DNA of 48,350 bases from a virus. Positions 1 to 48,350 of this stretch are shown in pieces (the stretch's first letter is position 1; every line of letters starts with the position of its first letter). Position numbers and translations under genes: made by a program. Under the pieces are notes generated by a model that was not told the origin of the DNA, did not search any database, and saw only the letters and a list, made by a program, of their open reading frames with translations. Location: positions 1 through 48,350 of IMG/VR virus record IMGVR_UViG_3300028553_000043; one strand, written 5' to 3'.

Positions 1-527
1 ATTAATCCAAATCTATCATGCTCGTCAAGTGAGTCTGTTTCAATTATTTTACAATTGTTCTTCTCAGCAAATGAAATTGTAAATTCAAAAATACCTTTAT
101 CATGACAATCATCTATATACATTGCCTTTTTACATTTACTAAAACCAATAGGCATCAATGGGATTCTTTCTAAACTTCCATAATCCCAGTATACATAGTC
201 GCAAATTGGGCTATTTTCTATGCCTGTAATGTAACCACTTCCGCCTACAATATTTTGTACAACTTCAATATACTTCTCATCTGAATCTACAGTAATTACA
301 TTTTTTAACATTTTTCTAAACATCCAAGTAGATGCACCTGCACCCGCATCTAAAAAAGAACAATCTTTATCTTTAATATAATTATAAAAAGCAAGGCACG
401 ATTCATAACTAGAAGCCATTGGGGTGGGAACACCGCCTGAATAACCTCCCCAGATTATCATTTCCTGCGGTGCAGAGTCTCGAAATAATCTGAAATATTC
501 TCTATAGTATTCTTTTAAGTTTTCCAT
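1..527 (-). CDS. Class I SAM-dependent methyltransferase-like protein, partial (C-terminus beyond window)
   Basis: An open frame begins at ATG 527 and runs off the left edge without a stop, giving about 175 visible residues. Near residue 57 the stretch FLDAGAGAST has the form of the glycine-rich SAM-binding motif I of class I methyltransferases. It is followed about 20 residues later by a beta strand ending in an acidic residue (VITVDSDE), as expected for motif II, and later by YIDDCHDKG, a plausible motif IV region. The gene lies 3 nt downstream of the first glycosyltransferase-like gene and continues the same transcript, so methylation of a sugar or nucleotide-sugar product is a reasonable guess. 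The acceptor cannot be read from the sequence. The fold call is fairly secure and the substrate is unknown. Confidence 0.6.
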   Translation of the reverse strand, partial: MENLKEYYREYFRLFRDSAPQEMIIWGGYSGGVPTPMASSYESCLAFYNYIKDKDCSFLDAGAGASTWMFRKMLKNVITVDSDEKYIEVVQNIVGGSGYITGIENSPICDYVYWDYGSLERIPLMPIGFSKCKKAMYIDDCHDKGIFEFTISFAEKNNCKIIETDSLDEHDRFGL

Positions 528-530
528 ATT

Positions 531-1430
531 TTATTCATATATTGTAGTCAATCCTAGTAGATCTTTATTTTTTTGATATAACTTATAGTACTTGATTATA
601 TTATTCCTTTCATAAATCTGTTCAGCTGTTAGATTAATGTATTTACATTCATCTTCAGTCAAGCATTCATCTCTTCCCATAAAATCACTGTCATGCCTTA
701 AACCACAACTTCCGCACTCTTTATACTCATTGCCATATTTTCTTTGTATAGGCATAGGTAACATCCATTCTTTGTCATGAGGTCTTCTGTTATTGTTGCC
801 AAATCTCTTTTCACCGAAAGCTATATCATCAAAGCTTACAAAACTTGATCTTGCGTCATTAGGATCTTTAAAGGTATTACCAATTGTATCAATTAAGCCT
901 AGTGAATACAAATAGATGAAATTATTTAAAAAATCTTGATCGACACCTTTTATAGCAATTTGCTTGGTCTTTGATATCAATTCATCCAGTCTAGGTTTAA
1001 TAAAACTCAAAAAGCCATCTTTTACGCCCCATAGTCCTGCCATCATTTGAGATTGATGTACACATGTATCTCTTATTGTATGGACGCTTCTATCATCCAT
1101 CGACAACCATATATCAATACAGGCTTTCTCCCTTTCGCTTAATCTGCTATCGCAATCTCTTGATAACATGACCTCTACATCAGGTTCTGTTGCTGGATAA
1201 AACCTCCATAGCGTTGCACTCCAGCCTATATCCTCAGGCATGTTTACTAATTCAACATTGGGCTGTTTTTCAAGTTCAGTGATTATATTTTCGGGCACGC
1301 TGGACCTGTGTATATAAAATCGACAAATCCAACCCGGGTATATCCGTTGAGCAAGTTTTGCATTTGATATAGCACCTACTGTATAAATAGGTTTATCACC
1401 CCAGAGACTGAACGATATTATTTTTTTCAT
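531..1430 (-). CDS. Putative glycosyltransferase-like protein with DxD motif
   Basis: This 299-aa protein opens with a short hydrophobic strand (KKIISFSLWG) typical of a GT-A nucleotide-sugar-binding fold. It carries VMLSRDCDSRLS near residues 88-99, in which DCD would serve as the DxD metal and sugar-nucleotide motif. A cysteine-rich patch (ECGSCGLRHD) near residue 240 may bind a metal. Its ATG overlaps the stop of the upstream gene as TAATG, so the two are probably translationally coupled. I do not recognise a specific family. The glycosyltransferase call rests on the DxD, the strand pattern and five neighbouring genes of the same general type. Confidence 0.5.
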   Translation of the reverse strand: MKKIISFSLWGDKPIYTVGAISNAKLAQRIYPGWICRFYIHRSSVPENIITELEKQPNVELVNMPEDIGWSATLWRFYPATEPDVEVMLSRDCDSRLSEREKACIDIWLSMDDRSVHTIRDTCVHQSQMMAGLWGVKDGFLSFIKPRLDELISKTKQIAIKGVDQDFLNNFIYLYSLGLIDTIGNTFKDPNDARSSFVSFDDIAFGEKRFGNNNRRPHDKEWMLPMPIQRKYGNEYKECGSCGLRHDSDFMGRDECLTEDECKYINLTAEQIYERNNIIKYYKLYQKNKDLLGLTTIYE

Positions 1431-2017
1431 TATCTTTTCATAAATTTTGTCGTTTCAGAAGTTCTAGGATTAAATTGATAGATATACATTCTGTCGCCTA
1501 TAAGAGATTCTGTCTTCATTAAACCACTGTCCCAAAGTCTATGTGAGTAATCCTGGTCTTCACCATGAGAGATTTCAACATATTTAATCTTTCTGGCAAT
1601 TTCAGTCTTAATAGTGTTTAAATGATTGGGTGTTCTGAACTGTGTACCATCTTTTTTGAAATGGCCGCCACATTTTAAGTTATGTATAAAAGGTAAATCA
1701 TACTTTGGTAAATAGCCAACTAATTCTACAACATCAGGTTTATTCTTAAGTGCATCTAGTGTTTTAGAAATGTAAATGTCTGTAACCATGTCGTCATCAT
1801 CGATAAAACAAACATACTCACCTCTGGCTTTATCCAGAACGGTATTTCTTTTTTTACCAACAGTGCTCTGACCCTGGTCAGTCTCTGTTATTACTTCAAT
1901 TATTTCATTTGCACCGCATTTATGTATTTGTGCATTCAATACATTCATTAGTGAATCATACATTGCTTTTCTTTGTGGCAGGTGCAGTATGCCTATTGTC
2001 CATAAAATATTGCTCAT
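1430..2017 (-). CDS. GT2-like glycosyltransferase
   Basis: This 195-aa protein has the layout of a small family 2 (GT-A) glycosyltransferase. GKKRNTVLDKARGEYVCFID leads into DDDD near residues 72-76, the usual position of the DxD sugar-nucleotide/metal motif at the end of a core strand. A later ISHGEDQDYSHRLW resembles the (E/D)D catalytic-base region seen before the conserved [Q/R]xxRW-type segment. The ATG overlaps the upstream stop by 4 nt (ATGA), so expression is coupled. Sugar and acceptor are unknown. It is shorter than most GT2 enzymes and may be a minimal catalytic domain. Confidence 0.6.
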   Translation of the reverse strand: MSNILWTIGILHLPQRKAMYDSLMNVLNAQIHKCGANEIIEVITETDQGQSTVGKKRNTVLDKARGEYVCFIDDDDMVTDIYISKTLDALKNKPDVVELVGYLPKYDLPFIHNLKCGGHFKKDGTQFRTPNHLNTIKTEIARKIKYVEISHGEDQDYSHRLWDSGLMKTESLIGDRMYIYQFNPRTSETTKFMKR

Positions 2018-2679
2018 ATTGGAAATCCTTTTTGTTTTCTTAATTCAAATATTTGTTTATCGCTTTGATAAAAAAATTCAGTGTGTTTTCTCAAATCATC
2101 TTTAATATCATTCCAGTCGTGTGTAATTATTTTTTTGTTAATGTCCACTATTTTATGAAGTTCACGTGCAATTACAGTCTGCTCCTCGTCACAAAATAAA
2201 CTAACATAATCAGGGTGATATATGTAGTTAAACCTTTTATAATAAGGATTGCCCATGATTGACATGACCATTACACGTGGATAAGCATGACCGCCACAAT
2301 TATAATTTAAACAACCATCAAAATCCGGAAAATTACCTTCCATATCTTTCATTATAATGTCATCAAAACCATGTTGTTTTGGTACCATGTCATCAGAGAC
2401 TAATAGACATACTCGCCAACCATTTGCTGGCACGTCCCTGTTACATGCATCAATTTTATTTTTGCTATCACCAAAGAAATATTCCAGATCAACTCTGGTT
2501 TTAAGTGATTCAAGAAATTGTCGAAATTCTTGATTATTACAAGTGGCATCATTATTATCAATTGAGATAATAAACTTCACTTTTCTTTTACCTGAAAGTT
2601 TAGAAATGTAATCTGAAATTACCCGTTTGAAAATTCCAGGTCTTTGTCGTGTAGGATATTTTATTAAAAGGTCTATCAT
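2014..2679 (-). CDS. Putative GT2-like glycosyltransferase
   Basis: This 221-aa protein begins with MIDLLIKYPTRQRP, the first-strand pattern of GT-A enzymes. It contains ISIDNND near residue 38 and VCLLVSDDMVP near residue 91, where SDD takes the DxD position. The N-terminal half is similar in organisation to the neighbouring GT genes. The C-terminal part (ITHDWNDIKDDLRKHTEFFY) has no motif I recognise. It overlaps both neighbours by 4 nt, making it an internal cistron of the coupled array. Function is inferred from fold-like motifs and context. Confidence 0.5.
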   Translation of the reverse strand: MIDLLIKYPTRQRPGIFKRVISDYISKLSGKRKVKFIISIDNNDATCNNQEFRQFLESLKTRVDLEYFFGDSKNKIDACNRDVPANGWRVCLLVSDDMVPKQHGFDDIIMKDMEGNFPDFDGCLNYNCGGHAYPRVMVMSIMGNPYYKRFNYIYHPDYVSLFCDEEQTVIARELHKIVDINKKIITHDWNDIKDDLRKHTEFFYQSDKQIFELRKQKGFPI

Positions 2680-3368
2680 ATTAAATCCGTATTTGGAAAA
2701 CCTGCGTTTTTTCTTTTATAGTATAAATTTTTTGCTACTTCAAAATTACCTCTGGGTATATTTGGCACAAATTTATGATGTTTTCTAAGTCTGTGAGCAT
2801 GGTATTGACTTAGGTCTTCTCTGATCCATAAGCATTCGTGCTTTTTAGCAACCTGATACAATTCAGTATCTGCATACATGTGAAAGTACTCTTCCCAAAG
2901 AGGTCCTTTTCCCCCATTGACCCTGTTTCTAAACTCTCGACCTAGCCATGCGCTGCCGCATATTTGTTCACATTCTTTACAATCCATGCTACCAAATTTA
3001 TCACCATAGGGTTGCATAACACCAAGTGTACCATTAAAGTGTTCAATGAATTGTGTTCTTAATTGATCAGCTGTATAATTTTCATCAGGGTACATGTCAT
3101 CACCTGCGGCAATTATTATGTCAACGTCTATTAATTTTTTACAAAGATAGTTAACTGATTTAGGCCAGCCTTTATAACCGCCTGTTTCAGATTCAAGAAT
3201 CATCATATCACATATACCTTCGTATACAGTTTTAAGGCCTATTGGACATACAACTGCAATCTTATAACCCTTGTTTCTCCATGCATGAAAAGTCTTTTGT
3301 GCCATTTGCCAGTTTGCACTAGGTAGCACAAGCCAGACTTGATTATTTTCAATTGTAGTTTTAACCAT
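2676..3368 (-). CDS. Putative glycosyltransferase-like protein
   Basis: I place the start at ATG 3368, giving 230 aa. A longer reading would need a GTG at 3395 lying further inside the upstream gene. The protein has a Rossmann-like N-terminus (VWLVLPSANWQMAQKTFHAW), a VDIIIAAGDDMYP segment where GDD resembles a DxD motif, and a C-terminus rich in His and Lys. A CKECEQIC cluster may bind metal. It overlaps the upstream stop by 8 nt and the downstream start by 4 nt, so it is translated as part of the array. Family assignment is tentative; it is probably a GT-A-type enzyme, with sugar and acceptor unknown. Confidence 0.45.
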   Translation of the reverse strand: MVKTTIENNQVWLVLPSANWQMAQKTFHAWRNKGYKIAVVCPIGLKTVYEGICDMMILESETGGYKGWPKSVNYLCKKLIDVDIIIAAGDDMYPDENYTADQLRTQFIEHFNGTLGVMQPYGDKFGSMDCKECEQICGSAWLGREFRNRVNGGKGPLWEEYFHMYADTELYQVAKKHECLWIREDLSQYHAHRLRKHHKFVPNIPRGNFEVAKNLYYKRKNAGFPNTDLI

Positions 3369-4095
3369 GTTGTAATTTATTAAATAGCAATTCACACTTA
3401 GACCTGTTAGAACTTAAAGGTCTCGGAAGATGACAATCTATATATTCACTAATATTATAATCTGATGTAGGCCAGGTTGCTTTATCTAGTCTTTTTGTAG
3501 CATATTTCTCCTCTATCCAGCCCCTTTCAAGATGTTTAATAGTGACCGACTTGTTTACCTGTGCTTGATTGTAGAAAAATTTCTGATCAGTACCGGACTT
3601 TAAATTCATGTTCATTAATTTTTTCAAAAAATGTTTATGATCAGGTTGATTTAACTCAAGCATTTCTATAAAACTTAATGGATCGCCAGCCAAATAACAC
3701 ATAGGATATTGTGGATTAGTTTTATACCATCTGTATTTAATTATATCAGAACTGTATGAAATAATTCCGCTATCAGATTGTTGTGCTGCGCCATCAACAT
3801 AATATGACCTGGCGATTGGCAGCATATCCAGGTCTGATATAATAAAAGGTGCATCCAATAATCTAGCTGCCCAGAATCTAATACACTGTGCCTGTTGTGC
3901 AATACTCCATTCAGGTATCGACTGTAAATAAAATACAGTACCGTGTTCTTTTAGTGAACCACCTGGCTCAGAACTGTCTATGTACATGAGTACAGGTTCA
4001 AAGCCTATTCTTTTCCAGGCACGAGCAACATACGGCCAAAAATCTAAATATTCCGGGTTTGAGTTTGAGCTGACAACTGCGTATTTTAATTCCAT
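3361..4095 (-). CDS. Putative glycosyltransferase (GT-A type)
   Basis: This 244-aa protein carries FIISDLDMLP near residues 84-93, a well-formed DxD motif following a hydrophobic core strand. It is preceded by IAQQAQCIRFWAARLL, a helix typical of family 8/34-like enzymes that scan for a nucleotide sugar. A later GTDQKFFYNQA resembles the D-Q segment near the acceptor site in these families. It starts as TAATG with the stop of the upstream 445-aa gene. Of the short GT-like genes here it has the clearest donor-site motif. Substrate is unknown. Confidence 0.55.
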   Translation of the reverse strand: MELKYAVVSSNSNPEYLDFWPYVARAWKRIGFEPVLMYIDSSEPGGSLKEHGTVFYLQSIPEWSIAQQAQCIRFWAARLLDAPFIISDLDMLPIARSYYVDGAAQQSDSGIISYSSDIIKYRWYKTNPQYPMCYLAGDPLSFIEMLELNQPDHKHFLKKLMNMNLKSGTDQKFFYNQAQVNKSVTIKHLERGWIEEKYATKRLDKATWPTSDYNISEYIDCHLPRPLSSNRSKCELLFNKLQHG

Positions 4096-5432
4096 TAAAT
4101 AATGCGCTTATATTTTCTACTTGCTTGAAAGTGTTCAATTACAGGCTTTAGGTCAGGATAAATTTTGCGCATGCTATCAAAAATAAATGTATATTCAGGT
4201 GGCAGGTTTTTACATACAAGACCATCGCTTTTTACCATGTCTTCAATTGCTTTACCTAGATTCCACTGTTCAAGATTTTTAGTCTTATTAGAATCTTTTT
4301 GATTTTGCTCCATCCACTTTTCACAAAGCTTTCTGGTCTTCAAGTTATTTTCCATGTAAATTGTACCACTGAGACATTCATTTTTCTTCCATGCAAAATC
4401 TTGATATCTTACGGCAACGTCAGCACTATAATTAATAAAAAGGTCTGGCGTGTTATTGAATACTGCATCACAGTCAACGTACAATAACCTTTTATCTGAA
4501 TGCATGGTTAACATGTTTAACATAAACTGTGCTTTAAATCTGGTGTTTTCTTGCCAAGAACCCAGGTTCTGCACGGGTACTATATGATGATTAAGAGAAA
4601 GCTTTTTACAAGAGTTGATAAGATTCTGGGCATCATGTTCATAAGGTGTATGAACTGTATAGTAACCGACTACAACCAGGTCTGACAGATTATTATTTGC
4701 TTTTTCCATTTCTGTTTCTTGTTTTGCTACATCAAAGTCAACGTAGTCAACCATTTTATTTAAAGTACTACAACTCTTTATATTGTTTTTATATTTATAA
4801 AGAGATATAGAACGTGACAGTAATTCATACTCATAGCTTTTATCAGGTTCAAATCCAAGTAAATAGATTTTCTGATAACCTAGAATAATTGCCAACTGTA
4901 TTGCACATGCATCCACTGAACCACAATTCACAAAATTTTCAAGGCCTGTTGAAAAGCCGTGTTCATCCACTTTGGTAGGTGAATTGATTATGTGTTTAAA
5001 ATGAGGTAGGTGATGTGTATTTATGCCAGAATTTTTATCAGGCGATGTTGTTATAACAAATACTGTACTGACGCCAGATGAATTAAGATCTTGTATATAA
5101 CTGGACTTTTCATTAACGTAACAATAATCTGTTGCAATAAAGTATCTGCAATTTAAACCTGTCTTAGCAGTAATTACCTCAAGGCCGTTGAGATTAAATT
5201 CCTGATTGCATTTCTCTGAAACTATAAAAACTGAATTTGAATTTCTATTTTCACGAAAAATGCTTGAATTTCTAGGATTAGAAAGACCTGCTTCCATTAC
5301 ACCATCTTTGATTTCCTGTAACTTAACAGGATTCTTTTTTACAAAACTAGGTTTTTGTATATTTACAACCCTTTTTTGTGGCTTAACCACGTTTCTGGCA
5401 TTGGAATTTATTTTTATAATCCTTTTATTCAT
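4095..5432 (-). CDS. Fusion of DUF115/MptE-like domain and DxD glycosyltransferase domain
   Basis: This 445-aa protein has three parts. Residues 1-40 form a basic, Lys/Arg/Val-rich tail. Residues about 65-215 resemble the second half of a DUF115-type domain (NCGSVDACAIQLAIILGYQK followed by IYLLGFEPD). That segment closely parallels NNSGFGAISLAIKLGASK followed by IYLLGYDMG in the gene at 45819. Residues about 250-445 form a GT-A-like domain with LLYVDCDAVFNN as its DxD strand. DUF115 proteins are related to enzymes acting on flagellin glycans and to sialyltransferase-like folds. It heads the glycosyltransferase array just downstream of a strong hairpin. The two-domain architecture is seen directly; the glycan role is inferred. 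Confidence 0.6.
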   Translation of the reverse strand: MNKRIIKINSNARNVVKPQKRVVNIQKPSFVKKNPVKLQEIKDGVMEAGLSNPRNSSIFRENRNSNSVFIVSEKCNQEFNLNGLEVITAKTGLNCRYFIATDYCYVNEKSSYIQDLNSSGVSTVFVITTSPDKNSGINTHHLPHFKHIINSPTKVDEHGFSTGLENFVNCGSVDACAIQLAIILGYQKIYLLGFEPDKSYEYELLSRSISLYKYKNNIKSCSTLNKMVDYVDFDVAKQETEMEKANNNLSDLVVVGYYTVHTPYEHDAQNLINSCKKLSLNHHIVPVQNLGSWQENTRFKAQFMLNMLTMHSDKRLLYVDCDAVFNNTPDLFINYSADVAVRYQDFAWKKNECLSGTIYMENNLKTRKLCEKWMEQNQKDSNKTKNLEQWNLGKAIEDMVKSDGLVCKNLPPEYTFIFDSMRKIYPDLKPVIEHFQASRKYKRII

Positions 5433-5444
5433 AGACAGGAGACC

Positions 5445-5476
5445 CTTTAAAAGCGTGAAACATCACGCTTTTAAAG
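5445..5476 (-). terminator. Intrinsic terminator-like hairpin, 13-bp perfect stem
   Basis: Arms 5445-5457 and 5464-5476 pair perfectly around a 6-nt loop. The hairpin sits 6 nt beyond the stop of the 68-aa gene. There is no long T-run after the stem on the minus strand; the A/T-rich foot of the stem supplies it. It may give only partial termination before the glycosyltransferase array. Confidence 0.7.
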
Positions 5477-5482
5477 ATTTGT

Positions 5483-5689
5483 TTAACAACCTGCTTCAGC
5501 TTGAAACGTGCTATGCTCTGGTGCTTGCTTTACTTCTTCGTTTACTTCAGCTGGCTTAGCTGGAACAAAAACTGAAATTGCTTCTGCAATAACTTTAGCA
5601 TCTTCTAAAGTGTATGCTCCTTTTGATTGTCCGATTCTAGCTGCTTGAATTAAAACAGAAAGTGCTTGATCTTGTGATAAGTTTGACAT
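5483..5689 (-). CDS. Small conserved-looking hypothetical protein, 68 aa
   Basis: The N-terminal 45 residues form two predicted amphipathic helices (MSNLSQDQALSVLIQAARIG and the following KGAYTLEDAKVIAEAISVF). A flexible Pro/Glu/Ala tail ends in Cys. The gene has its own A-rich leader and a strong hairpin right after its stop, so it is likely expressed separately and abundantly. No family is recognised. The helix-turn-helix-like spacing is not strong enough to call DNA binding. It could be a small virion or assembly protein. Confidence 0.6.
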   Translation of the reverse strand: MSNLSQDQALSVLIQAARIGQSKGAYTLEDAKVIAEAISVFVPAKPAEVNEEVKQAPEHSTFQAEAGC

Positions 5690-5721
5690 AATACTATTTT
5701 TATTTTATTTTTATATCTGTG

Positions 5722-8478
5722 TTATTTATTTTGTTTATGAAATTCTTTTATTTTTTCAATGACCATTTGGCCTGTAATTGATTTTGTACATTCAAAATGC
5801 CTTTCAGTATTCTTATGTTCAGGGCACCAGTTCCAGTCACCCGGATCAAACCAGTGTCGATTAAAGCAACCATTACATACTGATTTATTAATTATTCTTA
5901 TACAGTTCTGCATTTCTGCATAGTCTTCACTGAATCCTGAAATTAAAAAGACAGGTAGACCAGCTGCCCAGGCTAACCAACTTAAACCTGAACCTATGCC
6001 TATAAAATATTCACATTCAGCTATGTCATTGATAATATCTTGTAAATCACCAGTGAACTGTGTTGTACACTGTGGGTTTTTATTACCCATATAACCATCA
6101 GGCTCTCTTGAATATAAGACTACTTCATAGCCCTGGTCTTTTAAATAATCGGCAACCTCTTGCCAGCCGGTTGGATTATTCCAGTATTTGGCTTGTGCAG
6201 TTGAGTGTATACCTAAGCCGACTTTTTTCTTTTTAGTAATAGCTGGTAATTTAAGAAGCGGTTTAACTTCTTTATATTCTAATCCCAGTATATCTGAAGC
6301 TGTCTGTTGTAATGGTATCTTTTTAAAATCCTGTGGGTTTTTATTTAGATTTGGTTTCCGGTCCTCATTATACCAACCTATTCTAAATACGGCAAAAAGA
6401 TTTTCAACTTTAGAACCCTGTTCAATAAATTCCAGTTCAGGATATTGATCCCTGAAAATATCATTTAAGAATGTTGATATTAAAACTTTACAGTTGTGCT
6501 TTTTTCTAAACTCCTCGGCGTACGGGATCCATGCCAATGTATCACCAAGAGATTTAGAATCTAGTATTATAAGAACTCGTTTATCTTTAAATTCAAATAG
6601 TTCAGTGTGTATTATTTGGCCGTCTTTTCTAATCTCGGCTTTCACATCTCTGTAATAAGTTGAATTAAGCCTGGACCACATGCCTGATTTAATAGTTGAC
6701 ATGTATAAAATATTATCCGATTTGTCTTTAAATTGTATTTCAAAGTCATGCTGGTCTTCGCATTCAATTTCAATAGTAGGTCCTTCAATATAACTGGAAT
6801 GAATATAAATGGAATGGTCAGATCTAGTAGAATTTTGTGTATTGTTTTTTGAAAATGAATCTACACCCTCTTTGTCGATTGCCTGGTTATTTTTTAAAAT
6901 TTCAAAATCAATTTCCAGTATATTTTCTGGATTTTTAGCAAAATAATTATAAGTCTTAATCTCAAATATATTTTTATCTTCTTGATAAAAATGGGCGCGG
7001 TTTTTATAATATTCAAAATATTTTAGAAGAGTGTCTGTCTTGCCTAAGAAATAGCCAGTACAATATGAACAGTTTATGCCATCATAATAACCTGGGTTAT
7101 TTTCATAAAAAACTATATCATGTTCATCTAGATGTTTAATATTGATTTCTTGTGTTTGCTGATGTATAATATAGTCATAATTAATAATCTGAACTTTATT
7201 TTTACCTAGTGCTTTTACAAGTCTCAGACCGTTTTGTATTAATTTATAAACAGCATAACTATGTTCAAATTTAAAATACTCATTAACTATACGTTCGCCT
7301 TTATCATTTAACTTCCAGCTGAAAAACAAAACGTTATGTTTATTAAATTCCTCTAGGTAAAGTAGCGGATTGTCTTTATCATATAAAACCCAGTCACTGA
7401 GTTCCTGTTCATCTGTTTCAGCTGGATAATTAGTAGAAAGTATAACAGGCGTTCTAATAGATTTTAAACACTCTTTAAGTAAACCTTTTCTATATTCTGT
7501 GTTTGCATGGGACAGTACAATGGTTACAACATCATGCTCAACTGAACTACCAAAATGCTCAAGTAAAATATTCCTGTTGACTTGAATGTTATCAGTAATC
7601 AATATACTGCCTTCAGGTTTACATGTTTCCAGATTTCTCATGAATATGGGTAAACTATGTGACTGAGCCTCTTTGACAGCAAGTGGATTCAATTCAAAAA
7701 GGGATGGAAAATAAAAGACATCTGCTGCCTGATAAAAAAGATTTACATCTGACCTTTCACCGTGCCAAATACAATTGTCTGGAAAATCGGCCATGATTGG
7801 CTGCCAGTATTCTTTAAAATTATCTGCTTGGTTACCGACAAAATGAAAAATGATTTTATGCTTTCTTAAAAGTTTAGCCAGTTCAACTACGTGACCCTGA
7901 TTTTTACCAGGTGTAAATAGCCCAACGTGTAAAACATGCTTGTATTCAGGATCAAAATCTAAAAGTCTCTTGGCTTCATTTTTATCATACTTTACCCGTT
8001 CTATTGGATATTCCCAAATATCACAAGGTATACTGCCTTTAAAATGTTCACTAAATTTATTTTTACTCCATTCTGAAACAAGTATAAATTTATCTGCAAG
8101 ATATTTTAATGATGCTGGATTGGTAAAAGATGAATGCGTAGTACAGGTTATTTTATAGGATCTTTCTTGATTATAAATTCTGTCTAATATATCAGTGGCG
8201 ACAAAGGTCTCTGGCAACTCTTCAAAATGAATTACATCTGGACGAATCTGTTCTATGTAATCAAATACCTGATTTTTATCAGAACCTAAAGTGATTAACC
8301 TTTCGTTTAATAGATTCTTTATTTTAGTCCTTTGTATTATAAAAACCCCACCTGTAATATCATCCCATTCAATAACCCAGAACTCAGTTTCATTTGATAA
8401 TTTTTGTATCTTTTTAAATAAATACTGCGGCAAGCCTCCTGTAGAAAGATGAGGTGTAATGATTAGTACTTTATCCAT
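5722..8478 (-). CDS. Multidomain glycosyltransferase: GT4-like N-terminus and Aah/TibC-type O-heptosyltransferase C-terminus
   Basis: In this 918-aa protein, residues 1 to about 310 look like a GT-B family 4 glycosyltransferase: LIITPHLSTGGLPQY at the N-terminus, HVLHVGLFTPGKNQGH near 185, and SLFELNPLAVKEAQSHSLPI, the donor-site E-x7-E motif region. Residues about 320-560 are a middle domain of unknown role. Residues about 575 to 918 follow the bacterial autotransporter heptosyltransferase pattern: a small all-beta domain, VLIILDSKSLGDTLAWIPYA, then a cysteine-rich finger CNGCFNRHWFDPGDWNWC with a further Cys (HFEC). That finger corresponds to the four-Cys iron site known in TibC. Those enzymes transfer heptose to Ser of strand-loop-strand repeats in adhesins. 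The gene lies directly downstream of a beta-solenoid-like fibre gene. Sugar and target remain inference. Confidence 0.75.
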   Translation of the reverse strand: MDKVLIITPHLSTGGLPQYLFKKIQKLSNETEFWVIEWDDITGGVFIIQRTKIKNLLNERLITLGSDKNQVFDYIEQIRPDVIHFEELPETFVATDILDRIYNQERSYKITCTTHSSFTNPASLKYLADKFILVSEWSKNKFSEHFKGSIPCDIWEYPIERVKYDKNEAKRLLDFDPEYKHVLHVGLFTPGKNQGHVVELAKLLRKHKIIFHFVGNQADNFKEYWQPIMADFPDNCIWHGERSDVNLFYQAADVFYFPSLFELNPLAVKEAQSHSLPIFMRNLETCKPEGSILITDNIQVNRNILLEHFGSSVEHDVVTIVLSHANTEYRKGLLKECLKSIRTPVILSTNYPAETDEQELSDWVLYDKDNPLLYLEEFNKHNVLFFSWKLNDKGERIVNEYFKFEHSYAVYKLIQNGLRLVKALGKNKVQIINYDYIIHQQTQEINIKHLDEHDIVFYENNPGYYDGINCSYCTGYFLGKTDTLLKYFEYYKNRAHFYQEDKNIFEIKTYNYFAKNPENILEIDFEILKNNQAIDKEGVDSFSKNNTQNSTRSDHSIYIHSSYIEGPTIEIECEDQHDFEIQFKDKSDNILYMSTIKSGMWSRLNSTYYRDVKAEIRKDGQIIHTELFEFKDKRVLIILDSKSLGDTLAWIPYAEEFRKKHNCKVLISTFLNDIFRDQYPELEFIEQGSKVENLFAVFRIGWYNEDRKPNLNKNPQDFKKIPLQQTASDILGLEYKEVKPLLKLPAITKKKKVGLGIHSTAQAKYWNNPTGWQEVADYLKDQGYEVVLYSREPDGYMGNKNPQCTTQFTGDLQDIINDIAECEYFIGIGSGLSWLAWAAGLPVFLISGFSEDYAEMQNCIRIINKSVCNGCFNRHWFDPGDWNWCPEHKNTERHFECTKSITGQMVIEKIKEFHKQNK

Positions 8479-8507
8479 GTTTTTTATATACAGGACAAGA
8501 TTTTTGT

Positions 8508-10448
8508 TTAAAAGAAGTTTGGATCTGCCGGATTATCTCCTATACCAAAACATGGTAATCCCTGATAAACGATTGGATTATTTTTAGGAAATGTATAAGG
8601 CGTTCCACCTTCAAAGTAGGTAAATCCTAAATTTGTTGAATTTCTATTTCCTTTTGAACTGAGAAGTTTAACCTGACCTCTTTGTGTTATTGTCATGTTA
8701 GATGGAAGAACCCATCTTGCAAATTTTTCAAAACCGTTAGTGAATGTAATTGATACATTTGTAGTGTTCGAAGATCTTACTACACAAAATTTTCCTGGCC
8801 TTCCTCTAAAAAATTCATTCATTGTTTGAGTAGTTCCCCCGGTTATCGTGACAGTATCTAAAGCTATTCTGTGCATATTTACCCAACCAGAACTTGTTGT
8901 AGGAATGATAAAATTTGAATTGATTAATCGAATTTTACCTCGAGTATATCTTAAGTTTCCTGACTTATATACTGTACCAGATATAGTAATCGTGCCTCCA
9001 GTATCTATAACTACTGGCTGACTAAATGTCATGCTTCCTGTAGTATGTACCCAAGTACCTGTTCCTACGAGGTTAATTATTGCTCCGCCAACTGCGCCAA
9101 CAGTATTAGAAATTATTAAACCGGCATTTACCCAGATATTAAATCCGTTGATTGACGTAGCAGTAGTTCCTGTTAAAGTCAAGGATCGACTTACTATCAA
9201 ATCTTCAGTCATGGTGAAAGTATTAAAAACCCCACCGGCAATACCCATTGATACATTGTTCCAAACAATTCCAGGAGCGGTAATAGAAAAATTTCTTGCG
9301 GCGGATCCTTTAATTATAGATAATGTTGTCGGCGGTACAATTGTACCGCTTGTAATTTTAAACATTCCTAGAGCATGATTTAATCCTCCTAATACAAATG
9401 TAGAACTGGTTATTGTTACCAGTGGCATATCTATTTCAATAATTCTCCATGCATTGTTACCGGTATGAGATATTGTACCAGAAGAAGCATTAGAACTTCC
9501 TCCATTAAAAATTAAACCTATTAGTGATTGTGAAAAAGGTGCTGTTACATCTCTGTCTCCGCTGTATGTGTTTAAGTATATGTTGCGATCGACACCTGCT
9601 GATAAGAGACTCTGTGTAACATCTAAAGAATTGCACCAAAGATCATTAGATAAACCTATAGTTCCTGAACCATACGCAGCATTGACAGAAATTACACCCC
9701 ATTTTACACCAGAACCAAAATTTAAAGTAACTGAATTTCCAATTCCTAATGTTCCACCTAAAGCATTAACCACTCCAGAAGTATATGTAAATGTACTAGC
9801 GGATCCAGTAAATTGTATACCACCACTTATTGTTACTGTATTTGCTCCGCTGTCAATAATGATATTAGCACTTGCACCGCCAAGGCCAAACCCACTAGCA
9901 CCTCCTAGCGTGCCATTGGTCATTTTAAAAGTTACACCAGTACCACTTCCTCCGAAAAGTTGTTGTGCACCGGTTACAGAAAGAGTACCGCTACATGATA
10001 TTGTAAATCCTCCTGTAATAAATGTGGTAACTAAAAATCCTGAACCTACATTGTTAACTGCTCCGCTAAAGCTACAATTGGAAGCTAAGGTGTAAGTTTT
10101 AGACGTCCCACTGCTAATAAACCTAAATTCATTTGGCCAAGTAAAACCGTTAGAGGTGTATGTAGCAGAAACATTATTAAAGGCTAAAAATCCGGCCCCA
10201 CCAACTCCCATTCCTGATCCGAGCGTGATATTACCACTCACATTTATACCAAAAGTCATTGTAATGGTATTTATATAATTAGTAAAGTTTATAGTAAGAC
10301 ATGCTCTATTAGAAGCGTTTACAGTACATGCAGGAGAGGTAGCATCAAACACTACATCATCTGCTGCAGTAGGAACAGCACCCTCAAGCCAATTGGTAGA
10401 AGTTCCCCAATTACTATCAGTCGTGCCTCTCCAGGTTCTAGTTGGCAT
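8508..10448 (-). CDS. Beta-solenoid-like putative tail fibre/adhesin protein
   Basis: This 646-aa protein is dominated by Thr, Ser, Gly, Asn and Val in short alternating stretches (for example ITLGSGMGVGGAGFLAFNNV, TVTISGGIQFTGSASTFTYT). This is the texture of a right-handed beta-solenoid such as autotransporter passenger or beta-strand-repeat proteins. It begins TRTWRGTTDSNWGTSTNWLE, resembling the opening of autotransporter-associated beta-strand repeat proteins. There is no signal peptide, fitting a virion protein rather than a secreted one. It precedes the heptosyltransferase fusion by 29 nt and follows other surface-type virion genes. The likely role is host recognition or a decoration fibre; no receptor-binding domain is identifiable by eye. 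Confidence 0.6.
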   Translation of the reverse strand: MPTRTWRGTTDSNWGTSTNWLEGAVPTAADDVVFDATSPACTVNASNRACLTINFTNYINTITMTFGINVSGNITLGSGMGVGGAGFLAFNNVSATYTSNGFTWPNEFRFISSGTSKTYTLASNCSFSGAVNNVGSGFLVTTFITGGFTISCSGTLSVTGAQQLFGGSGTGVTFKMTNGTLGGASGFGLGGASANIIIDSGANTVTISGGIQFTGSASTFTYTSGVVNALGGTLGIGNSVTLNFGSGVKWGVISVNAAYGSGTIGLSNDLWCNSLDVTQSLLSAGVDRNIYLNTYSGDRDVTAPFSQSLIGLIFNGGSSNASSGTISHTGNNAWRIIEIDMPLVTITSSTFVLGGLNHALGMFKITSGTIVPPTTLSIIKGSAARNFSITAPGIVWNNVSMGIAGGVFNTFTMTEDLIVSRSLTLTGTTATSINGFNIWVNAGLIISNTVGAVGGAIINLVGTGTWVHTTGSMTFSQPVVIDTGGTITISGTVYKSGNLRYTRGKIRLINSNFIIPTTSSGWVNMHRIALDTVTITGGTTQTMNEFFRGRPGKFCVVRSSNTTNVSITFTNGFEKFARWVLPSNMTITQRGQVKLLSSKGNRNSTNLGFTYFEGGTPYTFPKNNPIVYQGLPCFGIGDNPADPNFF

Positions 10449-10486
10449 TAGAATAAAGTTTTACTTTTAACAGAATTTTCACAGGA

Positions 10487-10729
10487 TCATTCAATGGGCG
10501 TTTCTATATCAATAGGTATATCAGTAATAATATTGCTTATCTGTTCAGAAATCTGCATTTTAGCTAATTCGCTTGCTGCTCGATTTTTGATGTTATCTTC
10601 CACTTCTTGAACGCTTTTTGGAGCAAAATGAGATATTTCAACTACTAATAATTTACCATCGAAATTATATTCAACTTCAGTGAAAATATTTTCGTCAAAT
10701 TGTCTTGTTGATATGATTTTATATTTCAT
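10487..10729 (-). CDS. Small hypothetical protein in fibre cluster, 80 aa
   Basis: It begins MKYKIISTRQFDENIFTEVE, predicted as a beta hairpin, followed by VVEISHFAPKSVQEVEDNI and a helical C-terminal half ending in an Ile/Asp/Pro/Glu-rich tail. Small proteins of this style often sit beside tail-fibre genes, but I recognise no family. Position between two putative virion-surface genes suggests a fibre accessory or chaperone role, which is inference only. Confidence 0.55.
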   Translation of the reverse strand: MKYKIISTRQFDENIFTEVEYNFDGKLLVVEISHFAPKSVQEVEDNIKNRAASELAKMQISEQISNIITDIPIDIETPIE

Positions 10730-10743
10730 AAAATTTATTATTT

Positions 10744-11202
10744 TTAGTAATCTCCTGCATAAGCAATAGCGTCATACTGATCTTGAGCACCGGAATAAGT
10801 AGATTGTGCTACATACATTTTTTGACCGCTTGACATAATAATAGGCTGGTCAAATGTAATTAAAGTAGTTGAACCGGCTACTGTTGCTGAACGGGCTACA
10901 CCAGTTGTTGTGGTTTCTGCGATTATTCTTAGATTTACACCCGCTGTATCGCTTAGAAAAACTTTATGTACATTATTACCTGAGGTTGAAGCAGTAGCAC
11001 TATTTGCCACCCTAAATCTAATACCATCAACCCTTGTACCGTCTGTACCTGCATTAACGACTTCAAATATGTTTACACTGGTCTGACCTGCTGTACCTGC
11101 TGTAGCGTTTGTTACACCATCTGTAGGTGTGTACGCTAGGTTTATTCTTGTAGGTTTAAAATTGCCTGTTAATGTAAAAATAGGTGCTGTATTTGCTGCC
11201 AT
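10744..11202 (-). CDS. Putative virion structural protein, 152 aa
   Basis: The protein is rich in Thr, Ala, Val and Gly with alternating hydrophobic residues, suggesting an all-beta fold. It starts MAANTAPIFTLTGNFKPTRI and ends with YAGDY. It has no signal peptide or membrane segment. Its leader contains the AATATATA box (11221-11228) and an A-rich stretch, as in other putative late genes here. Composition and neighbourhood fit a head or tail decoration protein. No specific family is recognised. Confidence 0.55.
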   Translation of the reverse strand: MAANTAPIFTLTGNFKPTRINLAYTPTDGVTNATAGTAGQTSVNIFEVVNAGTDGTRVDGIRFRVANSATASTSGNNVHKVFLSDTAGVNLRIIAETTTTGVARSATVAGSTTLITFDQPIIMSSGQKMYVAQSTYSGAQDQYDAIAYAGDY

Positions 11203-11220
11203 GTTCTTTTTATTTTATTT

Positions 11221-11228
11221 TATATATT
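11221..11228 (-). promoter_or_regulatory. Putative late-promoter box AATATATA
   Basis: The box lies 18 nt upstream of the ATG at 11202, followed by an A-rich AAATAAAATAAAA leader. It overlaps the last codons of the collagen-like gene. Confidence 0.4.
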
Positions 11229-12432
11229 ATGCAAAGTTATAATAGTTAAAAAGCTTGCTGACGATTCCTTCACCTCCTGGTGTACCCTGTGCTCCGCTTG
11301 TTCCTGAAGTTCCATTTGTACCTGAAGCACCGCTTGAACCTGTACCACCGCTTGTTCCTGAAGTTCCATTTGTACCTGAAGCACCGCTTGAACCTGTACC
11401 ACCGCTTGTTCCTGAAGTTCCATTTGTACCTGAAGCACCGCTTGAACCTGTACCACCGCTTGTTCCTGAAGTTCCATTTGTACCAGCCTGAGTATACATT
11501 ACTTGTTGACTGGTAAAGATAACTGATGGAGTAGTAGGTGTAGCTGGTGTTGTTCCTGCAGGCAAGTACTCCAGTGATACATCAGTATCTTCTGTTTGCC
11601 ATATTAACTGAATATAATCACCGGCTAAAAGTTCAAGCATAAAGTTAAGAGCAAGAATTACTTGGCCTGATCCTCCTCCATGTTGGCCCGTGATTGTACA
11701 CTGACTACTGCTTTCCGGAATATCTGTTCCATTTTTACGGAACCACACGTTTACGTTTACATCATTATTTCCAACATTTATAAATTGAATTGAAAACTGT
11801 AGATTGTAAACTCCCGAGTATGCGTGAGTTATTTGGCTATTTGAAACAATACTTATTCCGTTTGAATCGGGATCAGTATTATTAAGTGTAATAGGATATG
11901 CAACTGTCGTGCTCGCTGCAGTTTGGCTTTCTGTTGACCAAAAAGATCCCCAATATCCTAATGCTCCACCTGCGCCTGTTGCACCTGAAGTTCCTGACGA
12001 ACCACTTGAACCTGAAGTACCGCTTGTTCCTGAAGTTCCATTTGTACCTGATTCACCGCTAGTTCCGCTTGAACCTGAAGTACCGCTTGTTCCTGAAGTT
12101 CCATTTGTACCTGATTCACCGCTTGAACCAGTACCACCGCTTGTTCCTGAAGTTCCTGATGAACCGGTTGCACCAGCAGTACCACTTGCACCGCTTGTAC
12201 CACTTGTACCTGCGCCACCCCCTGTGCCGCCTATTACTATTTGATAAAGATCATCTTCAGCATCATATTCAAGTTCAGTAAGATTTTTCTGATCTATTAT
12301 TAAAAAAGCGTTATTAAGTGTAATGACATTAGTAAAAAGACCGTCTGATGTTAACACAGGCTTTTCTAGCTGAAGATTTCTACTCAGCTTAATTATACCT
12401 GTTTTGCCATCATCTGACATGTTTTCAGCCAT
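11227..12432 (-). CDS. Collagen-like fibre protein with Thr/Ser Gly-X-Y triplets and a C1q-like middle domain
   Basis: The 401-aa protein has four parts. Residues 1-67 form an attachment-type domain. Residues about 68-156 are a first collagen-like run. A globular beta-rich domain spans about 158-317 ([20 protein letters not shown] start), with the feel of a C1q/TNF-like trimer head. A second collagen-like run spans about 318-385, before a short tail. The triplets are almost all G-T-S, G-S-S, G-A-S or G-T-N. Pro is essentially absent, so the usual imino-acid stabilisation of the triple helix is missing. The DNA repeats in 54-bp and 63-bp units. It is probably a trimeric tail or head fibre. Thr-rich collagens elsewhere are O-glycosylated, which is notable given the glycosyltransferase genes downstream. 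Confidence 0.8.
11294..11485 (-). repeat. 54-bp tandem repeat, three full copies plus a partial, in the second collagen run
   Basis: Copies begin at 11294, 11348, 11402 and 11456, exactly 54 nt apart and nearly identical. Each encodes six Gly-X-Y triplets. Near-identity at the DNA level implies recent expansion or active homogenisation by recombination. Confidence 0.9.
12005..12130 (-). repeat. 63-bp tandem repeat, two copies, in the first collagen run
   Basis: Copies at 12005-12067 and 12068-12130 are near-identical except for the last bases. Each encodes seven Gly-X-Y triplets. The unit length differs from the 54-bp unit of the second collagen run, so the two runs expanded separately. Confidence 0.8.
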
Positions 12433-12446
12433 TGTAAATTTTTATT

Positions 12447-12941
12447 TTAAAAATTAAAGTCTCTCATTTGAGAAGCTTTAACATTGCCTATTTTTAAACA
12501 GGTTACAATATAATATTCAGGCACAGCAAGATAGTCGTATGTACCAGAAGGTTGCTTTTTCATTTTTATTTCTGCATAAAGCGGACCTGTTGTAAAATAT
12601 GATGTTAATTCATGATCAGCATCAAATGCAATTATGCCCTGATTTAGTATTGTACCATCACTTTGAGTTTCTTGTAACGAATAGAGAGGTTCACTGGTTT
12701 CACTATTAACTGCGTCAGGCCAGGACCAGTAACCATAATATAAAGTATCATAGTTTAAGTCGACTGCTGTACCGTACAGTCTTAATACAATAGCATCAAA
12801 CTGGTCTATATCTACAGCAGTTCCGTCAGGTTCTGTGATCTGCATTTCATAGTGATAGCTTTCACCCTGTACAACTGTCGCTGAACATTCAATATAAACT
12901 GTTAGTCTACCACATTCTGTTACTGAAACACATGCTGCCAT
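12447..12941 (-). CDS. Putative baseplate/fibre-anchor structural protein, 164 aa
   Basis: The sequence VVQGESYHYEMQITEPDGTA followed by VDIDQFDAIVLRLYG has the pattern of BppU-like N-terminal beta-sandwich domains found in fibre-attachment proteins (a quantity with a polynomial-like x-G-D-T-x(3)-Y opening). The remainder is beta-rich with several Tyr/Trp residues. It is the first gene of the fibre group after an A-rich leader. A role in attaching or organising the downstream fibres fits, but the family assignment is tentative. Confidence 0.45.
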   Translation of the reverse strand: MAACVSVTECGRLTVYIECSATVVQGESYHYEMQITEPDGTAVDIDQFDAIVLRLYGTAVDLNYDTLYYGYWSWPDAVNSETSEPLYSLQETQSDGTILNQGIIAFDADHELTSYFTTGPLYAEIKMKKQPSGTYDYLAVPEYYIVTCLKIGNVKASQMRDFNF

Positions 12942-12954
12942 TTGATTATTGTTT

Positions 12955-13656
12955 TTATTTATTTTGTTTCCATAAATTATAATGGTCAGAAGTTACTTCA
13001 ATCTTTTTTGTAACCATTTCCCTGGTATTAGCCGCGGCTGAAGTGCCAAGTTCATTTCCCATATCTATAGATTTGTCTATTTCTCTGACAGGCTCACTGA
13101 CAACCTCCTCTTCGATGTTAATAATCTCCTGTTCAGGTAATTTATCTATTTGTATATCTTCAACTATAGTTTCAGTACGTTCAACAGGCACTTCGTCTAC
13201 AGTTTGTTCAACTGGTTTAAAACCACTAGGTCTAATATAATCAACTAATGACTTAATAAAGCCAAGAGCTACAACTGGCAAGACGCCGCCTGAAATAATA
13301 GAAAGCGCACGCTTTTGTACGTCTTTGTCCTCTTCGATTAATCCAAAAAGTTCTGACCATGTGCTAAAATCTCCCATGTGTTTATATGAGAAATATACAT
13401 TACTCATAATCTGCATTGATGTAAGCAATATAAAAAGAGACCAGACAATTCCCTTGTTTGTTTTATCTAATATTAATATGCCACATAGTGCTGCAACTTG
13501 ACCTATTTCAAATGCTGTAGCAAGCGCAATCGCCATTTCTTTACTATTAGAAAGACTAAAAAAGTCTATTGAATGTATCATTGAAATAGCTGATACTGTC
13601 ACATACAATAAAACGAAAATACTTATGATGCTATATTTTACAGTATTACTATGCAT
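12955..13656 (-). CDS. Integral membrane protein with four predicted TM helices
   Basis: The 233-aa protein shows hydrophobic segments at about residues 8-28, 44-63, 68-87 and 118-136. The C-terminal 90 residues are soluble, acidic and Val/Glu-rich, ending in KKIEVTSDHYNLWKQNK. There is no cleavable signal. It overlaps the next gene by 8 nt. The cluster of membrane and coiled-coil proteins here could act in lysis or host-membrane takeover; a holin is possible but the soluble tail is long for one. No family is recognised. Confidence 0.6.
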   Translation of the reverse strand: MHSNTVKYSIISIFVLLYVTVSAISMIHSIDFFSLSNSKEMAIALATAFEIGQVAALCGILILDKTNKGIVWSLFILLTSMQIMSNVYFSYKHMGDFSTWSELFGLIEEDKDVQKRALSIISGGVLPVVALGFIKSLVDYIRPSGFKPVEQTVDEVPVERTETIVEDIQIDKLPEQEIINIEEEVVSEPVREIDKSIDMGNELGTSAAANTREMVTKKIEVTSDHYNLWKQNK

Positions 13657-13840
13657 TGTTATTTTTTCTTTTAGTTTTATTTTTTACTCTCATGTTTAAG
13701 TGATATACTTCTGCTGGATCTGGTGTAGGATTTTCAGACATGGGTACAAATGCAATATTAGGTGCAAAACTGATGTTAGGTGACATCTGCCCGCTTAATA
13801 CTGCCTCTTTTAAAAATTGTTCAAATGTTAAGAATTTCAT
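13649..13840 (-). CDS. Small putative internal capsid protein with capsid-targeting-like N-terminus
   Basis: I choose ATG 13840, which forms TAATG with the upstream stop, over a GTG two codons earlier. The 63-aa protein begins MKFLTFEQFLKE followed by Ala. This matches the T4 capsid-targeting sequence style (MKxxxxFxxF[L/I]xE) in which the gp21 protease cuts after [L/I]-x-E. The rest is Pro/Asn-rich with a strongly basic C-terminus (RVKNKTKRKNNNA), reasonable for a DNA-associated head protein. Cleavage and packaging are inferred from the motif alone. Confidence 0.6.
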   Translation of the reverse strand: MKFLTFEQFLKEAVLSGQMSPNISFAPNIAFVPMSENPTPDPAEVYHLNMRVKNKTKRKNNNA

Positions 13841-14757
13841 TACCACTTAAATATATTATATTGAACTCTGATACCTGTTCTTATATCTGGTGCTTTGCCA
13901 GGTGAATAACCAAAACCGAACTGTGCACCAATTGTATAGTCGTTGATTTTATATTGCAGATTACCAAATGCCCTAAAAGCATGCCTGCCTTCTGTTATAA
14001 TATAGTTATATGCAATCTGTGGCCCAAAATTCCATTTATATGTTTTAGGTGTAGGTGTATCTGGCGGTAGAATACCTCCAGATTTTTTATCTGTAATATA
14101 AGCACCTTGTATGTCTTTAAATGAAATATTTGGCGAAAGGCTTTTGGCAAATACTTCTATCCTGTTATTACGTTCCCTGATGCCGTATATTACATCAATT
14201 TGTAAACTATTTTTAAGTATCTTGGTAGAATCTGGATTGATTTTATTATCACTTATATTGAATTTACTAACACCTTCAATTACGCTGTAAACGCCTGAAT
14301 CCCTGTATGTGCTATTAAAATGAAGTCCATATTTACCAGAACCATAACTCTCTACTGTGTTAGGTACTGAAACAGGAACCGGCTCGTACACAGTCTGTAC
14401 ATCAATAATCGTTTTAACCCGTCCTTTTTCTTTTTCTAATTCTTTTGAAAGCTTACTATTCAGTGTTTTAAGTTCTTCAGCACTTGTATATAAAATTGTC
14501 CTAGTGGCTACTAATTCACTATTTTTGTTTTTCAAGATTTCAACTTTGCCGTTTAGTGCACTGTAATTATTCTGGCTAACTTTTTGTTGATGTTCAATCT
14601 TTGTTTTGTAGTCAATATTGCTTTTACAACTTTTAAGTAACAAAAGAGCAAGAACGATTATTACAAGTGTAAATGTCTTGTTTTTATGCTCCTCATTAAA
14701 AGGGCTTTTAATCCAGTTTTTTAACATATTTAATATCAACTCTGTTACTATTATCAT
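13840..14757 (-). CDS. Membrane-anchored coiled-coil protein with a beta-rich C-terminus (DUF6808/spanin-like candidate)
   Basis: The 305-aa protein has one N-terminal membrane anchor (TFTLVIIVLALLLLKSC, residues about 27-44). A coiled-coil-type stretch follows (about 48-115, rich in Lys/Glu/Leu). Next comes VQTVYEPVPVSVPN, then a beta-rich C-terminal half resembling an outer-membrane-type or periplasmic domain (WNFGPQIAYNYIITEGRHAF and so on). The layout resembles DUF6808-type proteins common in Bacteroidota phages. An inner-membrane anchor, coiled coil and periplasmic tail also fit an i-spanin. Its start overlaps the upstream stop by 4 nt, pairing it with another membrane/coiled-coil protein. 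Lysis function is a hypothesis. Confidence 0.55.
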   Translation of the reverse strand: MIIVTELILNMLKNWIKSPFNEEHKNKTFTLVIIVLALLLLKSCKSNIDYKTKIEHQQKVSQNNYSALNGKVEILKNKNSELVATRTILYTSAEELKTLNSKLSKELEKEKGRVKTIIDVQTVYEPVPVSVPNTVESYGSGKYGLHFNSTYRDSGVYSVIEGVSKFNISDNKINPDSTKILKNSLQIDVIYGIRERNNRIEVFAKSLSPNISFKDIQGAYITDKKSGGILPPDTPTPKTYKWNFGPQIAYNYIITEGRHAFRAFGNLQYKINDYTIGAQFGFGYSPGKAPDIRTGIRVQYNIFKW

Positions 14758-15035
14758 TTTTCAATTTTGGTTTTAACATCTGTTAAGTTTGTCTTGCCTT
14801 TATCAAGATCGTCTTCATATATTAAAAAGTCAAACATAACTTTTTCAATAATATCTTTTGTTTCACTTTCTGAAAGTGGATTTCTAGCACTATCAATCTT
14901 GGCTGCCAGTGCGGCATTTTGTTTTTTAAGATCTTTTATCTTATTGCAAGTTGAACAATGTTGTACAAAAAGCAATGCGATTAAAAATGTTATCGCAGTT
15001 TTCCAATTACTGTCTGTTAAAAATTTATTAAGCAT
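14754..15035 (-). CDS. Small membrane-anchored coiled-coil protein
   Basis: I place the start at ATG 15035, just past the stop of the 69-aa gene, giving 93 aa. A longer reading would overlap that gene. The sequence NWKTAITFLIALLFVQHCST is a single membrane helix near the N-terminus. It is followed by KIKDLKKQNAALAAKIDSAR, a short coiled coil, and an acidic C-terminus. The arrangement mirrors the N-terminal half of the next gene, to which it is coupled through an ATGA overlap. A two-component spanin or membrane complex is possible. No family is recognised. Confidence 0.55.
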   Translation of the reverse strand: MLNKFLTDSNWKTAITFLIALLFVQHCSTCNKIKDLKKQNAALAAKIDSARNPLSESETKDIIEKVMFDFLIYEDDLDKGKTNLTDVKTKIEK

Positions 15036-15036
15036 G

Positions 15037-15246
15037 TTATTTAGATTTAAGTTTTTTACCTGGAGGTGTTCTGTAGGCATTTACTGTACTGTAATAATCC
15101 CTTTCTGAACACATGCAATCATGAAAAGATCGACCACAACGGGGGCATTCTCCCATTTCCGTTTGCATTTCTGTTTTTACTTTCTTAACCAGTTTTTCAT
15201 CTGTCTGTTTTTCCAGAATAAACTGATTGAATTTCTTTACAAACAT
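15037..15246 (-). CDS. Small zinc-ribbon protein with capsid-targeting-like N-terminus
   Basis: The 69-aa protein begins MFVKKFNQFILE followed by Lys, again an F-x-x-F-[L/I]-x-E segment like T4 internal-protein targeting peptides. Residues about 34-46 read CPRCGRSFHDCMC, a compact Cys cluster suited to one zinc ion. The C-terminus is basic. Cleavage after ILE would release a mature zinc-binding peptide of about 57 residues into the capsid, from where it could be injected. The motif and Cys cluster are visible; the role is inferred. Confidence 0.6.
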   Translation of the reverse strand: MFVKKFNQFILEKQTDEKLVKKVKTEMQTEMGECPRCGRSFHDCMCSERDYYSTVNAYRTPPGKKLKSK

Positions 15247-15263
15247 GAGTTAATTTATTTTTA

Positions 15264-16022
15264 TTATATATTGACTCCTGCTGCTTCTGCTTCCCTTTTT
15301 ATATCTTCGAATCTTTTCAACCGCTGCATAAACAATTCAAAAAAGAATCTAAGCTCATCGAAACTAAGTACAAATTTCTGTGGCACATCATCAATTTCAT
15401 TTGCTATCCAAATTTCAGCACCGTCAGGTTTGATACCATGTCTTTGCCAAATAGCAATAGAATATGCAGCAACTTGTAATTTATAATCAATAATCCAGCT
15501 GTCATTCTTTGGTTTTTTAGCTGTCTTGAAATCTATGACCTTTCTTGAACCATCTTTAAGTAAGCTAAAGTTATCAACAGTTCCGGCATAACCCAAACTA
15601 TCTTTATTAAACCACAAAAATTTTTCCTGAAAAATAGTATTTTCTATTGTTGGAAAAAAATCACTATTCTTATAAAATTTCATAAACAGATCCTGGCCCA
15701 GGTCTTTGGCTTTGTCATTGAAACTATTAATTTCAGCATCTGTACCTGCTAGATCTTTAGATGACTTAAGTAAATTTTCTTTATCTTGCGTTAAATCTTG
15801 ACCCAGATAAATTTCCAAGTGCTTATGCATTACACTGCCACGTTCTGTAGCCTCTTTAGCTATACGCTCGGCTTCTTGTTGTCCTACTCTTTTTTTCCAG
15901 CGTTCTAAACCTGATTTATCGCCTGTAGTTGATAGCACAGTGGTAACACTTGGAAAAACACCACATCCTTCTACTTCGTAAAATCTTTTACCAAGAAGAC
16001 TTACTCTTTTAATATTATACAT
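15264..16022 (-). CDS. PD-(D/E)XK exonuclease-like protein
   Basis: The 252-aa protein shows the RecB/Cas4/YqaJ-type nuclease motif order. RGSVMHKHLE (residues 61-70) is the helix carrying the metal-associated His. Glu 133 lies in FQEKFL, Asp 150 in GYAGTVDNF, and Asp 164/Lys 166 in KVIDFKTAKK, the core D-x-K. The Gln/Tyr motif YKLQVAAYSIA follows at the expected distance. All catalytic positions are present. Such enzymes in phages process DNA ends in recombination or degrade host DNA. It overlaps the upstream gene by 8 nt. There is no CRISPR context to argue for Cas4. Confidence 0.8.
   Translation of the reverse strand: MYNIKRVSLLGKRFYEVEGCGVFPSVTTVLSTTGDKSGLERWKKRVGQQEAERIAKEATERGSVMHKHLEIYLGQDLTQDKENLLKSSKDLAGTDAEINSFNDKAKDLGQDLFMKFYKNSDFFPTIENTIFQEKFLWFNKDSLGYAGTVDNFSLLKDGSRKVIDFKTAKKPKNDSWIIDYKLQVAAYSIAIWQRHGIKPDGAEIWIANEIDDVPQKFVLSFDELRFFFELFMQRLKRFEDIKREAEAAGVNI
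15265..15272 (-). promoter_or_regulatory. Putative late-promoter box AATATATA
   Basis: The box lies 18 nt upstream of the ATG at 15246, with an ATAAAAATAAA leader between. It overlaps the end of the exonuclease gene. Confidence 0.4.
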
Positions 16023-16464
16023 ACCTATTGAAAAAAGACGTTATGCTTTTTAATATATCATAGTCTATCATGACATTAAAAATAACTTTACATACTACAA
16101 AAATACCAAACCATTTTGCTATTTCAATAATTATGCGCCAGATATTAATGTTATTAAGTTCAGGGTACATTACAACCAGATATGCATCTGTGCCCGGCTC
16201 ATCTATTTTTGAAACTTCTGGAAATGAATAGTCTGCAATACCCAATTCAAGTAAAACTTTATTATATGGATTAAGTTGTTGTAGAACCCACATTTCGATA
16301 TTGGGTAACTGTGAAGCCTCTTCTGTTACATTGACAACTGTATAAATTCTACCCAGCATGTCAACTCTGAGTCCATTTTCTGAAAGTAGTTTAGAGTTTT
16401 TCTTGGTTATTTTATAATACCTCCTCCACACCTTTATATCTTGATATAGTTCTATTAAATACAT
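16015..16464 (-). CDS. Hypothetical protein with C-terminal membrane segment
   Basis: The first 100 residues of this 149-aa protein are soluble and mixed alpha/beta. Residues about 108-130 (IWRIIIEIAKWFGIFVVCKV) form one hydrophobic helix, followed by a short tail ending FFNRYV. No family is recognised. It is the first gene downstream of the insertion element, so its former promoter or upstream partner may have been displaced. Its leader is A-rich. Confidence 0.5.
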   Translation of the reverse strand: MYLIELYQDIKVWRRYYKITKKNSKLLSENGLRVDMLGRIYTVVNVTEEASQLPNIEMWVLQQLNPYNKVLLELGIADYSFPEVSKIDEPGTDAYLVVMYPELNNINIWRIIIEIAKWFGIFVVCKVIFNVMIDYDILKSITSFFNRYV

Positions 16465-16507
16465 GGTTTTTATACTTGATTTTTAGTTAAAGTTTCAACA
16501 ATGAACT

Positions 16508-16532
16508 ACACATTAGCTAAAGACTAATGTGT
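16508..16532 (-). ncRNA. Element right-end hairpin; probable 3' portion of the TnpB guide RNA region
   Basis: The 9-bp stem pairs 16508-16516 with 16524-16532, with loop 16517-16523. It overlaps the tnpB stop codon. In studied relatives the TnpB guide (omega/re) RNA is transcribed across the gene end into the right end, so this hairpin probably belongs to that scaffold, with the guide read from sequence beyond about 16500. Confidence 0.5.
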
Positions 16533-17714
16533 TTCCGGTGACTTTTGCACCTTCTTTTTGGACGTTTCACCGATTGCGCCAGTTAAAACTGGTCTTATTT
16601 CATCTCCACGTCTGTAATCGTTAGTCCCTAACGATATTTTAATTCCTTCTTTAAGGATATTTTTACTTGCATTAAAATCTCTATCTAATTTAGATTTACA
16701 AGATGGACAAGTCCATTCTCTTATGTCTAATTTTAGATTATTATTAATATATCCACAATTATTACATTGCTTGCTAGATGGGAAAAATCTATCAATTTTA
16801 ACAATCTTCTTATCGTTCCAGTTAGCTTTATATTCCAGCAAAGTAACAAATTTACCCCATGAAACATCAGATATATGTTTAGATAATTTATGATTTTTAA
16901 TCATTCCCTTGATGTTTAGATCTTCAAGATATATTACATCATATTTTTTTATTAATTCTGTGGACACTTTATGTAGGTTGTCTAAACGAGAATTGGTTAT
17001 CTTCTTGTGTAGTTTAGCTACTTTTAATTTTTGTTCTTTATATCTATTACTTCCTTTAACTTTTCTACTTAAATGTTGTTGATTTTCTTTTAATTTTTTA
17101 GCATAAGTTTTTGTAAATCTATTGTTTTTATATTTATAACCATCACTAGTTATGGCGAAATCTTTAATTCCCAAATCAATACCAACTTCTTTACCAGTCT
17201 TATCAAACTTCTTATGTTCTGTTTCAACAAGGATACTTACAAAGTATTCATTTTTAGGTGTTTTAGACAATGTACATTGTCTAATTTCCCCTTTGAATTT
17301 TCTATCTTGGATCATTTTGATAGGGTCTTTGAACTTTGGGATTATTAATTTACCATCTTTAACTTTAGTATATTGAGGAACACAGAAAGAATTACTATCA
17401 TGTTTAGATTTGAATCTAGGAAATTTAGTCCTTCCCTTAAAGAATCCATTATAGGAACCATCTAAACATTTAAGTGAATATTGAAGAGATTGGGAAGATA
17501 TTTCTTTTAACCACTTAAATTCTTCTAACTTTTTTAACTTGGTTAAAGAATTTGCGTTATCATAATAGTTTAGTGTTTGTTTATTAGTTTCATACTCAAC
17601 TTTACGCTCATTTAAATAATGATTATAGACAAATCTAACAGATCCAAAATGTTTATTGAGTAAAACAATCTGTTCTTCATTAGGTTTAATCTTATATTTA
17701 AACGACTTTAACAT
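16524..17714 (-). CDS. tnpB: TnpB RNA-guided nuclease, IS200/IS605 family
   Basis: The 396-aa protein starts with the family N-terminus (SFKYKIKPNEEQIVLLNKHF). It has the split RuvC active site intact: Asp 180 in VGIDLGIKDFA, Glu 264 in YLEDLNIKGM, and Asp 346 in LDRDFNASKN. Between the last two lie zinc-ribbon cysteines 317, 320, 336 and 339. Length and motifs match functional TnpB enzymes, the ancestors of Cas12, which cut DNA complementary to a guide copied from the element's right end. The frame is uninterrupted, so activity is plausible. In a phage it could maintain the element or target rival genomes. Confidence 0.92.
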   Translation of the reverse strand: MLKSFKYKIKPNEEQIVLLNKHFGSVRFVYNHYLNERKVEYETNKQTLNYYDNANSLTKLKKLEEFKWLKEISSQSLQYSLKCLDGSYNGFFKGRTKFPRFKSKHDSNSFCVPQYTKVKDGKLIIPKFKDPIKMIQDRKFKGEIRQCTLSKTPKNEYFVSILVETEHKKFDKTGKEVGIDLGIKDFAITSDGYKYKNNRFTKTYAKKLKENQQHLSRKVKGSNRYKEQKLKVAKLHKKITNSRLDNLHKVSTELIKKYDVIYLEDLNIKGMIKNHKLSKHISDVSWGKFVTLLEYKANWNDKKIVKIDRFFPSSKQCNNCGYINNNLKLDIREWTCPSCKSKLDRDFNASKNILKEGIKISLGTNDYRRGDEIRPVLTGAIGETSKKKVQKSPETH

Positions 17715-17815
17715 TTTAATACTATTTTTGTTTATAGTATATATATTAAAGTTTTAATCTCTCTTTTTGATTTTTTAAACTTTTTTGATGTTTTTAGTAT
17801 AATTACCAAATTCAT

Positions 17816-17838
17816 CACAGAAGCTAAAGACTTCTGTG
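17816..17838 (-). repeat. Element left-end hairpin
   Basis: An 8-bp stem pairs 17816-17823 with 17831-17838 around loop 17824-17830. The loop is the same 7 nt as in the right-end hairpin, marking the other end of the insertion element. Confidence 0.75.
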
Positions 17839-17862
17839 TTTTCTTTGACTAGACATATAAAA

Positions 17863-17882
17863 AGGCCAGCTAATGCCGGCCT
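17863..17882 (-). terminator. Intrinsic terminator after the 181-aa gene
   Basis: A GC-rich stem AGGCC...GGCCT with one internal mismatch and a 4-nt loop is followed on the minus strand by TTTTTA. It would end the transcript from the internal-protein gene before the insertion element. Confidence 0.8.
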
Positions 17883-17919
17883 AATATTTCAATTAAATGG
17901 GGTTGATTAAAAACGGGTT

Positions 17920-18465
17920 TTAAATTTCTTCTTCATATTCATCATGCTCTTCGCTAGAAGTTGTCACGAATTTACTTATAGCAATATCTATCTTTCTTTG
18001 TATTCTCTCCATTTCTTCATGGTTTTTTGCAGACTTAAGTTGTTTTACTAAAGCATCAATTGCATTTCCGGCTTTTTTGGTTCTTTCACCTGGTCCATTA
18101 TACATTTCCATTGCTGATTCATTTTGACCTGATTTTATATTACCGCCTTCAGCAAATGCTGCAGCAAATCCTTTTTTAATTTCTACCAATGCTTTTTGAA
18201 TTTTATCTTTAGATTTTTTAATATTCGAAAGCGCTAAAGATGCTGCTTGTTTTTGTTTATTAGGATCTGTGGCCTGATCAGCAACGTCTAACATACTGAT
18301 ATGCGAAAGAAGTGCTTCGCACTCTACTTTAAGACCCTCTATTGTACTTTTAAATTCAACTAGCGCTGGATCAGAGCCTGGCATTGTTGAATCCTCTGTG
18401 CTTTTAGTTTCAGCACCTTCTTGGCCTTCGGCCTCTTGTAAAAATGATTTAAAATTCTTAAACAT
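17920..18465 (-). CDS. Putative internal head protein with capsid-targeting-like N-terminus
   Basis: The 181-aa protein begins MFKNFKSFLQE followed by Ala-Glu-Gly, matching the F-x-x-F-[L/I]-x-E pattern with Ala after the predicted scissile Glu. The rest is helical and rich in Ala, Lys and Glu, with an acidic C-terminus (SSEEHDEYEEEI). It has its own promoter-like box and a strong terminator, so it forms a single-gene transcription unit, as expected for an abundant virion component. Packaging with the scaffold core is inferred from the targeting-like peptide. Confidence 0.6.
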   Translation of the reverse strand: MFKNFKSFLQEAEGQEGAETKSTEDSTMPGSDPALVEFKSTIEGLKVECEALLSHISMLDVADQATDPNKQKQAASLALSNIKKSKDKIQKALVEIKKGFAAAFAEGGNIKSGQNESAMEMYNGPGERTKKAGNAIDALVKQLKSAKNHEEMERIQRKIDIAISKFVTTSSEEHDEYEEEI

Positions 18466-18488
18466 TTTATATGGTTATTTTTGTTTTT

Positions 18489-19127
18489 TTATATATTGAC
18501 TTCTCCAAATTGATCGACTATCATGTCTGCAACAAGTTGTTTAGCACGTCTTATTCTATTTTTAATAGTCTGTAACGGCAAATTGTATTTATCTGATATT
18601 TCACGATATTTCATGCCGTTTATCAAATTATCTTGCAGCACATCTCTGTACATGGGCTTTAGTTTCTGGATTGATTTAGTAGCACACTCGAACTGCTCAG
18701 ATAATAAAATATCTGCCTGTACATAATCTGACTCTATTTTCATTTCTTCATGGTCTTCGCTAACATTTCTGCTATTTGAAACTTTAATATCATCATTATC
18801 ATAAATTGCTTCAGAACCATTGTCATTGAAAAACGAAAGTGAAACTCTGGGATTTCTTTCCTTTTTAATCCATCTTAAACATTCGCGGTGTGCTATTGTA
18901 TATGACCAAGTTGAAGCTTGCCATCGTGGGTCATATTGTTCTATTTTAGTATAGATTTTAAGGAATGTATTAGCCAACAGGTCTTCGGTTACATCACTGT
19001 CTTTAACTATACCTCTAATATAATGTTTAAGCCCAGGTGTAAGCTTCTTGTGTAGCTTGGTAAATGAACTGTGGCTGCGAGTTGCTTGAAAATCAAGCAT
19101 GAGTGTTTTTGAAGTTTCTTTGTTCAT
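18489..19127 (-). CDS. ECF-type sigma factor
   Basis: The 212-aa protein has a sigma region 2-like segment (about residues 37-90, including DVTEDLLANTFLKIYTKIEQ followed by TWSYTIAHRECLRWIKKE). An acidic linker follows. The sigma region 4 helix-turn-helix lies at about 153-200 (YREISDKYNLPLQTIKNRIR). Length and two-domain layout match ECF sigma factors. A phage-encoded one would redirect host RNA polymerase, with T4 gp55 as the functional precedent for late genes. The AATATATA boxes in this window are candidate targets. Its own stop overlaps such a box serving the next gene. Confidence 0.85.
   Translation of the reverse strand: MNKETSKTLMLDFQATRSHSSFTKLHKKLTPGLKHYIRGIVKDSDVTEDLLANTFLKIYTKIEQYDPRWQASTWSYTIAHRECLRWIKKERNPRVSLSFFNDNGSEAIYDNDDIKVSNSRNVSEDHEEMKIESDYVQADILLSEQFECATKSIQKLKPMYRDVLQDNLINGMKYREISDKYNLPLQTIKNRIRRAKQLVADMIVDQFGEVNI
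18490..18497 (-). promoter_or_regulatory. Putative late-promoter box AATATATA
   Basis: The box lies 24 nt upstream of the ATG at 18465 and overlaps the last codons of the sigma-factor gene. A run of A residues follows before the start. Confidence 0.4.
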
Positions 19128-19193
19128 TTGTTATATTGTTTTTAACAAATATAACAAATGTTTTTGTAAACAAAAAGTATTTTGTCGAAAACT

Positions 19194-19745
19194 TTATTTA
19201 AAATCTTTTAGTAATTCCAGGGTATCTTTAACGTCAATTGGTGCAAGGTTCCAGTTATCACAGCACACATTTAAACGTTGCAGTTGCTTGATATTTGACT
19301 TAATATTAGAAGATAGGTGACCGTGAAAATGAAATTTGTCTAGCTTTTTACCAGGCCATTCTTCAAGAGGCCAGTGACAAAATACAACATTTTCATGGGT
19401 GTATATGGCATTTTCAAGTATGGCAAGATCTGCACCAGCTTCTTTAAGGTCAAGAAGGCTTTGATCGTGTTCTGCTATCATAAATAAAATTTCACCATTT
19501 AATTTATTATATATGATTTCAACATCATCACAGGTCCATGCAAAATTACCAAGATGAATAACTACGTCTTCATGATTAACTTTACTGTTCCATATATTGA
19601 CCATGGCTTCATTCATTTCTTCTGTGCTGCTAAACCCACGAGCAGTAGCCGATTTCTTTCTACCAAAAAAGGTATCACTGGTCACAAAAATTTTACCTTG
19701 TTGTTTTGGTAAATATCCAGTTGTATAATCTGTCTGTTGTTTCAT
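19194..19745 (-). CDS. Degenerate calcineurin-like phosphoesterase
   Basis: The 183-aa protein aligns by eye to the phage-type phosphoesterase pattern: first strand KIFVTSDTFFGRK, second VIHLGNFAW, third MIAEHD, then VVFCHWPLEEW and FHFHGHLSSN. Several expected metal ligands are changed. The His residues of SDTHFGH are Phe and Arg, the Asp of GDF is Asn, the Asn of GNHD is Glu, and the terminal GHxH has lost its last His. The fold is likely kept while two-metal catalysis is doubtful. It overlaps the upstream hydroxymethylase-like gene by 53 nt, so the pair is co-expressed. It may be a regulatory or binding subunit. Confidence 0.75.
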   Translation of the reverse strand: MKQQTDYTTGYLPKQQGKIFVTSDTFFGRKKSATARGFSSTEEMNEAMVNIWNSKVNHEDVVIHLGNFAWTCDDVEIIYNKLNGEILFMIAEHDQSLLDLKEAGADLAILENAIYTHENVVFCHWPLEEWPGKKLDKFHFHGHLSSNIKSNIKQLQRLNVCCDNWNLAPIDVKDTLELLKDFK

Positions 19746-20568
19746 AATTAATATTTTTAATGTCTACTGCTTCTATTAATTTATCTAACTCCGCCGTTGG
19801 CTTGCCATCTGGTTTAATAAAATTATTTACTATTTCAGGAAAGCCGGTAGGTTTAAAATCAGAAGATATCATTTCTTCGATTAGTTCAAAATGTCTTTCA
19901 TATACATGATAAGAATTGGCTATATGTGTAAATGAACCCAGTTCAAGTTCAGGATATTTATCCATCTTGAGCAATTTAAGCATTTGCATTTGCAAAAGAC
20001 AAAAGAAAGAAAAGTCTGTAGCTGTACCTAGTATTGCATCATTAGAGCGCATCTGTACTGTGAAGTTTAACTTATTGTCTCTTATATTAAAGACGCCATT
20101 CAGTGTACATATAAAGTCTTTATTACCGTAATACTGATAGTTTGGCTTATTAAAAAGCAAAATGGCCTGTCGTGTGTCTTTATCATGTATTAAAGAATTA
20201 TATGCCCATTGCCATTGTGTTAAACCACCTTCACATACTTCATTGAAAATCAAATTACCATAAGCAGAATTTACTGTTCTGTCGTCATTTGCTATTTGAT
20301 TCCAGAATGGTGCAAATCTACTAATGAAACCCAGGTCACGTCGTCCTGAAAAGTAATAAACAGTTTCAGCTGCAATGTATTTAAGCTGACTGGATCTTTT
20401 TTCATTTTCATAAAGACACAGTACTGGGTTCTCGACAACATGTACAACATTCATGCTTTCATTTATCTTTAATCCCCTGGGAGATACACTATATTCTGGG
20501 TTTCTAATTAAGTCTGTAAGCGAAGCTTTGTAAACTTCAGCAAACGAATTACCCTTGTATAATTTCAT
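19693..20568 (-). CDS. Thymidylate synthase/dCMP hydroxymethylase family protein (copy A)
   Basis: The 291-aa protein follows the thymidylate synthase fold. The catalytic Cys is at about 154 (DFICTLNGVFNIRDNKL), the phosphate-binding Arg at 174 (MRSNDAILG), and the following helix starts TDFSFFCLLQ. In thymidylate synthase the position after LGxPF is Asn, which reads uracil; here Asp 185 takes that place. The same Asn-to-Asp change occurs in T4 dCMP hydroxymethylase and favours cytosine. I therefore read it as a pyrimidine hydroxymethylase-type enzyme, probably on dCMP. It overlaps its upstream neighbour by 20 nt. A second paralogue lies one gene upstream. Confidence 0.75.
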   Translation of the reverse strand: MKLYKGNSFAEVYKASLTDLIRNPEYSVSPRGLKINESMNVVHVVENPVLCLYENEKRSSQLKYIAAETVYYFSGRRDLGFISRFAPFWNQIANDDRTVNSAYGNLIFNEVCEGGLTQWQWAYNSLIHDKDTRQAILLFNKPNYQYYGNKDFICTLNGVFNIRDNKLNFTVQMRSNDAILGTATDFSFFCLLQMQMLKLLKMDKYPELELGSFTHIANSYHVYERHFELIEEMISSDFKPTGFPEIVNNFIKPDGKPTAELDKLIEAVDIKNINYETTDRLYNWIFTKTTR

Positions 20569-21367
20569 CGATTGAGTTTTTAAATAATGTTATTAAAGAA
20601 AGTTTATCATTTCTCTCTTTTACCAGGCTTTTAAAATCACGGTCTGATATTGTATCTTTCATATAAAACGGAAAGGTATTACAACACATATAAATTAAAT
20701 AGTTATTCATGACAGTTGACCAGTTTATATCAAGTGTAGAATTTGACTTATATCCTTTAATAAAATGTTTTATCATGTCAAGCTTTCTATGTTCATAAAA
20801 CATGTCAGATATAAAAGAACCAATTTCAATACTTATATCATCAATGGCTGCAAAATCAAAATCTATAAGATTGAAAGTCTTGCCGTCAAAGAGTATATTA
20901 CGTAATTTCAAATCTCTGTGTACTGGTATAAGAAGATGTGAAGTATCATAAAGATCTAGTTTTTTTATAATCTTTACCCTTTGTTTAAACGCTTCATTTT
21001 TTAATGGGCTACTTTCAATATCTTCCCAATGACCCATTGCAAAGACCCTGTTCTTTGTAGGTAAATTTATTTTATCAACATGTTCAGCACAGAAATTATG
21101 TAATTTAGCAGTATATTCACCTAGCTGTCTTATTGCATTGTCATCAATGCATACTTCTATTTCGGGTAGATACTCATATCTGAGATGGCATTCAATTCCG
21201 TCTGTTGTAATTTTAATAGGCTTACAAATATTAAAACTATCAGTCAGATTATTGCTTAGGTATGTTTGAAAAACAAAACTTCTTAAATCTATATTACTGT
21301 CTTTTATTTTTGTAAAAAAATATTTGCCATCTTTACAGATGGTTTTGTAATAATTTGTATCTTTCAT
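20549..21367 (-). CDS. APH/choline-kinase-type small-molecule phosphotransferase
   Basis: The 272-aa protein has the aminoglycoside phosphotransferase-like catalytic core: VHRDLKLRNILF (His 150, Asp 152, Asn 157; the Brenner motif H-x-D-x4-N) and NLIDFDFA (Asp 169, the metal-binding equivalent of DFG). The N-lobe is shorter and weaker than usual. Such kinases phosphorylate hydroxyl groups on small molecules. It lies between the two hydroxymethylase-like genes with no intergenic gap, suggesting it may act on a hydroxymethylated nucleotide or its derivative. It is not an obvious antibiotic-resistance enzyme in this setting. Confidence 0.8.
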   Translation of the reverse strand: MKDTNYYKTICKDGKYFFTKIKDSNIDLRSFVFQTYLSNNLTDSFNICKPIKITTDGIECHLRYEYLPEIEVCIDDNAIRQLGEYTAKLHNFCAEHVDKINLPTKNRVFAMGHWEDIESSPLKNEAFKQRVKIIKKLDLYDTSHLLIPVHRDLKLRNILFDGKTFNLIDFDFAAIDDISIEIGSFISDMFYEHRKLDMIKHFIKGYKSNSTLDINWSTVMNNYLIYMCCNTFPFYMKDTISDRDFKSLVKERNDKLSLITLFKNSIDEIIQG

Positions 21368-21368
21368 A

Positions 21369-22271
21369 TTAAAACGTTGTTAATTTATTAGCCCACTCAT
21401 AGAAAAAAGGCGATAAGAATTGATTGGCATCAGGTTTTACTATATCATTATATGTACTAATAACACCGCTGTCTATATCATCAACTTCTCTTGCTTTAAA
21501 AACCTGATCGACGTGATAGTATAATGTACCCATTTCTCTTACATATTGATTGTATGTTAATGTACCCATTTCAGGTTCTTTGGTATTATATTCTGTAAAC
21601 TCCTGTGGCCAAACCGGTCCTTTTATACTATCAAAATAGTGCAAAGAGGTTGTCTTATAAAGAAATGTACCTAATTTGAGGTCAGGATATTTTTCTAAAA
21701 GCCAGCCATACATTATTTCTTGAACTACTGTATAGAAATAAATATCATTTACAAAGCCTACTGATATTTCAGTGCCTCGTGTTTCAGCAATCATGTGCAG
21801 TTCATCATTTCTGATAATAAAATGAGCATAAATCATGCAAGGTGCATGCAGCACTGGTCGCCTTGTACCCAGGTCCAGTATAGCTTTTCTGGTGTACTTA
21901 TCACTTTCAAGTAAATTCTTAATTCTATAAAGTGACCATCTGCTAAAAGCCTGGCGCATTTCATTCCCAAAGAAAAAGATATTTTTACTATTGCCCATTG
22001 TCTTCTCAAGCATTTCTTTTGAATGCATGACACGTGGCTGGTTTTCATTAAGGATGTCAAATGTCTCCTGTAAAATGAAATTGTGTTTAAAGCTTGGAAT
22101 AGGTACTACTCTGTCTTTGATATTTTTGATTAACACTGCAACATTTAAAGCCTCTTTGGTTAATTCATTTCTGCTTGTTACCCTTGAACCATCAGTAGCA
22201 ATAACCTCTTTGAAATAGGAGTATGCTTGCATTGCATTTTCGACCTCTCTGTATTTAAGTGATATATTCAT
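21369..22271 (-). CDS. Thymidylate synthase/dCMP hydroxymethylase family protein (copy B), divergent
   Basis: I start at ATG 22271, giving 300 aa and a clean gap after the upstream stop. The longer reading intrudes into the amidinotransferase gene. APCMIYAHFIIRNDELHM carries the putative catalytic Cys 145. ETRGTEISVGFVNDIYFY follows, with Arg 165 and Asp 176 in the position of the thymidylate synthase uracil-reading Asn. Sequence similarity to copy A is low apart from the core and YPDLKLGTFLYKT, which parallels YPELELGSFTHIA in copy A. The two may form a heteromer or act on different pyrimidines. Identity of the substrate is not decidable by eye. Confidence 0.65.
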   Translation of the reverse strand: MNISLKYREVENAMQAYSYFKEVIATDGSRVTSRNELTKEALNVAVLIKNIKDRVVPIPSFKHNFILQETFDILNENQPRVMHSKEMLEKTMGNSKNIFFFGNEMRQAFSRWSLYRIKNLLESDKYTRKAILDLGTRRPVLHAPCMIYAHFIIRNDELHMIAETRGTEISVGFVNDIYFYTVVQEIMYGWLLEKYPDLKLGTFLYKTTSLHYFDSIKGPVWPQEFTEYNTKEPEMGTLTYNQYVREMGTLYYHVDQVFKAREVDDIDSGVISTYNDIVKPDANQFLSPFFYEWANKLTTF

Positions 22272-22296
22272 ATTAGATATTTTTATACTTGTCTGT

Positions 22297-23190
22297 TTAT
22301 TTCTTAGATCTTTTAATAGGCAGTGTACAACATGCAGCACAACCTCCCATCTTACCTAATTCATACATTGGCGTCGTATGTACAGTTATACCATGTGCTT
22401 CATAAATTGCTTTTGTTATTGGATTACCTTCTGGCATAATTATTTCATTTGGTCCCAGTGTAACAATATTCATAGCATAACCATTTACGACCTCATCTGT
22501 TTCGTCTAGAATAATAGTATTTTTAAAGCCTAAATCATGTTTTATAATAGACTTACGCTGTATGATTGTGTCTTTTGATATTATATGTGCACCTCCAAGA
22601 ATATGTTGCGGGATACCTTCAGGAGCGGCCTCAACTACATTGACTTTGATATTTGGGTAAAAGAATTTAAAAATATTAACAAAGTCTTGACTTGTTCTAT
22701 TACCAACTGAAATTAAAACTTCAGATTTTGAAAGCCAGAAAAAATCAGCGCCTTCCATGTTTACAGTGTTTGCTAATTCAATAATACGACCAGTATAACC
22801 CCAGTGTCTTAATAATTCAAGAAGATTTTTTTCTTCACCCTTTCTGATATCATATTTAGGATTAGCAAGTATAATTGAGTCTGGCATTATGACTGCCAGG
22901 TCCCTCATATAAACTTGATTTGGAAAAGAACGCATTTCAGTTTCATGAAAATATAAATCATCATAGACTTGAACACCTAATGAAATAAGCTTTGTTCTAT
23001 ATGCATCAACTTCTTCCAATAATTTTTCATAATTAGGAATGCTTTTATACATGGCTTTTTTAGGATCCGTGTATTCAATTTCATTTCTACGTGGAATATG
23101 TAGCATTGCTGACTCTAATTTGTCATATTCGTTTGAATAGCCAAATTCAAATTTTAAGTCAACATCTTCTGTTTCTGTTTTTATACCCAT
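22297..23190 (-). CDS. Arginine deiminase/amidinotransferase superfamily enzyme
   Basis: The 297-aa protein has the guanidino-modifying enzyme layout: an N-terminal strand LESAMLHIPRRNEIEY, PNQVYMRDLAVIM near 90-102, MEGADFF with Glu 146, PQHILGGAHIISKDT with His 196, and a C-terminal GGCAACCTLP whose Cys 287 takes the place of the nucleophile in GGxxHCxTxP. A Cys-His-Glu triad is therefore intact. Family members hydrolyse arginine or transfer its amidino group to an amine. It overlaps the upstream sulfotransferase by 10 nt. In a phage nucleotide operon it may create a guanidino group on a modified base or precursor, which is inference. Confidence 0.8.
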   Translation of the reverse strand: MGIKTETEDVDLKFEFGYSNEYDKLESAMLHIPRRNEIEYTDPKKAMYKSIPNYEKLLEEVDAYRTKLISLGVQVYDDLYFHETEMRSFPNQVYMRDLAVIMPDSIILANPKYDIRKGEEKNLLELLRHWGYTGRIIELANTVNMEGADFFWLSKSEVLISVGNRTSQDFVNIFKFFYPNIKVNVVEAAPEGIPQHILGGAHIISKDTIIQRKSIIKHDLGFKNTIILDETDEVVNGYAMNIVTLGPNEIIMPEGNPITKAIYEAHGITVHTTPMYELGKMGGCAACCTLPIKRSKK

Positions 23191-24395
23191 GTTTCAGGCT
23201 CCATTTTGTAAGTTAAATTATTCATCAATTCTTTTACGTCACTTCTCTGAGAAAGTTCATCAATTAAAGCACGTCTTTTCAGCCAACGATACTTGTCTGG
23301 CTTTTCTGATGCCATAACTATAGGAAGATTGTCGGCATTGATTTGACCTATTCCAAGATACTCTGTAATTTTATTTACAGTCTGTTGCGGATCTGTTAAA
23401 AAATCTTCAAATCTTACATGTAACATGTCTTTGCCGGAGTTTAAGATATGAGTATGCGCAGACCGCCACTGATTCAAGCAAACCTCGTGCAAAGGTGCAT
23501 TAATATATTCTTGCCAGTTTGGCGGTAAATCAAACTTCCACCATTTTTTACCATAGGCTTTAACATCTGAATAATTTTTAATGTTTAGTTCAATATTATT
23601 CAAGGTAACGTCATGTGCAAAAAAGCCAGTATCTGAAAGCCAGCCATCCATGAGCCCGTTAATGGTTTGTGCAAAACCTCTGGTCAAGTGAATATATTTT
23701 ATTTCTGCATTTGGAAATAATTCTTCAAAGACGCCTATTCTGTAACAGTCCTGTGGTGTTTTAAAAATAAGAACTTTATTAATATCACTTTCACTGAACT
23801 GTTGACGTAATGGTGGTATTACAAAAGGAGGCTCTTCAATTTTAAATCGCTGATCAGCAAAGTCATGTGAACCTATACAGATATCAAAAAGACTGGCCTT
23901 TTCTTTAAATAAAGTGAAAAGCAATTTCTGTGATGCTTCTTCATAATCTAAACCTTCACTGTAGAATTTATAAACGTATTTTGGCAAAACATAGTCAATA
24001 ACCTCATCGCTGATATCTGGAAATTGTAAAAGAATTCTATTGCGCCAATCTTTTAAAATTTTTGAAAGATTAAATACTCGATCATTTATACCAAGGTCAT
24101 CGAATATGTTATCTAAAAGTAGCTGTTTGTTTTTAACTGTGCTAAATGCATCACTATCACTTGACCAAGGAAAACCATTACTGGACAAAATATAGAAAGG
24201 CTCCTCTTCTCCTGAAAGATATGCAACATCATTGCTTCTAGACACAACCGTCTTCATTAAACTTGAACCTGATCTTGAACCTGTTAAGATAACTGCAACT
24301 CGCTTTATCTTCTTATTTAAGTCTCCTGTCGGCTGTATGCGTCGTAATGAATTAACGCGCTTTATAATTTCTTTATAGTCTTTTTTTAAACTCAT
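23181..24395 (-). CDS. Sulfotransferase-like protein
   Basis: The 404-aa protein carries VAVILTGSRSGSSLMK (residues 33-48), the PAPS 5'-phosphosulfate-binding loop of sulfotransferases. Much further on lies MLHVRFEDFLTDPQQTVNKI followed by TEYLGI, the classical C-terminal signature (R-x-E-D-L-x-x-D-P). The middle contains IKYIHLTRGFAQTINGLM, matching the 3'-phosphate-binding strand-helix with its conserved Arg. The architecture is complete. Acceptors for this superfamily range over glycans, peptides and small hydroxyl compounds. It overlaps both neighbours (4 and 10 nt), so it is firmly part of the operon. Confidence 0.85.
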   Translation of the reverse strand: MSLKKDYKEIIKRVNSLRRIQPTGDLNKKIKRVAVILTGSRSGSSLMKTVVSRSNDVAYLSGEEEPFYILSSNGFPWSSDSDAFSTVKNKQLLLDNIFDDLGINDRVFNLSKILKDWRNRILLQFPDISDEVIDYVLPKYVYKFYSEGLDYEEASQKLLFTLFKEKASLFDICIGSHDFADQRFKIEEPPFVIPPLRQQFSESDINKVLIFKTPQDCYRIGVFEELFPNAEIKYIHLTRGFAQTINGLMDGWLSDTGFFAHDVTLNNIELNIKNYSDVKAYGKKWWKFDLPPNWQEYINAPLHEVCLNQWRSAHTHILNSGKDMLHVRFEDFLTDPQQTVNKITEYLGIGQINADNLPIVMASEKPDKYRWLKRRALIDELSQRSDVKELMNNLTYKMEPETWV

Positions 24396-24892
24396 TGAAG
24401 TGATTTAATAAATTCATTAAGGCCAAAAGCATGTTCATCAGTTATTAAACAATCTCCTGACAAAACTATTCTATGGCAAATAAAGCTTTGTATCACATCC
24501 TCATAGCGCTCTTTATGTTTTTGTATTTCGTGACCCTCTTTTGTGTTTCTATTATTTAATTTAGTCACAGGTGCATCTATATAAACAACTGCTTTATTGA
24601 TATGTGATTTAATAACGCGTAAAAGCTCAGCTGAATAGTTAGCATCTTCAGTATAGACAACATCTGTTAATCCTCTATCCCAAAGTATTGGAATTTTATA
24701 ATCATTGAGCTGATCCATGCGTTCTATAATATTATGCATCCAGAAATTATATTCTTGCCATCTTGATTGCATACCAACATTAACAGCGCCTGATCCTTTG
24801 AATCGGACGGCGCTGTTATTGTATTGCTGGATATATTTGTTGATAAGTGTAGTTTTTCCGACAGCCGAGACTCCCTCAATAAAAATAATCAT
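24392..24892 (-). CDS. P-loop deoxynucleotide kinase-like protein
   Basis: The 166-aa protein opens MIIFIEGVSAVGKTTLINKY, with a Walker A at residues 7-14. It includes PILWDRGLTDVVYTED, resembling the DR(G/F) element of thymidylate kinase-like enzymes, and AVVYIDAPVTKLNNR, similar to their third strand. It is short for a thymidylate kinase (about 205 aa) and for T4 gp1. It may phosphorylate an unusual dNMP, as T4 gp1 does for hydroxymethyl-dCMP. It is the first enzyme gene of the operon and is coupled to the sulfotransferase by ATGA. Confidence 0.65.
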   Translation of the reverse strand: MIIFIEGVSAVGKTTLINKYIQQYNNSAVRFKGSGAVNVGMQSRWQEYNFWMHNIIERMDQLNDYKIPILWDRGLTDVVYTEDANYSAELLRVIKSHINKAVVYIDAPVTKLNNRNTKEGHEIQKHKERYEDVIQSFICHRIVLSGDCLITDEHAFGLNEFIKSLQ

Positions 24893-24893
24893 A

Positions 24894-25481
24894 TTAGTTT
24901 TCGGCTTTTTCTAATTCTTCAACTTCAATACCCATAGAACGCGCAGCGCGCTCGTTATCTAAAGTACTTAAGTTAGTGTGAATGTTTCTTAATTCATTTT
25001 GATCTTCCATTAAAGCACGCATACCTTCACTTAAACCTTGACCAACGTTTGCAAGAAGTGACATATAATCGCGAACTTCAAAATAACCAACTCCTTCAGT
25101 TTTAATCAAGATCTGATAGATTCCATTTAATACAGGACCTTCAATTAACAAGTCACCGTTTTCATCTAAGCCTTTGGAAATTGCTTCTTTTAATTTTTGG
25201 TAAGCTGCAATGAAAATAGGCGCATCTGAATGATTCCATTTTACATTTTTTTCAAGATGTTTAAGCAAAGATTTTGCATCTTTGATATCATCAACTTTTA
25301 CAACATAGGATTTTGTTTTTAATAAATTACCGAATTCATTAGCAAGTTTACTATAACGCTCTTGTTCAGAATTTAAAAAATCCTCACTGTAATCTTTTAC
25401 TTCAATTGATTGTAAAAGTGTCATTTTTACATCTGCATTGGTTTCAGCAGCTACTTCTTGTTCTTTTTTCTTTTTAGCCAT
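24894..25481 (-). CDS. Hypothetical phage protein, 195 aa
   Basis: It begins with a Lys-rich stretch (MAKKKKEQEVAAETN). The remainder is a mainly helical protein with one more ordered segment (EGPVLNGIYQILIKTEGVGY) and a Glu-rich end. Codon choice is even and free of rare patterns, and it has a good A-rich leader, suggesting a well-expressed protein. It heads the transcript that continues into the nucleotide operon. No family is recognised. Confidence 0.6.
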   Translation of the reverse strand: MAKKKKEQEVAAETNADVKMTLLQSIEVKDYSEDFLNSEQERYSKLANEFGNLLKTKSYVVKVDDIKDAKSLLKHLEKNVKWNHSDAPIFIAAYQKLKEAISKGLDENGDLLIEGPVLNGIYQILIKTEGVGYFEVRDYMSLLANVGQGLSEGMRALMEDQNELRNIHTNLSTLDNERAARSMGIEVEELEKAEN

Positions 25482-25525
25482 TTTATATTTAATTTTATTT
25501 TTATAACGTATTATTGGTTTGTGTT

Positions 25526-26014
25526 TCAGAAGCCTGGGTTAGTAATTCTAACATCATAATCTTTGAAATTTTCAAAATCCTGTTCATCTGCTTGAATGCG
25601 TCTTTCAAGACTATCGCCTGGCATTTGTCTATTAGATAAACGATTTCGTCTTATATCTACATGCATGTCAATATAAATTATAAAACACTGACTTCTATCT
25701 TCTTCTGATATGTTCTTGATAGACAAAGGTGTCATTATAAAGAGGTCTTCGCCACCTTTCTGTAGCCACTGTTTATTTGTAATACCATATATCCAGCCAT
25801 TAAATGTTACATATTCATAAAAAGATCCCCTTTCAATCATGTCAGAGGCTTCTGTTGTATCGATGAAGTAATAATCTTTGCCGTTTATCTCGCCTTGTCT
25901 TGCGGGCCTTGTTGTATAAAGTACTGCATATTTGAAATTTTTAGACTCCATCTTTTTCCTAAGATAGTCTTTACCAGATGCAGCTGGACCGCAAAGTATT
26001 ATTCGCTTATTCAT
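25526..26014 (-). CDS. Guanylate kinase-like P-loop protein
   Basis: The 162-aa protein starts IILCGPAASGKDYLRKKMES, a Walker A loop (residues 8-15). It has VLYTTRPARQGEINGKDYYF, the guanylate kinase hallmark in which the Arg and the Glu-x-x-Gly-x-x-Tyr segment bind GMP. Residues ERRIQADEQDF near 140 fit the Arg-rich lid. It is shorter than cellular enzymes (about 205 aa), with a trimmed C-terminus ending RITNPGF. Probably a (d)GMP kinase feeding phage DNA synthesis. A terminator separates it from the lipoprotein gene upstream. Confidence 0.8.
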   Translation of the reverse strand: MNKRIILCGPAASGKDYLRKKMESKNFKYAVLYTTRPARQGEINGKDYYFIDTTEASDMIERGSFYEYVTFNGWIYGITNKQWLQKGGEDLFIMTPLSIKNISEEDRSQCFIIYIDMHVDIRRNRLSNRQMPGDSLERRIQADEQDFENFKDYDVRITNPGF

Positions 26015-26063
26015 ATAAGTTTTATGAAAAAAGTGAATGATGTTTCATATTACATAAATAAAA

Positions 26064-26085
26064 AAGCGACCTTACGGGGTCGCTT
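26064..26085 (-). terminator. Intrinsic terminator downstream of the lipoprotein gene
   Basis: An 8-bp perfect stem (26064-26071 with 26078-26085) and 6-nt loop are followed on the minus strand by TTTTTTATTTA. It isolates the tail-gene transcript from the nucleotide operon. Confidence 0.85.
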
Positions 26086-26135
26086 GAAATAGGCTACACT
26101 AAAGCGTGCAGACCTTTTAAGAAATAAATTTTAAT

Positions 26136-26297
26136 TTACTTAACAGTATCTACTGAAGCAGTATCTACTGCGTTAACAGTGTCAGCAACTGAAATTGAAA
26201 GACTGTCAGTAGTAGTAGATGTTTCGTCGCTTTTTGTAGAGCATGAAGTTACAGTAAGTAACAAAGAGATTGATAAGAGTGTAAATAACTTTTTCAT
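26136..26297 (-). CDS. Small predicted lipoprotein, 53 aa
   Basis: ATG at 26297, TAA at 26136-26138. The translation begins MKKLFTLLSISLLLTVTSC: a Lys-Lys start, a hydrophobic core and a lipobox VTSC with Cys 19. The mature chain is only 35 residues, opening CSTKSDE and then Ser/Thr/Asp/Val-rich and apparently unstructured. An acidic run close after the Cys resembles the surface-export signal of Bacteroidota lipoproteins. It has its own promoter-like box and terminator. Phage lipoproteins of this size often block superinfection (T5 Llp is a precedent), which is the leading guess here. Confidence 0.8.
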   Translation of the reverse strand: MKKLFTLLSISLLLTVTSCSTKSDETSTTTDSLSISVADTVNAVDTASVDTVK

Positions 26298-26326
26298 ATT
26301 TTATTTTATTTTTTATATGTGCAATC

Positions 26327-26334
26327 TATATATT
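26327..26334 (-). promoter_or_regulatory. Putative late-promoter box AATATATA
   Basis: The box lies 29 nt upstream of the lipoprotein ATG at 26297, between the end of the tape-measure gene and the A-rich leader. Confidence 0.4.
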
Positions 26335-26349
26335 GTTTAAAAAATATCG

Positions 26350-29300
26350 TTAACTTCTTCTAAATAATGTATCAAATGCATTAGCGTTAACCTTAATACC
26401 AGTATCAATTAATGTTGTCTTAAGATTATTAATAGCTGTAACAACCTGTTCCATGCCCTGTGTATTCTGTGCCGCTTCTGGTTTGGCTTTAGCGGGCTCA
26501 GGTTTAGATGATGTACCAGGACCGATGCCAAGTGCATTTGCTGCTTTATCAAGTAAGCCAGGTTCATTTTGTGCAGTACCCAGTTGGTCTTTAATCTCTT
26601 CTAAAATATCTTTAAGAGATTCCATGCCTTTTGTTATGGCACTACCTACATCTGCAACAATATCATCGGATTCTCCATTTGCCAATCCATCTAAGAAGCC
26701 CATTAGTTTAGTAACCTGAGTAAGTCTTTCTATTTCCATTCCATTGATATGATCTTTCATCACACCAAACGAATCTGCAACACGCTCAAATGATTCAGCT
26801 ACTTTTTCTAATTTATCTGCACCTTTAATTAATATATCAGCATTAGAAGCAAATGTCTTAAATCTTATGCCTGCTACCATGTTATCCTCATTTTTAAATA
26901 TGTCAAGAATGCCATTTAAGAAGTATTTGAAATTTACGCCTGCTTTAATAGGATCTGCTGTAGCAAACTGTTTAACATTTTCAGAAAGTGTACTAATGAT
27001 TTTACTTACACTTGGCATAAATTCACTGAAAGACTCTATAGCATCTTTATTTAGTATAAATTTTAAACCAGCCTGTATTACAGGATCTAGAATTGCATCA
27101 ATTACTCTTCTAAATTGAACTTTTGCTTTAAGTATTTCTGTTTCACCCATTGTCTGTGGGCTACCATCTAGTACTAATTTACCACTCTTTTCATCAAGCT
27201 TATATTTTTGAAAAGTAAGATTAGCAAATCCCTGTACACCTTTTGCAAGATCTGTCATTACTGCTCCTACTCCTGTTAATGCTTTAATACCCTTTGAAAT
27301 ATAACCATCACTGAAAATACCACCACTTGTGCCTTCACGCATACCAATATTATATAAAGGTATTTTCATTGCAGTAACTACCTTTTCAAATGTTGATACA
27401 ACACGTGGTATAACTACGTCCATATCGATCTGTTCAATAGATGCTGGCACTATTTTGGTGTCAGCGCCTGTACCAACAACTTTAAATGTAGTGAAGGTCA
27501 TATTAGCAAAGGCTTGAACACCTTGTGCCAGACCTGTCATAATACCTCCAATACCTGTAAGAGCTTTAATACCCTTTGAAATATACCCTCCGCTGAACCA
27601 GCTATCACCTGCGGCTTCTGCTTCTCCAACTTTTCTCAATGGATCTACTATAGCATCTATAACTTTTCCAAAATTAAGTCCTGCATTTTGTATATCAGTA
27701 TCACTAAGCTTATTTATAGATTTAGGCTGTATCACAGCCATTCCGTCTTTATTCTTAACAACTTCATATTCTATGAATTTCATATTAGCAAAATTTTGAA
27801 TGCCTATAGCAAGACTGGTCATTACATTTCCTACACCTGTTAATGCTGATATGCCTGTTCTTAATTTATATAATTGATTTAATGAAAGATCTGTAAATGT
27901 TGTTACTAAGCCTGTTATTATTTTTTCTAATACTGCAATGAAATTTTCTGCATCAGTTTCATTAAATTTTGAATTTTTATAAGTGAGCAAAGATTTAGTG
28001 AAAGGAATAAGTGCCAATCCTATTGCTCCCATCGCTGCAGCGCCAAGTAAAGGAAGACCTCCAAACAACATTAATCCACCTAACTCGGTAGCAAGAAATG
28101 CAAGTGCAACTATAAGTAAACCGAACACAACTATATCTTCAGTTTCTATTTTACTATTTTTATAAATTACAAGAGCTGCTGTGAGTGGTAATAATGATAA
28201 ACCTATTGCTGTCATTGCTACAGCACCAAGCAGAGGAAGGCCGCCTGCTTCCATTAATGCACCGAGTACTGTACCTATTGTACCAAGTGCTATTATTAAA
28301 GCAGTAAGTACTACTGCATCACCTAAACCAAACCCGGAGCTGGTAAAAACATATAAAGCTGCAGCTAAAATTAATAAAGAAACTGAAATTGCACCCAGTG
28401 CAATTGCACCCTGTATCAGATCGCCCTTAACCTTCGACAAGCCATACATTATAACTACTAAAGCGCCTAGTAATATTAGTATAGGCCAGCTTGCTCCTAA
28501 TCCTGCTTCCATTTCTTTGGCATAGCCACTTATTAAATATAATATTAAACCTACTAAACCAACTGCCGCTACCATGACAAATAATGCTAATGCACCTTGA
28601 TAAATATTACCTTTCATCGAATTTATTGCAAACATAAGAGCTACTAATGCTCCTATTACTACAAGTATAGGCCAGGATGCAACTAGGCCTTCGACTAATT
28701 TACCATACGTAATCGTTGCTAATAAAAGCAAAATACCTACGGCAAATATAATTAAAACCATAATACCGAGTGCTTTTACACCGTCATAAATAGTATCTGA
28801 AAGCTTGTCTAACAGGATCATAAGGCCAACTACTATTGCAATTGTAAGAAATATAGCAAGAACACCTAGCATACCTACCCAGAGCTGTGCATACACAAGA
28901 CTGGCTAATAATAAAATTAAACCAAATCCTAATAATACAAGAGCCATTACACCGAGCATTTCTGCGCCGCTTTTTATATCTTTAATGTATTTTGAAATAA
29001 ATGTAAAAAAGAATACTGTCATGGTTATGACAGCGTATATTGCTAAAATACCAAGAATGCCTGCCAATATTTGACCATATAGTTGTGCTGCTACTAGAAT
29101 TGCAATACCGAATAGTATTATACTAGCAGCCATATACATAAGATTCTTAGAACCACTTTCAATATCATCGGCATATTTACCAACAGTATTAACAAATAAC
29201 CAAACAAGACCAGCTACAACCAACATGACAATTGGACCGGCCACTGCAGCTAATAAATAAACAGGTAATGACAATATCATTAATACACCGAACCAAAATA

Positions 29301-29736
29301 TTGATTTACCAAGTGATATTAGTGCTTCTGCGCCGCTTTCTATAGCCTTGTTAAGAGATGAAAGCTTTTTAAATGCATCTCCTATTTTTTCTATACCTAA
29401 TACAAATTTATCAACTGCTTCTTCAGGTATTTTAGAATAGGTCTGTATAGCGTCTACAATTAATTTTAGACCAGGCCCTAATAGCTTAGCTGTTTTAACC
29501 ATTTCCTGCTGATCTTTAGAACTAAGCTGCTTGGCATCCTTTTTAGTTAAAAAGTCCAGTATTTTAGTCTGGTTGCTAACAAATGTTTTTAAGTAATTAC
29601 CTATTTCATTAATAGACTCGACAATTGAATTACCGGAAATAAAGTAGTCCTTTATTTCAGATAAGCTTTTAACCATTTTTTCCTGGTTCTGTATGGAAAG
29701 ATTCTCGAATGGGTTTTTAATTGCACTGAAAGCCAT
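26350..29736 (-). CDS. Tail tape-measure-type protein with many membrane-like helices
   Basis: The 1128-aa protein has a helical N-terminus. It then holds a very long block of hydrophobic segments (about residues 150-590; roughly a dozen, such as WFGVLMILSLPVYLLAAVAG). Next comes a threefold repeat whose units contain KGIKALTGIGGIMTGLAQGV and then QAFANM (three related copies between about 625 and 905), and finally a Glu/Lys-rich tail. Its place after the gp26-like gene and its size, the largest in the tail region, fit the tape measure that sets tail length and enters the host membrane during DNA ejection. T4 gp29 is about half this size, predicting a longer tail if the role is right. Confidence 0.75.
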   Translation of the reverse strand: MAFSAIKNPFENLSIQNQEKMVKSLSEIKDYFISGNSIVESINEIGNYLKTFVSNQTKILDFLTKKDAKQLSSKDQQEMVKTAKLLGPGLKLIVDAIQTYSKIPEEAVDKFVLGIEKIGDAFKKLSSLNKAIESGAEALISLGKSIFWFGVLMILSLPVYLLAAVAGPIVMLVVAGLVWLFVNTVGKYADDIESGSKNLMYMAASIILFGIAILVAAQLYGQILAGILGILAIYAVITMTVFFFTFISKYIKDIKSGAEMLGVMALVLLGFGLILLLASLVYAQLWVGMLGVLAIFLTIAIVVGLMILLDKLSDTIYDGVKALGIMVLIIFAVGILLLLATITYGKLVEGLVASWPILVVIGALVALMFAINSMKGNIYQGALALFVMVAAVGLVGLILYLISGYAKEMEAGLGASWPILILLGALVVIMYGLSKVKGDLIQGAIALGAISVSLLILAAALYVFTSSGFGLGDAVVLTALIIALGTIGTVLGALMEAGGLPLLGAVAMTAIGLSLLPLTAALVIYKNSKIETEDIVVFGLLIVALAFLATELGGLMLFGGLPLLGAAAMGAIGLALIPFTKSLLTYKNSKFNETDAENFIAVLEKIITGLVTTFTDLSLNQLYKLRTGISALTGVGNVMTSLAIGIQNFANMKFIEYEVVKNKDGMAVIQPKSINKLSDTDIQNAGLNFGKVIDAIVDPLRKVGEAEAAGDSWFSGGYISKGIKALTGIGGIMTGLAQGVQAFANMTFTTFKVVGTGADTKIVPASIEQIDMDVVIPRVVSTFEKVVTAMKIPLYNIGMREGTSGGIFSDGYISKGIKALTGVGAVMTDLAKGVQGFANLTFQKYKLDEKSGKLVLDGSPQTMGETEILKAKVQFRRVIDAILDPVIQAGLKFILNKDAIESFSEFMPSVSKIISTLSENVKQFATADPIKAGVNFKYFLNGILDIFKNEDNMVAGIRFKTFASNADILIKGADKLEKVAESFERVADSFGVMKDHINGMEIERLTQVTKLMGFLDGLANGESDDIVADVGSAITKGMESLKDILEEIKDQLGTAQNEPGLLDKAANALGIGPGTSSKPEPAKAKPEAAQNTQGMEQVVTAINNLKTTLIDTGIKVNANAFDTLFRRS

Positions 29737-29742
29737 TAAATA

Positions 29743-30042
29743 TTAGAATTTTTTGGGCGCTCTAAAACTAGGTGCACTAATCCTTGGAGCGCTTGGCATC
29801 TTTGGTGTATTTATTGACTTGCCAACATCAGTTTTTTGCTTTCTATATGATGAGTCATTTTTATACTTATCATTTTCCTCTTCTTCACCTTTCTTTTTCT
29901 TTTCCAAGAAGTCTTTTAAGTTTTCTAAGGTATACTCAAGTTCATAATAAGGCCAGTCTTCAATTTCTGAAGACTGTAACCTTAGGTAATGATATAGATA
30001 GAATTTAGTTTTAAAGAAGTTCTCCAGAGATATCTGAAACAA
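29743..30042 (-). CDS. Small helical protein before the tape measure; possible frameshift-expressed chaperone segment
   Basis: The 99-aa frame has no ATG. Its only convenient start is TTG at 30042, without an A-rich leader. It overlaps the end of the gp26-like gene by 32 nt in the +1 frame. The core (QSSEIEDWPYYELEYTLENL) is helical and acidic, and the C-terminus is Pro/Arg/Lys-rich. Small proteins immediately upstream of tape-measure genes are usually tail assembly chaperones, often made as a frameshift extension of the preceding gene. The gp26-like gene ends CTT CTT TAA A, where a +1 slip would continue into this frame. Confidence 0.55.
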   Translation of the reverse strand: MFQISLENFFKTKFYLYHYLRLQSSEIEDWPYYELEYTLENLKDFLEKKKKGEEEENDKYKNDSSYRKQKTDVGKSINTPKMPSAPRISAPSFRAPKKF

Positions 30043-31003
30043 CGAAAAGATCTTTGATTCCGCCTTGAAAGTTTATTGCTGCGGCGACCTCAGCGCCACA
30101 AGCTTTACAACTACATCTTACATCTGGTTTAACACCTACTTTAATCTGTTCAGCCAAGCGATAATGAAGTGTATACTTAGTATCACCCCATCCCTGGAAT
30201 TCTACTTCACTATTAAATATATCTTTGTCAGTAAAGTTTCTCCACTCATGTCTGATATAGGGAAGTATTTGAATATGTGATTTGTCCCAGTTTTCACCGT
30301 TTCTTTCTTTTTCACGAATGTATTTAGTAACAGCTTGCATTACACCAATTGTAGGTGGTTTCATTTTAATAACGCCACAAGACTTGGTTTGAATTGAAAG
30401 TACTCTTTCGAATTCATCATGGTATTTCATCAAGTCTTCAGGTATTGTATTGAACTGTAAATTTCTATTAGCGATTTCAATTTCGTTTTCTGTATTACAA
30501 TCAGCACAATTCTTTTTTACCTGTAATTTATTTTCACCTTTACTAAAAGTAAGAGCACGTATAGCAAGAATCAAGAAAATTCTATCCTCTTCTAAAATAT
30601 CTTTCCAGCTCATTACCCTGGTTTTAGTTTTTATTTTAGTACAATTCTGTATAATATTATTTAGCTTATCGTCAATGTCAAAAAGATCTCGCTCTTGTAA
30701 TGTTGAAAAATGTCTAATCTCTGCGACTTTGGCTGGCCTGATTTGTATTTCTACATCAACTGGATAAAATAAGCCTCCTGATGGCATATCTTCTGTAAAG
30801 ACAGTGTGGTAGCCCAATAAGATATCTGAATTGACATCTTCGCCATCTCTTCTTCCTAGATTAACTTTACCTAAGCCCTGTGTCTTTGCTGATTCGGACA
30901 TTTGATTTGCTGTAGCAATATAAGGATCATCTATATGCACTTGCTTTTCTTGTTCTTCAATGATTTTTTTCATTTCATCTGGGTTTAAATTTTCATCTGC
31001 CAT
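30011..31003 (-). CDS. T4 gp26-like baseplate/tail assembly protein with zinc-binding cysteines
   Basis: The 330-aa protein has a disordered acidic N-terminus. Then comes LLGYHTVFTEDMPSGGLFYP followed by VDVEIQIRPAKVAEIRHFS, a pattern typical of the T4 baseplate hub gp26 family. Two Cys pairs follow: CADCN near 166-170 and CSCKAC near 301-306, which may together bind zinc. It is longer than T4 gp26 (208 aa). It lies two genes upstream of the tape measure, as expected for hub or tail-initiator assembly proteins. The family call is moderate and the zinc site is visible. Confidence 0.6.
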   Translation of the reverse strand: MADENLNPDEMKKIIEEQEKQVHIDDPYIATANQMSESAKTQGLGKVNLGRRDGEDVNSDILLGYHTVFTEDMPSGGLFYPVDVEIQIRPAKVAEIRHFSTLQERDLFDIDDKLNNIIQNCTKIKTKTRVMSWKDILEEDRIFLILAIRALTFSKGENKLQVKKNCADCNTENEIEIANRNLQFNTIPEDLMKYHDEFERVLSIQTKSCGVIKMKPPTIGVMQAVTKYIREKERNGENWDKSHIQILPYIRHEWRNFTDKDIFNSEVEFQGWGDTKYTLHYRLAEQIKVGVKPDVRCSCKACGAEVAAAINFQGGIKDLFVVSDISGELL

Positions 31004-31004
31004 G

Positions 31005-31175
31005 TTACTTGTTTTCGTTAATGAATTTTTTTGTTATTTTACGTATACAGCTTGAAACTGTTTCGGGTTTTATATTTTTTTCAAGAGACTTTCTATTTAG
31101 TATAAGATATAGATCTTGTAGATCTTCTATTGAAAGTAGGACTTGTACACGTTCTGTAAGTTTTTCTTTTTCCAC
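31005..31175 (-). CDS. Small hypothetical protein, 56 aa, GTG start
   Basis: The frame opens at GTG 31175 (MEKEKLTERVQVLLSIEDLQ) and stops at 31005-31007, one nt before the ATG of the gp26-like gene. An in-frame TGA precedes the GTG, so this is the full frame. It is predicted to be a helical, charged protein ending KKFINENK. An ATG 4 nt upstream gives only 28 residues in another frame. Tight spacing and balanced composition favour a real gene coupled to its neighbour. No family is recognised. Confidence 0.5.
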   Translation of the reverse strand: MEKEKLTERVQVLLSIEDLQDLYLILNRKSLEKNIKPETVSSCIRKITKKFINENK

Positions 31176-31237
31176 TCATTTTAAATTTATTTATAGTATT
31201 ATACTAACATAGTATATATTGGTCAGCAGACATAAAA

Positions 31238-31261
31238 AAGACCTGTTAACTGACAGGTCTT
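31238..31261 (-). terminator. Intrinsic terminator after the 152-aa internal-protein candidate
   Basis: A 9-bp perfect stem (31238-31246 with 31253-31261) with a 6-nt loop precedes TTTTTTATG on the minus strand. It lies 12 nt past the stop of the gene ending at 31273. Confidence 0.85.
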
Positions 31262-31272
31262 ACTTTTTATAA

Positions 31273-31731
31273 TTAATTTTTCTTATCTTCCTTTTCGATC
31301 ATAATATCCCATTTATCGATAAATTGTTCCATGAGAGTTAGGCATTCTTGTTTAATATCCATTGATTCAATAGCAAGCATTGGTTGAATACGTACATCAA
31401 TACTGTCAGCTGCATCTTCAAATCTTTCTTCCAGATCATCATTGCTAAACCCTCTAAAGTCGTCTGCCATCACAGGTTTAGACTTTTTAAAGGTTTTACC
31501 TTCTATTTTACTTTGTAGTAATTCGCTAAGGTTTAGCACATCGGCTAGACACGTTCTTCTAAATTTCTTTGAATAAAATTCATTGTTTATTGACTCAATC
31601 AGGCTTTCAATATCATTGGCCATCTTCTGTAAATCTTCATCTAGCTGTTCAGTAGGATCAGATAATTTTTTAATAGTTATAGATTTTTTACCCTCATTTA
31701 AGAAGTTTTTAAATGTATGAATGTACTTCAT
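31273..31731 (-). CDS. Putative internal head protein with capsid-targeting-like N-terminus
   Basis: The 152-aa protein begins MKYIHTFKNFLNE followed by Gly. That is the same F-x-x-F-[L/I]-x-E arrangement as T4 internal-protein targeting peptides, with a small residue after the predicted cut. The body is helical and charged (EDLQKMANDIESLIESINNE) and ends in EKEDKKN. It has a private promoter-like box and terminator. Its leader and first codons are nearly the same as those of the next gene upstream, pointing to a duplicated expression cassette. The capsid role is inferred. Confidence 0.65.
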   Translation of the reverse strand: MKYIHTFKNFLNEGKKSITIKKLSDPTEQLDEDLQKMANDIESLIESINNEFYSKKFRRTCLADVLNLSELLQSKIEGKTFKKSKPVMADDFRGFSNDDLEERFEDAADSIDVRIQPMLAIESMDIKQECLTLMEQFIDKWDIMIEKEDKKN

Positions 31732-31752
31732 TTTGTTTTTATTTTTATAGTC

Positions 31753-31760
31753 TATATATT
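31753..31760 (-). promoter_or_regulatory. Putative late-promoter box AATATATA within an inverted repeat
   Basis: The box lies 21 nt upstream of the ATG at 31731, inside GTCTA...TAGAC arms, so a regulator could bind it as a dyad. Confidence 0.4.
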
Positions 31761-31774
31761 TGTAGACATAAAAA

Positions 31775-31791
31775 GCCCTCAGTAAGAGGGC
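31775..31791 (-). terminator. Intrinsic terminator after the 302-aa internal-protein candidate
   Basis: A GC-rich 6-bp stem with a 5-nt loop (31781-31785) is flanked by A5 and T5 runs, so it could act on either strand. It lies 18 nt past the stop at 31809. Confidence 0.75.
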
Positions 31792-31808
31792 CTTTTTGAA
31801 AATTAAAG

Positions 31809-32717
31809 TTATTTCTTTTTCTTAACCGCTTTTGGCATTTTGATACCGTATTTAAGAAATGGACTTTCTTCATCGTCTTCTTCAAGCATAAAAAGAATGT
31901 CTGCTACATTTTCTTCATCATTAATATCATCCAGCGTTTTGCCTGGTTTTACAAATGGTTTCATTAATTTATCTAATTCACCTATAGCCTGTTTATTACC
32001 GCTGTCTTTGATCGCCTTTTCAAGCTGTTCTATACGCTCTATCATTTCAACGTACTCTTTAATGCCTGTTTGTCCTCCATAATCATCAATTAGTTCTTCT
32101 AAATCGACCATCCAGTCTTCTAATCCATCTGGGTTTAAATCTTCAATTTTTGAAACTTTATTGTCTTTAAGAGTCATGTTTACAAATTTTTCATATTTTT
32201 TTGTAAGCATTGACTGTCTGCTATTCATTATTATATCAGTCATCTTTTTTATGCCATTAAGCTCGTTAGCTTCAAATAAATAGCTTTCATTCATGTTCAT
32301 GAAATCAAGTTCGCTTGCTAGCTTGTCTACAAGATCTTTTTTGAGAAAAATCCAATGAACATGGCCATCAGAAGCCATGTCTGCTAAAAATTTATGTCCC
32401 TTATATGTGCCCATCTTAAAACCTTCAGAAGACAACTCTTTATCACTAACATTGGTAAATTTACCAACAGATGTTAATTCCTCTATTGCTAAATCCATAG
32501 TAGGTTTAGGTGGGTTAATATAGTATATTTCTGTTTCTTTAGCACCTATCGCCTTTGCAACTGATGGAACAAGACTATAATTAGGTGAACCTTTTACAGC
32601 AAGATAAGCCAGTGTTTGTTCACCCTTTTTAACTTTAACCCTGTATGCTGTTTTGGCAGCGGCTTCAAATAAATAGCTTTCATTCAAGAAGCTTTCAAAT
32701 GTTTTAATGTACTTCAT
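31809..32717 (-). CDS. Putative internal head protein with two capsid-targeting-like cleavage sites
   Basis: I start at ATG 32717, where the targeting-like peptide begins; the longer frame only adds leader sequence overlapping the tube gene. The 302-aa protein opens MKYIKTFESFLNESYLFEAA. A second copy of the junction, MNMNESYLFEAN, appears at about residues 140-151. It thus looks like two internal proteins in tandem, each preceded by N-E|SYLFEA. The first half (about 20-140) is mixed alpha/beta with HKFLADMASDGHVHWIFLKK; the second is helical. The C-terminus is basic (MPKAVKKKK). Cleavage at both sites would give two mature chains. Confidence 0.6.
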   Translation of the reverse strand: MKYIKTFESFLNESYLFEAAAKTAYRVKVKKGEQTLAYLAVKGSPNYSLVPSVAKAIGAKETEIYYINPPKPTMDLAIEELTSVGKFTNVSDKELSSEGFKMGTYKGHKFLADMASDGHVHWIFLKKDLVDKLASELDFMNMNESYLFEANELNGIKKMTDIIMNSRQSMLTKKYEKFVNMTLKDNKVSKIEDLNPDGLEDWMVDLEELIDDYGGQTGIKEYVEMIERIEQLEKAIKDSGNKQAIGELDKLMKPFVKPGKTLDDINDEENVADILFMLEEDDEESPFLKYGIKMPKAVKKKK

Positions 32718-32741
32718 TTTGTTTTTTTTGTTTTTATAATC

Positions 32742-32749
32742 TATATATT
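32742..32749 (-). promoter_or_regulatory. Putative late-promoter box AATATATA within an inverted repeat
   Basis: The box lies 24 nt upstream of the ATG at 32717. Arms AATCTA (32738-32743) and TAGATT (32750-32755) surround the core. It is almost the same leader as that of the 152-aa gene. Confidence 0.4.
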
Positions 32750-32757
32750 TAGATTGT

Positions 32758-33312
32758 TTAGTTGTTTTCATCTATCCAGTTATCACAACGGAATGTAATA
32801 TCCAATGTTAATGGATCTGGTGCGTTATAATCTAAACTATCAAATGCTGCTGGATTGCCCGTTGGGAAAGTATCAAGAAGTGTTACCTTTCTGTGGATGT
32901 TTCCTTGACGATCGTACATAACGACTACAATTGATCCGCTATAATCTTTCTTAAGACCCATTGCACCTGTTGCTGGATCATAGATTTTTTTATACCAGTC
33001 TCTTATAGATTTGTAGATATAATTCTGATTTGAATCATTTAAGTTTAATGAAAAATTGATAGCAACATCTACAAATGTTTGTGCTGGCATTCCTGCATAG
33101 CTCCTGTCTGCAAATTTATATTTTTGACCAACAGGATCTATAGTAGGGTTAAGAGCACTTAAACCACCGACTGTATTAACATGTTCAAGTAAAAGTGATT
33201 GACCTGTAACACCCGCTGGCGGGAAAAATGTAACTTCAAAGAGATTACCTTGTACTGGTTCATATTTTTGAGTAGCTGCGCTAGAGTTATTATAATGTGG
33301 TAAACCTGCCAT
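32758..33312 (-). CDS. 19: Tail tube protein, T4 gp19-like
   Basis: The 184-aa protein has the compact tube-protein pattern: GNLFEVTFFPPAGVTGQSLL near the N-terminus, DVAINFSLNLNDSNQNYIYK for the core beta segment, KDYSGSIVVVMYDRQGNIHR and a closing PLTLDITFRCDNW. T4 gp19 is 163 aa. The gene lies directly downstream of the sheath gene, the conserved T4 order 17-18-19. It has its own promoter-like box and is preceded by a terminator, fitting the high tube copy number. It polymerises as hexamers around the tape measure to form the inner tail tube. Confidence 0.9.
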   Translation of the reverse strand: MAGLPHYNNSSAATQKYEPVQGNLFEVTFFPPAGVTGQSLLLEHVNTVGGLSALNPTIDPVGQKYKFADRSYAGMPAQTFVDVAINFSLNLNDSNQNYIYKSIRDWYKKIYDPATGAMGLKKDYSGSIVVVMYDRQGNIHRKVTLLDTFPTGNPAAFDSLDYNAPDPLTLDITFRCDNWIDENN

Positions 33313-33329
33313 TTTTATTTGTTTATTTT

Positions 33330-33337
33330 TATATATT
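33330..33337 (-). promoter_or_regulatory. Putative late-promoter box AATATATA
   Basis: The box lies 17 nt upstream of the tube-protein ATG at 33312, with an AAAATAAACAAATAAAA leader, just past the sheath terminator. Confidence 0.45.
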
Positions 33338-33349
33338 GTTGTATTTTAA

Positions 33350-33380
33350 ATAAAAGCCCAGATTTAACCTGGGCTTTTAT
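33350..33380 (-). terminator. Intrinsic terminator after the sheath gene
   Basis: A 12-bp perfect stem (33350-33361 with 33369-33380) and 7-nt loop lie 9 nt past the sheath stop. The A/T foot supplies the T-run on the minus strand. Confidence 0.9.
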
Positions 33381-33389
33381 ATTAAGTCA

Positions 33390-36300
33390 TTAAGAGAATT
33401 GACCTGTAGCGATAGAACCTGTCTTCAAGATAGTTGTTCTATGTACTAGTATTTCTAATCCTTTTACTGGCTCTACATAGGTATCAAGTATACCGATATT
33501 AGCATCAATTACGTCAGGCGTATTATTGCTCGTATCCATTACATTTTTAAAATCATAGACACCGTTATCGCGTTTAACACCTAGCATAAAATTATCTGCA
33601 AGTGATTTAATTTCTAAACGTGTTTGAGGTGTATTAAATTCAAATGTATAGTTCTTTAATATAGAAGCAATACCATCTTGCATGTAAATTAATACTTCAC
33701 GAACATGTACACTAGAAAGTGCAGACTTGATATTTTGCTGACCTGTTTTATTACCATGGATTTCAATTCCGATTCCTCTTTGGAAGATAATTGGATTTAA
33801 ACCAAATGGCTCGATATTATCTCTGTCATTTTTATCAAAGTTAACTTCTAAGCCAATAAGACCTCTTCCTCCTACTACTCCTCTACGTGGACCTGCTACT
33901 ATTGACCAAGGTAAAGCATTTGTATACTTGTCAATAAAGTTATTAGAAACATAACCTGCAGGCGGTACTGCTAAATTCTTACCTCTGTCTCTTATTATTA
34001 GATAAGGTGAATAATATGCACTGTAGCTAGAACCATTAGCGATACTAGGTAAACCATAAGTGGTTGTAGGATTCAAATCTAATCTACCACCTTCTGCAAT
34101 GTATCGAGTACGAAGAGTTCCGGTGTCGTCAGTAAATCTAGGATCAGTAGATTCACGGAAGTCTTGCATTGAAGGTGCATTAATAATTGCTAGCACGTTT
34201 TGACGAGACTTAGCAAGATAACTTAACTGGTATTTAGATTGAGGCTCAATACCTAAACCAAATGAATCAACAATGTAACGATAAGAAATAAGATCTTTAT
34301 CGATAAGACCGGTAAAGAGATTTGTACCTCCGCCTATTGTATCGTTAAAAATTTCATTCATTCTATCTTCTGTGCCGTTAGGAACATGATAGTTAGGATT
34401 CATTGTAAATCCAGCAAGAGAGAATAATTTATATTCTGTTATTACAGATTCAATTGTGTTATATCGCTCTACTGATGTTCCGCTAGTTATTAAAATATCC
34501 TGATCTGTATAAACATGTAAAACGGTTATGCTACTTACAGTTTGCTTAGAAATCTTGTTTACTTTAGTTAAGCGAGATTCTCCATTTGGACCTAATTCAC
34601 TAGATACTAAGTATTGTCCTACGCTGATATTTCCGTTAGCTGAAGTGTAATCAAGATAAACTTCATTACCTGGTAAAGCAATTTGTGATACTGCTGCAAG
34701 TGTAAGTGACTCATTAAGTGAGCCAATAAGAGAAATTACTGTGAATTTATTTGTTTGTACTACTGCAGATGAGTTAACATAATTGTTACCTGTATAGTCA
34801 GGTAAATTTATAGCTGTAGTAAGAGCAGCGTCTGAATAACCTTTAATTTCTACAACTGGTACATTGTAATAATTTGTTGAAGCTGCTGAAAGCACTGTTG
34901 ATGCACCTGCTGCTGAACCGTCATTTGTATATACGCTATTATTAAGTGCCCATGTCATATTCAAATACACGTTGGTATCTTGTGCAGATGCAAGTCTTAC
35001 AACATCGCCACTGGTAATAACACCTGCGCTCCAGTCTTTGTAAGTCTGACTTCCGTACTCAAATTTAAAATAGTCTGTAGCTGATACATCATAATCTGAA
35101 CCACTTGGCTCGTAAATAAACCATACTTGTGATGCTTCAAGTGATACAACATATCCTGTAACTTCAATTGAAACTCCAACATATAGATAACCTGATGCTT
35201 CAGTCAATGAAACAACTGGTGCCCATTTATATGTTGATCCATTATCAACTAAAACATAAGAACCTACTGCACGCTGGCCAATTCCTACACCTGCAACGTT
35301 AGCTGAAAGCCTGTCTTCTAAAAGTGTAGCATAATCAGGGTGATCCTTGTTTATTTTAACTACATAGTTTGCGATGTTAGCTCCAAGTGAAGCTGGTAGT
35401 TGAGCAGTTGCCACACTAGGAGGCGTTTGACTTGCTGTACTTTCACCGCTTGCAGTAAGGTAAAAAGAAATATCACCTGCTGTATTAACATCAATTCCTA
35501 CTTCACCTGTTTCAGAAGCTTGGTAATAGTAATCTTCTTTTAAACCTCTATTATAAGAGATAAAATCAAGTTGTGTAAAAGTTGAGTCGTTATTTAATTT
35601 ATTTTCTAAATTGTGACCAACTAAATCGACACCATCTTCAGTACCGCTGATAATATAATCTGAATCAAATACCTCTTTGTTTACTGCTGATAAAATACCA
35701 GTCTTAGCTGTATCAAAGTTAATCATGTCTTGAATAAACAAGTTATTACCGTTCAAGTCTATGAAGTCAGGAATAAGACATCCTGTATACTTAGCAAGAT
35801 AAGTTACATTTGGTGAATTTAAGAAGTTGTCAAGTTTGCTTTTAATTAGACCGTTTACATTAAAGAATGCTCCAAAGATTGGATCAACTGCAAGTGATGC
35901 ATAGTTTGTAAAGTCGCCATCAACGATAAACACGTCAATCATGAAGTCGCTAATATAATCAAATTCATTCATGAATGCTGGTACTTTACCAGAACCATAC
36001 CATTGTTTAGCAAGCACATCAAATGCTTTTACGTCTTGTGCTTTACGCATAAAGACTGTTACTGGAGATTGTTTAAGATTTACAACTTGAATAACACCTG
36101 TGTTTGTTGAACCAATGTTATTTAAGAAAGGAAGATCTTGTGGAAACCAGAATTTATCCTTGTTGTAGAAACCTGAATAAAGTGCAGACTTCTCTGCTGC
36201 GTTAACACCTGTTGCGCTAACTGAAAATGTTTGATATTGAACCTTGTCACCTGATTCTGAGTCGTTATTAAGTCTCAGTAAATTAAGCGCAAGAATTGGA

Positions 36301-36557
36301 CCTCTTTCAAGTGCCGCAAGTGCAGTTCTGTGAAAGTAAGAACCTTTTCTTTCAAGTGTTCTATCAATGTCACCATAAATATTGGTGAAAAATCCAGAGT
36401 CAGATACGAATACCGGCGTGTTGAAGGGGCCGTCTTTAGAGAAACCTACCACCATTCTTATTTGGTCGCTAGGAATAGTAGCTGTCTGGCTCTTGTCAAA
36501 TTCAAGTCGGTAGACTCCCGAACTCTTGAACTGTAATAATTCTGCTGATAATGCCAT
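33390..36557 (-). CDS. 18: Contractile tail sheath protein, T4 gp18-like, enlarged
   Basis: The 1055-aa protein opens with the sheath signature SSGVYRLEFDKSQTATIPSD and a TLERKGSYFHRTALAALERG followed by PILALNLLRL segment. It ends with the conserved sheath core, ALSSVHVREVLIYMQDGIAS and then FEFNTPQTRLEIKSLADNF, which forms the contacts between adjacent subunits. T4 gp18 is 659 aa; the surplus lies in the middle (about residues 300-720), rich in Thr, Ser, Asn and Val, and probably forms extra surface domains. It is the expected neighbour of large terminase and tube genes. The sheath contracts to drive the tube through the host envelope. Confidence 0.92.
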   Translation of the reverse strand: MALSAELLQFKSSGVYRLEFDKSQTATIPSDQIRMVVGFSKDGPFNTPVFVSDSGFFTNIYGDIDRTLERKGSYFHRTALAALERGPILALNLLRLNNDSESGDKVQYQTFSVSATGVNAAEKSALYSGFYNKDKFWFPQDLPFLNNIGSTNTGVIQVVNLKQSPVTVFMRKAQDVKAFDVLAKQWYGSGKVPAFMNEFDYISDFMIDVFIVDGDFTNYASLAVDPIFGAFFNVNGLIKSKLDNFLNSPNVTYLAKYTGCLIPDFIDLNGNNLFIQDMINFDTAKTGILSAVNKEVFDSDYIISGTEDGVDLVGHNLENKLNNDSTFTQLDFISYNRGLKEDYYYQASETGEVGIDVNTAGDISFYLTASGESTASQTPPSVATAQLPASLGANIANYVVKINKDHPDYATLLEDRLSANVAGVGIGQRAVGSYVLVDNGSTYKWAPVVSLTEASGYLYVGVSIEVTGYVVSLEASQVWFIYEPSGSDYDVSATDYFKFEYGSQTYKDWSAGVITSGDVVRLASAQDTNVYLNMTWALNNSVYTNDGSAAGASTVLSAASTNYYNVPVVEIKGYSDAALTTAINLPDYTGNNYVNSSAVVQTNKFTVISLIGSLNESLTLAAVSQIALPGNEVYLDYTSANGNISVGQYLVSSELGPNGESRLTKVNKISKQTVSSITVLHVYTDQDILITSGTSVERYNTIESVITEYKLFSLAGFTMNPNYHVPNGTEDRMNEIFNDTIGGGTNLFTGLIDKDLISYRYIVDSFGLGIEPQSKYQLSYLAKSRQNVLAIINAPSMQDFRESTDPRFTDDTGTLRTRYIAEGGRLDLNPTTTYGLPSIANGSSYSAYYSPYLIIRDRGKNLAVPPAGYVSNNFIDKYTNALPWSIVAGPRRGVVGGRGLIGLEVNFDKNDRDNIEPFGLNPIIFQRGIGIEIHGNKTGQQNIKSALSSVHVREVLIYMQDGIASILKNYTFEFNTPQTRLEIKSLADNFMLGVKRDNGVYDFKNVMDTSNNTPDVIDANIGILDTYVEPVKGLEILVHRTTILKTGSIATGQFS

Positions 36558-36562
36558 TGTTA

Positions 36563-36799
36563 TTAGTTATTTTTATTTTTGTTATATATCTTCTTGGCCT
36601 CAAGAAAATATCCGCAATAATTTTTACCTTTTTTAGAATATTGCCTCAATGTATTATAACTAACACTAACGCCATAAAGATATTCCTTCAATGGTCCAAC
36701 TTCATCAAATACCATTTCACCACCGTCTGGACATTTTAAAATTCTGGTCTTCGATGCAGCATGATTTTTACAGCTTTTACCATATTGTGGGTTATTCAC
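36563..36799 (-). CDS. Homing-endonuclease remnant (NUMOD-like DNA-binding segment)
   Basis: The listed 78-aa reading starts with GTG, but the same frame continues back to the terminase amber stop without another stop. The sequence contains VNNPQYGKSCKNH, close to the NUMOD3 repeat found in HNH and GIY-YIG homing endonucleases. GPLKEYLYGVSVSYNTLRQY then GKNYCGYFL follows, resembling the adjacent helix-turn-helix (NUMOD1/IENR-type) module. No catalytic domain is left. It directly follows the intein-bearing terminase gene in the same frame, so it is either a decayed free-standing homing gene or a readthrough tail. I favour a remnant. Confidence 0.5.
   Translation of the reverse strand: MNNPQYGKSCKNHAASKTRILKCPDGGEMVFDEVGPLKEYLYGVSVSYNTLRQYSKKGKNYCGYFLEAKKIYNKNKNN
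36583..36590 (-). promoter_or_regulatory. Putative late-promoter box, variant GATATATA
   Basis: The variant box lies 25 nt upstream of the sheath ATG at 36557, with an AAAAATAAAAATAA leader. It lies inside the homing-endonuclease remnant. Confidence 0.4.
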
Positions 36800-36823
36800 A
36801 CCCCTTTTATTGTCATTAATAAC

Positions 36824-39256
36824 CTAAATTATGTCGTAAATGTCGTAGTAGATATTACCGTCTTTGTCCTTGGTCGTCTTTTCAAGTTCAGCTTCCATGG
36901 CATCATACAGGTCTTCGTCTATGATATCAAGTATCTCTTCGACAAAGTCTGAATAGTCAACTGTTGCAAAAAATTCAGTGGCTGAAACACAGGTCATAAC
37001 ATGATCGTCATGTCCCATTTGCCCCATGTATAAACCTGCTGTAGTTCTACCAAATGAACTCAGCTCATTGACTGTCATATCATCTGTTATAAACATTCTA
37101 TTTTGCTCAATTGATTTTTTAAGATTTTGACAGAGTATGGGTTTATTATCACGTTTAATTTTAAGACCGAACTTAGTATTTCTGGCATCATGCCTGTGTT
37201 TAAATTTTACAACCATTTCCTCGTCAAATTCATTTCGCTGAGGAAAGACTGTAGCTAAGTGATTGATGACAGTTGAGCCATAGGTATTATATTCAATTAC
37301 AATTTTGATGTTCTCCTGATAGAAGACATCTATTACCAATGTATATAAAATTTTTGATAAATCCTCTACACTGTGTTCATTGCTTCTAAAAACAATTGCC
37401 TGTTTTAGTGCAAAGAACTCATTAATAGAACTCGGTGTCAAGATTCTATTAAAGTCTTTCTTTTGCATGGGTACTATTTCAAAAATATTGATTACACTGT
37501 AGTCACCTCCTACGCCTTCTGCAATATCTATACAAAAGACCCAGTATCTATTACGATCTTTAAAATCGGCGTCAACATAATCAGGACTGAAAACCATAAA
37601 TCTTGACACGTCAATTGAAATTCTTTCAAACTCTTCAAATTCAACAAATGTAAATTTCTTTTGTCCTGTTCTCAGTTTTTTAATTGAAGCACCTGTAAGT
37701 AGAAGATTGCTGGAAGCCATGAACTGGTTTCCATACTGTCTATTAAACGCCTCTTCGCTACCGAGATTTTTAACCTCCTGTAATTTCCATTTTTCATCAC
37801 GACCAGGTACCTGCCACCAGTCGACGCGATAAGGTGAAAATTCATTGAGTTTCTTTTCAGCGCCATCATAGATCTCAAAGAATTTATTATAGCCGTTAGG
37901 TGTACTGGTAATTATAATACGTGATACCTTTGAAGATGAAAGCGTTGGATAAACGTTTTCATAAAAACTATTTATAAAGCTATGATGTATATGAGCAAAC
38001 TCATCCAGGAAAAGAAGATGTATAGTAAAACCAATACCTGCTTTACCTGTTGTAGATTGACCAACCATTCGACAGCCATTATCGAATTTCATGTTCATGA
38101 CATCATTCTTTAAAATACCTGGCTTTAAAAAGAAAGGTAAATTTTCTATAATGGCTTTTACTTTATCAAGAATTTCCTTGGTTGTACCGCCCTTATTTGA
38201 AAGTAGAAGTGCATTTTTATCAAAATTAAAAAGCAGATACCAGGAAATAAAGATTGCAGAACAAATAGTGTTATGCGATAATATGCCATTACTATAAAAT
38301 CTATGATTTTCATCATCAACAGTAACATCAAACATTGATATTGAATGTTGACCTTTTTCAATATGAGTAACTGCCTCGACACCATTTACAGTATGTATAA
38401 AATCACCAGGCTTTAAATCTCTAATAAATGTATCAACAAGACCTTGTTTAAATACTATATGATTATCTGCAGCATTTAGATAAAGACCAGATGCGGTTCT
38501 AATATTCCAGTTTACATAAGGCTGCGTGACATGAAGATGACTCATGGGCTTGAAACCAGAATCAGTCATAACTTCATAGCCCTGTAAATTATATGAACTT
38601 AATATTTTCTTACTGATGTCATCTTGGTCAAGACTAAAATGCCTGTATTCAATTTTTTCAACAGTCTGAATAAGAAAAAGTAAAATATTTATTAATAATT
38701 CATAAATTTTATTTAGACGAGAATGGGCTCGATACAAATGGTATTTAATACGGTTGATTAATCGATTGGCAAATGGTAGTTCGGCATTCTTGACCATTAA
38801 GTACCAGAGCTCGTACATTTTAATCATGTATTCTCGACCTTCTTTTCTTATATATATATCTGTATCGTGTGCCAGGCATTTGCCGATTTGTCGAGACGCC
38901 AAACATACATTAAACCTGTTCTCTACAAAGCTAACCAACATGCCCTTTTGATAGTCTCTCAGTTTGATTCGCTGAAGACCTTCGTCTGTCATAACAGTTG
39001 CAAAATGCTCAGCAAAGTATAGAATATCAGAAGCGCATCGTTTGATATGCTCCATTTCCTCATCTGTATATTCAAATACAATATTAGCACGCTTATAGCT
39101 CATGTTACCCTCGTAAAAAGGTGTACCCTTGACTTTATAACCCTCGTCAAGTGCTGCTATAATTCGCTGAACCTCGGCCGTCGACCAGACTACTCTGTCC
39201 TGCTGTTCTGTTTCAGGTTCAGAATTAAAAGATGTAGGTAAAAAATCATTCGTCAT
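36824..39256 (-). CDS. terL: Large terminase subunit (T4 gp17-like) interrupted by an intein
   Basis: The precursor is 810 aa; removing the 203-aa intein leaves 607 aa, very close to T4 gp17 (610 aa). The Walker A loop SRQIGK|T (residues 121-126 plus Thr 330) is split by the intein. Walker B is LLFLDEFA with Asp 418/Glu 419. The coupling motif is STPNG near 451. The RNase H-like nuclease carries Asp 577 in FCIDIAEG, a Glu in IVIEYNT and an Asp in MGHDDHVM. It pumps DNA into proheads and cuts it to length. It overlaps the small-subunit gene by 11 nt. The packaging motor cannot form until splicing restores the ATP-binding loop. Confidence 0.95.
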   Translation of the reverse strand: MTNDFLPTSFNSEPETEQQDRVVWSTAEVQRIIAALDEGYKVKGTPFYEGNMSYKRANIVFEYTDEEMEHIKRCASDILYFAEHFATVMTDEGLQRIKLRDYQKGMLVSFVENRFNVCLASRQIGKCLAHDTDIYIRKEGREYMIKMYELWYLMVKNAELPFANRLINRIKYHLYRAHSRLNKIYELLINILLFLIQTVEKIEYRHFSLDQDDISKKILSSYNLQGYEVMTDSGFKPMSHLHVTQPYVNWNIRTASGLYLNAADNHIVFKQGLVDTFIRDLKPGDFIHTVNGVEAVTHIEKGQHSISMFDVTVDDENHRFYSNGILSHNTICSAIFISWYLLFNFDKNALLLSNKGGTTKEILDKVKAIIENLPFFLKPGILKNDVMNMKFDNGCRMVGQSTTGKAGIGFTIHLLFLDEFAHIHHSFINSFYENVYPTLSSSKVSRIIITSTPNGYNKFFEIYDGAEKKLNEFSPYRVDWWQVPGRDEKWKLQEVKNLGSEEAFNRQYGNQFMASSNLLLTGASIKKLRTGQKKFTFVEFEEFERISIDVSRFMVFSPDYVDADFKDRNRYWVFCIDIAEGVGGDYSVINIFEIVPMQKKDFNRILTPSSINEFFALKQAIVFRSNEHSVEDLSKILYTLVIDVFYQENIKIVIEYNTYGSTVINHLATVFPQRNEFDEEMVVKFKHRHDARNTKFGLKIKRDNKPILCQNLKKSIEQNRMFITDDMTVNELSSFGRTTAGLYMGQMGHDDHVMTCVSATEFFATVDYSDFVEEILDIIDEDLYDAMEAELEKTTKDKDGNIYYDIYDII
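38270..38878 (-). other. Intein, 203 aa, inserted in the terminase Walker A motif
   Basis: Residues 127-329 of the precursor. The first residue is Cys (CLAHDTDIYI, block A). Block B is NAADNHIVF, with the usual Thr-x-x-His changed to Ala-x-x-His. Blocks F and G read VTVDDENHRFYSNGILSHN. The terminal Asn is preceded by His, and the +1 residue is Thr. The middle (about residues 150-215) is helical with no LAGLIDADG or HNH motif, so it is a mini-intein with no active homing nuclease visible. Splicing should rejoin GK and T exactly. Confidence 0.92.
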
Positions 39257-39935
39257 AGTCCTCGAAATTATCTATTTCACTGGGGAAGTCATCCATTTCA
39301 GTATTAAGAGGTTCAGCTTCTATTGAATCTAAATCCTCTTGTTTATTGATGTTATTTTGTATTTGCATCATTAAGTTCTTGGTGCCCCTGTTAACGTTTG
39401 TTGCAGCTTGTATCTTTTTACTATCCTCGTCCTTGGCAAGCTTGCGCTGTGAATAAACGTCATAATCTCTTGCCAGCTTTTTAACACCCTCTTCGGTTGC
39501 TATCATATACATAGTCTGGCTTTTGATGATATCTAACATAGACTTTTGTAATGTACCTAAAACCTCAAACATACGAGGTGAAACATCACCGTCATCTATT
39601 TGTTGAAGTAAAGTTGTTATTGCACGTTCAGCCGTTTCCATTTGAAAAAGAAGACTACCTAAAGTCATCTCTTCAATTCTCATTTTAGCTTTAACGTATT
39701 CATCATTATCGATTATCTCCTCGCTAAGATAAAATTTTAAAAGAGAATTAATTGTCTTTTTAGCCTTTTCGCTGGCAGCATCTTTCTTTTTAACATAATC
39801 AAATGCTGGCTGTGTTCTAATAGGAGGTAAAGGTGTTGAATCAATAGAAGCGTTTACGCTGTCGTCATTTAAAATATCATCTAATGAAGATCTTATCTCG
39901 TCTGATCTTTTTCTGTAATTGTTTTTTCCACTCAT
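39246..39935 (-). CDS. terS: Small terminase subunit, T4 gp16-like
   Basis: I start at ATG 39935, one nt past the preceding stop; the upstream extension is hydrophobic leader that overlaps the neck gene. The 229-aa protein has a disordered N-terminus and a central helical domain (INSLLKFYLSEEIIDNDEYV, MTLGSLLFQMETAERAITTL) that fits the coiled-coil oligomerisation core of gp16. A strongly acidic C-terminus ends EDYDE. It is directly upstream of and overlapping the large subunit, as in T4. It forms a ring that recognises DNA and stimulates the motor ATPase. T4 gp16 is 164 aa. Confidence 0.75.
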   Translation of the reverse strand: MSGKNNYRKRSDEIRSSLDDILNDDSVNASIDSTPLPPIRTQPAFDYVKKKDAASEKAKKTINSLLKFYLSEEIIDNDEYVKAKMRIEEMTLGSLLFQMETAERAITTLLQQIDDGDVSPRMFEVLGTLQKSMLDIIKSQTMYMIATEEGVKKLARDYDVYSQRKLAKDEDSKKIQAATNVNRGTKNLMMQIQNNINKQEDLDSIEAEPLNTEMDDFPSEIDNFEDYDE

Positions 39936-39936
39936 T

Positions 39937-41880
39937 TTATCTTGGATTAGGTATACGTAAAAGACGTAACTCAGGTATAGCGTTATCAACTAATTCGGCT
40001 AATTGAGTATCATTTACAACATACTGATTTAATACTATATTGTGTGCTTCTTCTTCTATTATACGCTTAAATATTCTAATGTTTGTTAATCTAATAGGCC
40101 CTGAGACAAGAGACCAGTAGCCACCTGAATCAACAGAAACTTTATCATTTATAAAAATTAAATTGTTATATAAAAGTTTAAGTGCACTTGTTTCTAATTG
40201 AGGATTGATGTTATTTAGCGGTTTATCTAATTCATAAATATAAACTGAAAGTGATGTAAAAAGATTAGATAAATTGATTACTGTACTATACCACTTGTTA
40301 CTATCAAATGTTATGCCGTGTAAAAAGAAATAGTCAAGATTGTTTATTGAAACTATCATATACTGCCTTGTTAACTCAACTGAGAAACCACTTGGCAGTT
40401 CATCGTAACCATGTATTAAAAATGCCTTTGAAACAACTCTTGCACTTCCTGGTGAACTTATACTTTCATAATTAAAATCTATTACAAATTCATTACCTGT
40501 GTTTATTTGTAATATACGGTAATATCCATTATAATTACCGGTGTTGTTAATTTGGACAATGTCGCCTGCTTGCCATGGCATTTCTGCCGACATAACCAAC
40601 GCTGCTTTGCCATCATATTCAGTTATTGAATCTATATTAGTATAAGACTTTTCGGCCGGTAAAACAGGTTGAAACCAAAATGTGAAAGCTCTATCTTCAG
40701 TATCAGCAAATTTAACAGGCTGTCTATATTTAACTGCAAGCTCACCTGGGTTTAGTTTATTGAATTCGTAATAATTTTTAGAAACAATAGTCCAGTTATT
40801 ATTAATTTTAGAATCTGAAATTATAAGCTGTGATGAAAGTTCACTTCTAACAAAATCATTTACACCTGTGCCTATTGTTTTATACTGCTGTGGTTTTGTT
40901 ATTTTAAGTGTCTCTTCTTTTACCTCCTCATCAAATAGTTCATCTACACTAAGAGTAAGTGCATCAAGATCTTGTGTAATAATTTCATCTGCAGTAACAT
41001 TTGCACGCTCCTGGTATTTACGTAAAGTAGCTTTATAGTAAATATCTTTATAGAAAATTGGGTCAGCTAAAGCAATAGAATTAATTTCATACATTCTATC
41101 AACTAATGGAAAGTAAATATAATCACGTTCATTGGGTCTTGTTCTTGCACCAAATGCATTTTGAAATTCTTCCCTGGTAATATGAATTTCAAAACTTTCA
41201 AATTCCATTCCAAATTGATTAAACTGAAATTCATTTACTGGAAAATTATTATCAGGAACAAGTACTTTTATCTCTTTCATTGCACTAACATTATATAAAG
41301 AATATTCTTTTAATATAACATCTCGGCTTCTTTGGTCTGCATCTACTTTAAAATATTTGACACAGTGGCCAAATATATTATTAGTGACGTTTGTAAGCTG
41401 TGTAAACATGCCTATAGTATTACTCATCATACTATAAGGATTAAATGTATTGTCATCATCACAGCACTCTTGTATAATTAAGTTGGCACATCCTGTTGGT
41501 ATTGAGCCCGGTTCACAACAGTCTATGCTAACCTGTTTTACATTGCGAACTATTCCGTTATCGGTTACTATTTCAAGTGCAATTGAAATAAATTCCATGG
41601 TATGACCTGTTTCAAGTTCTATTACAGTATACTTATATTCAATCCAGAAAGGCTTCTTGGGATCTATAATTTGATTTTCTAGATTGATATTGGTCATTAA
41701 AATCCAATCTGAATAATTTGAATTGTCTTGTGACCATCTAAAATATCTTTCAAATTTATTTACTGTATCTTCACCGATAACCTCATCAACATATCCCACA
41801 ACTTTCTCAACCTTTTCATAAGGTTCAGAAAGTTTAATGATAATAGATTCGTCTAATTGATTAACTATATAATTAGTCAT
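39937..41880 (-). CDS. Neck-type structural protein with T4 gp14-like segment and lectin-like C-terminus
   Basis: In this 647-aa protein, a segment near residues 228-295 (REEFQNAFGARTRPNERDYI followed by YFPLVDRMYEINSI) resembles the T4 neck protein gp14 pattern R-P-x-E-x-D-x-I-Y-F-P-L. Position agrees, because T4 has 13-14-15-16-17-18-19 and here this gene precedes terS, terL, sheath and tube. The C-terminal 260 residues are beta-rich (AFTFWFQPVLPAEKSY, FLHGITFDSNKWYSTVINLS), in the style of a LamG/concanavalin domain. A neck protein with a fused carbohydrate-binding-like domain would be unusual. The gp14 call is moderate and the lectin-like call is weak. Confidence 0.5.
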   Translation of the reverse strand: MTNYIVNQLDESIIIKLSEPYEKVEKVVGYVDEVIGEDTVNKFERYFRWSQDNSNYSDWILMTNINLENQIIDPKKPFWIEYKYTVIELETGHTMEFISIALEIVTDNGIVRNVKQVSIDCCEPGSIPTGCANLIIQECCDDDNTFNPYSMMSNTIGMFTQLTNVTNNIFGHCVKYFKVDADQRSRDVILKEYSLYNVSAMKEIKVLVPDNNFPVNEFQFNQFGMEFESFEIHITREEFQNAFGARTRPNERDYIYFPLVDRMYEINSIALADPIFYKDIYYKATLRKYQERANVTADEIITQDLDALTLSVDELFDEEVKEETLKITKPQQYKTIGTGVNDFVRSELSSQLIISDSKINNNWTIVSKNYYEFNKLNPGELAVKYRQPVKFADTEDRAFTFWFQPVLPAEKSYTNIDSITEYDGKAALVMSAEMPWQAGDIVQINNTGNYNGYYRILQINTGNEFVIDFNYESISSPGSARVVSKAFLIHGYDELPSGFSVELTRQYMIVSINNLDYFFLHGITFDSNKWYSTVINLSNLFTSLSVYIYELDKPLNNINPQLETSALKLLYNNLIFINDKVSVDSGGYWSLVSGPIRLTNIRIFKRIIEEEAHNIVLNQYVVNDTQLAELVDNAIPELRLLRIPNPR

Positions 41881-41892
41881 ATAAGCACTTCT

Positions 41893-41914
41893 TTGTCTAT
41901 ATATTTATAGACAA
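41893..41914 (-). promoter_or_regulatory. 9-bp inverted repeat containing a late-promoter box
   Basis: TTGTCTATA (41893-41901) pairs with TATAGACAA (41906-41914) around a 4-nt loop. The AATATATA box at 41898-41905 sits inside it, 17 nt upstream of the ATG at 41880. It also lies just past the stop at 41920 but lacks a following T-run, so an operator is likelier than a terminator. Confidence 0.5.
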
Positions 41915-41919
41915 GTTGC

Positions 41920-42579
41920 TTAAATTTCAAAATCGGTAGCAAGCATAATAAGAGGGTTGTCTAATTCTGACTTATTGTCTATAATTGACAGTAATAGATC
42001 GGCTGCGCCATCCTTTTCTTCGCTTGAAAGTAAAAAACTTAGAAGCTCAGAAGTCCTAAAATATATTCTGTGATCGTAGCCATAAAATTCATCATATACG
42101 GCAATGCTGTTTTCAATGAAAAACTTATTAATGGTTCTAACTTGCTTGGTTGTAAAAATTTCAGGCAGTCTGATATTCAACATGCTAATCTTGTAATTGA
42201 AAAAGATAACAGGCACCTTTTCTGTTTTATTTAATCTTGAAAAATTCTCCTCTCTGGAAACATTGACTTTTAAAAATCTAAGTGAATTATAACTCGTGAG
42301 TATTTTATCAAGAAAATAAAGACTTGTAGCATTCTTTTGCAAGTCTGATAAAGGCAATGAACGCACTGCTTCTATCTCTTTCATAAAAGATGTATATAAA
42401 ACTTCTCTAAAATCGTCAGCACCGATTAGATAAGTATCTTTAACACCCTGTTGTTCTTCGTAAACTGCGTCCCGTTTTAATTTTGTTATGAGTAAATTGT
42501 CATAATAGTTATTTTTATAAAGTGTTATATCAATAACTGCCGGAAAATCAAGATTAGGATAATTAATGCCTTCACCCAT
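41920..42579 (-). CDS. Hypothetical protein, possible head-tail connector
   Basis: I prefer ATG 42579 (MGEGINYPNLDFPAVIDITL), an 8-nt overlap with the upstream stop, to a TTG further upstream. The 219-aa protein is mixed alpha/beta with KVPVIFFNYKISMLNIRLPE and a helical C-terminus. It lies directly before the gp14-like gene, where T4 has gp13 or gp15-type connector proteins, but I see no sequence signature for either. Function is open. Confidence 0.55.
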   Translation of the reverse strand: MGEGINYPNLDFPAVIDITLYKNNYYDNLLITKLKRDAVYEEQQGVKDTYLIGADDFREVLYTSFMKEIEAVRSLPLSDLQKNATSLYFLDKILTSYNSLRFLKVNVSREENFSRLNKTEKVPVIFFNYKISMLNIRLPEIFTTKQVRTINKFFIENSIAVYDEFYGYDHRIYFRTSELLSFLLSSEEKDGAADLLLSIIDNKSELDNPLIMLATDFEI

Positions 42580-43048
42580 CTGCTTTAATTTGTTTTTCAA
42601 TGCTTTCAATTTCTTTTATTACTAAATCAGGACTAAATTTCAAAGCTTCTCTAAAATCTTTTTTACTTATTTGATATTTATTCAAATAAAATTTCAACGC
42701 TTCTGGGTCTATGTCTATTTTCTTATCGTTTACCTTTTCTGACCTGTCGACCCTTGTCCATATCCAATTGGGTGTTCTTGTATATCTAGTTGCGACAGCT
42801 TTCCAACAATCAACTACATGTGACGGATTTGTTTTGTTAACATTTAATTTATGGGCAAGTGTCGGATATTGTATGGACATGAAACGCTGTATCATAAACC
42901 TGTGTTTGCCCTTTTCATATTGACTAAGTTTTTGATAAGCCGCATCGTCGCTGAATAATATTTTAACAAAACTAAAAAGAGTGCCATCGTATTCAGCACT
43001 CTTTGGTTTTTTAACTTTTTCTTTTAGTTCTCTTTTCTTTTTAGCCAT
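42572..43048 (-). CDS. Putative clamp-loader small subunit, T4 gp62-like
   Basis: The 158-aa protein is helical with a basic N-terminus (MAKKKRELKEKVKKPKSAEY). The middle HRFMIQRFMSIQYPTLAHKL then HVVDCWKAVATRYTR, and the end YQISKKDFREALKFSPDLVI, parallel by eye the weakly conserved T4 gp62 segments around YSKFMVENALSQFPE and the C-terminal helices. Length is similar (gp62 is 187 aa). It lies two genes from the gp44-like ATPase and is coupled by TAATG to the nuclease gene. gp62 bridges the gp44 ring to the sliding clamp. This is a context-assisted guess. Confidence 0.45.
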   Translation of the reverse strand: MAKKKRELKEKVKKPKSAEYDGTLFSFVKILFSDDAAYQKLSQYEKGKHRFMIQRFMSIQYPTLAHKLNVNKTNPSHVVDCWKAVATRYTRTPNWIWTRVDRSEKVNDKKIDIDPEALKFYLNKYQISKKDFREALKFSPDLVIKEIESIEKQIKADG

Positions 43049-44250
43049 TAGAATAGTTTAACTGGACCTTGATTTCCACTTTGATGTTCTGTACTGATAT
43101 ATTTAGTACCATATAATATACCTTCTTTTGATACTATGTTTGCAATTTTAAGGTCTTTATTTTCGTGTAATTTTTCAATTTCCGCAAACATGATATTTTG
43201 TAAAGTTTCAGGTATAGTAGAAGTATGTAATAGTATTAGATTGGTATTAAGCTCAAGGTTTGGTAAAAATTGCTTAAATTCTGGGCATTTCATTTCAGAA
43301 GCTATAATCTTACATATTTCTATCTTATATGACTCTTCGAATAAATACATGCTTGAAAATCTATTGTGCCTAGATTTGAAAATCTCAAGTATATTTTTAG
43401 CCTTTTCATCACTTATTCTAGATGTTCTTGGTTTACCAGTTTTACCTATTTTTTCAACACTGTACACGGACTTAATATTATCTGACCTGTCACCTGTTAA
43501 TATTTTAGTAAAAACATATTCATCACAGAAGGTTTCAGTAACTGCAAGGCCATTTGAATTGATAAAGTATTTAAGTTCTTCTTTAACTTGATTGCTAATC
43601 AGAAATACAGTATCTGTATTGAAAATGTCTTCAAATTCATCTTTTTTATTAACGTCATCTTGGTTAAGATACTTATTAAAACCTGGGTAAACTGAAAGCC
43701 TGGTTCTGGTGTTATCATACCAGATAGTATATGAATTTGTTGATTTGTTATAATTAACAAGTTGCATTAAGTCTGTGTCGCCGCTCCATATTATACAATT
43801 CTCACCGTTGTTATTAAGATATGTAGCCCATGCGTATACTAAGTCATCGCCTTCAGCTCCTTGTACTCGATTAAGTATAACTCCCTGTTCTGCGATTAAT
43901 TTGATAAAGTCATCAACAACCTTTCTTACATTATCCCAGTGTATTTTACTATCCTGTTCACGGTTTGCTTTATATTCAGCTGTTGGAAAAAGATCTTTAC
44001 GCCAAGACTTGCTATCAAGTGTGAATACAATTCTACTAGTGATGTTTTTAATCTTTCGCATTTCAGATGCAAAATCAATGGCCAGCTTTCTCATGAAAAT
44101 ACTCATTTCATTTTCTGTGCTCATGAAACGGGAGTCTACGTCTACAGATTCTCCAAAGCCAGTTGGCATTTTTTGACGCGGTAAAACAAAGAGTCGGCTG
44201 TAAATGAAATATGTACCGTCAATTACTAGTGTGTGATTTTTAGCTGCCAT
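43048..44250 (-). CDS. rnh: T4 RNase H/FEN-type 5'-nuclease
   Basis: The 400-aa protein has the flap-endonuclease metal sites in order: Asp 11 in LVIDGTYFIYSR, Asp 79 in VFTLDSKSW, EGDD at 133-136, GDTD at 157-160, and a helix-hairpin-helix-like region with LTGDRSDNIKSV near 260. It is about 95 residues longer than T4 RNase H. The role is removal of RNA primers and 5' flaps during lagging-strand synthesis. It lies next to the clamp loader, a sensible partner, and has an A-rich leader. The catalytic residue set looks complete. Confidence 0.88.
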   Translation of the reverse strand: MAAKNHTLVIDGTYFIYSRLFVLPRQKMPTGFGESVDVDSRFMSTENEMSIFMRKLAIDFASEMRKIKNITSRIVFTLDSKSWRKDLFPTAEYKANREQDSKIHWDNVRKVVDDFIKLIAEQGVILNRVQGAEGDDLVYAWATYLNNNGENCIIWSGDTDLMQLVNYNKSTNSYTIWYDNTRTRLSVYPGFNKYLNQDDVNKKDEFEDIFNTDTVFLISNQVKEELKYFINSNGLAVTETFCDEYVFTKILTGDRSDNIKSVYSVEKIGKTGKPRTSRISDEKAKNILEIFKSRHNRFSSMYLFEESYKIEICKIIASEMKCPEFKQFLPNLELNTNLILLHTSTIPETLQNIMFAEIEKLHENKDLKIANIVSKEGILYGTKYISTEHQSGNQGPVKLF

Positions 44251-44298
44251 AATATTTTATTTTTGTAAATTTAAACATAATCTCTGTAAACTCAAAGA

Positions 44299-45267
44299 CT
44301 ATTGCAGATTATTTGCATTTACTATAGATTGTATACTATAGACGCATGATAGCATGGTTATTGCTTGATCGATAACAAGCGTTCGTTGCGCTTGATGTTC
44401 AGCAACTGTGATAATAATCTGTGGGATAAATTTGGCGAATTGTGGCTTTTCAAGTCTGATATACTCTATGAAGTCTGCCCCAAGGCTTGCCAATACATCA
44501 TCTACTCTGTTACTATACTGTGATATCAATAGTTTATAATTTTCAACCGGGTCTATTGAATTAAATATAAGTTCATACACATCTTTATAAATACCGTGGA
44601 ATTTCTTGACATCATCTATTGTTATAAGTGTTTTGCCTTCGGCAATGTAACCCTGTAATACTGTTAACGTGTTTCTCATATCTGGAAACTTTCGCTTCAC
44701 TAATTCCAATAGTGCAGGCTTTTCGATATCTGAACCCTCTTTCTTTACAATTTCATATACGCGCTTCATATATGACTTAAGCTGTTCTACTTCTTCGTCC
44801 TTTGTAAAATCAAAATTAATTTGTTCAAATCTACTAAGTACAGCTTCAGGTATTTTATTAATGTGATTTGTAGTCGCAATAAACCTTGTGTTTTTAGAAA
44901 AACTATCCATGGTTGCTTTTAGCGCTTTATTAAACTGGTCGCTGACACCGTCTATTTCATCTAAAATAACAATTTTAAGTCTACCTTCAATTGAAGTCAA
45001 AGAAGCTGTTGTACAGAATTTAGTAATTTTCTCGCGAATTACATCGACACTGGTTTCATCAGATGCATTAATATATCTGTAATCATGGCCAAATTGAGTA
45101 CATAAAGCCTTTGCTGCACTGGTCTTGCCAGTGCCTGGTGAACCATAAAAAAGTAAATGTTGGTAAACACCTTCAGATAATTTTGTTCTGATTCTGTCAG
45201 GTATTATTAAATCATCCAGTGTTGATGGCCTGTATCTCTCTGTAAGAAGTATATTTTGTATAGACAT
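44299..45267 (-). CDS. 44: Sliding-clamp loader ATPase, T4 gp44-like
   Basis: The 322-aa protein (T4 gp44 is 319) is an AAA+ ATPase: TERYRPSTLDDLIIPDRI at the start, Walker A LFYGSPGTGKTSAAKAL, Walker B KIVILDEIDGVS, sensor 1 RFIATTNHINK, and the arginine-finger/box VII region AVLSRFEQINFDF. The C-terminal domain is all helical, as in clamp loaders. With gp62 it opens and loads the phage sliding clamp on primed DNA. It shares a 55-bp divergent intergenic region with the only plus-strand gene. Confidence 0.93.
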   Translation of the reverse strand: MSIQNILLTERYRPSTLDDLIIPDRIRTKLSEGVYQHLLFYGSPGTGKTSAAKALCTQFGHDYRYINASDETSVDVIREKITKFCTTASLTSIEGRLKIVILDEIDGVSDQFNKALKATMDSFSKNTRFIATTNHINKIPEAVLSRFEQINFDFTKDEEVEQLKSYMKRVYEIVKKEGSDIEKPALLELVKRKFPDMRNTLTVLQGYIAEGKTLITIDDVKKFHGIYKDVYELIFNSIDPVENYKLLISQYSNRVDDVLASLGADFIEYIRLEKPQFAKFIPQIIITVAEHQAQRTLVIDQAITMLSCVYSIQSIVNANNLQ

Positions 45268-45322
45268 ATCTGTAATTTATTAGTTATACTATAATCAGAT
45301 TTTAAGTTTCAATAAATAATTT

Positions 45323-45844
45323 ATGAAGCCTTTTAAGATAGAAAGATCCCGTGGTAAAGATACAATTTGCCATATTAAATATAGTTGCCTTAAGCCTTAT
45401 CAAATTAATTTCTTCAAAGAGAATAAGCTTGTAAAAAGAAACGCAATCGAGGATGATAGATTTCTGCAAATAGTATTAAGAATAGTGGAATACGAAACTC
45501 ATTATAAAGACCATCTTAAGCTATATTATAATAATTATACAAAGGGCGTTTCATCTTATGATGAGATTCTAGAAGACGCTAAAATGCTAGATTGGAAATG
45601 CTGTATTTGTGATTGTGAAATAAAATCAGAAATTGGTAATTTTGAAATAGTAAATTTTCTTTGCAGCGATTGCTTTAAAGCTTACGGCAAGCAAAAAATG
45701 GTCGATGAAAGAATTTTAGATTCAAGTGTAAATTTCAGATATTTTTGCCAGAGAGTATTATTGAAACAGCAAAAGGGTCACATGCAGTATCTGAAAGTGT
45801 TCGAGACCAGTAAAAAGATTAAGAAGTCGAAATCGCTATATTAA
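45323..45844 (+). CDS. Zinc-ribbon-type hypothetical protein, only plus-strand gene
   Basis: The 173-aa protein begins MKPFKIERSRGKDTICHIKY behind an AATAAATAATTT leader. Cys pairs WKCCICDCE (near 92-100) and FLCSDCF (near 112-118) form a C-x2-C/C-x2-C zinc ribbon. The C-terminus is basic (SKKIKKSKSLY). It is transcribed away from the clamp loader and its 3' end overlaps the convergent DUF115-like gene by 26 nt. A basic zinc protein in isolated orientation may be an early regulator or host-takeover factor. No family is recognised. Confidence 0.7.
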   Translation: MKPFKIERSRGKDTICHIKYSCLKPYQINFFKENKLVKRNAIEDDRFLQIVLRIVEYETHYKDHLKLYYNNYTKGVSSYDEILEDAKMLDWKCCICDCEIKSEIGNFEIVNFLCSDCFKAYGKQKMVDERILDSSVNFRYFCQRVLLKQQKGHMQYLKVFETSKKIKKSKSLY

Positions 45845-46652
45845 TATCACAATAATCAAAACACTTTAAATTACTAGTCGCTGAAGTGTTATAAATTTTA
45901 ACAACTGATTTTATTATATCTGCGTTGTCTTCAAAATATTTTAACATACTATTATATACACTTTGTTTAGCTGTATTAGAAGGGTAACCATCATGGAAGT
46001 GTGTTTTATTACCGGTGTAGCCCATATCATATCCAAGTAGATATATTTTACTTGCTCCCAGTTTTATAGCAAGACTTATAGCACCAAATCCTGAGTTATT
46101 ACCCGCTGTGATCGAATCAGGTGTCGTCAAATCTATTATTCGACCGCCTGAATTTTTCAATACTGTTATGTTTTCAGAAACATTATTTGGATTTACACAT
46201 GGCGTATATTTCTTACATTCCTGCTTATTAATCTCATCCTTATACCAGGTATAAAATCTAGAATCCGTCCAGTATAAATACTGGTATTCAGGTAAGTACA
46301 TAAATGCTTTATTGATTGCTATTACATTTTTACCACTAAGTCTATTAAAATCAAAATCTTTTAAACTTGGCCCTCCTGCTATAAGGAAAACGGTTTTATC
46401 TTTTAATGTCTGTTCTATTTTACCATACTTTCGAAATTCTTGTTTTTCGTTTTTGAATTTCTGGTTATTTGGTTGTAAAGATTTCACAAATCGATCTTGT
46501 CTGTCCTTTACCCCATTGCTCGGGGGTCTTACCCCGTTGCCTGGCGGCCTGTTATTCCTTTCAACATTAGAATTTTCTATATTTGGTTTTACAGTAACCG
46601 TCTTTTGCTTAAGCGGAACCCTTTCAGGTTTTATAATCTTTACTCTTTGCAT
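45819..46652 (-). CDS. DUF115/MptE-like protein with basic Pro-rich N-terminus
   Basis: In this 277-aa protein, residues 1-75 are basic with a short RPPGNGVRPPSNGV repeat. From about 85 the DUF115-type fold begins: KTVFLIAGGPSLKDFDFNRL then NVIAINKAF, the nucleotide-binding GGPSL loop. AGNNSGFGAISLAIKLGASK then IYLLGYDMG follows. The same fold family includes CstI-like sialyltransferases (GNGPSL) and flagellin-glycan proteins. It is a paralogue of part of the 445-aa fusion at 4095. It stands between the capsid-region genes and replication genes, far from the glycosyltransferase array. Its 3' end overlaps the plus-strand gene. Confidence 0.65.
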   Translation of the reverse strand: MQRVKIIKPERVPLKQKTVTVKPNIENSNVERNNRPPGNGVRPPSNGVKDRQDRFVKSLQPNNQKFKNEKQEFRKYGKIEQTLKDKTVFLIAGGPSLKDFDFNRLSGKNVIAINKAFMYLPEYQYLYWTDSRFYTWYKDEINKQECKKYTPCVNPNNVSENITVLKNSGGRIIDLTTPDSITAGNNSGFGAISLAIKLGASKIYLLGYDMGYTGNKTHFHDGYPSNTAKQSVYNSMLKYFEDNADIIKSVVKIYNTSATSNLKCFDYCDINIAISTS

Positions 46653-46669
46653 TTCCTCTTTAAAAACAA

Positions 46670-46691
46670 AAAGCCTTCTGTAGAAGGCTTT
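46670..46691 (-). terminator. Intrinsic terminator after the 399-aa gene
   Basis: A 9-bp stem (46670-46678 with 46683-46691) and 4-nt loop are followed on the minus strand by a T-rich TTGTTTTT tract. It lies 22 nt past the stop at 46714. Confidence 0.85.
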
Positions 46692-46713
46692 AATAAATAT
46701 AAATTTTAATACT

Positions 46714-47913
46714 TTATTTGTTTATTAATCTGCTAAATCTTGTAGCAATTGACTCATATACATTTATAGATTCTTGTGCACTTGAATCTGTTCCATCTTT
46801 GTCAGCTGAAGTGCCTGCTTCTATTTCAGACCTTTTATTAGCTACCATTTCTTCAAATCCCTTATATGTTGAAATTCTTGTATCGATTTTAATATCGGCT
46901 AAGAGTTCATTTAATTTCTCTTTTAATTTACTTGGATCTTTTACTGCATCCTCGAATTGTTTACCTAAAGAAAGTGTTTTATCAAGTCTCTGTAATTCTA
47001 ACTCCTGAACTTTATTTAATTTTTCATCGTCGCTCATTGTTTTAGAAGAGTACGTAGCTTCTATTTCATCGTTGATTTCAGCAATTTCACCGCTTTCTTT
47101 TTCAAGTGCATTAGTTTTCTTTAACTCCGCCTCTATATTTAAAAGAGCTTTTTCATTTGATTTTATTTCGGCTTCAATAGAATTCTTTGAATCCTCATCT
47201 GCTCCTTTTAATCTATATTCTGCCATTGCTATTGATGTCTTAACATTTTCCTTATCTGCAACTCTTTTTAAATATTCTGAAGTAGCAAGCTTTGATATAT
47301 TATATTCAAGATCGTCAATTGCCTTACTTATTCTTTCTCTAATAGCTGACGATTTTTTCTGAACTGAATCTACACCCTTAGATTTTTGAGTATTTAATAA
47401 AATAAGCTGGTCAACTAATTTTTGCTTTTCAGTATCTGATATCCGGCCTGATTTAATCTTTTTTTCAAGATCTTCTATCTTATCATTAATACTATTGAAT
47501 TGCCTGTTAACATCAATTGCATCGATATTTTTCTTTTGTAATTCTAATATCTTTTTATATGCTTTAATAATCCTAGGCCTTCTAAACATAAAATCGATTA
47601 TTATACTATTGTCATCTTTTGCTTCAGTTATTTCATCTGTGTTAGATTCAGATTCTATGAATTCGTTATTTTCAGATTCTTGTGATTCTTCACCACCATC
47701 TTCACTAATAAATTCTGAATATGATTGTATATTTTGAAATTCAAGTATACTTAATACACTTGAACCATGCTTATATTGATAATATGCTTCAAACGATGCT
47801 CTGTCTATTTCAAGTTCATTATTTTCGAATATAAAATTTTCATAAACAGGTTCCATATTACTTGATTTGCATTTTAAAATATACTGATCTAATTGTGGAA
47901 TTATTAATTTCAT
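46714..47913 (-). CDS. Coiled-coil head-region protein with internal capsid-targeting-like motif
   Basis: In this 399-aa protein the N-terminal 100 residues hold NIQSYSEFISEDGGEE (about 61-76), similar to the T4 targeting peptide core (TYQEFIAE) but internal. An earlier VYENFIFEN (23-31) has the same spacing. Residues about 130-350 are charged and heptad-like (IEDLEKKIKSGRISDTEKQK), suggesting a long coiled coil. The end reads SINVYESIATRFSRLINK. It is the first gene after the major capsid gene and has its own box and terminator. It may be a scaffold/core or internal head protein whose N-terminus is removed. Confidence 0.55.
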   Translation of the reverse strand: MKLIIPQLDQYILKCKSSNMEPVYENFIFENNELEIDRASFEAYYQYKHGSSVLSILEFQNIQSYSEFISEDGGEESQESENNEFIESESNTDEITEAKDDNSIIIDFMFRRPRIIKAYKKILELQKKNIDAIDVNRQFNSINDKIEDLEKKIKSGRISDTEKQKLVDQLILLNTQKSKGVDSVQKKSSAIRERISKAIDDLEYNISKLATSEYLKRVADKENVKTSIAMAEYRLKGADEDSKNSIEAEIKSNEKALLNIEAELKKTNALEKESGEIAEINDEIEATYSSKTMSDDEKLNKVQELELQRLDKTLSLGKQFEDAVKDPSKLKEKLNELLADIKIDTRISTYKGFEEMVANKRSEIEAGTSADKDGTDSSAQESINVYESIATRFSRLINK

Positions 47914-47936
47914 AGTTGATTTTTATTTTGACAATG

Positions 47937-47944
47937 TATATATC
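47937..47944 (-). promoter_or_regulatory. Putative late-promoter box, variant GATATATA
   Basis: The box lies 23 nt upstream of the ATG at 47913, between the capsid terminator and the A-rich leader. Confidence 0.4.
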
Positions 47945-47955
47945 TTAGGATATAA

Positions 47956-47982
47956 AAAAAGCGCTCCAATGGAGCGCTTTTT
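47956..47982 (-). terminator. Strong intrinsic terminator after the major capsid gene
   Basis: A 12-bp perfect stem including A5/T5 flanks (47956-47967 with 47971-47982) with a 3-nt loop lies 20 nt past the stop. It has T-runs in both directions. A strong stop suits a very highly expressed gene. Confidence 0.92.
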
Positions 47983-48002
47983 AAATTAGCTTAAAGCTAT
48001 GA

Positions 48003-48350
48003 TTAGATCATACTGTAGCTTGAGAATTTCACTCCTAAAGTTAAATAGTAGATTTGCGGAAAGAAACCTGCTTCAACTAAAGTATAGCGAGATTTAATAG
48101 CGATTTTAGGAGCCATTGTACCTTCTGCGATAGTTTGTACTGACTCAGCCATTAAGTAAGGCATAAATACCAAACCTGGAGAGTTAGCATCACCTTTACG
48201 TCCAATACAGATACGAGTATCAGCCCAGCTCATGTTAGGATCTACATAGATATTAACACCTGCAATAGAACCAATTGGGAACAATGAACCAGCTGACTGG
48301 CTAACAGTGTTGCTTAATGGATATGGTACGAAACCAGCGATGTCTTGTAA
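48003..48350 (-). CDS. 23: Major capsid protein, T4 gp23-like, C-terminal part
   Basis: The frame is open to the right edge, so only the last 115 residues are visible; the apparent TTG start at 48284 is not the real one. The segment PGLVFMPYLMAESVQTIAEG followed by TMAPKIAIKSRYTLVEA matches the gp23 C-terminal pattern (CPYVPLQMVRAVGQDTFQPK followed by IGFKTRYG in T4). GVNIYVDPNM corresponds to the RVYIDPYA strand. It forms the hexameric HK97-fold shell. Its position to the right implies that portal, protease and scaffold genes lie beyond 48350. Confidence 0.88.
   Translation of the reverse strand, partial: LQDIAGFVPYPLSNTVSQSAGSLFPIGSIAGVNIYVDPNMSWADTRICIGRKGDANSPGLVFMPYLMAESVQTIAEGTMAPKIAIKSRYTLVEAGFFPQIYYLTLGVKFSSYSMI

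Follow-up and report, generated by a model that had tools for sequence, protein, structure and literature searches.

An operon on a 48,350-nucleotide stretch of viral DNA appears to encode a three-layered phage pathway for cytosine hypermodification, in which an arginine-derived and probably sulfated group would be placed on 5-hydroxymethyl-dCMP before polymerization. We consider this whole explanation somewhat probable. That the genes serve DNA hypermodification is quite likely; the arginine origin of the attached group has about an even chance, and sulfation of the final group on the base is likewise evenly balanced. We infer each reaction, the order in which the reactions run and what the attached group is from the gene set, its conservation, residue signatures, a beta-glucosyltransferase swap in a huge phage, and co-occurrence of related genes with ADDT, a family of amino acid:DNA transferases that acts in thymidine hypermodification. 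Whether phage DNA withstands restriction and CRISPR nucleases depends on its hypermodifications, which also supply new nucleotide chemistry.

The stretch analyzed (the window) spans 48 kb and makes up the whole of its record; being a fragment, it may lack further modification genes. All seven open reading frames of the initial annotation were recovered at the same coordinates on the minus strand, with no internal stops. From 5' to 3' they encode a P-loop dNMP-kinase-like protein (NMPK), a PAPS-type sulfotransferase (SULF), a member of the arginine deiminase/amidinotransferase superfamily (AMT), a divergent thymidylate-synthase-fold enzyme (TS2), a small-molecule kinase (APH), a predicted dCMP 5-hydroxymethylase (TS1) and a degenerate calcineurin-type phosphoesterase. 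The intergenic gaps are -4, -10, +25, +1, -20 and -53 bp, where the +25 bp between AMT and TS2 assumes that TS2 starts at the ATG at 22271, which is conserved in relatives, and not at the GTG at 22340. The genes are thus joined by overlaps or near-zero gaps as first described, and Pfam or PHROG profile matches agree with the family originally assigned to each of the seven. Glycosyltransferase genes are also present in the window, outside the cassette.

TS1 (19693..20568, 291 aa; PF00303, 5e-16) is very likely a dCMP hydroxymethylase, judging from its residues. Its closest PDB relatives are MilA (4e-24) and T4 gp42 (1e-18). Compared with the dCMP-hydroxymethylase residues given in PMC5175136 and PMC6400193, it carries the full signature (Glu68, Arg133, Cys154, Ser175, Asp177, Asp185, His221 and Tyr223), complete both for cytosine over uracil and for deoxyribose over ribose. 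Cys154 and Glu68 correspond to the catalytic C148 and E60 of T4 and are invariant among four homologues. Asp185 occupies the base-reading position of D179, the Asp with which T4 gp42-type enzymes read cytosine (PMC5175136, PMC6400193). Ser175 and Arg133 form the deoxyribose-type pair; the T4 residues that confer deoxyribose preference are S169 and R123, whereas MilA has Ala and Lys (PMC5175136). Both thymidylate synthase homologues had been reported to carry Asp where the uracil-reading Asn normally sits, and they do: Asp185 of TS1 and Asp199 of TS2 are invariant in all aligned relatives. The modified base, which the initial annotation left open, is probably cytosine.

TS2 (21369..22271, 300 aa from the conserved ATG; residue numbers follow the 323-aa open reading frame) has a weak Pfam match (0.024) and is placed in the thymidylate synthase family by PHROG 5131 (5e-10). 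It retains Cys168, Glu92, Arg188 and Asp199; the catalytic Cys and Glu and the cytosine-reading Asp are invariant in seven homologues. The pterin contact, an Asp in T4 (D171) and E. coli thymidylate synthase (D169) (PMC6400193), is Glu191 or Ala in all TS2 homologues and never Asp. The PABA-contact Ile-Trp segment and the Ser-X-Tyr near the base amine are absent from the alignment, in a region that aligns and models poorly. Given these altered or deleted folate contacts, TS2 is unlikely to be a second hydroxymethylase, subject to an uncertain alignment of the folate region. In place of the two hydroxymethylases first proposed, the operon would thus have one dCMP hydroxymethylase and one repurposed paralogue. 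A role for TS2 as a C-N bond former is a tentative possibility. Its predicted structure is weak (pLDDT 61, low at 98-130) and was used solely to confirm the fold. Foldseek with this model ranked MilA best (2e-9), followed by 9iqu at rank 2 and 9iqc at rank 6; the sequence profile search listed MilA and thymidylate synthases, with 9iqu and 9iqc absent. We also considered an Acinetobacter phage thymidylate synthase as the solved HY126 hydroxylase and dropped this candidate, whose PDB matches at the threshold used were only T4-type enzymes.

The refutation test named in the initial annotation, co-inheritance of the genes, was run and did not refute the proposal: the module is shared by seven contigs, with NMPK-SULF-AMT-TS2-APH found in six more metagenomic viral contigs, in the same order as far as they reach. 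Two (L001 and L002) continue into TS1, as does L026 with inserted genes; its cassette region also includes MazG-type and deoxyribosyltransferase-like genes. L017 and L018 have the five genes, and L016, which begins at AMT, has AMT-TS2-APH. In the short contigs L016-L018 the one thymidylate synthase homologue seen was of the TS2 type, with no second TS1-type gene found. TS2 occurs each time with AMT and APH, and APH lies immediately downstream of it in 7/7 contigs. Independent contigs preserve the gene order even where identity falls to 26-50%, which is more than chance would give. SULF, AMT, APH and NMPK gave no match among 50,697 phage records, so no cultured-phage relative of the module was detected there.

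The huge phage LR756500 has the same order as the window for GMPK, TS1 (54% identity), the phosphoesterase and a sigma factor. It lacks NMPK-SULF-AMT-TS2-APH (no match to SULF, AMT, APH or NMPK) and has a T4-type beta-glucosyltransferase homologue in the neighborhood of TS1. This family (PF09198) was not found in the window or in eight other contigs, all incomplete. Since LR756500 pairs a similar TS1 with the beta-glucosyltransferase and is missing the five genes, the comparison points to a swappable module that decorates 5-hydroxymethylcytosine. The phosphoesterase (19194..19745, 183 aa; PHROG 547, 7e-30) had been listed among the seven linked genes. We considered it as a member of the pathway and rejected this: in this phage, where the module is absent, its homologue still accompanies TS1 and the sigma gene, so it is probably an old neighbor outside the module.

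The two kinases travel with the module. NMPK (24392..24892, 166 aa; PHROG 761 thymidylate kinase, E 5e-8) is its first gene in relatives (39-70% conserved) and is predicted to phosphorylate the modified dCMP. APH (20549..21367, 272 aa; PF01636, 1e-9) is aminoglycoside-phosphotransferase/choline-kinase/thiamine-kinase-like. The Brenner motif first noted in it (HRD...DFD) is present and conserved, and its nearest NCBIfam match is thiamine kinase (1.5e-7, well under the family cut-off). A primary alcohol is its predicted substrate.

AMT (22297..23190, 297 aa; PF02274, 3.5e-17) has the guanidino-enzyme triad reported earlier: Cys287, His196 and Glu146 are conserved in a nine-sequence alignment, together with Asp149 and Asp97. 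Its best profile match is DDAH (6e-22). The AlphaFold model (pLDDT 86) has an ADI-superfamily fold with Cys-His-Asp/Glu catalytic residues, shared with ADI, DDAH, ArgZ and the amidinotransferases. We had tried to name the activity by fold and dropped this, because ADI ranks top (Z 32) with SxtG, HsvA, ArgZ, AGAT, StrB1 and DDAH close behind (Z 25-29), hydrolases and transferases lying too near each other to be told apart. In sequence AMT leans towards the hydrolases, on the DDAH/ADI/ArgZ side. It differs from ADI in having Leu at the second position past the catalytic His, where ADI has Asp (D280), and in its length (297 versus about 410 residues). The original name, amidinotransferase, is right as to superfamily and triad, whereas the fold and sequence do not separate a transferase from a hydrolase. 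AMT may be a transferase, in which case the product would be different.

SULF (23181..24395, 404 aa) matches PF13469 (Sulfotransfer_3; 3.1e-9, 37.8 bits against a curated cut-off of 27). The phosphosulfate loop SRSGSS (pattern R-S-G-[ST]-[ST]) and the region of Arg239 are conserved in nine viral homologues, with Arg239 itself invariant. Many sulfotransferases have a 3'-phosphate-binding Ser eighth after that Arg; in SULF this residue is Gly247. Its relatives are almost always found with a guanidino enzyme (55/59 testable bacterial loci): an arginase-family gene in all 43 testable loci of bacterial group I, and AMT in 12 of 16 loci of the divergent group II. Sulfate-activation genes lie next to chromosomal SULF-AMT pairs, and chromosomal SULF relatives adjoin CysD/CysNC-type genes, one with an APS kinase domain. 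In phages the partner is AMT, or an arginase-family enzyme in one phage (L027). Three viral contigs link these genes to ADDT: L025 and L028 have SULF and ADDT(+AMT), and L027 has SULF, ADDT and arginase together with two HMUDK_hel proteins, a weak match to 5-hmdU DNA kinase and a thymidylate synthase homologue with Asn. ADDT (PF18724) and HMUDK_hel (PF18723) had no match in the window or the module contigs searched, all of which are fragments.

In the pathway that we favor, TS1 would make the handle, turning dCMP into 5-hydroxymethyl-dCMP with methylene-tetrahydrofolate as in T4 gp42. AMT would work on a guanidino group, either that of arginine itself or that of an arginine-derived adduct, giving most likely ornithine or citrulline, and SULF would move sulfate from PAPS onto the arginine-derived group or its conjugate. 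For attachment, before replication, APH would phosphorylate the 5-hydroxymethyl to create a leaving group; TS2 could then, through Cys168, open an exocyclic methylene on cytosine C5 to which the amine of the arginine-derived group adds, and NMPK would add phosphate to the product on the way to a dNTP. Phages that use 5-hydroxymethyl-dU and carry related SULF/AMT or SULF/arginase genes would instead rely on ADDT to attach the group on DNA. The most specific version, a DNA cytosine bearing a sulfated arginine-derived (e.g., ornithine-like) chain joined at the nucleotide level by a thymidylate synthase paralogue that couples an amine to an activated 5-methylene, in place of the ADDT route, is doubtful. 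The new hypermodification pathway first proposed thus finds strong comparative support at the pathway level, from co-inheritance, the beta-glucosyltransferase swap and the ADDT neighbors, and fails in its details for TS2, AMT and the phosphoesterase.

The operon might instead combine two pathways, a T4-like 5hmdC route (TS1 and NMPK) and unrelated work in host metabolism or surface sulfation (SULF, AMT, APH and TS2). The short contigs in which no second TS1-type gene was found would fit this, as would the glycosyltransferase genes outside the cassette, which hint at work on surface sugars. We consider it unlikely, given that TS2 retains cytosine-nucleotide residues, NMPK moves with the five genes and not with TS1, and ADDT and SULF occur together in other phages. 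Rather unlikely, too, is a free product directed against host or competitors outside the DNA, such as a mildiomycin-like sulfated arginine-derived nucleoside or amino acid. SULF and its partner can make a free small molecule, since they also occur on bacterial chromosomes with no DNA-modification gene recognized alongside; these SULF-arginase and SULF-AMT clusters adjoin methyltransferases, B12-radical SAM proteins and sensor-type genes. MilA, the CMP 5-hydroxymethylase of this antibiotic's biosynthesis, is among the best solved relatives of both TS1 and TS2, and a thymidylate-synthase-family cytosine hydroxymethylase is the first step in both systems. However, TS1 carries the Ser and Arg that favor deoxyribose where MilA has Ala and Lys, no mildiomycin-type downstream gene was recognized, the dNMP-kinase-like gene is always first in the module, the module takes the place of the huge-phage beta-glucosyltransferase, and SULF accompanies ADDT in other phages.

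TS2 could also be a flavin-dependent dCMP 5-hydroxylase like the thymidylate-synthase-fold enzyme of phage HY126 (PDB 9iqu, 9iqc), so that the handle for APH, SULF and AMT would be 5-hydroxycytosine, or both handles would be made. The HY126 enzyme is a precedent for a thymidylate synthase fold acting on dCMP without hydroxymethylase chemistry, its structures rank high for the TS2 model, and the folate contacts of TS2 are lost. Yet the fold match rests on a common fold and a weak model and the sequence profile does not reproduce it, and we regard this reading as improbable. An ordinary hmdC pathway, with TS1 and TS2 as hydroxymethylases for two substrates and the remaining genes as unrelated cargo, would account for two family members with Asp. 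It is highly improbable in view of the altered folate residues of TS2, the gene order conserved in distant contigs and the SULF-guanidino partnership in bacteria.

Among known systems, the favored cytosine pathway shares with the T4 5hmC pathway (gp42, gp1 dNMP kinase, glucosyltransferases) a TS1 that equals gp42 in fold and in catalytic and specificity residues, and a dNMP-kinase-like gene; it differs in having SULF, AMT, TS2 and APH where no T4 beta-type glucosyltransferase was found. Like 5-hmdU thymidine hypermodification (5-hmdU DNA kinase, HMUDK_hel, ADDT), it has a hydroxymethylpyrimidine as its handle, includes a kinase and probably transfers an amino group. It differs in that the handle is cytosine and not uracil, that an APH-type kinase and TS2 replace HMUDK, and that the chemistry probably takes place on the nucleotide and not on DNA.

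If the favored pathway is correct, sulfo and guanidino/ornithine chemistry joins cytosine modification, the genes that decorate 5-hydroxymethylcytosine form an exchangeable cassette (a beta-glucosyltransferase in LR756500, the five-gene set elsewhere), and a thymidylate-synthase-fold enzyme has a new reaction. Our literature search, which left part of the thymidine-hypermodification literature uncovered so that an earlier mention is possible, returned no phage paper joining hypermodification and a sulfotransferase; as far as could be found, sulfate-adding and arginine-related enzymes are new to DNA modification. The pairing of a sulfotransferase with an arginase/ADI-family enzyme, common to phages and many bacterial genomes, had gone unnoticed. 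In the SULF tree, which leaves relations between phage groups unresolved, all phage copies and the arginase-linked bacterial copies form one supported clade.

All seven ORFs of the operon (19194-24892) lie on the minus strand and contain no internal stops, with intergenic spacings of -4, -10, +25, +1, -20 and -53 bp. Family searches of all seven bore out the gene list of the initial annotation: a dNMP-kinase-like P-loop protein (NMPK, 24392-24892), a Sulfotransfer_3 protein (SULF, 23181-24395), an ADI-superfamily enzyme (AMT, 22297-23190), a divergent thymidylate-synthase homologue (TS2, 21369-22271), an APH-type kinase (APH, 20549-21367), a closer thymidylate-synthase homologue (TS1, 19693-20568) and, last in the operon, a phosphoesterase (19194-19745). 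Relatives share the ATG at 22271, which makes it a better TS2 start than the GTG at 22340.

TS1 has as its best solved relatives MilA (4e-24) and T4 dCMP hydroxymethylase (1e-18), and its specificity residues all match the dCMP-hydroxymethylase pattern (Asp185 for cytosine, Ser175 and Arg133 for deoxyribose, Asp177 for the pterin, along with Cys154, Glu68, His221 and Tyr223). Structural work assigned an Asp to cytosine, a Ser and an Arg to deoxyribose and an Asp to the pterin; MilA carries Ala and Lys at the deoxyribose positions, where TS1 has Ser175 and Arg133, and exchanging them reversed the preference of MilA (PMC5175136, PMC6400193). The nearest phage homologue of TS1, at 54% identity, comes from LR756500, a huge phage of 462 kb whose TS1 neighbourhood retains homologues of the window's guanylate kinase, phosphoesterase and sigma factor. 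In place of the five genes from NMPK to APH, that neighbourhood contains a T4-type beta-glucosyltransferase (PF09198, 6.7e-23), an NTP-transferase-like protein and other genes. On the simplest reading, TS1 would provide 5-hydroxymethyl-dCMP in both phages, the decoration module differing between them. The phosphoesterase is apparently an old neighbour of TS1, because LR756500 has its homologue near TS1 without the five-gene module. In LR756500 a Sir2-family gene (L124:10836-11531) adjoins the beta-glucosyltransferase.

The operon genes are co-inherited, a point on which the initial annotation had made its proposal depend. The complete order NMPK-SULF-AMT-TS2-APH-TS1 occurs in two related viral contigs (L001 and L002), with proteins 47-79% identical to those of the window; the phosphoesterase follows TS1 in L002, and L001 stops after TS1. 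Two additional ORFs between cassette genes of L001 (7348-8208 and 10892-11626) are homing-endonuclease-like by eye. The 151 kb contig L026 keeps the same order with extra genes (L026:11404-15934), including a nucleoside deoxyribosyltransferase-like gene between SULF and AMT and gp23-type capsid protein, PRTase-like, 2H-phosphoesterase (Acb1-like) and MazG-like genes between AMT and TS2. Three more distant contigs (about 26-53% identity) carry NMPK-SULF-AMT-TS2-APH (L017, L018) or AMT-TS2-APH truncated by the contig end (L016). In these three the sole match to the TS1 profile is TS2 itself; the conserved unit is therefore five genes, which TS1 adjoins in four contigs. AMT, SULF, APH and NMPK had no matches among 50,697 phage records.

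The alignment of TS2 shows that the nucleophile Cys168, Glu92, Arg188 and Asp199 are kept in all seven homologues, while the pterin Asp is replaced by Glu or Ala and the deoxyribose Ser by Gly. The stretch bearing the Ser-X-Tyr motif and the Trp that contacts folate seems deleted or rebuilt, in a region where alignment and model are weak (pLDDT 61). A Foldseek search with this model (pLDDT 61) confirmed the thymidylate-synthase fold, with MilA as top match and the dCMP hydroxylase of phage HY126 among the top matches. The latter, alike by fold match, is a precedent for this fold with other chemistry. Because the catalytic residues are kept, the folate positions are altered and this precedent exists, we read TS2 as probably a Cys-dependent enzyme whose substrate is a cytosine nucleotide and which has lost the usual folate use; its detailed role is speculative, and any specific assignment doubtful. 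Of the two hydroxymethylase-like enzymes originally proposed, TS1 very probably is one, and TS2 probably is not.

AMT matched DDAH best in profile searches (6e-22, nearly full length), then ADI and ArgZ/AgrE, and AGAT more weakly; NCBIfam gave hydrolases only, every match far below cut-off. Its predicted structure is good (pLDDT 86), with Z of 25-32 to ADI, ArgZ, SxtG, AGAT, StrB1 and DDAH. All nine homologues have Asp97, Arg116, Glu146, Asp149, His196 and Cys287, so the Cys-His-Glu triad noted earlier (Cys287, His196, Glu146) is indeed intact. Two residues after the catalytic His, AMT has Leu where ADI has its catalytic Asp (D280, mutated in PDB 2abr). AMT may be a deiminase, a dihydrolase or a transferase.

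Bacterial SULF relatives split into two groups. Group I (40-48% identity; 44 loci, L059-L102, e.g. L062:9297-15772) occurs mainly in Oxalobacteraceae and relatives, with loci in Sphaerotilaceae, Comamonadaceae and some candidate-phylum genomes, and has an arginase-family gene directly downstream in all 43 testable loci. Methyltransferase, NMT1/THI5-like binding protein and sensor-type genes are often nearby, and these loci would be an undescribed small-molecule system, perhaps one whose product is sensed. Group II (about 30% identity; L103-L118) spans many phyla, and in 12 of its 16 loci SULF is directly followed by an AMT-family gene. Some of the group II loci contain CysD-/CysNC-type genes including an APS kinase domain, which fits a putative PAPS-dependent sulfation, as well as a second sulfotransferase, B12-radical SAM proteins and methyltransferases. 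These sulfotransferase and ADI-family chromosomal clusters (e.g. L107:6490-15605, L116:3753-11724) extend to Salinispora; L116 also has a fusion gene that joins, in one reading frame, a DNA gyrase B-like protein and a methyltransferase domain, a possible self-resistance target. The phage SULFs all cluster with group I (tree support 100/100). In viral contigs the SULF-AMT pairing is the rule, and L027, which has no ADI-family match, carries an arginase-family gene instead. Arginase, arginine dihydrolase and amidinotransferase can each release ornithine from arginine, and one hypothesis is that ornithine as a shared product explains the guanidino-enzyme partners of SULF.

Comparison across the contigs and LR756500 backs the new hypermodification pathway of the initial annotation at the pathway level: a DNA hypermodification pathway based on 5-hydroxymethylcytosine is well supported and, in our judgement, probable. 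Its main rivals are a small-molecule pathway, since SULF and its partner are also present in bacterial chromosomes where no DNA-modification gene was recognised, and two unrelated pathways sharing one operon. An amino acid:DNA transferase (ADDT, PF18724) directly adjoins SULF in three viral contigs (L025, L027 and L028). L027 also encodes a MazG protein, a pair of HMUDK_hel proteins, a weak 5-hmdU DNA kinase match and a thymidylate-synthase homologue whose base-reading residue is Asn, together a predicted 5-hydroxymethyl-dU thymidine hypermodification set. The searched contigs of the TS2 type, which are fragments, gave no ADDT match. Related SULF/guanidino modules thus accompany ADDT in one phage type and the TS2-APH pair in the second. 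We propose that ADDT and this pair are alternative attachment devices for a side group. ADDT would attach it on DNA, and APH with TS2 on nucleotides, which would explain the fixed dNMP-kinase-like gene in the TS2 type. That the group is arginine-derived is plausible, at about even chances, and its being sulfated is plausible to much the same degree. A literature search, with incomplete coverage of key papers, found no description of such a pathway.

A clamp loader, a T4-type terminase and a contractile-tail sheath mark the window as a piece of a contractile-tailed phage genome. The terminase large subunit (36824-39256, minus strand, 810 aa) has an unusually long N-terminal part, its Terminase_6N match beginning only at residue 330. 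Also on the minus strand, a sigma-70-family (regions 2 and 4) sigma-factor-like gene directly downstream of the operon (18489-19127) is kept in L002 and LR756500. An IS605-type TnpB (OrfB, Cas12f1-like TNB domain, 1e-26; 16524-17714, minus strand) adjoins the operon among phage genes, with no such ORF at the corresponding site in L002. A glycosyltransferase-like gene block (1430-8478, minus strand) and a protein matching MptE-like and a sialyltransferase PHROG (45819-46652) possibly do surface or DNA sugar work. One minus-strand gene (11227-12432) encodes long collagen-like GTSGTSG repeats, and L002 shows a similar proline-rich antisense frame.
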